Below are positions 1 through 45,020 of a stretch of DNA of 45,020 nucleotides, in pieces (position 1 is the stretch's first letter; every line of letters starts with the position of its first letter). The notes beneath the pieces were generated by a model. It had not been told where the DNA came from. It worked only from the letters and a program-made list of their open reading frames with translations, and made no database searches. Location of the stretch: NCBI RefSeq assembly GCF_025751435.1, contig NZ_JAOWKY010000007.1:1-45020 (forward strand). The letters run 5' to 3'. Both the position numbers and the translations under genes were made by a program. The stretch comes from Albidovulum marisflavi (lineage in GTDB: Bacteria > Pseudomonadota > Alphaproteobacteria > Rhodobacterales > Rhodobacteraceae).

Positions 1-49
1 TGCCAACGTTAACGTGCGGTTTCGTCCGTTCAAACTTTGCCTTTGCCAT
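1..49 (-). CDS. tuf: Elongation factor Tu, N-terminal fragment (copy 1, cut by window edge)
   Basis: Only the first 16 codons are inside the window; they encode [16 protein letters not shown], the canonical start of EF-Tu, the GTPase that delivers aminoacyl-tRNA to the ribosome. The first 50 bases are identical to the start of the complete tuf copy at 18258-19433, and identity stops just before the ATG. An AGGAGG ribosome-binding site lies about 6 bases upstream of the start. It is the last gene seen of the rpsL-rpsG-fusA-tuf operon and is separated from fusA by 80 bases carrying a large inverted repeat. The rest of the gene is outside the window, so its completeness cannot be judged. Confidence 0.95.
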   Translation of the reverse strand, partial: MAKAKFERTKPHVNVG

Positions 50-69
50 GATGGCCTCCTGTTTCGGGT

Positions 70-123
70 GGCGGGGTGAACCCCGCCCTACGGGTTAAGG
101 GGTAGGGCGGGGTTCACCCCGCC
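70..123. repeat. 22-bp perfect inverted repeat between fusA and tuf (REP-like hairpin)
   Basis: Arms at 70-91 and 102-123 are perfect reverse complements with a 10-base spacer. Each arm also contains a smaller hairpin (GGCGGGG, TGAA, CCCCGCC). No T-run follows in the direction of transcription, so it does not look like a normal intrinsic terminator. Its nested palindromes and position in an intergenic spacer resemble dispersed REP-type elements, but copy number in the genome cannot be seen here. In mRNA it would form a very stable stem between fusA and tuf and could affect processing or relative tuf expression. Confidence 0.8.
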
Positions 124-129
124 TTCCCG

Positions 130-2253
<2,124 letters not shown>

Positions 2254-2277
2254 TTCAGATATCCTCGGTGCCGCCGG

Positions 2278-2748
2278 TTACCAGCGGTAATGGCTGAACG
2301 CTTTGTTGGCGTCGGCCATCTTGTGGGTGTCTTCGCGTTTCTTCACCGCAGTGCCGCGGCCGTTGCAGGCATCGGACAGTTCGGCGGCAAGACGCTCTTC
2401 CATCGTGTTTTCGTTCCGGTTCTTCGCGGCGGTGATGAGCCAGCGGATCGCCAGGGCCTCGCGGCGCTCGGGGCGAACTTCGACCGGAACCTGGTAGGTC
2501 GCACCGCCGACACGGCGAGAGCGGACCTCGAGCGACGGCTTCACGTTGTCGAGCGCTTCGTGGAACGCTTCAACCGGCGGGCGCTTCAGACGCGCTTCAA
2601 CACGGTCGAGCGCGTTGTAGACGATGCGCTCGGCGACGGATTTCTTGCCGTCGACCATCAGGTTGTTCATGAACTTGGTGAGAACCCGATCACCGAACTT
2701 GGCATCGGGCAGAACTTCGCGCTTTTCAGCGGCGTGACGACGCGACAT
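2278..2748 (-). CDS. rpsG: 30S ribosomal protein S7
   Basis: The gene encodes a 156-aa primary 16S rRNA-binding protein of the small-subunit head. It starts [12 protein letters not shown] and carries the typical motifs [30 protein letters not shown] and [10 protein letters not shown], ending HYRW. Length matches the family. It sits 12 bases downstream of rpsL and 24 bases upstream of fusA in the usual str-operon order. In enterobacteria S7 represses its own operon translationally by binding the rpsL-rpsG junction. The junction here is very short, so that mechanism cannot be assumed. Confidence 0.98.
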
Positions 2749-2760
2749 GGCGCTTTCTCC

Positions 2761-3132
2761 TTACTTCGGACGCTTCGCGCCGTATTTCGAACGACGCTGA
2801 CGACGATCTTTGACGCCCTGGGTGTCGAGGACACCGCGCAGGATGTGGTAACGGACACCCGGAAGGTCCTTCACCCGGCCGCCGCGGATCAGGACAACGG
2901 AGTGTTCCTGAAGGTTGTGCTTTTCACCGGGGATGTAGCTGATCACTTCGAAGCCATTGGTCAGACGGACCTTGGCAACCTTCCGCATAGCGGAGTTCGG
3001 CTTCTTCGGGGTCGTGGTGTAGACCCGCGTGCAGACGCCGCGCTTCTGCGGGCAGCTTTCCAAGTGCTGGGACTTGGACTTTCTTGCGTTGGCTTCCCGG
3101 GGCTTCCGGATCAGCTGTTGAATCGTCGGCAT
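2761..3132 (-). CDS. rpsL: 30S ribosomal protein S12
   Basis: The gene encodes the 123-aa decoding-centre protein S12. The start chosen is the ATG at 3132 giving [12 protein letters not shown], the near-universal S12 start; an upstream in-frame extension of seven residues has no family support. The [17 protein letters not shown] and [11 protein letters not shown] motifs are intact. The lysines in both motifs, whose replacement is known to give streptomycin resistance, are wild type, so the gene predicts no rpsL-type resistance. It is the first gene of the str operon, 240 bases after a near-consensus promoter. Confidence 0.98.
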
Positions 3133-3368
3133 TAATCTCGCCCTATGTTGCAACCCGATCGACGTTCGCCCGTCAGCGACGTTCCCGGGGGCATTTCACC
3201 ATTGTCGTGCCTCGCGCGTCCGCAAAACACCAAAACCGCATCCGTCCCCTTCGCGGGGACGACGCGGTGGAATTCCAGAGGATCGGGGCCGTTTGCTGGC
3301 CCGGATCATGACCACTTCAGTTCTTGATACCGGTACGGACGGGATTTTCCCGCCGCACAAGTGCGCGC

Positions 3369-3397
3369 CGTATAGGGGGAGTCGCGGGGGATGTCAA
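3369..3397 (-). promoter_or_regulatory. Sigma-70-type promoter of the str operon
   Basis: On the minus strand a perfect TTGACA (-35, 3392-3397) is followed by a 17-base spacer and TATACG (-10, 3369-3374). This is the closest match to the housekeeping consensus that I found in the window. It lies about 240 bases upstream of the rpsL ATG, with no gene between, so it is the probable main promoter for rpsL-rpsG-fusA-tuf. The remainder of the 343-base gap 3133-3475 shows no ORF or clear terminator; the long 5' leader could hold regulation that I cannot recognise. Confidence 0.8.
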
Positions 3398-3475
3398 CAT
3401 GGCGCCGCAGGGATCGGGACCCGCGTTCAGGCTTTGATCACCTGGCGCCCGGCCTGGGTTGTACCAACGTCAAGC

Positions 3476-4396
3476 TCACGTCGCCGTTCCCTTGATCCGG
3501 GCGGTATGGGCAGCGGGCATCGGCCGGCGGCCGCTGGCCTGTCGTTCCCGGTGGAACGTGTAGATGCCGGTAATCACGATTATTGCCGCCCCCGTCAAGG
3601 TCATCGCATCGGGAAGTTCCGCGAAGACCAGCCATCCCAGCATAAGCGCCGCCACAAGCGAGGTGTAACGAAACGGGGCAACGAAGGCGATGTCGCCCAC
3701 GCGCATGGCCGCGACGACCGTCAGATAGCCGGCGATCAGGCAACCCGATGCGGACAGGATAAGCAGCCAATGGTGGGCTCCAACCGGTTTCCAGCCAGAA
3801 AAAGGCACCATCATCCCCGCCGCGACGCTGACGGACAACGCGGCCACAAAGGCCACCGTGACGGATGAAACGCTGGGCGAAAGCCGGCGGGTCGCAAGGT
3901 CCCGGACGACCACGCTGAGGACGGAGGCCAGGCCCAGAAGAGACCAGGAGTCGAACCCCGCAAGCCCCGGCCGGACGATCAGAAGAACGCCGGCGAAGCC
4001 GACCGCGATGGCCGTAAGGCGCCGCCAGCCGATCGGTGCGCCGAACGCGACCGCGGCCCCCAGGGTCACCGCCAATGGCAACGCCTGCATGATGGCAGAC
4101 AGATTGGCGAACGGAAGATGCGTCAGCGCTGTCAGGAAGAACGCCGTGGCCAGGATTTCCCCTGCTGTCCGCCAGAACAGCACCTTTCGGTCGCCCCGCG
4201 AAACGCGAAGGGTCAGGCCGCCCAGCCAGGGAGAGATCGCGATCAGAGCCAGGACCGTGAAGACTCCGCGCAACATGGCGGTCTGGTACAAGGGCAGCTC
4301 CGACGTGACCGTCTTCATGCAGGCATCATTCAGCGTGAAGGCGCACATGGCGGTGGCCATCAGAATCGATCCGCGAAGGTTGTCGGAAAGCATCAT
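3476..4396 (-). CDS. DMT-superfamily (EamA-type) transporter
   Basis: The gene encodes about 306 aa with roughly ten hydrophobic segments arranged as two EamA-like repeats, the architecture of drug/metabolite transporter exporters. The first repeat begins near DNLRGSILMATAMCAFTLNDACMK and the second near SLLGLASVLSVVVRDLATRRLS. The start is uncertain: two adjacent ATGs at 4396 and 4393 fit the family, whereas a 73-residue upstream extension is polar and runs through the rpoC terminator. No strong ribosome-binding site is visible. The substrate is unknown. It sits alone between the rpoC terminator and the str promoter, so it probably has its own promoter or depends on readthrough. The C terminus is short and basic. 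Confidence 0.85.
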   Translation of the reverse strand: MMLSDNLRGSILMATAMCAFTLNDACMKTVTSELPLYQTAMLRGVFTVLALIAISPWLGGLTLRVSRGDRKVLFWRTAGEILATAFFLTALTHLPFANLSAIMQALPLAVTLGAAVAFGAPIGWRRLTAIAVGFAGVLLIVRPGLAGFDSWSLLGLASVLSVVVRDLATRRLSPSVSSVTVAFVAALSVSVAAGMMVPFSGWKPVGAHHWLLILSASGCLIAGYLTVVAAMRVGDIAFVAPFRYTSLVAALMLGWLVFAELPDAMTLTGAAIIVITGIYTFHRERQASGRRPMPAAHTARIKGTAT

Positions 4397-4519
4397 GCAC
4401 GTTGCGGTAGCAGCGTCGGTTTCGCCGCGCCAGAGGCAATTTGGTTTGCCCTTCCGGTCAGGCAGATCCTTCGGGCCTGGCTCGCGGGCGCGAGTCCGCT
4501 CCGGCTCCGCGCAAATGCA

Positions 4520-4545
4520 AACGGCCCCGGACTTCCGGGGCCGTT
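4520..4545 (-). terminator. Hairpin terminator downstream of rpoC
   Basis: A perfect GC-rich inverted repeat (arms 4520-4531 and 4534-4545) lies 20 bases beyond the rpoC stop codon. Only a weak T-containing tail follows, so termination may be partial. It marks the end of the rplJL-rpoBC transcription unit. Confidence 0.75.
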
Positions 4546-4565
4546 CGCTGGCTTTCATGTATGGA

Positions 4566-8810
<4,245 letters not shown>

Positions 8811-8837
8811 ATCCTTGAAATGGCGCGGTGGGAGTGG

Positions 8838-8855
8838 GGCGGGATATCTCCCGCC
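8838..8855 (-). other. Small hairpin in the rpoB-rpoC spacer
   Basis: GGCGGGA and TCCCGCC arms (8838-8844, 8849-8855) surround a four-base loop directly after the rpoB stop codon. There is no T-run and rpoC starts 28 bases later, so a terminator is unlikely. It may stabilise or mark a processing point in the mRNA. Confidence 0.55.
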
Positions 8856-12992
<4,137 letters not shown>

Positions 12993-13170
12993 GCTCGTCG
13001 TCACCTTTCGTCTCTTCGCGCGGTTCGCGTCGCGTCGGGGTCACGCGGGCGGCCGCTTGCGAGTAGGGGGTCGGTTCCATTCATGCCTGCCGTCCCACCG
13101 GCGGGCTCCCGAACCGAACCCGGCCTGGGAAGATGCAGCCTTGGCTTCATGCACCTTCCAAGACGGGTTC

Positions 13171-13214
13171 GGCTGGGCCCGGCAAAAGCCGGACCCAGCC
13201 TGAAAATCTGGGTC
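13171..13214 (-). promoter_or_regulatory. Competing hairpins in the rplL-rpoB intercistronic region (attenuator-like)
   Basis: Two inverted repeats share one arm. A 13-bp stem with one mismatch pairs 13171-13183 with 13188-13200 across an AAAA loop. A 7-bp stem pairs 13192-13198 with 13208-13214. They cannot form together. The position, just after rplL in the direction of transcription, matches where enterobacteria carry the rplL-rpoB attenuator and RNase III site. No U-tract follows the stronger stem, so processing or pausing is as likely as termination. Confidence 0.5.
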
Positions 13215-13238
13215 GGACCTGAACGGCCCCGGCCCTGA

Positions 13239-13616
13239 TTACTTGAGCTCGACCTTGGCGCCAGCCGCTTCGAGCTTTTTCTTGATGTCTTCGGCTTCGG
13301 CTTTCGCCGCAGCTTCTTTCACCTTGCCACCGGCTTCCACCAGGTCCTTGGCTTCTTTCAGGCCAAGACCGGTGATCGCGCGAACTTCCTTGATCACGTT
13401 GATCTTGTTCGCGCCGGCGTCGGTCAGGACGACGTCGAACTCGGTCTTTTCTTCCGCAGCTTCCGCCGCGCCGCCAGCCGCCGGGCCAGCAACCATGACC
13501 GCACCACCGGCAGCCGGTTCGATGCCGTAGTCGTCTTTCAGGATTTGCTTCAGTTCTTGCGCCTGCAGCAGCGTGAGGTTCACGATTTGCTCGGCGAGTG
13601 CTTTCAGATCAGCCAT
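13239..13616 (-). CDS. rplL: 50S ribosomal protein L7/L12
   Basis: The gene encodes a 125-aa acidic stalk protein that recruits translation factors to the large subunit. The N-terminal dimerisation segment ([20 protein letters not shown]) is followed by an Ala/Gly-rich hinge at about residues 37-53. The C-terminal domain has the [20 protein letters not shown] and [12 protein letters not shown] motifs. Length is normal. It is 66 bases downstream of rplJ, whose product it binds, and upstream of a structured spacer before rpoB. The high stoichiometry needed for L7/L12 is consistent with partial termination or processing in that spacer. Confidence 0.98.
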
Positions 13617-13682
13617 TTCTCTGTTCCGTTCCTAATTTGGTTTCCAACGTCAGGGTAACAACCCCACGAAGGCACTGATTGC

Positions 13683-14198
13683 TCACGCGGCTTCCCGCTC
13701 TTCCAGAGTGGAAAGGATGCCCGCGATGTTCGAAGCAGGTGCGCCAATGGCCCCGGCGATGTTCGAAGCGGGCGCGCCGATGCAGGACACGATCTGAGCG
13801 ATGAGCTCTTCACGCGACGGCATCGAGGCGACGGCTTTCACACCGGCCGGATCCAGGGCCGTGTTGCCCATTGCGCCGCCAAGGATCGCGAACTTGTCGT
13901 TCTTCTTGGCATAGGCGTCCGCGACCTTGGCAGCTGCCACAGGGTCCTCGGAATAGGCGAGCACGGTCATGCCCGTCAGGAGAGTGCCGATGCTTTCGCA
14001 GGGCTTTCCGTCAAGGGCGATCTTGGCGAGCCTGTTCTTGGCGACGCGGACGGACCCGCCTGCGGCACGCATCTCCGCGCGCAGGTCCTGCATCTGAGCA
14101 ACCGTCATGCCTTCGTAGTGGGCAACCACCACGACGCCAGAGCTTTCGAAGATCTGGCCGAGTTCCTCGACCACTTTCTCTTTCTGGGCTCTATCCAC
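13683..14198 (-). CDS. rplJ: 50S ribosomal protein L10
   Basis: The gene encodes a 171-aa stalk base protein that carries L7/L12 dimers. It begins with GTG ([13 protein letters not shown]), with TTGGAG about 8 bases upstream. The N-terminal rRNA-binding region has [22 protein letters not shown] and [11 protein letters not shown], and the C-terminal helical tail (residues about 128-171) has an Ala-rich near-repeat [10 protein letters not shown]. It is preceded by a roughly 390-base leader with several stem-loops, where the L10-L12 complex is known in other bacteria to repress its own operon. It is separated from rplA by an intrinsic terminator, so rplJL-rpoBC probably has its own promoter. Confidence 0.98.
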
Positions 14199-14585
14199 GG
14201 TTTCACTCCAAGATTGGGGGTTTCCCCCCGGCTCACTTCTGTCCCGGACGGCGTCCGGGACGTTCGGGTCCGTGATGGTCCCGAGGCCAGATCGCCCGAG
14301 GTCAGCCCCCGGAATTCTGTCTCGTTCCCCATCTCAGGAAGGACTTAGCGGGTCTCCCCAGCCCTCCGTCTCGGACAGACTTCAAGGGAGCTTTGACGAA
14401 TCAAAGCCCCAAAGAAGGAGGCCCGTGTATGACAGATTGAGCCGCTTGCCAAGGGTCGCGCGCGCTTTATGCGGCAGTCGGCCGCAATCGGCACCCCGAT
14501 CGCGCGGCGGCGCAGGGCATCTTCGGCCCGCTCGCAGCAGGGGCGAGGCATCCGTGGGGGCGAAGCCCGCTCGGCGCACTCAGGC
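14199..14585 (-). promoter_or_regulatory. Leader of the rplJL-rpoBC operon with stem-loops and a possible promoter
   Basis: This non-coding stretch lies between the rplA terminator and rplJ. The clearest structure is a perfect 9-bp stem (14241-14249 with 14253-14261) about 45 bases before the rplJ start. A possible promoter is TTGGCA at 14447-14452 with CATACA at 14426-14431, but the spacer is only 15 bases and confidence in it is low. Long rplJ leaders in other bacteria bind the L10-L12 complex for feedback control. I did not identify the exact kink-turn motif, so that function is inferred from position. Confidence 0.5.
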
Positions 14586-14622
14586 CAAAAGAAAATTGCC
14601 CCGCTTCCGGGAAGCGGGGCAA
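14586..14622 (-). terminator. Intrinsic terminator downstream of rplA
   Basis: A 12-bp perfect stem (14596-14607 with 14611-14622) and a three-base loop are followed on the minus strand by a T-rich tail (TTTTCTTTT, 14587-14595). It lies 22 bases after the rplA stop codon and separates the secE-nusG-rplKA unit from the rplJL-rpoBC unit. Confidence 0.9.
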
Positions 14623-14644
14623 CCGGTTCGCAGACTGCGAATTG

Positions 14645-15343
14645 TTACTGGGCCGATGCGGAACCGAGGTCGACCGACACGCCCGGCCCCATGGTCGAGG
14701 ACAGCGACACCTTCTTCAGGTACGCGCCCTTGGCGCCCGAGGGCTTGGCCTTGGAGACTGCGTCAACGAAGGCGCGGACGTTCTCGGCCAGCTTGGCCTC
14801 GTCGAACGAAACCTTGCCGACGCCAGCGTGAATCACGCCGGCCTTTTCGACCTTGAACTGAACTTCGCCGCCCTTCGCCGCTTCGACGGCCGCTTTAACG
14901 TCCATCGTCACGGTGCCGACCTTCGGGTTCGGCATGAGGTTGCGCGGGCCGAGGATCTTGCCCAGACGGCCGACCAGCGGCATCATGTCCGGCGTCGCGA
15001 TGCAGCGATCGAACTCGATCTTGCCCGACTGGATCGTCTCCATCAGGTCTTCGGCGCCGACGATGTCAGCCCCGGCCGCCTTCGCCTCATCGGCTTTCGG
15101 GCCACGGGCGAAAACCGCCACGCGCACGGTCTTACCCGTGCCGTTCGGCAGGGTCACGACGCCACGGACCATCTGGTCGGCGTGGCGCGGATCGACGCCG
15201 AGGTTCATCGCGATTTCGAGCGTCTCGTCGAACTTCGCCGAAGCGGCGCCCTTGATCAGCTTGACGGCATCCTCGACCGAAAGGTTCGACTTGCCTTCGA
15301 AGACGGCGCGGGCCGCCTGAGTGCGTTTACCGAGCTTGGCCAT
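14645..15343 (-). CDS. rplA: 50S ribosomal protein L1
   Basis: The gene encodes a 232-aa protein of the L1 stalk, which moves deacylated tRNA out of the E site. It starts [19 protein letters not shown]. Conserved blocks include [39 protein letters not shown] and the [16 protein letters not shown] loop that contacts 23S rRNA. Length is typical. It starts only 3 bases after the rplK stop and is almost certainly translationally coupled to it. An intrinsic terminator follows. In other bacteria L1 represses rplKA translation by binding the mRNA leader; no such site was recognised with confidence here. Confidence 0.98.
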
Positions 15344-15346
15344 GGT

Positions 15347-15799
15347 TTACCCCTTCACCTCGATGCCGCACGATTTGGCCGAGCCGAGGATGATCTGCAT
15401 CGCGGCTTCGACGTCGTTCGCGGACAGGTCCTTCATCTTGGCTTCGGCGATCTGGCGCACCTGGGCGACCGTCACGGTGCCGGCGACTTCGCGACCCGGC
15501 TTCATCGAACCCTTCGGACGGTTGCGCTTGCCCACCGGCTTCAGCCCGGCGGCCTTCTTGAGGTAGTACGACGCAGGCGCCGTCTTCATCTCGAAGGTGA
15601 AGGACTTGTCGGCGTAGTAGGTGATGATGACCGGAACAGGCGAACCGGGCTCCATCTCCTGGGTCTTCGCGTTGAAGGCCTTGCAGAATTCCATGATGTT
15701 GATCCCGCGCTGACCCAGCGCCGGACCGATGGGGGGCGACGGGTTGGCTTGCCCCGCCTTCACTTGCAGCTTGAGGCTGCCCATTACCTTCTTGGCCAT
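15347..15799 (-). CDS. rplK: 50S ribosomal protein L11
   Basis: The gene encodes 150 aa forming the base of the GTPase-associated centre. The N-terminal [20 protein letters not shown] stretch is the classic thiostrepton-region motif, with its proline pair intact. The C-terminal rRNA-binding domain has [21 protein letters not shown]. The protein is slightly longer than the common 141-143 aa because of extra residues at both ends. An AGAAGGAG ribosome-binding site lies upstream. It follows nusG after a 98-base spacer and precedes rplA by 3 bases. Confidence 0.98.
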
Positions 15800-15897
15800 T
15801 TGGCCTGCTCCTTCTCACACGCCCGCTCCGAACCATTCGGACGGGCCTTGCTTAGTGGTACGGCCCGGCGTTGCCGGAGACCTCCCACAGACTCACG

Positions 15898-16431
15898 TCA
15901 GGCGACTTTCTGCACCTGCGTGAATTCCAGTTCGACCGGCGTCGGCCGGCCGAAGATCGAAACCGTCACCTTCAGACGGTTCGCATGTTCGTCAACTTCC
16001 TCGACCATGCCCGAGAAGCCGTCGAACGGCCCGTCGGTCACCTTGACCTGCTCGCCGATCTCGAAGCGGATCAGGTTGCGCGGGGCTTCCTGGCCTTCCT
16101 CGGCGCGCTTGAGGATCTGGTTCACCTCGCCGTCGCGCATCGGCATGGGCTTGCCCTGCGGGCCAAGGAATCCGGTGACGCGGTTGATCGAGGTGATCAG
16201 GTGGTAGCCGCGATCGGTCATGTCCATGTGCACCAGCACATAGCCCGGCATGAAGCGACGCTCGGAGGTCACTTTCTTGCCGCGCCGGATCTCGATGACC
16301 TCTTCGGTCGGAACGAGGACCTCGTCGATCTCGTCCTCGAGGCCCTTTTCGGCCACGGCATGCTTGATCTGTTCGGCGATCTTCTTCTCGAAGTTCGAGA
16401 GAACGCTCACCGAATACCACCGCTTTGCCAT
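15898..16431 (-). CDS. nusG: Transcription termination/antitermination factor NusG
   Basis: The gene encodes a 177-aa elongation factor that binds RNA polymerase and links it to Rho or the ribosome. The NGN domain begins MAKRWYSVSVLSNFEKKIAEQI and includes MPGYVLVHMDMTDRGYHLI. The KOW domain is visible near the C terminus (VKVTDGPFDGFSGMVEEVDE). Length is standard. It lies 196 bases after secE, in the conserved secE-nusG-rplK order. The spacer upstream shows no ORF or obvious terminator, so cotranscription with secE is likely but not proven. Confidence 0.98.
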   Translation of the reverse strand: MAKRWYSVSVLSNFEKKIAEQIKHAVAEKGLEDEIDEVLVPTEEVIEIRRGKKVTSERRFMPGYVLVHMDMTDRGYHLITSINRVTGFLGPQGKPMPMRDGEVNQILKRAEEGQEAPRNLIRFEIGEQVKVTDGPFDGFSGMVEEVDEHANRLKVTVSIFGRPTPVELEFTQVQKVA

Positions 16432-16627
16432 CTGCCTCAGACCTCGCTAGACCGACGGCTGTCCGCCGGAGAATTCCGTTTTTTCAGCGGGTTGACCCGC
16501 CAGCTTCCGAACAAAAAACAGCGTGCAACCCGAATCGATGCACGCCGGTGTCTGGAAGTGCGCCCCAACTACAAGCGAAAGCCCGCAATTTCAAGGCCGA
16601 ATGGCCGGCGACCCGACCGCCCGCGCC

Positions 16628-16816
16628 TCAGACGCCAAGCACCGCCCCAAGGCCAAGCTGGATGATCTTGTCGACGATGAAGAAGAAGGTCGCTGTCAAG
16701 GCCGCCATGATGAAGACCATCACCGTTGTCAGCAGCACCTCGCGCCGCGTCGGCCAATGGACCTTGCCCACTTCCGAGCGGACCTGCTGGATGAACTGGA
16801 CTGGGTTGGTGGCCAT
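16628..16816 (-). CDS. secE: Preprotein translocase subunit SecE
   Basis: The gene encodes a 62-aa single-TM subunit that clamps SecY in the Sec translocon. The amphipathic helix is followed by the conserved VRSEVGKVHWPTRREVLLTT region and one membrane span (VMVFIMAALTATFFFIVDKII). The short form without the two extra N-terminal spans of Escherichia coli is normal for alphaproteobacteria. It sits upstream of nusG as expected. Its usual upstream neighbour tRNA-Trp is displaced by a gene on the opposite strand, so secE must have its own promoter within 16817-17010. Confidence 0.97.
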   Translation of the reverse strand: MATNPVQFIQQVRSEVGKVHWPTRREVLLTTVMVFIMAALTATFFFIVDKIIQLGLGAVLGV

Positions 16817-17010
16817 TTTCTTCTCGCCTTGCCTTGCGCTACCCGCGCCAGATACGCCGCATGGCCGTGGAATTCAAGCCCGCCACTGAACCTGCGCCAG
16901 CGGACGCGCGCTATCCGGCGCGAGAAGAGACCCGCACAGTGGCCCTTCCCGGCTCTTGAACCGCGCGGGCTTAGGTGCTCCAAGAAGCGATCACAGGAAC
17001 GGAGCGCCCG

Positions 17011-17853
17011 ATGAAACGCGATCCAGCCGAATTCACGGGTGCCCCGTGGCGCGGCCTCGAGAACCAGATCCCGCCGCGCGCCAGGACCGTCCCGACGATG
17101 CTGAGGGATGAGGAGCAGGCGCTTTACTACTGGCTTGGGCGCGACTGGGCCAAGGGCAAGGGCGCGGTCGTGGACCTGGGGTGCTTCGTGGGCGGCTCGA
17201 CTGCGCGATTCGCCGCGGGCATCACCGAAGCTCAGAGGAACACCCAGGTCCATGCCTTCGACCGGTTCACGGCCAATGAACAGACGAAAGAGCGCACGCT
17301 CTATCCGCAAGGCATTCGTGCATTCGAAGGCACCGATGTCCTGGACCTTGCGCAGAGCCTGCTCACGCCATGGGTCGAAAACGTCACCCTTCATCCCGGA
17401 GACATTCTTCGGGCCCGCTGGAACGCGGATCCGATCGAGGTCCTTGCCGTGGATGCCGCAAAAACCGCCCGGTCCGCCGACAGGATCGCCGCGGAGTTCT
17501 TCCCCGCGCTGATCCCCGGCGCCTCGGTCATCGTCCAGCAGGACCTGCTGCACTGGAAGCAGCCCTGGCTGATCGCGCAAATGCACGCCTTGGCCGATGC
17601 CGCGACGCCGGTGGCCTTCTGCGCGCGCGACTGTGCCGTCTTCCTGGTGACCGGAAAGATCGGGCCGCAGCAGGTTGAAGCCGCGCAGACCGCCCTTCTG
17701 GATGATCGGGAACTTGTCGAGGTTCTCGAGTCGGCGGCGGCAAGCGCTGCCTTCGCGCCGGTGGCGCGGCGCATCGGGAAAGCGATCGATGCGGTAAAGG
17801 CGAATCCTGGCGAGCGCCGCGCGTGGGCCTTGTCGAAGGAAGCTGCGGGCTGA
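17011..17853 (+). CDS. Class I methyltransferase-like (Rossmann fold) protein of unknown function
   Basis: The gene encodes about 280 aa. The start at ATG 17011 (MKRDPAEFTGAPW) has GGAG seven bases upstream; the ORF can be extended by 12 residues without a ribosome-binding site. VVDLGCFVGGSTARFAAG at about residues 52-69 resembles SAM-binding motif I (acidic residue followed by GxxxG). Later EVLAVDAAKT and SVIVQQDLLHW resemble the acidic strand and lid of TylF/cephalosporin-hydroxylase-type methyltransferases. The family is therefore probably SAM-dependent, but catalysis and substrate are unproven. It is transcribed against all its neighbours, inserted between tRNA-Trp and secE. Confidence 0.75.
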   Translation: MKRDPAEFTGAPWRGLENQIPPRARTVPTMLRDEEQALYYWLGRDWAKGKGAVVDLGCFVGGSTARFAAGITEAQRNTQVHAFDRFTANEQTKERTLYPQGIRAFEGTDVLDLAQSLLTPWVENVTLHPGDILRARWNADPIEVLAVDAAKTARSADRIAAEFFPALIPGASVIVQQDLLHWKQPWLIAQMHALADAATPVAFCARDCAVFLVTGKIGPQQVEAAQTALLDDRELVEVLESAAASAAFAPVARRIGKAIDAVKANPGERRAWALSKEAAG

Positions 17854-17925
17854 AACGCATCCGCGCGTTCGGAACCTGTCAGGGATGACGGGGATACTGG
17901 CGCCAATGCGATGATCGGAAGGGCC

Positions 17926-18001
17926 TGGCAGGGGCAGCAGGACTCGAACCCGCGACCCTCGGTTTTGGAGACCGATGCTCTACCAACTGAGCTATACCCC
18001 T
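17926..18001 (-). tRNA. tRNA-Trp (anticodon CCA)
   Basis: A 76-base cloverleaf can be drawn: the 7-bp acceptor stem starts AGGGGTA, the D-loop contains AGCTCAGTTGGTAGAGC, the anticodon is CCA at 17966-17968 in the loop CTCCAAA, the T-arm contains GGGTTCGAATC, and the 3' CCA is encoded (17926-17928). It reads UGG. Its location between tuf and secE is a conserved bacterial arrangement. A possible promoter (TTGATT about 40 bases upstream and AATACC about 20 bases upstream) is weak, so readthrough past the tuf terminator may contribute. Confidence 0.98.
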
Positions 18002-18204
18002 AGGCCTGCGCGGTGGGTATTCGAGCCGGGCGGCGAAATCAAGGGGTGTTTTTCACTCGGGCCAACGCCGTGGCAGGGAACATTTCCGGGATCAGCGCTT
18101 CGCTGGAATTTGGCACCGCGATGACGCGCGATCCGGAACCGGCACTCCACCGCGACGATGCGCCGCAACCTGGACCGTCTCAAGAAAAAGCACCCGCATG
18201 AGCA

Positions 18205-18232
18205 AAGGAAAAGGCCGCCCCGAAGGGCGGCC
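18205..18232 (-). terminator. Intrinsic terminator after tuf copy 2
   Basis: An 8-bp perfect stem, GGCCGCCC (18225-18232) pairing with GGGCGGCC (18213-18220) around a TTCG tetraloop, is followed by TTTTCCTTT. It lies 25 bases past the tuf stop codon. The rest of the gap up to tRNA-Trp (18002-18204) contains no credible gene. Confidence 0.92.
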
Positions 18233-18257
18233 CTCTGGGCCAAGGGCCCGGTCTTGA

Positions 18258-19433
<1,176 letters not shown>

Positions 19434-19524
19434 GTCCGAGGCGCCTCATGGGTTGGGGGGCCCCGGCAGGAGCCCGATTTTCGCTCGCGCGCTGCCTACC
19501 GGCAAGGCCGGAAAAAATCAAGCG

Positions 19525-20139
19525 TCAGTTGGCGGTAGCGGCATCGGTCGGGACGGTTTCCGCGGCGGCCTGATCCTCGCGTGGCAGAAGCGCACGGGCG
19601 GCGGCCGCTTCGGGGGTGAACCAGGCCTTGTTGTCTTCCAGCCAATCCTCGATCTTGAGCGCCGCGTTGGAAGCCAGGCGCTGCATCTGCTCTTCCTTGG
19701 ACGAGGTCAGGCCAGAGCCCACGAAGGTTTCGCCCGAACCCTTTTCGAAGACCGTGAACCGGCGCGGCTCGGCATTCACGCGGCGACCGGCCGTGTCGTC
19801 CCAGACATTCACGGTGATCGCCAGAACGGACTTGGGCGACAGCACGATGGGGATGCCCGGAACCGCCAGGGCATAGGCATCGACGCCGATCCCGATGTGA
19901 TACAGCTTCTCGCCCGTCTGCTGATCGAAGCGCGCCGAGATCTCCTTCTTGATCGCCGCTTCCCATTCCTCCGCCGTGGCCTTGCGCGACGGTCCCACGG
20001 GCTGCGCGTTCGCTGCCACCACGATGTTGTAGCCAAGGGCGAAATCACCCAAGGGCTTGCTCGGGTACTGGTCGGCGGGCGTGCAGGCCGCGGCAAGCGC
20101 GACGGCAGCAAGGGCGGCAAAACGTTTGAAGGTCGTCAT
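19525..20139 (-). CDS. Probable lipoprotein of unknown function
   Basis: The gene encodes 204 aa. The start chosen is ATG 20139 ([21 protein letters not shown]), preceded by AGAGGA; the longer ORF lacks a ribosome-binding site. The N terminus is a short basic-hydrophobic signal ending AAAC at Cys19, a near-consensus lipobox with Ala rather than Leu at -3, so membrane anchoring is probable but not certain. The mature part has [22 protein letters not shown] and an [24 protein letters not shown] segment, suggesting a soluble mixed alpha/beta domain. I do not recognise the family. It is divergent from the P450 gene and lies upstream of tuf with its own stop-proximal T-run. Confidence 0.8.
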
Positions 20140-20204
20140 GGCATCCTCTGATCCGGGGCCCGCAAGACTTAGCGGCTTCGTCCCTGTCCTGCAATCGCGG
20201 CGAC

Positions 20205-20232
20205 TTGGCGGACCCGCGTGACGCATTATATT
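20205..20232 (+). promoter_or_regulatory. Possible promoter of the cytochrome P450 gene
   Basis: TTGGCG (20205-20210), a 16-base spacer and TATATT (20227-20232) form a reasonable sigma-70-type promoter. Initiation about seven bases downstream would place the 5' end at the ATG of 20238, so the transcript would be leaderless or have a leader of about ten bases ending at the ATG of 20250. Confidence 0.45.
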
Positions 20233-20249
20233 GGCGGATGGAGGTTCCG

Positions 20250-21614
20250 ATGGACACGCCTGCCCCGTCCGCCGCCTTGCCGGCCCGCGTCAGACTTGCG
20301 ACAGATCCGATGGGCATCTGGGGCTCATTCCGTACGGCGCGCAAAAACCTGCTGGGACTGATCCCGGAAATCGCGACGCGCCAGCCGATCGTGTCCGGCC
20401 GCACCGGCAAGCGCTGGCACATGGTCATGGATCCCGAGGCGAACCGCCACATCCTGAAGGACGCGCTGGACGATTATCCCAAATCCGACGTCACCAAGCT
20501 GATCCTTGCCCCCGCGATCGGTCAAAGCCTGTTCATCGCCGAGGGCCAGCACTGGCGCTGGCAGCGGCGGGCCGCCGCGCCGGCCTTTTCGGTGCGAAAC
20601 GTGCAGGCTCTGGCGCCGGTGATGAGCGCGGCCGCAGAACGGGCGGCGGAGCGCATCGCATCGGCCGCAGGCCGCGCAGCCGATCTCTACCAGGAAATGG
20701 TGACAGCTACGTTCGAAGTCATTTCCGACGTGACCTTCTCGGGCGCCGAGGGGTTCGATCGCGCCGCCGTTCATCGCGCCATCGACGCCTATATCGCGCA
20801 GACGGCGAAGATTTCGCTGCTGGACATCCTTGGTGCGCCGATGTGGGTTCCCAGACCCGGTCGCGTCATCTCCGGCCCCGCGATGCGCGAGATGAAGCAC
20901 ATCGCGGACCTTGCGATCGACAACCGCAGGCAGGCAGGGCGGCGCGCCGTGCCCGATCTTCTGGATCTGTTGCTCGAGGGCGAGGACCCCGAAACCGGGC
21001 GGCGCATGGACACCGCCGAGGTTCGCGACAACCTGCTGACATTCATCGTTGCAGGGCACGAGACGACGGCCCTGACACTGGCCTGGGCGCTTTATCTGTG
21101 CGCGTTCGACCCGACGGTGCAGGATCGCGCACGGGTCGAGGCGCGGGAAGCGCTAGGGGACCGGGCGGCCACGGCGTCGGACCTGCCCGCCCTGCCCTAT
21201 ATCCGCCGGATCGTCGACGAGGCGCTGCGGCTCTATCCGCCCGCCGCATTCCTGTCGCGCACCGCCCGCAAGGCCGATTGTCTTTGCGGACGGGAAGTCA
21301 GACCGGGCGACACCGTCATGCTTCCGATCTATGCGCTGCATCGCAACCATCTTCTGTGGAAGAACCCGGACAGGTTCGATCCCGACCGGTTTTCTGATGC
21401 CGGTTCCATCGACAGGTTCGCCTATCTGCCCTTCGGCGCGGGACCGCGCATCTGCATCGGCGCTTCCTTTGCCCTGCAGGAGGCCGTGATAATCCTTGCA
21501 ACGCTTTTGGCGCGGTTCCGCTTTGAGCGGGTTCCCGGACGCGAACCGGATCCCGTCCTTATCCTGACGCTACGGCCGCAAGGCGGGGTCTGGCTTCGCG
21601 TCGAGCCGGCCTGA
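20250..21614 (+). CDS. Cytochrome P450
   Basis: The gene encodes a 454-aa heme-thiolate monooxygenase. The oxygen-binding I-helix motif AGHETT is at residues 268-273. The K-helix ExxR is in DEALRLYPP, and the heme-binding loop FGAGPRICIG holds the axial Cys402. The ATG at 20250 has GGAGG five bases upstream; an ATG at 20238 is also possible. There is no N-terminal membrane anchor, so it should be cytoplasmic. No ferredoxin or reductase gene is nearby, so electrons must come from elsewhere. The substrate cannot be deduced from the sequence. It reads divergently from the lipoprotein gene. Confidence 0.95.
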   Translation: MDTPAPSAALPARVRLATDPMGIWGSFRTARKNLLGLIPEIATRQPIVSGRTGKRWHMVMDPEANRHILKDALDDYPKSDVTKLILAPAIGQSLFIAEGQHWRWQRRAAAPAFSVRNVQALAPVMSAAAERAAERIASAAGRAADLYQEMVTATFEVISDVTFSGAEGFDRAAVHRAIDAYIAQTAKISLLDILGAPMWVPRPGRVISGPAMREMKHIADLAIDNRRQAGRRAVPDLLDLLLEGEDPETGRRMDTAEVRDNLLTFIVAGHETTALTLAWALYLCAFDPTVQDRARVEAREALGDRAATASDLPALPYIRRIVDEALRLYPPAAFLSRTARKADCLCGREVRPGDTVMLPIYALHRNHLLWKNPDRFDPDRFSDAGSIDRFAYLPFGAGPRICIGASFALQEAVIILATLLARFRFERVPGREPDPVLILTLRPQGGVWLRVEPA

Positions 21615-21701
21615 GAACATCGCGAGGTCAGTTGCAGGCGCCTTGGCGCTATCTTCCAGGGCACGCACATCAGGACGGCAAGGTCCGAAAGGAGGTCCAA
21701 G

Positions 21702-22544
21702 ATGACTGATTCGACCAAACGCGCACCCAGAAAGATCTTTCCTGGAAAATGGGCGACGCTAACCGCAGGAGGCGCGGCCTTGGGGATGGCGGTCGCAGGC
21801 GTCACGCACGCGGGAACCGCCACCGGAGACGTGACAGGCAACCCGACTGCCCCGATTGAAAAGCTTTGGCTGGCCCAGACCGAAGGGGGCGAAGGCGGGG
21901 AAGGCGGCATGGCCAGCGCGGCCTCGCCAGAAATGGCCTATCTTGGCAATCTGTCCCTGCTCGAAGGGCATATGAAGGGCGCGGTCATGCTCTACGCGCG
22001 CGGGCTGAGCGATGAGGCCGTCGGGCTCGCGGGACATCCCGAGGCAGAGATCATGGATACGATCCGCGAGGACATGGCCGCCAGGAGTGCCCAAGATTTC
22101 ACACCCAAGCTGGAAGCCGTCGGCAGCGCCATGGCCGAAGGTGCCCCGCTGGAAGATGTGCAGGCCGCGATGAACACGCTGTCCGAAGCGATCGGGGCCG
22201 CGCGCGGGATGTCCGAAGCCGATGCAGAGCTCCGCATGGACGAGATCGTTGACTTGGTCCGCGCCGCGGCGGACGAGTATGAAAGCAGCATCGAGAACGG
22301 CGCGGTCACCGACCAGATTGCCTTTTACGAGGCCCGCGGCTTCATCGAAGTCGCGCGTGATCGTGCGGCAGGCTTGACGGCTGACCCCGAAGTTTCGGGC
22401 ATCTCAGAACAGGTGATCGATGCGCTGGCCGCCATGGACGGCGCATTCGACCCGATGAGCGCCGGTTCTTCGCCCCAAGACGCCGTCAGCATCATCCGGG
22501 GCGCTGCCGCCAAGATCGAACTTCTTGGCTACAAGCTCAGGTAG
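21702..22544 (+). CDS. Exported His/Glu-containing protein, possibly metal-related
   Basis: The gene encodes 280 aa, with a strong AAGGAGG ribosome-binding site 6 bases before the ATG. A basic N terminus and hydrophobic segment (residues 17-36) ending THA suggest Sec export. A glycine/glutamate linker (EGGEGGEGG, 61-69) precedes an all-helical domain. LSLLEGHMKGA (His90) and AGHPEAEIMDTI (His112, Glu114/116) are reminiscent of the HxxE metal sites of imelysin/EfeO-like proteins, but the match is weak and I do not assign the family. It lies 7 bases upstream of an Fe(II)-dependent hydroxylase gene and is probably cotranscribed with it, which fits a role in iron handling. That role is inference. 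Confidence 0.7.
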   Translation: MTDSTKRAPRKIFPGKWATLTAGGAALGMAVAGVTHAGTATGDVTGNPTAPIEKLWLAQTEGGEGGEGGMASAASPEMAYLGNLSLLEGHMKGAVMLYARGLSDEAVGLAGHPEAEIMDTIREDMAARSAQDFTPKLEAVGSAMAEGAPLEDVQAAMNTLSEAIGAARGMSEADAELRMDEIVDLVRAAADEYESSIENGAVTDQIAFYEARGFIEVARDRAAGLTADPEVSGISEQVIDALAAMDGAFDPMSAGSSPQDAVSIIRGAAAKIELLGYKLR

Positions 22545-22551
22545 CGTTCCC

Positions 22552-23208
22552 ATGTTCCTGGCGCTTGAGCGTGTGCTGAGCACGGAAGAGGCGGGCGCAT
22601 TGCGCGATGCGGCGGCCGCCCTTTCCTTCGGCGACGGCCGCGCCAGCGCCGGTCGCTTCGCGCAGGCAGTGAAGGCCAATGACCAGGCGCTGCCCTCCCC
22701 CGATCTGGAGGCTATCCGAGACAAGGTGACCGCCTCTCTGATGGCGCATCCGGTCTTCGGCACCGCGGCGCGGCCCAAGGCAATGACCCGTCCCATCATC
22801 TCTCGCTACCGGCAAGGACAGGCCTACGGGCTGCATGTCGACGACGCGGTGATGCAGGGGATCCGGACCGACCTGTCCTTCACGCTTTTCCTGTCGGAAC
22901 CCGACAGCTACGAAGGCGGCGCGTTGATCATCGCGGACAAGATCGAGGAGCGCGCCTTCAAGCTGGGCGCGGGCGATGCCATCCTCTACCCGTCGACCAT
23001 GTTGCACCGGGTCGAGCCGGTTTCGTCCGGCACGCGGCTTTGCGCCGTGGGGTGGGTACAAAGCCGCATCCGTTCAGCCGAGCAGCGAGAGCTTCTGTTC
23101 GACCTCGACCAGTCGATCACGGCGCTGTTTGAGGCGGAAGGGAAAAGCGACGCATTCGACACGCTGTGCCGCACGCGATCCAACCTGATCCGGATGTGGG
23201 CGGATTAG
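22552..23208 (+). CDS. PKHD-type Fe(II)/2-oxoglutarate-dependent hydroxylase
   Basis: The gene encodes 218 aa of the YbiX/PiuC family. The iron ligands are His95 and Asp97 (LHVDDAV) and His152 (LHRVEPV). Arg162 (GTRLCAVGW) is placed to bind 2-oxoglutarate. Length is normal for the family, about 225 aa. The start is ATG 22552, giving MFLALERVLSTEEAG, the usual N terminus; the ORF can be extended into the previous gene without support. Relatives are often iron-regulated and linked to siderophore uptake in other bacteria; here the only partner is the upstream exported protein. The gene converges with the M48 peptidase gene, leaving a 5-base gap. Confidence 0.92.
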   Translation: MFLALERVLSTEEAGALRDAAAALSFGDGRASAGRFAQAVKANDQALPSPDLEAIRDKVTASLMAHPVFGTAARPKAMTRPIISRYRQGQAYGLHVDDAVMQGIRTDLSFTLFLSEPDSYEGGALIIADKIEERAFKLGAGDAILYPSTMLHRVEPVSSGTRLCAVGWVQSRIRSAEQRELLFDLDQSITALFEAEGKSDAFDTLCRTRSNLIRMWAD

Positions 23209-23213
23209 GCCGC

Positions 23214-24338
23214 TCAGTCGCAGATCCGCTTGAGCGCCTGCCAGTCGACGTCATCAAGGATGCGGCCATCCGCGTTCTCAAGGCCAGCCGCCCGCATCTT
23301 TGCGGCCCGGCCGGCGCCGAGCGGATGGGAAGACAGGTATTCCGGAATGTCATCGGTGAGGGTGGCGATACGCCCGAAGAATTCGGCCAGGGGCGCGGCG
23401 GATATGCCCGCATCACCTAGAAGCATCAGGGCGTAGTCGTCCGCGGCCTCTTCCGCATCACGCGTATAGGCGGCCTGCATCAGGTGTTCGCCCGCTATGC
23501 CGACAAGGGTACCGCCCGAGACGTCGCCAAGAACGATCGACAAGATGCCGGCAGAGCCCGCCGCACGCATCGTCAGCCGGGTGGGATCCCGGTGGACCGC
23601 GTGGCCGATTTCATGGCCAAGAACCCCGGCCACCTCCTCTGCGCTGGCGGCCTTGTCCAGCAGTCCGCGAAAGATCACGATCTGGCCGCCCGGCGCCGTA
23701 AGCGCGTTGGGCATGGGGTGGTTGTAAACCCGAACGTCCAGATCGTAGGGAATCGTCTGTCCCCTGGTCAGCCTTGCGGTCATCCGATCAAGCGCTGCCC
23801 GTCCTTTCGGATCGTCGCACACCATCTGTTCGTCGCCGTCACGGAACAGGTATTCGACCTGCGCCATCACTGCGCGTCCGAAGGCGACCTCCTGCTCAAG
23901 GGGAATGCGCTCGGCCAGGAAATTCGCCAGACCCGGCAGGATCACGAACAGCATCATGGCGACGGCGCCCGCCGCGCCCGCAAGCCACAGCGCCACTTTT
24001 CGGTAGGTTCCGGGCCGCAGGTCGCGCTTGAATAGCGAAGGCCGGGTCCGGCGAAGCCACGCGACGGCACCGGGATCGGACACGAAAAGCCGCGCCGGGT
24101 CGCGGGGCGACTCGTCCGTGCTGTCGGCATACAAGGTCAGCGTGAGCGAGGCAGGGTTCGACTGGTCGGCCAGCGCCCGGATCCGGTCGAACGGCCAGAC
24201 GACAGGGGTCAGGTCCGGCGCATCGAACAGGACCGCCAGCCCCAGCCGGTCCTGCGTGGGCGCGATCAGGACAGGGTGACGCCTGGCTGTCGTCCCGTCA
24301 TAGAAGACCGCCGGCACCTGTCCTTCGGGCGCGCTCAT
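23214..24338 (-). CDS. Membrane-anchored M48-family zinc metallopeptidase
   Basis: The gene encodes 374 aa. An N-terminal region of about 110 residues without obvious motifs precedes one TM segment (about 114-138). The peptidase domain has the HEIGH zinc motif at 242-246 and a third ligand in RDAEEAADDYA (Glu296, with Asp300 in the usual follow-up position), as in HtpX/Oma1-type M48 enzymes. Ser-His-Pro-Leu near the C terminus is the M48 C-terminal signature. The active site should face the periplasm if the N terminus is cytoplasmic. Its start codon overlaps the stop of the DUF898 gene by 4 bases, so the two are translationally coupled and probably act together at the membrane. The substrate is unknown. 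Confidence 0.93.
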   Translation of the reverse strand: MSAPEGQVPAVFYDGTTARRHPVLIAPTQDRLGLAVLFDAPDLTPVVWPFDRIRALADQSNPASLTLTLYADSTDESPRDPARLFVSDPGAVAWLRRTRPSLFKRDLRPGTYRKVALWLAGAAGAVAMMLFVILPGLANFLAERIPLEQEVAFGRAVMAQVEYLFRDGDEQMVCDDPKGRAALDRMTARLTRGQTIPYDLDVRVYNHPMPNALTAPGGQIVIFRGLLDKAASAEEVAGVLGHEIGHAVHRDPTRLTMRAAGSAGILSIVLGDVSGGTLVGIAGEHLMQAAYTRDAEEAADDYALMLLGDAGISAAPLAEFFGRIATLTDDIPEYLSSHPLGAGRAAKMRAAGLENADGRILDDVDWQALKRICD

Positions 24339-25525
24339 ATTGCCGCACCGATATCGAGCGCGTCGGCAAAGCCTTCGGCATCGGCGCCCCGGTCATGCGG
24401 ACGCTGGCGCACGGATTGAAGTGCTTCCAGATTGAGGACCGTCAGCGTTTCGCAGAAATGCGCGATCAACGGCTGTGTTATGTAGGCAAGCGTCAGCGCG
24501 CCGAACACGGCGAAGGTGGCAAGATACAGCAGCGCGACGATGACGATGCCCGCGGCGCCTGTGCCTTCCGCCCCCGTCAACGATCCGACCGCGACCGCCG
24601 TCAAAGCACTTGCCACCGCAAAGATCGCACCGCCCGCCAGGCCCACGGCCAGAAACCCAAGCGCATAGATCGCGATCACGCGCCCGACGCGAGGTTCCGC
24701 GACAAAGCCGACACTGCCGCCCAGCATCTTGTGAGAATCGAGGTAGCGGCGACTGCGCACCGCATAGAAGGCCCAGCCGAAGAATCCCCATCCGTATCCA
24801 AGAACGCCCAGCGGCACTGCGCGCGTCGGGTCCTCGGTCAAGGCCAGAAGGACCACGGATGCGGCCAGGATCGCCGCGGCGATGCCAAGGTGTATCATCG
24901 CCGGATACAGCGCCACCCAACGCCCGCCCTGTACGAAGCGCGCATCGCCATAATGCGTCCTGTCGGCCTTGTACTTTTCGAGCCAGAAGGTCTGCCGCGG
25001 CAGCAGGATTCCAAGCGTCAGCAAAGTCATCAGATAGTGAAGCAGCGCGCGCCAGACATAGCCCCAGGCGGCCGCATCCATGCCGAAGCGGATGCCGCGC
25101 AGACGGGTCCGCGCCATCAGATAGCGCCGCGCCCGGTAGCTTGCGAACAGCATCAGTGGCAAAACTGCGAGCAGCGAGATGTAGATGACCGCAAGCTGCA
25201 TCAGCGCTTCTTCTCCGCTCTCGGGCTCGACCACGAAGTGCAGGCCGAAATAGAAAAGAAGCAGTTGGACGATGCCCAGGTAGACCGCCAGGATCACGAC
25301 CGCGGCCAGAAAGCCCAGGAGTTTCTCAAGCCCGGTTCCGGAGTATTCCAACCTGTCGCCGTCGACCGAAACCGAGGACCAGAGGTAGCGGCGGATGCGG
25401 GTCTTTGCCCAGAACCGGTAGATGCCAAGCGTCAGAACCGTCAGAAGACCGGTTTTCAACGCCAGTCCGAAAAGGCTTCCCCGTTCACCCGTGTAGCCAA
25501 CGGCGGTATGCGAACCAGGGACCAT
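24335..25525 (-). CDS. DUF898 (YjgN-type) integral membrane protein
   Basis: The gene encodes 396 aa with many hydrophobic segments. Two related halves each contain the family hallmark seen as TLGIYRFWAKTRIRRYLW near residue 40 and TLGILLPRQTFWLEKYKAD near residue 175. The function of DUF898 proteins is unknown. An AAAGG site lies upstream of the ATG. The gene begins 15 bases after parC and overlaps the M48 peptidase gene by 4 bases (ATGA), giving a parC-DUF898-M48 operon. The coupling with a membrane peptidase suggests a shared envelope quality-control or processing role, which is inference from context only. Confidence 0.9.
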   Translation of the reverse strand: MVPGSHTAVGYTGERGSLFGLALKTGLLTVLTLGIYRFWAKTRIRRYLWSSVSVDGDRLEYSGTGLEKLLGFLAAVVILAVYLGIVQLLLFYFGLHFVVEPESGEEALMQLAVIYISLLAVLPLMLFASYRARRYLMARTRLRGIRFGMDAAAWGYVWRALLHYLMTLLTLGILLPRQTFWLEKYKADRTHYGDARFVQGGRWVALYPAMIHLGIAAAILAASVVLLALTEDPTRAVPLGVLGYGWGFFGWAFYAVRSRRYLDSHKMLGGSVGFVAEPRVGRVIAIYALGFLAVGLAGGAIFAVASALTAVAVGSLTGAEGTGAAGIVIVALLYLATFAVFGALTLAYITQPLIAHFCETLTVLNLEALQSVRQRPHDRGADAEGFADALDIGAAI

Positions 25526-25540
25526 TTCGAATGCCTTTCA

Positions 25541-27886
25541 TCAGGTGAACCTGTTGTCCCTCGGGAATCCGTGCGGCGGTGCCTTGCCAACGCCCGCCCG
25601 CTTGGCGACCCAGTCGGCCATCGGCTCGGTCCGGGTGTTTCCGTTCGACATGGCCCAGGACAGACCCTTTGCCATATCGAAGGTCGTGAGGTCCGAAAGG
25701 CCGCCATCCAGCTCAAGCACGCCCTGACGCCCTCGCGCCAGGTTGTACTTCTGCAGCCGGACTCCCTTGCCGCGAGACATCTCGGGCAGCTCCTCAAGCG
25801 GGAACACCAGAAGCTTGCGGTTCTTCGAGACGACCGCGACATGGTCGCCTGCGACCGGCTTGCACACGATCGCCCTGGCGTCCTCGCCAAGGTTCATCAC
25901 CTGCTTGCCCGCGCGCGTCTGGGCGACCACCTCATCCGCGAGGACAACGAACCCCTCGCCGGTCGAAGAGGCGACGATGTATTTCGCGCCCGGCCGGTAG
26001 ACGATCAGATCAATGATCTCTGCCTCGTTCGGAAGGTCGACCATGAGCCTGACAGGCTCGCCCATGCCGCGTCCGCCCGGCAAGTTCGCCCCCAGCAGCG
26101 TGTAGAACCGACCGTTGCTGCCTGCCAGGAGGATCTTGTCGGTCGTTTCCGCGTGGAAGATGAAGCGGCCTTCGTCCCCGTCCTTGAACTTCACCTCGGC
26201 GTCCAGCGGCTGGTGCCCCTTCATCGCGCGGATCCAGCCCATCCTGGAACAGATCACGGTGATCGGCTCGCGTTCGATCATCGCCTCAAGCGGCACATCC
26301 TCGACCTCGGCCGCATCGGCGAAGGCAGAACGCCGCGCGCCGCCCGGCGCGGACTTGCCGAACTGTTTCTGGATGTCCTTCAACTCGCCCGAGATCTGCT
26401 TCCATTGAAGCGCTTCCGACGCCAGAAGCGCGTCCAGCCCGGCACGCTCGCGCATCAGGTCGTCCCGTTCGCGCAGCAGCTCGATCTCCTCGAGCCGGCG
26501 CAGCGAGCGGAGCCGCATGTTCAGGATCGCCTCGGCCTGAACTTCGGTCAGGCCGTCGGCGGCACGCGAAAGCGACAGGGGCGACACGTAATCCTTCTCG
26601 GATGTCGCGCGGGCCTGCTTGCGCGCCCAGTCTTCGGCCATCAGAGCGGCCTTGGGATCGGCGTCGTAGCGGATGATGTCGATCACCCGATCGAGGTTCA
26701 GGAAGGCGGTGATGAAGCCTTGCAGGACTTCCAGCCGGTGGTCGATCTTCTCCACCCTGTGCCGGGAGCGGCGGATCAGCACTTCGCGCCGGTGATCCAG
26801 AAAGGCGCGCAGAACTTCCTTCAGCGAACAGACCTTGGGCGTGCGCCCGTCGATCAGCACGTTCATGTTCAGGCTGAAGCGCGTCTCAAGATCGGAGTTG
26901 CGGAACAGCATGCCCATCAACATGTCCGCATCGACATTCTTCGAGCGCGGCTCGAGCACGATGCGGATATCGTCCGCGCTTTCGTCGCGCACATCGGCCA
27001 GAAGCGGTACCTTCTTGGTCTGGATCACCTCGGCCAGACGCTCGATCAACTTGGACTTCTGAACCTGGTAGGGGATCTCGGTCACGACGATCTGCCAGGT
27101 GCCGCGGCCAAGATCCTCGACCTGCCAGCGGGCACGGGTCCGGAACGATCCGCGGCCCGTGCGATAGGCTTCAAGGATCGTTTCGCGCGGCTCGACGATC
27201 ACGCCGCCGGTCGGAAAGTCCGGACCGGGCACATGCGCCAGAAGCGCCTCGTCGGTCACGTTCCGGTCCTTGATCATCACAAGGCAGGCGTCGACAAGTT
27301 CGTGGATGTTGTGCGGCGGGATGTTGGTCGCCATGCCCACCGCGATCCCCGAGGCGCCGTTGGCCAGAAGGTTCGGAAAGGCCGCAGGCAATACCACCGG
27401 CTCTTCCAGCGTGCCGTCATAGTTGGCGCGGAAGTCCACGGCATTTTCGGCCAGACCCTCCATCAGCGCTTCGGCCGCGGCGGTCAGGCGCGCCTCGGTG
27501 TAGCGCGAGGCGGCCGGATTGTCGCCGTCGATGTTGCCGAAGTTGCCCTGTCCGTCCACCAGCGGATAGCGGACGTTGAAATCCTGCGCGAGGCGCGCCA
27601 TCGCGTCATAGATCGCCGCATCGCCGTGCGGGTGATAGTTCCCCATCACGTCGCCAGAGATCTTGGCCGATTTCCGGAAGCCGCCCGAAGAAGAAAGCCT
27701 GAGCTCGCGCATCGCGTAAAGGATGCGACGGTGAACCGGCTTCAGCCCGTCGCGCGCATCCGGCAGCGCGCGGTGCATGATCGTCGAGAGCGCATAGGTC
27801 AGATAGCGCTCGCCGATGGCGCGGCTGAGAGGTTCGGAAATCTGGATCGGCCCGGTTGCGGGCTCGTTCGGGTCGGTGCTGCTCAT
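25541..27886 (-). CDS. parC: DNA topoisomerase IV subunit A
   Basis: The gene encodes 781 aa of the cleavage-religation subunit that decatenates chromosomes. The start is ATG 27886 ([12 protein letters not shown]); an upstream 60-residue extension is unsupported. The catalytic tyrosine is Tyr129 (ASRYTEARL). In the quinolone region [12 protein letters not shown], Ala90 and Asp94 occupy the positions of Escherichia coli ParC Ser80 and Glu84. The C-terminal beta-pinwheel has the degenerate repeats [20 protein letters not shown] and [12 protein letters not shown], plus a full-length ParC rather than GyrA tail. No strong ribosome-binding site is visible. It heads an operon with DUF898 and M48 genes. 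Confidence 0.96.
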
Positions 27887-28081
27887 GCGGGATATGTAGC
27901 TGCCGCAGGGGGCTTGGTAAACCGACAATGAAGCGCATCGCCGCGAAAGCGATGACGAAATCGCGGACTTGCCGCACATGCGCCGACGTCGAGAATCGCG
28001 CCTTGCCGCAAAGGTCAGGACCGCCGGACACCTTGGCTTCCAGCCTCCGCTTTTGCCAGCTGGCATTAAGCAATGCCCGCC

Positions 28082-28106
28082 AATTGTAGCAATATTTGCT
28101 ACAATT
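28082..28106. promoter_or_regulatory. 25-bp AT-rich palindrome between parC and the kinase gene (candidate operator)
   Basis: Perfect 11-base arms (AATTGTAGCAA at 28082-28092 and TTGCTACAATT at 28096-28106) flank a TAT centre. It is strikingly AT-rich against GC-rich surroundings and sits in the 408-base divergent gap 27887-28294. On the minus strand its TTGCTA could serve as the -35 of a promoter with TAATGC 18 bases further on, leading to parC. It is 189 bases upstream of the kinase ATG. The symmetry suggests a dimeric regulator. Nothing else recognisable lies in this gap. Confidence 0.65.
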
Positions 28107-28294
28107 TGTTTGAAATCTCCGACCCGGGATTGAATTCGCCATTACGCCCACACAGCGCCCAACTTTCGCCCCTTTCTGAGAGAGAACCTAAACCCCGAGA
28201 ATACGACGGACTGTTTCTGTCTCCTGCATTTGTGAATGAGCCAGCGACAATCCCAGAAATACCGAACGACCGTTGAAATGTTGGGGAAGCGAAA

Positions 28295-30664
28295 ATGACG
28301 GCACCGCAACTGGCCGCTGAACAGGCTACGAAGGAGGAGTTTGTCGACGAACTCAAGCCCGGCACCAAGTTGCTCCAGGGCCAGTACACGATATCGCGCT
28401 TCATCAACAGCGGCGGCTTCGGCATCACCTATCTTGCCAAGGACAGCCTTGAGCGGAACGTCGTGATCAAGGAATGCTTTCCCGGAAGTTTCTGCCGCCG
28501 CAGCGATACGATCGTGGGGGCGCGGTCGCGGGCCCACCAGGCCGAATTCAAGTCAATCGTGAAACTCTTCGTGCAGGAAGCCCGCAGCCTTGCCAAGCTT
28601 GCCCACCCCAACATCGTCGGCGTGCACCAGGTTTTCGAAGATAACGACACCGCCTACATGGCGATCGACTTCATCGACGGGCGCGACCTGCTGGACATCA
28701 TCGAGCACGCGCCGGGCGAAATCACGCCCGACCGCCTGGTCGCGATCACCTACAAGCTGCTGGAAGCGGTCGGTTTCGTCCACGACAACGGCATCCTTCA
28801 CCGCGACATCTCGCCGGACAACATCCTTATCAACAAGGATGGCGAGCCGATCCTGATCGACTTCGGCGCCGCCCGCGAAGAGGCGACCCGGGCCAGCCGC
28901 GCCCTTTCCGCGCTTCGCGTCGTCAAGGACGGATACTCGCCCCAGGAATTCTACATCGCAGGCAGCGAACAGGGGCCCTGGAGCGACCTCTACGCGCTCG
29001 CGGCAACGCTTTACCATGTGATCACCGGACACCCGGCAGCCAACAGCCAGGTTCGTCTGGCCGCGATCGCCGAGGGCGGTATCGACCCCTACGAAGCGCT
29101 TTCGGGCCACTATGAGGGATATCCGGACGGCTTCCTCGAAGCCATCGACAAGGCCATGCACGCGGTCCCGCGCAAGCGCATCCAGTGCGCGGCCGACTGG
29201 CTTGAAATGCTTGCGAACCCGCCCCAGCAGATCCTGGCGGCGGACGCAACCGCGGCTGTGTCGCGCCTGCTCAGCGAACAGATCCTTTCTGAGGAAGCGG
29301 CCGAAGAGGTGACCGAACCGGCGGCGACGCCGGAGGAAACCGCAAAGTCCGCGGAACCGATCTCCGCACCGGAGTCTCCGGCACAGCAGAGGGGCTCCGA
29401 ACCCGCCGAAGGCGAAGCCGCCGAGACAGAGCCAAAGCCCGCAGTGCAAGCGGCGGTAACCCCGCACCGCGTGTCGGCAGCACCCGCTTCGGTTCCGCTG
29501 CCCGAGCCGCGCGGAGGATCGGGCCGTGGATTGCTGCTTGGCCTCTCGGCGGTTGCCGTGCTGGCTGTTCTGGGCTTCGTCGTGCTGCAGATGGGCGATA
29601 CGGCGCCCGAGGGATCGGACAGCGCCGCGCAAGCGCTTGCCTCTTCCGCACAGGCGCAGCCGGTGCTGCCCAAGCCCGAAGCCAACACGTCCACGGCTGC
29701 CGCGTCGGCGACTGATGCTGCCGCAGCGGCGCCGGTCAGTTCTGCTTCGGCCGAAACCGCAACCGGCGCCGCACCCTCTGATGAAAGCGCAGGCTCGAAG
29801 TCCGGGCAAGGCGCCGATGCGGCTGAAGCATCGGCCGGCGAAAACGGGGTGGCGCCGGAATCTGTCGCCACAACCACATCGAGCGAGCCTGCCGTCAAAG
29901 TAGCGGCTGCCCCGGCCGCTCCGGCCGCCCCGGTCGCTCCGGTCGCTCCGGTCGCTCCGGTCGCTCCGGTCGAGAGCGCGACGACGAACGCCACAGCGCA
30001 AGAGGCAGCACCTGTAACAGCGGCACCTACGGAAACCGCCGCGGCAGAAGCTGCCCCGGCTGTTCCCGCCGCCACGCAGATCGCCTTTGCGGTATGGGAT
30101 GTCGTCGTGCCATTCACCACCCAGGTCCGCTCGATCGGCGGGGTGAACTACGCGACGATCCGTTCGATCGACGAAAGCACCGACCTCGCGATCGCAGGCG
30201 ACTGGATCAAGGTGGGCACCACGATCTTTTCCGTGAACGGCAATCCGGTGTCTTCGACACAGAACGTCGGCGCGCTTATTCTGCGGAACCTCACGGTCGA
30301 ACGCGACGGAATGGAACGCGCCTCGGTCCGCATCAAGCTGCCGGGCGAAGCGCAGTACAACCGGGTTCAGCTTGTGGTGCCGGTTCTGCGCCGCGTCGGA
30401 CTGGTCGACGGATTGCGGGCCGAAGCGCGCTACGGCGAGGACAGCTGGAACATCGCGATACGGGAAATCGGCGACGCGCGGACGTCGCTGCGCGAAGGCG
30501 ACGTGCTGCTTTCCGAGATGACGACGGGCATGGCCCTCGACCAGTCGAGCAGCCTTGAGGATGTGATGCGGAAGCTGGTCCAGCAGGGCAAAACGACCGC
30601 CGAGTTCGAGGTTCTCCGCGACAGGATCAAGACGACCGCCAGCTACAACCTGGTCACCGAATAA
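28295..30664 (+). CDS. Transmembrane Ser/Thr protein kinase with periplasmic PDZ-like domains
   Basis: The gene encodes 789 aa. The kinase domain (about 30-305) has the glycine loop SGGFGITYLA (39-48), the catalytic Lys59 (VVIKE), HRDISPDN (catalytic Asp171, metal-binding Asn176; Ser173 replaces the usual lysine), Asp189 of DFG and YSPQEF/WSDLYAL. An Ala/Pro/Glu linker leads to one TM span (about 413-434). A second Ala/Pro-rich stretch follows, containing 9-base tandem repeats. The distal domain (about 595-789) has two segments that resemble PDZ modules (GDWIKVGTTIFSVNGNPV; LREGDVLLSEM). Topology predicts a cytoplasmic kinase and periplasmic sensor. It is the first gene of a set with FHA and PP2C partners. 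The kinase assignment is firm; the PDZ call is inference. Confidence 0.95.
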   Translation: MTAPQLAAEQATKEEFVDELKPGTKLLQGQYTISRFINSGGFGITYLAKDSLERNVVIKECFPGSFCRRSDTIVGARSRAHQAEFKSIVKLFVQEARSLAKLAHPNIVGVHQVFEDNDTAYMAIDFIDGRDLLDIIEHAPGEITPDRLVAITYKLLEAVGFVHDNGILHRDISPDNILINKDGEPILIDFGAAREEATRASRALSALRVVKDGYSPQEFYIAGSEQGPWSDLYALAATLYHVITGHPAANSQVRLAAIAEGGIDPYEALSGHYEGYPDGFLEAIDKAMHAVPRKRIQCAADWLEMLANPPQQILAADATAAVSRLLSEQILSEEAAEEVTEPAATPEETAKSAEPISAPESPAQQRGSEPAEGEAAETEPKPAVQAAVTPHRVSAAPASVPLPEPRGGSGRGLLLGLSAVAVLAVLGFVVLQMGDTAPEGSDSAAQALASSAQAQPVLPKPEANTSTAAASATDAAAAAPVSSASAETATGAAPSDESAGSKSGQGADAAEASAGENGVAPESVATTTSSEPAVKVAAAPAAPAAPVAPVAPVAPVAPVESATTNATAQEAAPVTAAPTETAAAEAAPAVPAATQIAFAVWDVVVPFTTQVRSIGGVNYATIRSIDESTDLAIAGDWIKVGTTIFSVNGNPVSSTQNVGALILRNLTVERDGMERASVRIKLPGEAQYNRVQLVVPVLRRVGLVDGLRAEARYGEDSWNIAIREIGDARTSLREGDVLLSEMTTGMALDQSSSLEDVMRKLVQQGKTTAEFEVLRDRIKTTASYNLVTE
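29921..29971 (+). repeat. 9-base tandem repeat inside the kinase linker
   Basis: Four perfect copies of CCGGTCGCT (29930-29965) with degenerate copies on both sides encode a Pro-Val-Ala repeat in the periplasmic linker. Copy-number change would keep the frame, so linker length could vary between strains. Confidence 0.85.
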
Positions 30665-30762
30665 GGGCATACCCGCGCGGCAACGCGCCGAAACTGTTGC
30701 AGTACGAGTTTCCTAGCGCCAGTCGCGCAGCAAAACGTTTCTTGAAATGCGAGGTCACGATC

Positions 30763-31731
30763 ATGCGTATTAGACCGTTGGCAGGACTGAGCGAGAAGGG
30801 GTTCTCGTTCGATCTCGTTTCCCGCAGAAAAGCTGCGCGGGCCGATCAAGCCGAGATCAGCGCGTCGGAAGAAGAAGCTGCAACCGAAGAGCAGGTAGCA
30901 CCTGCAAATGAAACCATTCTCGAAGACCCCGATCTGATGGTCGAGCCGTTCGAGTCCGTGCTTCAGCAACTTCGCGGTTCGCTTGCGGCGAAGACTGACG
31001 AAGATCCTGCCGTCAAGGAAACGCCGGACCGGCCCCTGACCCTTGCGGGCCTTGAAATGGCCGCCGAACTGGATGCGGCGCATGATCCGGCCCCGGAACC
31101 CGAGGCCGACACCGGCGCGAAAGCCGCGCAGGATCAGGCACCTGTCCGCGAGCCGATCGCAGAAATCCTGCGTCTTCTGCCCGAGCAGGCGGTCAAGCCG
31201 GAGCAGGCAGCCAAGCCGGCGCCTGCGCCTTCACAGCCGGCAACCGAGGCCGCCCCCGAGACTTCGAGCGCGCCCCGTCCCAGGTCGCGCGTCAAGACCA
31301 CCTTCCTGGGCTTCGAACGCTCGGACGGGCGGATCGAGGACGTGTTTGCCAAGGAAGCTTCGACCAAGCAGATCGCGAACCGCAGCGAATTTCCCTTCGG
31401 CTGGGTCGTCATCACCAAGGGTCCGGGCCGCGGCACATCCATCGCGATCAGCGCGGGCGTGTCCCAGATCGGGCGCGGCGACGATCAGGCCATTCAGCTC
31501 GATTTCGGCGACACCTCGATTTCTCGCCAGAACCACGCCGCGATCGCCTTCGATGACGAGGATCGCAAGTTCTATCTGGGTCACGGCGGCAAGGCCAACA
31601 TTGTGCGCCTGAACGGCAAACCGGTGCTGAGCACCGAACCGCTTTCCGACGGCGATCTGATCCGCATCGGCGAAACGACCATGACGTTCGTTGCCTTCTG
31701 CGGCGAAGATTTCGTCTGGGAGAAAGAGTAA
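30763..31731 (+). CDS. FHA-domain phosphothreonine-binding protein
   Basis: The gene encodes 322 aa. The start is ATG 30763 (MRIRPLAGLSEKG) with GAGG eight bases upstream. Residues 1-175 are acidic and Pro/Ala-rich, probably disordered. The FHA domain occupies about 213-313, with IGRG (236-239), the SRQNH pair Ser254-Arg255/His258, LNGKPV (283-288) and a closing GDLIRIG. FHA domains bind phosphothreonine, so this is the likely reader of the neighbouring kinase. A KTTFLGF stretch (178-184) just before the FHA domain could be a phosphorylation site. There is no TM or signal. It lies 98 bases after the kinase gene and 16 bases before the phosphatase gene. Confidence 0.93.
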   Translation: MRIRPLAGLSEKGFSFDLVSRRKAARADQAEISASEEEAATEEQVAPANETILEDPDLMVEPFESVLQQLRGSLAAKTDEDPAVKETPDRPLTLAGLEMAAELDAAHDPAPEPEADTGAKAAQDQAPVREPIAEILRLLPEQAVKPEQAAKPAPAPSQPATEAAPETSSAPRPRSRVKTTFLGFERSDGRIEDVFAKEASTKQIANRSEFPFGWVVITKGPGRGTSIAISAGVSQIGRGDDQAIQLDFGDTSISRQNHAAIAFDDEDRKFYLGHGGKANIVRLNGKPVLSTEPLSDGDLIRIGETTMTFVAFCGEDFVWEKE

Positions 31732-31747
31732 GAAAGATTTCAACAAG

Positions 31748-32515
31748 ATGCATTATGACGTCGCAACAGCCATTAACAAAGGCAAACGCGAATACCAGGA
31801 GGACGCGGTCGCAACCGCGTTCCTCAAGGATCACCCCTTGGGGTTCGCGGTTCTCGCCGACGGGATGGGCGGACACGCTGCAGGCGATATCGCCAGCAAC
31901 ATCGTCGTGACCGAGGTTTCGCGCAGCTTGAAGGCGCGCCTCCAGCCCCACGCGCTCAAGGATGAGGACATACCCGTCATCCTTCGAGAGGTCGCAACAG
32001 CGGCGAACAATTCCATCGCGTCCTACGTCGCGTCAAATCGCGAAGTGTCCGGGATGGGCACGACGCTGATCGCACCGGTCCTGATGGAAAACCGGCTTCA
32101 CTGGGTCTCGGTCGGCGACTCCCCGCTCTACGTCTTCAGCGAAGGACGGTTGCGCCAGGTGAATGAGGACCATTCGATGGCCCCGCAGATCGACCTGATG
32201 GTCCGCACCGGAATGCTGGACGAGGAAACGGCGCGCAATCATCCGGACAGGAATTGCCTGACCTCCGTGCTGATGGGCGCACCCATCCCGCGCATGGACT
32301 GCGGCAAGGCGCCCGTCCCCTTGCGCCCTGGCGACATCATCATCGCTTCAAGCGATGGGCTGCAGTTCCTGTCGGATACCGAAATCCAGCAGGTCGTCGA
32401 ACGCTACAAGGAAGAAAGTTGCGCCGAGTTGGCCAAGGCGCTGATGGCACAGGTCCAGTCCCTGGAGGACCCGGATCAAGACAACATATCGCTTGCCGTC
32501 ATAAAGGTCAGTTAA
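31748..32515 (+). CDS. PP2C-family Ser/Thr phosphatase
   Basis: The gene encodes 255 aa. The start is ATG 31748 (MHYDVATAINKGKREYQED); an extension overlapping the FHA gene is unlikely. The metal-binding and catalytic motifs are intact: REYQED (Asp19), LADGMGGHA (Asp38), GMGTTL, VGDSPLYVF, SSDGLQFLS and DQDNISLAV (Asp245). The enzyme is a soluble, manganese/magnesium-dependent phosphatase that should reverse the upstream kinase. It starts 16 bases after the FHA gene, so the three genes form a writer-reader-eraser set. The same triad occurs in type VI secretion clusters (PpkA-Fha-PppA), but no secretion genes are present here. Confidence 0.95.
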   Translation: MHYDVATAINKGKREYQEDAVATAFLKDHPLGFAVLADGMGGHAAGDIASNIVVTEVSRSLKARLQPHALKDEDIPVILREVATAANNSIASYVASNREVSGMGTTLIAPVLMENRLHWVSVGDSPLYVFSEGRLRQVNEDHSMAPQIDLMVRTGMLDEETARNHPDRNCLTSVLMGAPIPRMDCGKAPVPLRPGDIIIASSDGLQFLSDTEIQQVVERYKEESCAELAKALMAQVQSLEDPDQDNISLAVIKVS

Positions 32516-32524
32516 CGAGTTCGC

Positions 32525-32545
32525 GGCCGTCCTATCCCGACGGCC
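32525..32545 (+). terminator. Weak hairpin between the phosphatase gene and the first LysM gene
   Basis: GGCCGTC (32525-32531) and GACGGCC (32539-32545) can pair across seven bases, just after the phosphatase stop. There is no T-run, so termination would be partial at most; it may set different levels for the kinase set and the LysM set. Confidence 0.35.
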
Positions 32546-32630
32546 AATCCCCAAATCACATGCGATCCAAACGGCGCTGACGGCGCCGAACAGATCGTCG
32601 CAATCCATGCTCGAGAAAGGGCGCGACACT

Positions 32631-33725
32631 ATGCGAACCGATATCCAGAAGCTTCTCGCAGTGAGCTTCTTGGCGTTGACGGCCGGCACCTATGCGGCCT
32701 CTGCCCAGGAAGCCTGTTCGACCTACAGGATCAAGCGCGGCGACACGCTTACGAACATCGCCGTCCGGGCCTATGGCACCAGCAACTTCTCAAGGATATT
32801 TCAGGCCAACCGCGAACTGATCGGTGGCAATCCCAACCTGATCGAAGTCGGCCAGAAGATCGAGATCCCCTGCCTTGAAACCGCCGCGGCACCGGTCGAG
32901 GTGCCCGTCGTGGAGGAAGCCAAGGAAGAGCCGGCCGTAGCGGCAGAGGCCGTGGTCGAACCTCTAGCGCAGATCGCCTTCGTCACCGGAAACGACTATC
33001 CGCCCTTCGCGGGAGAGGAGCTGCCCGAAGGCGGCATCTTTACCCAGCTTGTCCGGACGGCAATGCTGCGTGGCGACAAGCAGCAGAAATACTCCATCGA
33101 TTTCGTCAACGATTGGAGCGCGCATCTCGACAGCCTGCTGCCGCGGAATGCTTTCGACGCGACCTTCCCCTGGAGCCGGCCGGATTGCGAAAACCTCAAG
33201 GCGCTGTCGTCGACGGATGCCTATCGTTGCACGGACTTCGACTTTTCCGAGTCCTTCTATGAAATCGTGGACGGCTTCTTCGCGATCAAGGGAAGCGGCC
33301 TGGAAAAGGCCCAGACCTACGACGAATACCTTGGCAAGCGGATCTGCAGGCCGGAAAGCTATTCGCTTTCGGGCATGACCGCGGTCGGCCTGGTGGAGCC
33401 CAAGATCACCCTGGTGCGCCCATCGTCGGTTGCCGAGTGCTTCGAGGGGCTCGCGACCGGGACCGTGGATATCGTGCATCTGGACCTGCAGGTCGCCTCG
33501 GATGCGCTCGCCGATCTGGGGCTCAAGAACGACATCGTCGAGGACCCGCATCTTGCGCAGGTGAAGACGCTTCGGGTCGTCGTGCACAAGTCCAACCCGC
33601 ACAGCGCCGACATCCTGGCGGTCATCAACCGGGGTCTGACCGAAATGCGCGAAAGCGGGGAATGGTTTGACATCGTTTCGGCCGGGCTGATGGCCCAGAC
33701 AGAAGAAGAACTGAAGAAGAACTGA
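32631..33725 (+). CDS. Exported LysM - solute-binding-protein fusion, paralog 1
   Basis: The gene encodes 364 aa. The start is ATG 32631 (MRTDIQKLLAVSFL). A Sec signal ends near ASA before QEAC. A LysM domain (about 29-80; YRIKRGDTLTNIAVRAYG, ending IPC) is flanked by two cysteines. After an acidic Ala/Val/Pro linker comes an SBP_bac_3-like domain with the paralog signature DWSAHLDSLLP, RICR and a late SGEWFDIVS. The mature protein has exactly six cysteines, at positions shared with the two following genes. LysM should bind peptidoglycan and the second domain a small ligand. No permease or ATPase is adjacent, so a sensing role is more likely than transport. This paralog is the most diverged in the linker. 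Confidence 0.9.
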   Translation: MRTDIQKLLAVSFLALTAGTYAASAQEACSTYRIKRGDTLTNIAVRAYGTSNFSRIFQANRELIGGNPNLIEVGQKIEIPCLETAAAPVEVPVVEEAKEEPAVAAEAVVEPLAQIAFVTGNDYPPFAGEELPEGGIFTQLVRTAMLRGDKQQKYSIDFVNDWSAHLDSLLPRNAFDATFPWSRPDCENLKALSSTDAYRCTDFDFSESFYEIVDGFFAIKGSGLEKAQTYDEYLGKRICRPESYSLSGMTAVGLVEPKITLVRPSSVAECFEGLATGTVDIVHLDLQVASDALADLGLKNDIVEDPHLAQVKTLRVVVHKSNPHSADILAVINRGLTEMRESGEWFDIVSAGLMAQTEEELKKN

Positions 33726-33832
33726 TCAGGCCCCGGCTCGTGCGCGGGCCGGGTCAATCGAAGAAGAGAGACCTTACAACCCAGTTACGGGCCGGCCCGG
33801 AAGGGCAGCCAAGACAAAAAGGAGATCAGTGG

Positions 33833-34933
33833 ATGATCTTGCGCCTCATCAGCAAAACGCTCCCAGTATCGGCGCTGTGCGCCGGTGCTTTCCTGGGGAC
33901 CGCATCTGCGCAGGAGGCCTGCTCGACATATGTCGTGCAGGAGGGCGACACGATCGGGAATATCGCGATCAAGGCCTACGGCGTTCTGGACTACCAGATC
34001 GTCTTCAACGCGAACCGCGACAAGATCGGCAATGACATTTCGGGCCTCAAGCCCGGAACCGAGCTGGTTCTGCCCTGCGCCGACGGCCGCCTCACGGCGG
34101 ATGCGGCGACCCCGGACGTGGTCAAGTCGACCCAGGCCTCGGCCAGCCGTTCGACAACTGCGATCGACGACTACAAGCCCAAGATCAAGTTCGTCACGGG
34201 CGGAGACTGGTACCCGTTCACCGACGAGGGTCTGAGCGGCGGCGGCTTCCTGATCCGTCTGGTGGAAACCGCGATGCACCGCGGCGGCAACGATCGCAAC
34301 TACCTGGTCGGCTGGGTCGATGACTGGGACTCGCACATGTCGGTCCTGCTGCCGTACAAGGCTTACGACCTGAGCGTTGCGTGGTACGCCCCGGACTGCG
34401 GCAAGACCGACTCGATGTCCGAGATGACGCGCGACTTCTGCGACAACTTCCTGTTTTCGAAGTCGCTCTACGATGCGGTGTTCGGGTTCTTCACCCGCGC
34501 AGACAGCCCCTATGCCGATGCCAGAGTGCTTGCCGACTACAAGGGCGCGCGCATCTGCCGGCCCGAGGGCTATTCGATGCACGACCTCGATGAGGCCGGG
34601 CTGATCGAGCCTGCCGTTACGATCACGATCCCTTCGACCCTGGCCGATTGCGCCGAAGGCGTCATGCAGGGCCTTTACGACGTGATGTCGGTGGAATCGC
34701 AGGCGATGGTCTCGGTCCGCAAGGAACTGGGTCTCGGGGACGAGTTCGTGGAAAACGCCTTCGTCACCTCGATCCAGGCCATTTCGGCAATGGCCTCGAA
34801 GTCGAACCCCCGCGCGATCGAGTTTCTGACCGAGCTCAATGCTGGCCTCGACGAGATGCGCGACAGCGGCGAATGGTACGACATCGTCGCCAGCTCGCTC
34901 AAGGAAGCGAACGAGAAACTTGCTGAAAATTAA
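33833..34933 (+). CDS. Exported LysM - solute-binding-protein fusion, paralog 2
   Basis: The gene encodes 366 aa. The start is ATG 33833 (MILRLISKTLPVSAL) with GGAG eight bases upstream; the longer ORF start is unsupported. The signal peptide ends ASA before QEAC. The LysM domain contains YVVQEGDTIGNIAIKAYG and ends LPC. The binding-protein domain starts near IKFVTGGDWYPFTDEGLSGG and has DWDSHMSVLLP, WYAPDC, RICRPEGYS and SGEWYDIVA. The six mature cysteines match those of paralogs 1 and 3; an extra cysteine lies in the removed signal. It is 107 bases after paralog 1 and 90 bases before paralog 3. Closest in architecture to paralog 3, suggesting serial duplication. The ligand is unknown. Confidence 0.9.
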   Translation: MILRLISKTLPVSALCAGAFLGTASAQEACSTYVVQEGDTIGNIAIKAYGVLDYQIVFNANRDKIGNDISGLKPGTELVLPCADGRLTADAATPDVVKSTQASASRSTTAIDDYKPKIKFVTGGDWYPFTDEGLSGGGFLIRLVETAMHRGGNDRNYLVGWVDDWDSHMSVLLPYKAYDLSVAWYAPDCGKTDSMSEMTRDFCDNFLFSKSLYDAVFGFFTRADSPYADARVLADYKGARICRPEGYSMHDLDEAGLIEPAVTITIPSTLADCAEGVMQGLYDVMSVESQAMVSVRKELGLGDEFVENAFVTSIQAISAMASKSNPRAIEFLTELNAGLDEMRDSGEWYDIVASSLKEANEKLAEN

Positions 34934-35023
34934 TGAGTTACGGCGAGCCGGATGAGCCGGCCCGTCATCCACCCCAACACGCACGGCCGCTGGCCGATCC
35001 AAAACGAAAGATGGAGAATCATG

Positions 35024-36127
35024 ATGGAACAGCGCATCCAGTTCTTCCGAGTGGCTGCTGCCGGGATTGCGGCGCTGCTGGTCGGAACCTCTGCCTCTGC
35101 CCAGGAAGCTTGCACGTCCTACACCGTGAAGGCGGGCGACAGCCTTGGGACGATCGCACAGAGCGCCTACGGCACTGGTGAATACCAGAACATCTTCAAC
35201 GCGAACCGCAACGTGATCGGCGACGATCCGGCCAACCTCGTCGAAGGCACCGTTCTTAACCTTCCTTGCGAAGACGGCTCGATCGCAGGTGCCGCTTCGG
35301 CTGACGCGATCATCGCGGAACAGACCAAGATCGCCGCGTCCACACCCAAGTCGAACGCCTACGAGCCGCCGGTCAAATTCCTGGCGGGCGGTAACTACGC
35401 CCCCTTCAGCGATGAAGGCCTGTCGGGCGGCGGCTTCCTGGTGCGGCTTGCCGAAACGGCGATGCAACGCGGCGGCAACACCCGCGGTTACCAGACTGCC
35501 TTCGTCAACGATTGGGGCGCGCACCTTGAAACGCTGCTGCCCACCGGCGCATTCGATATCGGTCTGGGATGGTTCATGCCGAACTGCGAAAAGCGTGACA
35601 TCCTGAGCGAGTCAATGCGGTATCGCTGCGATCAGTTCGACGCTACGCTTCCGGTCTACGAACCCGTCGTCGGCTACTACACGATGAAGGACAGCCCTCT
35701 GGCTGGCGCGACAAGCTTCGATGCTTACAAAGGCAAGCGCATCTGCCGCATGGATGGCTACTTCACCTTCGACCTTGAGGAAGAGGGCCTGACTCCGCCG
35801 GCTATCGAACTCATGCAACCGACCCTGCCGAGCGATTGCATGGAAGCCCTGGTGACAGGGGCGGTTGATGTTGCCACCATGGAGATCCAGTCCGCCGCAG
35901 ACGCCATTGCGACACTTGGAATCAGCGCGGATGTGGTCGAAAACGCCAACCTCGCCAAAGTCGTGTCGATGTCCTTCATCGCACACAAGTCGAACCCGTT
36001 CGGCAAGCAGTACATCACAATGATGAACCGCGGCCTGAGCGAGATGCGCAACAGCGGCGAATGGTATGCGATCATCTCAAGCACGCTGAAAGAGCACAAC
36101 GACAACCTGATGAAACTGGCGAACTGA
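35024..36127 (+). CDS. Exported LysM - solute-binding-protein fusion, paralog 3
   Basis: The gene encodes about 367 aa. Two adjacent ATGs (35021, 35024) are possible; the second is better spaced from GGAG and gives MEQRIQFFRVAAAGIAALL. The signal ends ASA before QEAC. LysM (YTVKAGDSLGTIAQSAYG, ending LPC) and the binding-protein domain (KFLAGGNYAPFSDEGLSGG; DWGAHLETLLP; WFMPNC; RICRMDGY; SGEWYAIIS) follow the common pattern with six cysteines. It is the last gene of the plus-strand cluster and ends before a strong terminator. Ligand-pocket residues differ between the three paralogs where the shared motifs do not, which suggests different ligands; this is inference. Confidence 0.9.
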   Translation: MEQRIQFFRVAAAGIAALLVGTSASAQEACTSYTVKAGDSLGTIAQSAYGTGEYQNIFNANRNVIGDDPANLVEGTVLNLPCEDGSIAGAASADAIIAEQTKIAASTPKSNAYEPPVKFLAGGNYAPFSDEGLSGGGFLVRLAETAMQRGGNTRGYQTAFVNDWGAHLETLLPTGAFDIGLGWFMPNCEKRDILSESMRYRCDQFDATLPVYEPVVGYYTMKDSPLAGATSFDAYKGKRICRMDGYFTFDLEEEGLTPPAIELMQPTLPSDCMEALVTGAVDVATMEIQSAADAIATLGISADVVENANLAKVVSMSFIAHKSNPFGKQYITMMNRGLSEMRNSGEWYAIISSTLKEHNDNLMKLAN

Positions 36128-36170
36128 TCGGCCATGGTGCCGGCACTAGCCGGCACCCGAACAAACCGAC

Positions 36171-36205
36171 AGGGCCCGCGATTCGATCGCGGGCCTTGTT
36201 CATTT
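36171..36205. terminator. Terminator between the two convergent arms
   Basis: A 10-bp perfect stem (36173-36182 with 36186-36195, loop TCG) followed by TTGTTCATTT ends the LysM cluster on the plus strand. Another hairpin with 8-base arms (36136-36143, 36150-36157) precedes it. The main stem is symmetrical and may also stop the minus-strand GTPase operon. Confidence 0.85.
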
Positions 36206-36227
36206 CAGAGCTTGGAAGTGATTGCCG

Positions 36228-37565
36228 TCAGCCAGTCGTGACCGGATGGGCAAGGCCGTCCGTAAGCTGGGCCAGAAGCAGCGCGGCCTTTTCCGCATTG
36301 GCGTCGTCGCCTTCGTACTGCATCAGGATAAGAAGATCCTGGGCGCGCTGGAATTCGGGTTCCACCCACGCCTCTGATGCAGGCAGGGCCGGCATCGCGG
36401 AAATATCGCCAAGGAACAGAGAAACCGCATCCTGTGCGACAGACAGGAAATCTTCGTCCTGTTCGATGCCGCCGGTGTGAAGAGTTTCGACAACCTCTGC
36501 CATGCGCCGCTTCCAGGCCATGAGAACCGGACTGACGGGCTTTGCCTGTGTGCCGCCCTGCGGCGCTACGGGCTTTGGCTGCGGTTGCGACGGGGCCGGC
36601 CGCGAGGTGGCAGGCGCTTCGGTCGCATCGGCGCGGCGGGTTTTCGCAGTGGCGCTTTCCGGCTCGGCCGCCGGTCCAGGATCAAGGGGCAGCTGAGCCA
36701 GAAGCGGCTCCAGGTGCTGCGCCATGCCGCGGCGAACCTTTTCCAGTTCCGATTTCCGGCACTCGACCGCCATTTCCATCATGGCGACCATGAAGGGTTC
36801 TACCCCGCTCGCCGCCCAGACCTTTTCCGGTTGCGCGATCTCGCCCTGAAGGGCGCGCCAGGCATCGGTGCTGCCCAAGGGCAAGACCTTGCGAAACGCC
36901 GCGCCGACCGCAGACTCCAACCGCTCAAGTGTGGGCGTGAGCGTGCCGGCAGACAGGTGATCCGCATGAGTCATCGCAAGGATCGCCTTGCGCTGCACCG
37001 CCTTCGGCACAAGTCCCCACAAATGGCGCTCTTCCGCGGTCCATGGGTCGTCCGCGTTCGTGCACCAGACGATCATGTCGGCCAGTCGGTTCAGCACGAA
37101 AAGGGCGTTGGCCTGTGCGCCCGAATCCTCGAGGTCGGACAGGTCCATCAGCCAGACGTCGCGAAGGACCTCGCAGTCGATGCCGACGGATACGATATCG
37201 GGCGCCTGCGCAACAGCGGCGGCTATGTCCAGCCCGTCAAAGACCTTGTCTTCCCGATCCCACCAGCTTGCCGTGGTCCGGTACGCGTCCGAATGCCTGA
37301 GGATCACGGCCGGCATGGTCGAGCGGCGCGGCTGTGTCGGAATCACGGATTCACCGACCAGCAGATTGATCAGGCTCGACTTGCCAGAACGGGAAAGCCC
37401 CGCTACCGCGATCCGAACTGGCGCTTCCAGGCGTGCAATATAGGCCTCGACCTGGCTCCTTGCGTTTTCCAGCGCCGGATCGCCCTGAGCCCGCGCTCCG
37501 TCCATGACCGCGGCGAAGCGCCTGAGAATTTCGATTTCGGTCTCTGCCCTGGGAAATGCCACCAT
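36228..37565 (-). CDS. P-loop GTPase-like protein with degenerate switch II (GTPase 3 of the operon)
   Basis: The gene encodes 445 aa. A helical N terminus (1-47) is followed by a G domain: P-loop GLSRSGKSS (56-64), a threonine-containing switch I region (TQPRRSTMP), DLSD at 141-144 where DxxG is expected, and THAD at 199-202 where NKxD is usual. Loss of the switch II glycine suggests weak or altered GTP hydrolysis. A Pro/Ala-rich linker (about 297-345) leads to a small helical C-terminal domain. The P-loop resembles the YcjX/dynamin-like group, but I do not assign a family. It starts 3 bases after the 248-aa gene and is the last gene of the operon. Confidence 0.85.
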   Translation of the reverse strand: MVAFPRAETEIEILRRFAAVMDGARAQGDPALENARSQVEAYIARLEAPVRIAVAGLSRSGKSSLINLLVGESVIPTQPRRSTMPAVILRHSDAYRTTASWWDREDKVFDGLDIAAAVAQAPDIVSVGIDCEVLRDVWLMDLSDLEDSGAQANALFVLNRLADMIVWCTNADDPWTAEERHLWGLVPKAVQRKAILAMTHADHLSAGTLTPTLERLESAVGAAFRKVLPLGSTDAWRALQGEIAQPEKVWAASGVEPFMVAMMEMAVECRKSELEKVRRGMAQHLEPLLAQLPLDPGPAAEPESATAKTRRADATEAPATSRPAPSQPQPKPVAPQGGTQAKPVSPVLMAWKRRMAEVVETLHTGGIEQDEDFLSVAQDAVSLFLGDISAMPALPASEAWVEPEFQRAQDLLILMQYEGDDANAEKAALLLAQLTDGLAHPVTTG

Positions 37566-37568
37566 GAC

Positions 37569-38315
37569 TCAGCCCTTGTCGCGTTGGGCGGTATCAGCCC
37601 AGGCTTGCGCCAGTTGCGGAACCTGCCCGGGCCCAGCGGCGGCGATCCAGAGTTCACTGTCCTTCTCGGCAAGGATCAGACGGCCTGCGCCTTCGTCTGC
37701 CGCCCCAACCGCGACAAATCCAAAGCCGCCGCCCACGTGCCCAAGCGCGGTCCGCAAAGCGGCGATGTCGCCCATCAGCGCGGTGTCGGCGCTTGCAGGA
37801 AGCAGGGACGCATCGCCCTTGATGTCCGTCACGCCGCCCGAGACATCCAGCCGACCCGAGGCGCTGCAAGCGACCGAAAGCCGCATGGCAAAGCTGGCGT
37901 CCGATGGCACCTCGGCAGCCTGCATCGCCTTTGCGCAAGCCGCGCGCAAATCGGCAACCGAGAAGCCGACGCCAGATCCCGCGTCATCCTCATCCGCGAT
38001 CTCGACGTGGTAGAGATGCTGGCCTTCACAGTGCGCGTGGGCCACGAGCGCGCCGGAAACCTTGGCAAGATCGGATGACGGCATGGCCTCGACCTCGAAC
38101 AACCGCCCGCTGCGCGCACGAAGGACCATCCGGCGCCCACCGCCGGACACGAGGACCAGACGGCGCGGCAAGATCGTGCCCGTGACAACGCGCAAGATCG
38201 CTTCGAGCCGCGCCGAGGCGGATTTGCCGGGCAAATGGCGCGCGGAAGTGGCGGCAGGCTCGGACAATGTCTCGAGCCCCGCCATGATGGACATGATTTC
38301 GCGGCTGACGGTCAT
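37569..38315 (-). CDS. Conserved-looking protein of unknown function (248 aa)
   Basis: The start chosen is ATG 38315 (MTVSREIMSIMAGLETL); the longer ORF would run through the previous gene. It has no signal, TM segment or catalytic motif that I recognise. It contains two similar-looking alpha/beta stretches: residues about 50-140 (RRLVLVSGGGRRMVLRARSG) and about 190-245 (GGFGFVAVGAADEGAGRL). These could be two Roadblock/longin-like folds, but that is only an impression from strand patterns. It lies between the Roadblock-like 129-aa gene and GTPase 3, 3 bases before the latter, so the products probably work as partners. Confidence 0.75.
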   Translation of the reverse strand: MTVSREIMSIMAGLETLSEPAATSARHLPGKSASARLEAILRVVTGTILPRRLVLVSGGGRRMVLRARSGRLFEVEAMPSSDLAKVSGALVAHAHCEGQHLYHVEIADEDDAGSGVGFSVADLRAACAKAMQAAEVPSDASFAMRLSVACSASGRLDVSGGVTDIKGDASLLPASADTALMGDIAALRTALGHVGGGFGFVAVGAADEGAGRLILAEKDSELWIAAAGPGQVPQLAQAWADTAQRDKG

Positions 38316-38365
38316 GGCGCCTGCTTGCTCTTTCCAACCCACTCCAGCTTCAAATTCCTGCGGAT

Positions 38366-38755
38366 TCACAAGACATTTGCAATGTCTTTCCCAAGCTGGC
38401 GGCCCGCATTGCGCATCTGTGCGACATCTGCGCCGCTCTTCCCGATCAGGCAGAGCGCATGTTCGCCATGCTTTTCCATGCGCAGGAAAAGGCAGGTGAA
38501 ATCCTTGTTGCGGATCAGCGCCTCGCCGGGCATCGCCTCCGCCGAGGCGGCGACCGCCGCGCGCCAAGCGCCAGCCATGCCCTGCCCGTCCAAGAGGCGC
38601 GCCGCGAGCGTTGCGATCGCATCGAGTATCTCTTGCGAGAACGCGCGCGATGAACGGCGCGTCAGAACCAGTTCCTCAGGCATGTCGACGTAGCAGACCG
38701 CCAGACAATCTGGCAGCGCCTGCAGCGTGCCATCCATCAACCCGTTCAGCGCCAT
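38366..38755 (-). CDS. Small Roadblock/LC7-like protein
   Basis: The gene encodes 129 aa starting MALNGLMDGTLQALPDCL. The pattern of a helix, a strand pair around VCYVDMPEELVLT, a long helix (SQEILDAIATLAARLLDG), two strands (FTCLFLRMEKHGEHALCLIG) and a final helix (AQMRNAGRQLGKDI) resembles the Roadblock/LC7 fold of MglB-type GTPase regulators. The length also fits. The match is by pattern only. Lying between two GTPase genes, it would be a plausible GTPase-activating or scaffold partner, by analogy with MglA-MglB. It lies 87 bases downstream of GTPase 2 and 50 bases upstream of the 248-aa gene. Confidence 0.7.
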   Translation of the reverse strand: MALNGLMDGTLQALPDCLAVCYVDMPEELVLTRRSSRAFSQEILDAIATLAARLLDGQGMAGAWRAAVAASAEAMPGEALIRNKDFTCLFLRMEKHGEHALCLIGKSGADVAQMRNAGRQLGKDIANVL

Positions 38756-38842
38756 GATCCGTCTCCACCGCCGCCAAGAGCAACCGCTTTCACGGAATTA
38801 CAGGGACGGTTCACGATTTTCCAGTGCCGCGAGAGACCTTCG

Positions 38843-40345
38843 TCAGCCGAGCTTGCGCAGGCCGGTGTCTTCGGCACGCTCAGCATCGGGTTCGATTCCC
38901 TCGGCACGATCGACAGCCAACAGGAACTTCTCGAACAGGGCAAGCACGTCCTTGACCGAGCGTGCCTCTGGCTCGGAGGCAAGAACCTCTCTCCAGAGAA
39001 GCGTCACAGAGGTGGAAACCGGTTCGCCGCCTTCCCCGTCGCCCAAGAAATCGGCGTCGCCTTCCGGAACGGACACCGCCTCCATCTGCGCGGTATCGGC
39101 GTCAGTCAACGGCTCATCAACCGGTTCGGCGGGCAGTTCCTGGACGTCGGCCGATGCCTCCAGTTCCTGATCACCGGCCTCCGCGTCGAGGTCTTGACCG
39201 ATTTCGGTCTCGACCGCCTGCTCGACCATTGGCGCCGAAGCGTCCTCGGCTTCGTCCGGCGCTTCGTCGGCGACTGCGGGAACAAGCTCTGCCGTGTCCG
39301 CGACGTCGTCTTCAAGGTGCTCGTTCAGCGAGAACACGCCGCCCGCGTCTGCTTCCCCGGGAACCACACGCTGCACGAAATTCAGGTGCAGCACTTCGGA
39401 TGTATCGACTTCGGGGGTCGCGCTTTCTGCGCCCTCGATCACCTGCGATCTCATCGATGCCGCGTTGTCGCGGCTCAGCCGTTCCCGCGTGGCGCTTTCT
39501 TCCCGCTCAAGCCGGACGGGGCGGACAGCCCGCCCCGGCCGAACGCGGGACGGCTGAACGGTTTCACTGGAAATCACGGCATAGCGCGAAAGCATCCCCA
39601 TCCGGGTTTCGATGATGTCATGCGCAATGTCCTGAAGCGCGGTCAGCAGCTCCTCGCCCCCACTCTCTACCCAAAGGTCTTGCGCGTCATCCTCGCTTGC
39701 GGCGCGGATCGCATCCATCGCCGAAAACATGATGATGCTGCGGAACATTTCGCCCGCCTCGCGCTTGAGCCGCCGTGCCACGCGGGCTTTGTCGGCCGGC
39801 AAGAGCTTGTCGGAGCGTGTCGCAAGCAGGACCGAATTCTCGCGAAGCCGCTCGGGCAGGGATTCCCAGGCGCTGCGCTCGGATTCCCGCCAGGCCTGTG
39901 TCGAATGCGTGCACCAAAGCACCGCGTTGACGTAGCCGACCGCCATTTCCCATACGGTCTTCGGAATGTTCGGGTCCGATATGCCGGGCGTGTCAATCAA
40001 GTCGATTGTCTCAAGGACGCGGCCCTTGCAGAAAAGCCGGATGTAGCGCACCCCATCCACGGGAACGGTGTGAAGATCCTCGAAGCCAAGATCGTGGCGA
40101 TGGCCCTCAGTATCGACGTACCAGGCCTGGGGCTCGCCATAGCTCATCCACACCGGGGGCAGCTGGGTCGCGGTGACGCGTGTCGGCAACACGTCCTCGC
40201 CAACCAGGAGGTTGGTCAGGGTGGTCTTGCCTGCGCTGAATTCACCCATAAGCGCGATGCAGGGTTTGCGGCTGGCCCAGCTTTCGAGCCTGGTCATTCC
40301 CTCTGGCGAAACCGCCCGCCGATTCGGTGTTTGAGTATCAGTCAT
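38843..40345 (-). CDS. Dynamin-like GTPase with long acidic tail (GTPase 2)
   Basis: The gene encodes 500 aa. The G domain is intact: P-loop GEFSAGKTT (34-42), switch I TRVTATQLPP with Thr58/Thr60, switch II DTPG (118-121) and TRSD (176-179) in the base-recognition position. The GEFSAGKTT form is characteristic of bacterial dynamin-related proteins. Residues about 300-450 are very acidic and low in complexity, unlikely to form a paddle domain. A short helical end (VTLLWREVLASEPEA) finishes it. It lacks the long helical stalk of true dynamins. It begins 14 bases after the 676-aa dynamin gene, so the two are probably coupled and could heterodimerise, as paired bacterial dynamins do. Confidence 0.88.
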   Translation of the reverse strand: MTDTQTPNRRAVSPEGMTRLESWASRKPCIALMGEFSAGKTTLTNLLVGEDVLPTRVTATQLPPVWMSYGEPQAWYVDTEGHRHDLGFEDLHTVPVDGVRYIRLFCKGRVLETIDLIDTPGISDPNIPKTVWEMAVGYVNAVLWCTHSTQAWRESERSAWESLPERLRENSVLLATRSDKLLPADKARVARRLKREAGEMFRSIIMFSAMDAIRAASEDDAQDLWVESGGEELLTALQDIAHDIIETRMGMLSRYAVISSETVQPSRVRPGRAVRPVRLEREESATRERLSRDNAASMRSQVIEGAESATPEVDTSEVLHLNFVQRVVPGEADAGGVFSLNEHLEDDVADTAELVPAVADEAPDEAEDASAPMVEQAVETEIGQDLDAEAGDQELEASADVQELPAEPVDEPLTDADTAQMEAVSVPEGDADFLGDGEGGEPVSTSVTLLWREVLASEPEARSVKDVLALFEKFLLAVDRAEGIEPDAERAEDTGLRKLG

Positions 40346-40359
40346 TCTGCCCGTCCCCT

Positions 40360-42390
40360 TCAGGCTGCCATATCATCAAGCCCGCGGAGGATTTCTCCGA
40401 AGGCGGCGCCCGTGTCAGTGCCCGCTTGCAAGACGCCGAGGGCTTTGCGCGCATCCTCGGCGGTGTCCGCGTCCGGCTGCGTGATGCGGCGGATGGTTTC
40501 CTGATGTTCCTTCAGGAATTCCCGCAGGATCGCACGGGCGTTTTCCAGAACCGAGGCGACCTGGTTCTCTTCAAGGTCCCTGGTGATCGAGTTCGCCTCT
40601 GCCCTGATCAGATGCGCGTAGTCCTTTGCAAAGGCCTCGTATCCGCGCCGCTTCTGCCACCAGCGGCGCCACCAGGTGCTTTGCAGGTCAAGCGCGATCG
40701 TCTTGCCAAGACCGACCGGCGCAGGAACGCGCGGCGCATGCGGCGCCTCGATCCGGAATTCCCCTTCCGCCTCTGAAAGCACGGCAGAATATATCGCCTC
40801 GACGTGGCGGGCAGCATCTTCATAGAGCTTGGAGAGCTTTGCCGACATTGCCCGGGCAAAGCTCAGATAGGCCGCCCGCTGCAGAACGCGCAGGCCGGTC
40901 GGGTCGTACTGCCAGGTTCCACTCTCGCCATGACGCTCAAGATGCTCAAGCAGGGAATCCGTCGCACGCTTGACGAAGCCGGACTCGGCGGATTGCATCC
41001 TCTGCATCAGGTCGTCGCGCAGCTGCTGACAGACCTCGGCGACATCCGACTCGTACTTGGCGGCAAGCTGCTGCATCACCGAGCTGGCAGAATGACCCGC
41101 GAAATCCACCGTCACCGCGGCGCCGCCCGAACGGCGCGCCATCAGCGTTGCCCGCGCCTCGTTGGTAAGGTTGCGCGCGTTGCGGCGCACCCGCTCCAGC
41201 AGACGCTTGCCGGCGCCTTCGCTCACCCGCTCGGCGACCGCATTCAACAGGCCCGGCAGGCCGGATAGGTTCCAGGCGGTTTCCCATTCGTCCCGGCCAG
41301 CCAGTTCGGGATGCATGGCGCCGAACTGCTCCAGCGCCTTGCGGCTGTCAGCAGAGAGGCCGTCGTAGGACCCCATCAGCGCCGCCTCACCCCACTTCGC
41401 GCTGCCAAAGACGATCCCGACGTCGGACGCAATGTTGAACTTCTTCAGCGTCGCCAGGATGCCCGAGCGGATCTCGTCGATCTGGCCCGCCGGATCTTGA
41501 AGTTCATCCACGCGGTTCACGAACAGGATGATCTGGCGATTCTCCAGGTTCGAGATGATCCGCATCAGCGCCATGTCGACGGTCGACAGCGCCTGATGCG
41601 CCGAAAGGACCACGACGCAAAGCTCGGACCCGCGCAGGCTGCGCAGCGTGATCTGTTCGCGCATCATGAAGGTGTCGTTGACGCCCGGCGTATCGCAAAG
41701 GGTCAGGGATACGTCGTATTCAGGGATGTCCAGGAACAACTCGGCCGACTTGGTGATGTCCGCAAAGCGTCCGGTCTGGGGATTGCCCTCACCCGGGGTG
41801 ACATCATCGCCAAGACAGACATAGCGTTCGACCAGCTCCGGATCGACGTAGCCGTAAGAGTGATTCTGACCCAGCAGAAGTTCGAAATGCCTGCCAAGAC
41901 GGGCCTTGGTCGCGTCGCGCATGGCCTGAACCTGCCGCTGGATATCGGCAAGCTCCTCTTGCGCCCCGGATCTTTCCGCCAGCTCGCCCAGCCGTCCACC
42001 GCCGACCACGAGGTTGTCCCATTCGTCACGGCTGAAGAACGTGAAGCGCGCCTTGGTGTTCGTCGGACCTTCGACATCGGCCGGCGCCTTGGTGTTGATC
42101 GCCACGGTCGTCACGACCGACGTCCAGGGATTCACATCGGACGGCAGCAGCCCCGGCGTCGCGGCAAGGATGTTGGTCAGCGCCGACTTGCCGGCCTTGA
42201 CCTGACCGACGAACGTGATCTTGGCCGAAAACTCCTCGAGCCGCGCCTTCAGCCCGGCTGCGCGCGCCGCGGTCCTGTCGTCCGCGACCGATGCAAGACG
42301 ATCCAGCGTTTCCGACAGTTCCGAGAAAGACGAGGCCAGCCCCGCAAAGGCGGCATTTCCCGAACTCAGCAGCTCTCTATTACGCACCAT
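40360..42390 (-). CDS. Dynamin-family GTPase (GTPase 1)
   Basis: The gene encodes 676 aa, the size of bacterial dynamin-like proteins. A helical N terminus precedes the G domain: P-loop GQVKAGKSA (62-70), switch I PWTSVVTT, switch II DTPG (233-236) and NRVD (292-295). Between P-loop and switch II there is a large insertion of about 100 residues. The C-terminal half is long helical and probably forms a stalk. Near 571-583 an aromatic-basic cluster STWWRRWWQKRRG (residues 571-583) could insert into a membrane. No TM is present. It follows a 123-aa gene by 34 bases. Membrane fission or fusion is the usual family role; the specific role here is unknown. Confidence 0.92.
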   Translation of the reverse strand: MVRNRELLSSGNAAFAGLASSFSELSETLDRLASVADDRTAARAAGLKARLEEFSAKITFVGQVKAGKSALTNILAATPGLLPSDVNPWTSVVTTVAINTKAPADVEGPTNTKARFTFFSRDEWDNLVVGGGRLGELAERSGAQEELADIQRQVQAMRDATKARLGRHFELLLGQNHSYGYVDPELVERYVCLGDDVTPGEGNPQTGRFADITKSAELFLDIPEYDVSLTLCDTPGVNDTFMMREQITLRSLRGSELCVVVLSAHQALSTVDMALMRIISNLENRQIILFVNRVDELQDPAGQIDEIRSGILATLKKFNIASDVGIVFGSAKWGEAALMGSYDGLSADSRKALEQFGAMHPELAGRDEWETAWNLSGLPGLLNAVAERVSEGAGKRLLERVRRNARNLTNEARATLMARRSGGAAVTVDFAGHSASSVMQQLAAKYESDVAEVCQQLRDDLMQRMQSAESGFVKRATDSLLEHLERHGESGTWQYDPTGLRVLQRAAYLSFARAMSAKLSKLYEDAARHVEAIYSAVLSEAEGEFRIEAPHAPRVPAPVGLGKTIALDLQSTWWRRWWQKRRGYEAFAKDYAHLIRAEANSITRDLEENQVASVLENARAILREFLKEHQETIRRITQPDADTAEDARKALGVLQAGTDTGAAFGEILRGLDDMAA

Positions 42391-42424
42391 TCACCATTCC
42401 TTTCACAACTGGCTGCACGCACCG

Positions 42425-42796
42425 TCAGGCGGCGACAGACGCAGCTCCCAAACTGTCCAGATGGCTCAGCACCTCGAGCCCGGTCGCCACCAGCCCGATC
42501 CTTTCGGCCACGCACAGCCTTTCGGCGGGCGCATCCAGAAGCACGCTGAGAAGCTTGTAGGATTGCCCGTTCCGAAGCTCGGCCAGCACCTCGCAGTCGT
42601 CGAAACGCCGCCCGGCCGAAAGGGCCGTGTTCAGCGCCGGGTTTCCAAGCCGCCGGGTACGATCGTCATATCCGACCAGGCGTATGCCGATGCCCACACC
42701 GGGCGCGGTCTGACCAAGGGCAGCCAGCGCGGCGCCAAGGCTGCTTACCGCTGCTGCCGAGCGTGCCCCTGATGCCAATGTCGACCCTGATGCCAT
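42425..42796 (-). CDS. Small protein of unknown function heading the GTPase operon
   Basis: The gene encodes about 123 aa from ATG 42796 (MASGSTLASGARSAAAV); the ribosome-binding site is weak and the exact start is uncertain. The sequence has a low-complexity Ala/Gly/Ser start and then a compact domain with IGIRLVGYDDRTRRLG, FDDCEVLAELRNGQSYKLLS and ERLCVAERIGLVATGL. I do not recognise it. It is in the same orientation as, and 34 bases before, the dynamin gene, so it is probably part of the operon. The 254 bases upstream to the SDR gene must hold the operon promoter, but I could not pick one with confidence. Confidence 0.65.
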   Translation of the reverse strand: MASGSTLASGARSAAAVSSLGAALAALGQTAPGVGIGIRLVGYDDRTRRLGNPALNTALSAGRRFDDCEVLAELRNGQSYKLLSVLLDAPAERLCVAERIGLVATGLEVLSHLDSLGAASVAA

Positions 42797-43050
42797 TGTG
42801 AATACGACTCTAATTTCCGCCCCGGCATTCCGACCCCGTGCGACTCGGCGACTGTCGCCGAAAGGGTCACAATCCTCGCCAGAGGCTAGAAATCCATTGT
42901 GGCAAAACGGTGTCCCAAATACGCCCGCCCACGAACATTTTTCCGGGAAGCCGCTGGATGCTGCCGGCAAATCCGGCCCTAAAAATAAGGTTTCCGGCGG
43001 CTGGCCTTTGCACTATCGCTTGGGCCGGAGGACCAAGGCGGGCAGGCAAC

Positions 43051-43881
43051 GTGAAACAGAAAAGCATTCTCATCACCGGATCCTCTTCGGGAATCGGCTA
43101 TGACGCCGCCCAAGGGCTTGCCCGCGCAGGCTGGCGTGTCTTCGCGACCTGCCGACGGGAAAGCGACTGCGCGCGGTTGCAGGCGGAAGGGCTGGAAAGT
43201 TTCCAGCTCGACTACGCCGACGAAACAAGCATCGCGGCGGCGGTGGACGAAACATTGCGACGAACGGGCGGAACGCTGGATGCCGTCTTCAACAACGGCG
43301 CCTATGCGTGCCCCGGCGCGGTCGAGGACCTGCCGCGCGGGGCGTTGCGCGAAATCTTCGAAACCAACCTCTTCGGCGTTCATGACCTGACGCGCCGGGT
43401 CATCCCCACGATGCGGGCACAGGGCCACGGCCATATCGTCAACTGTTCGTCCGTGCTGGGGTTCACCGGACTGAAGTGGCGCGGTGCCTATGTGGCGACC
43501 AAGTTCGCGATGGAGGGTCTTTCGGATGTCCTGAGGCTCGAGATGGCCGATACGCGCGTGCGCGTCGTTTTGATAGAACCGGGTCCGATCACAAGCCTGA
43601 TCCGCCAGAACTCGATCCCTCACTTCGAGCGCTGGATCGACTGGCGCAATTCCCCCCGCGCCGAACAATACCAATCGACCCTGTTGAAGCGACTCTACGA
43701 AAGCCGGGGGCCCGATCGCTGGGAACTGCCTGCTTCGGCGGTGACCGCGGTGCTTCTCAAGGCGCTCTCCACCCCTGATCCGCGCCCGCGGTACCGTGTG
43801 ACCGTGCCGACCCATGTCATGGCGCTGATGCGGCGGCTGCTGCCGGGCCGGGCGCTCGACACCTTGCTGGCGCGCATCTGA
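43051..43881 (+). CDS. Short-chain dehydrogenase/reductase (SDR)
   Basis: The gene encodes 276 aa from GTG 43051 (MKQKSILITGSSSGIG); the upstream extension is unlike SDRs. It has the cofactor loop TGSSSGIG (9-16), NNGA (81-84) for the usual NNAG, catalytic Ser134 (NCSSVLG) and Tyr147/Lys151 (YVATK). Arg near the end of beta-2 (TCRRESD) suggests NADP(H) preference. Length is normal for classical SDRs. The substrate is unknown. It reads away from the GTPase operon and is followed by a weak hairpin with a T-run (43881-43903). Confidence 0.93.
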   Translation: MKQKSILITGSSSGIGYDAAQGLARAGWRVFATCRRESDCARLQAEGLESFQLDYADETSIAAAVDETLRRTGGTLDAVFNNGAYACPGAVEDLPRGALREIFETNLFGVHDLTRRVIPTMRAQGHGHIVNCSSVLGFTGLKWRGAYVATKFAMEGLSDVLRLEMADTRVRVVLIEPGPITSLIRQNSIPHFERWIDWRNSPRAEQYQSTLLKRLYESRGPDRWELPASAVTAVLLKALSTPDPRPRYRVTVPTHVMALMRRLLPGRALDTLLARI

Positions 43882-43961
43882 CGCGGAACCCGGACGCGTT
43901 TTCCTGCTTCGCTTTCACGCCCGGAGTGACTACATGTGCCCCGACAAGGGGAGAGAGACCC

Positions 43962-44174
43962 ATGCTGAATGACCCGCTGTTCCTGATCGTCGCCTTCGCC
44001 TGCCTTGCCGTGCTTGTCGTGCTGATGATCGGCATCGGCGGTTTCGCGAAGGGCGGCGACTTCAACCGGAAGCACGCCAACCGCCTGATGCGCTATCGGA
44101 TCATCGCGCAGGCCATTGCCGTGATCCTGATCCTTCTGTTCGTTCTGATCCGTGGCGGAATCGGGGGGCACTGA
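43962..44174 (+). CDS. HIG1-type twin transmembrane protein
   Basis: The gene encodes 70 aa. The start is ATG 43962 (MLNDPLFLIVAF), preceded by GGGGAGAGA. Two TM helices flank a basic loop, GGDFNRKHANRLMRYRIIAQ, matching the HIG1 domain signature of alphaproteobacterial proteins. HIG1 proteins in mitochondria help assemble respiratory supercomplexes; the same role here is inference. The stop codon overlaps the ATG of the adenosyltransferase gene by one base (TGATG), so the two are translationally coupled, a pairing with no obvious biochemical link. Confidence 0.88.
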   Translation: MLNDPLFLIVAFACLAVLVVLMIGIGGFAKGGDFNRKHANRLMRYRIIAQAIAVILILLFVLIRGGIGGH

Positions 44175-44746
44175 TGGTTGTTCTGAACAAGATCTACACC
44201 CGCACGGGCGATGCAGGCGATACGGCCCTGGGCAACGGTGCGCGCGTCGCCAAGCATTCGGCCCGGGTGTCTGCCTATGGCACCGTGGACGAACTGAATT
44301 CGGTGATCGGGATCGCGCGGCTGCACGCCGAGGGCGCGGTCGACGCGGAACTGCAGCGTATCCAGAATGACCTGTTCGACCTTGGCGCTGACCTGTGCAG
44401 GCCGGAAATGGAAAAGGACGGCGAGGCGGGCTTTCCGGTGCTTCGCATGGTCGATGCGCAAGTCGACCGGCTTGAGCGGGAGATCGACGCGATGACGTCG
44501 GTGCTTGAACCCTTGCGCAGCTTCATCCTGCCCGGCGGAACGGCGCTGGCGGCGCATCTGCATCAGGCGCGCACCGTCGCGCGGCGTGCCGAACGGCTTG
44601 CGGTCGAGCTTGCGGCCGATGAAGGCGTGAACCCGTCGGCGGTGCGCTATCTCAACCGGCTTTCCGACTGGTTTTTCTGTGCCGCACGCATGGCCAATGA
44701 TGCAGGTCGCGCTGACGTGCTTTGGGTGCCCGGCGCAAATCGCTGA
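44174..44746 (+). CDS. Cob(I)yrinic acid a,c-diamide adenosyltransferase (PduO-type)
   Basis: The gene encodes a 190-aa enzyme that transfers the adenosyl group of ATP to cob(I)alamin to make adenosylcobalamin. The N-terminal ATP-binding motif YTRTGDAGDTALG (8-20) is followed by VSAYGTVDELNSVIG. The conserved helices HQARTVARRAERLAVEL and YLNRLSDWFFCAAR contain the arginine and aspartate residues of the PduO active site. Length is normal. It is coupled to the HIG1 gene. Adenosylcobalamin would serve enzymes such as methylmalonyl-CoA mutase or ribonucleotide reductase elsewhere in the genome. Confidence 0.95.
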   Translation: MVVLNKIYTRTGDAGDTALGNGARVAKHSARVSAYGTVDELNSVIGIARLHAEGAVDAELQRIQNDLFDLGADLCRPEMEKDGEAGFPVLRMVDAQVDRLEREIDAMTSVLEPLRSFILPGGTALAAHLHQARTVARRAERLAVELAADEGVNPSAVRYLNRLSDWFFCAARMANDAGRADVLWVPGANR

Positions 44747-44862
44747 TCGGTACGAAGTTGGTCGCTAACATCCAGAAACGTGGCGTCCCTGCGACACTCA
44801 GCGTCGATTTTGCACTGTTTAAAGACTGGCGGAAGCGCTAACACAACCGCGGAAGCTTTCAT

Positions 44863-44882
44863 GCCGGCCCTTCTGGGCCGGC
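44863..44882 (+). other. Hairpin upstream of etfB
   Basis: GCCGGCCC (44863-44870) and GGGCCGGC (44875-44882) form a perfect 8-bp stem around TTCT. It follows the adenosyltransferase gene by about 115 bases and precedes the etfB ribosome-binding site by 9 bases. Without a T-run it is either a weak terminator or a leader structure of etfB. Confidence 0.5.
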
Positions 44883-44907
44883 TCTGATCCTGAGGAGATG
44901 CACGCCG

Positions 44908-45020
44908 ATGAAGGTACTGGTGCCTGTGAAGCGGGTGATTGACTACAACGTGAAGGTCCGCGTGAAGGCGGACGGATCGGGTGTCGATCTGGCCAACGTG
45001 AAGATGTCGATGAACCCGTT
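44908..45020 (+). CDS. etfB: Electron transfer flavoprotein subunit beta, N-terminal fragment
   Basis: The first 37 codons are visible: [19 protein letters not shown] and then [18 protein letters not shown], the highly conserved start of bacterial and mitochondrial EtfB. EtfB with EtfA carries electrons from acyl-CoA and other dehydrogenases to ETF-ubiquinone oxidoreductase. TGAGGAG lies about 10 bases upstream of the ATG. The gene is cut by the window edge; etfA would be expected next. Confidence 0.95.

Follow-up and report, generated by a model that had tools for sequence, protein, structure and literature searches.

The question raised by this locus of Albidovulum marisflavi is whether two sets of genes that face each other on opposite strands constitute a single system and, if so, what such a system might do. 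In the window (that is, the whole 45,020-nucleotide stretch analyzed here), the initial annotation had described a kinase-FHA-phosphatase set with three LysM fusions on the plus strand facing a six-gene arm with three GTPases on the minus strand, and the open reading frames and their domains match this description. Specifically, the plus strand encodes a 789-aa Ser/Thr kinase (28295..30664; Pfam Pkinase, 5.3e-30), an FHA adaptor with an R-x-K-T-x-x-LGF motif N-terminal to its FHA domain (30763..31731; Pfam FHA, 5.5e-9), a PP2C-type Ser/Thr phosphatase (31748..32515; Pfam PP2C_2, 2.3e-14), and three fusions of LysM to a solute-binding protein (32631..33725, with a signal peptide recognized by eye, 33833..34933, and 35024..36127). 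The minus strand carries GTPc, a 445-aa dynamin-like GTPase with a degenerate G3 motif (36228..37565), orf250 (about 248 aa; 37569..38315), orf129 (129 aa; 38366..38755), GTPb, a small dynamin-like GTPase of 500 aa (38843..40345), GTPa, a large one of 676 aa (40360..42390), and orf181 (about 42425..42796; likely 123 aa), the first gene of this arm. The annotation had called the small proteins orphans; orf181 has no Pfam match and homologues only in near relatives (loci L025, L026, L028, and L029), but for orf129 a Roadblock fold is recognizable (below). The arms were also said to share a terminator region; the 141-base stretch at 36110-36250 folds more strongly than 200 shuffled versions of it (z = -5.35), with two strong hairpins between the arms (36128..36227), which makes such a region plausible, although a consensus terminator scan found none there. 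As shown below, the locus represents a conserved gene cluster of Rhodobacteraceae, in which a Ser/Thr kinase, an FHA adaptor, and a PP2C phosphatase are encoded with paired dynamin-like GTPases and a Roadblock-fold partner.

The proteins of the signaling arm carry their characteristic motifs in most relatives, i.e., HRD/DFG in 69 of 70 kinase family members (pattern count), DGMGGH in 39/40 PP2C family members (DN in 28/40), and R-x-K-T-x-x-LGF (third position K or Q) in 68/69 FHA-protein family members. The FHA core itself, searched with a regular expression, was recognized in 34 of these 69 members; the alignment suggests that the expression was over-strict. The motif counts omit L067, L069, and L080 (contigs identical to L025, L028, and L026) and include L027/L068 and L033/L132 twice (shared contigs). 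The phosphatase matches the NCBIfam Stp1-like model at 3.5e-47, yet under its curated cut-off. The window kinase has one hydrophobic segment (hydropathy 2.85 at residue 412), presumably its single membrane crossing, an Ala/Pro-rich linker, and a weak, sub-cut-off PDZ-like match at the C-terminus (Pfam E = 0.053), which would by inference be periplasmic.

All three minus-strand GTPases, annotated as such from the outset, exceed the Pfam Dynamin_N cut-off of 27 bits (GTPa 39.1 bits, 1e-9; GTPb 40 bits, 5.4e-10; GTPc 31.1 bits, 2.8e-7), and the GTPa profile matches a bacterial dynamin-like protein of solved structure (2j68, 6.1e-11; also 5owv). The G1 (P-loop) and G3 (DTPG) motifs are present in 141/141 members of the GTPa family and G4 in 136/141; by pattern count, the corresponding values for the GTPb family are 96/99, 83/99, and 66/99. 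In the GTPc family the P-loop is found in 77/80 members, but the G3 motif (D.PG) in 39/80, being missing from 41/80. GTPc of the window has no DTPG motif either, and this loss of G3 suggests that GTPc may be a pseudo-GTPase.

The third component of the cluster is orf129, whose full length is predicted to adopt the Roadblock/LC7 fold (alpha-beta-beta-alpha-beta-beta-beta-alpha), with MglB among its top structural matches. Neither orf129 (limit E = 0.1) nor three of its relatives (limit E = 10) matched the Pfam Roadblock family PF03259, and hence, we refer to it as a Roadblock-fold protein rather than a PF03259 member. The C-terminal half of orf250 (residues 138-248) may have a Roadblock-like fold as well. 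Searches of both proteins against Pfam, NCBIfam, PADLOC, and PHROGs were uninformative (orf129 gave two chance-level NCBIfam matches), and the two profiles did not match each other. Against PDB sequences, the orf129 profile placed LAMTOR4 (E = 0.64) below a peroxisome targeting receptor (E = 0.35), and the orf250 profile hit an NRPS/PKS chain (E = 0.01 over 55 positions), which we take as chance. An additional small family, RB2, forms fusions with the small dynamin of L042, L043, L181 (at only 40.5 bits), and L185, and adjoins dynamins in other loci. RB2 is probably also a Roadblock protein: it aligns with the orf129 family at E = 6e-4 (hhalign; probability 28%, below usual thresholds), and the orf129 of L084 is matched by both models. 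One of four stand-alone RB2 copies matched PF03259, below cut-off (E = 0.034), while two L043 copies and the fused L185 and L043 proteins gave no PF03259 match and the RB2 profile found nothing among PDB sequences. The six-frame locus map does not show orf129 for the window despite the open reading frame being present, presumably an effect of the overlap filter.

Are the two arms coupled across genomes? GTPa was found in 80 of 296 genomes, including 65 of the 68 that encode the FHA protein; of the 83 genomes that have at least one of the two genes, 65 have both, and these lie within 15 kb of each other in 59 of the 65 (calls of both arms depend on E<=1e-20, and genera are not independent, so the Fisher value for this co-occurrence is only indicative). 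Among 101 distinct mapped loci (omitting L067, L069, and L080, plus L068 and L132, which are on the contigs of L027 and L033), the arms adjoin in 79 and the remaining 22 show no kinase-arm gene. Kinase-arm genes are likewise present in 64 of 80 best-matching genome-contig loci, and several of the 16 loci without them lie at the end of a contig; these 80 are the best of the matches listed and therefore biased to close relatives. The convergent layout of the window is just one among four relative arrangements, all of which were found, three of them inside the window's own genus. For instance, the GTPase arm is upstream in 39 loci (31 of them Ruegeria), single head-to-tail runs occur in many lineages, and on annotated plasmids the kinase, FHA, PP2C, GTPase, and small genes follow one another head to tail. 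Collectively, these data support the view that the arms form one unit. However, the link is not obligatory, given that 15 of the 80 genomes with the GTPase gave no FHA hit at E<=1e-20 and that three of the 68 FHA-positive genomes have no GTPase (weaker FHA matches in G031 and G272, a strong one in G208, where the kinase arm is present). In two more genomes (G024 and G239), both arms are present but located apart. Accordingly, the proposal of one two-armed system stands as far as co-presence and adjacency are concerned, whereas the idea that the arms are always gained and lost together does not, and neither does the inclusion of the LysM proteins in the core.

The latter proteins had been described as wall-bound periplasmic sensors that form part of the system. 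LysM scores above the Pfam cut-off in two of the three (the first, 1.2e-6, and the third, 1.6e-4), with the second reaching 18.4 bits (0.0021) vs. a cut-off of 20.9; SBP_bac_3 is sub-cut-off in all three (E = 0.02-0.05; 0.023 in the first), and alignment supports each assignment. The kinase tree covers 41 kinases with enough sequence (L067, L069, and L080 left out; the membrane label of ten was assigned separately, and L168 was labelled LysM-negative although its strand carries a LysM gene at a distance of ~3 kb). Fifteen of these are short and have no membrane segment, and none of their fetched loci contains a LysM gene. The LysM sensors are therefore outside the system core, and a wall-bound sensor is unlikely as the general input. 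Membrane segment and LysM presence at first appeared strongly correlated, but on this tree the segment accounts for one change and LysM presence for two, and an independent-pairs test has two pairs only; hence, we dropped the correlation as independent evidence. The membrane kinases of L133, L136, L138, and L140, which have no LysM gene, speak against strict pairing, and extra membrane kinases accompany LysM genes even at sites away from the GTPases.

Based on gene content, genomic coupling, predicted folds, and fusions, we favor, by a slight balance of probability, a phosphorylation-controlled membrane-remodeling switch. At its core, the GTPa-GTPb pair would be bound and regulated by orf129, and perhaps orf250, as MglA is by MglB, with the often degenerate GTPc likely being a co-assembly subunit. 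The kinase, FHA adaptor, and phosphatase would act as the controller: the kinase may phosphorylate the near-invariant Thr of the R-x-K-T motif of the FHA protein (a strong candidate) or a GTPase, the FHA protein would bind the phospho-Thr, dynamins would be recruited to or released from the inner membrane, and PP2C would reset the switch. The contacts, direction of signaling, and membrane action in this scheme are our inference. In the lineage of the window, where the kinase crosses the membrane, the outer domain of this kinase probably receives a signal from the periplasm through the peptidoglycan-bound LysM/solute-binding proteins. The fuller version, in which wall-anchored sensors, the phospho-switch, and dynamins gated via Roadblock regulators make up one receptor-to-dynamin machine, so that dynamins use Ragulator/MglB-type partners, is a tentative proposal that we hold at somewhat below even chances; we know of no earlier association of dynamins with such partners. 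What the cell would gain, perhaps a mended envelope or protection from attack on its membrane, is a guess.

Alternatively, the arms might be two independent modules side by side, i.e., an envelope kinase system and membrane-upkeep dynamins, as the genomes carrying one arm or holding the two apart would allow. We rejected this alternative, to which we assign a small probability, since adjacency outlasts inversion and reordering in four arrangements, the arms are neighbors in nearly all genomes that have both, head-to-tail runs recur in many lineages, and GTPc, in Leisingera as in G024, accompanies the kinase arm. Control of type VI secretion by the kinase-FHA-PP2C arm, as in PpkA/Fha/PppA, with the dynamins as bystanders, was also rejected and appears hardly credible: the window genome does encode VipB, but on another contig, six GTPase carriers (G002, G003, G006, G014, G016, and G018) have no VipB match, and the FHA protein falls far under the TagH cut-off (14.8 vs. 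120.25 bits).

A conditional defence against phage or membrane attack, in which the kinase arm would sense infection or envelope damage and dynamins would close the membrane again or give it up, is unlikely in our judgment. In its favor, DynA of bacteria has been linked to phage resistance. The patchy distribution of the cluster (in just over a quarter of genomes) and its relatives on 18 plasmid records, with one strain holding two plasmid copies, are consistent with defence. However, PADLOC returned weak, partial LeoA/LeoBC matches only for the GTPases (best, LeoBC at 2.3e-6 over part of GTPa), the kinase matches look generic, and five annotated plasmid stretches are flanked mostly by metabolic, transport, and signaling genes. 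Of these plasmid stretches, one includes a gene of the Fic family, and in one the gene that occupies the place of GTPc is annotated as 'zeta toxin family'. No relative was found in a scan of viral contigs, on which basis a phage-borne element was rejected. Dynamin-driven vesicle release or nutrient-uptake remodeling, directed by the solute that the solute-binding domain recognizes, would suit the LysM/solute-binding fusions of this lineage and the lack of an ABC permease among the scanned proteins of the window locus, but the sensors are absent from many short-kinase loci, and we consider it improbable.

The favored switch resembles several known systems in part. As in the MglA-MglB polarity switch of Myxococcus and Thermus, a ~130-aa Roadblock-fold protein is encoded next to a GTPase; in contrast, the GTPases here are all Dynamin_N rather than Ras-like, a Ser/Thr kinase arm is present, and Pfam Roadblock is not matched. 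The Streptomyces conservon (Cvn) comprises a histidine kinase, a Roadblock protein, a DUF742 protein, and a Ras-like GTPase, and also places a membrane kinase, a Roadblock protein, and a GTPase in a single cluster, but this set is missing from the Pfam content of our locus, which has a Ser/Thr kinase, FHA, PP2C, and dynamin-like GTPases instead. Tandem large and small dynamin-like GTPases are known from paired bacterial dynamins (BDLP, Campylobacter DLP1/DLP2, LeoABC, DynA), for which, to our knowledge, neither a Roadblock partner (sometimes fused here) nor Ser/Thr kinase control has been described; the GTPases also differ from LeoABC and other known defence systems in having no confident full-length PADLOC match. 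The threonine-phosphorylation pathway of type VI secretion likewise encodes kinase, PP2C, and FHA protein together, but no such secretion genes were seen in the cluster, where dynamins are the output genes. According to the main text of PMC11341870, in which 'dynamin' does not occur, the KKP module also uses Ser/Thr kinase, FHA domain, and PP2C as a switch, but is prophage-borne and consists of a PP2C and, after it, two kinases to which FHA/CSD are fused, as opposed to one kinase and a separate FHA protein in another order here. The MoxR-vWA and double-GTPase conflict systems, as covered in the main text of PMC7159879 (where 'roadblock' and 'LysM' are absent), are similarly GTPase-centered with paired paralogous GTPases, but of another family.

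Among the papers listed in searches of the open-access literature (subscription journals being mostly outside its scope), none has a title or abstract opening that deals with such a combination, and the kinase/FHA/PP2C set with paired dynamins and a Roadblock-fold partner was not found described in the literature covered. Few regulators of bacterial dynamins are known to us, and the cluster supplies these GTPases with a phospho-switch coupled to them in the genomes and with a protein of Roadblock fold, a probable relative of which is in some loci joined to a dynamin in one protein. With this cluster, the switching-on of bacterial dynamins becomes directly testable. Further, Roadblock proteins are partners of Ras-like GTPases (MglA and Rag, as seen in structures); a dynamin partner, if true, would broaden the role of the Roadblock fold and bear on how the control of GTPases at membranes evolved.

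The window (45,020 bases) is the entire contig C8, and its closest named relatives, judged by the large GTPase (GTPa), belong to Defluviimonas. A ParC-like topoisomerase gene on the minus strand (25544–28066) adjoins the locus; beside it, the plus strand encodes a Ser/Thr kinase, an FHA protein, a PP2C phosphatase and three LysM/solute-binding fusions (28295..36127), facing a minus-strand arm of orf181, GTPa (676 aa), GTPb (500 aa), orf129 (a Roadblock/LC7-fold protein), orf250 and GTPc (445 aa) (36228..42796). The window's open reading frames and domains bear out this arrangement, including the three GTPases, as described in the initial annotation. All three GTPases exceed the Dynamin_N cut-off, with GTPc having a P-loop and missing the DTPG motif, and the 141-base stretch between the arms has a fold z of -5.35.

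Conservation of the neighbourhood was assessed with our own profiles in six frames on 106 stretches (20 of relatives, 80 genome_contigs loci, five plasmid stretches and the window), which correspond to 101 distinct contigs or places. Both arms were present in 79 of these 101, as the initial annotation's linking of the two would have it, and no kinase-arm gene was in view in 22. The 79 fall into four layouts. In co-directional stretches the GTPases lead in 39 (31 of them Ruegeria) and the kinase arm in 30; six stretches, the window included, are convergent and four are divergent. Three of the four layouts occur within the window's own genus. The neighbourhood therefore outlasts reordering. Kinase-arm genes adjoin the GTPases in 64 of the 80 genome_contigs loci, several of the remaining 16 being short contigs or contig ends.

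Within the family, 296 genomes from 295 genera were searched, and GTPa was found in 80 and the FHA protein in 68; 65 carry both, with starts at most 15 kb apart on one contig in 59, and 213 carry neither. The arms are not always gained and lost together: 15 genomes have GTPa alone and three have FHA alone, one of these three (G208) having kinase-FHA-PP2C and no GTPase, and the arms are separated in G024 and G239. When 386 genomes were drawn from across the class, an unstated share of them from this family, GTPa turned up in only two, both of them family members. GTPa also occurs on 18 plasmid records (Leisingera, Ruegeria and Rhodobacter), and two plasmids of one Leisingera strain each hold the cluster. 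On a plasmid of Rhodobacter sp. CZR27 (L151), four dynamin-like genes follow one another and the stretch shows no kinase arm; some Ruegeria loci, L149 among them, likewise have four, a second large dynamin (GTPa2) preceding GTPc.

Conserved motifs are distributed as follows: HRD and DFG in 69 of 70 kinases (the sole miss is truncated at its locus end), DGMGGH in 39/40 and DN in 28/40 PP2C phosphatases, R-x-K-T in 68 of 69 FHA family members, and the P-loop and DTPG in all 141 GTPa members. GarA and OdhI have a phospho-Thr switch, which a near-invariant Thr directly N-terminal to the FHA domain resembles here; our best guess is that this Thr would be the kinase's target. GTPc has lost its P-loop in three loci (L032, L039 and L040), suggesting a structural part for this protein. 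GTPa residues ~572-586 form a conserved Trp-rich stretch (consensus WWxRWWQxRRGY), which could be a membrane-touching segment.

As for the sensors, a membrane segment was present in all 17 LysM-neighboured kinases of the 41 analysed and in nine without LysM genes, and no LysM gene lies beside any of the 15 short kinases. The kinase tree requires one change for the membrane segment and two for LysM presence, and therefore suggests an ordered history in which the membrane kinase arose before LysM joined, rather than repeated co-evolution. Close LysM orthologues (E<=1e-90) occur in 20 of the 296 genomes, 18 of them GTPase-positive, and weaker matches, often solitary pairs, in 34, five of them GTPase-positive. 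GTPase-bearing genomes also have kinase-LysM pairs away from the GTPases (L162–L165, and L167 with PP2C). One solitary LysM/solute-binding pair (L158, 8700-15800) lies, by eye, between ruvAB-like and ybgC-tol-pal-like genes, and similar pairs were found in other genera without the GTPases.

Several kinase-less loci contain RB2, a small-protein family that probably also belongs to Roadblock: one copy has a sub-threshold Pfam Robl_LC7 match (E 0.034), profile alignment with orf129 covers 98 columns (E 6e-4, probability 28%), and an orf129 relative in L084 is matched by both models (131.9 and 18.9 bits). RB2 adjoins the dynamins as a distinct protein of ~118 aa in L118, L120, L121, L126 and L175–L179, and forms the C-terminus of a small dynamin in L042, L043, L181 (a match of only 40.5 bits) and L185. 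These fusions suggest that the dynamin is what the small protein acts on. Some further loci without the kinase arm retain orf129 (e.g., L111, L112 and L187), and neither family was seen in two others (L180 and L186). L043 (5125-7743) clusters three RB2-type domains, one solitary on the opposite strand, one N-terminally extended and one fused to the small dynamin. By-eye assignment also places a dual-specificity phosphatase-like gene beside or near kinase-less dynamins in L037 (with an HCQAGRGRTG motif), L182 and L184, a hint that the dynamins may have a further phospho-enzyme partner. Also by eye, the dynamin genes of L182, L184 and L186 adjoin or lie near a gene for a 2Fe-2S ferredoxin-like oxidoreductase, and those of L182 and L184 have an ABC-type ATPase gene beside them.

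What the cluster does can be read in more than one way. Control of type VI secretion by the kinase arm was considered and judged unlikely, because six genomes that carry the GTPase have no match to the secretion marker VipB; a defence role is a rival reading with modest support. The window genome itself has two VipB-family genes ~14 kb apart (G000:C3:490389-505473), one far more diverged and within a 1567-aa frame. The component families are all known, and the novelty is their combination only: to our knowledge, neither a system joining the kinase arm, dynamins and Roadblock nor a dynamin-Roadblock pair is described in the open-access literature searched (subscription journals mostly fall outside it). 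Our best reading is that phosphorylation would gate a dynamin switch located at the inner membrane and served by Roadblock regulators, the signal presumably passing from the kinase through the FHA protein to the dynamin.
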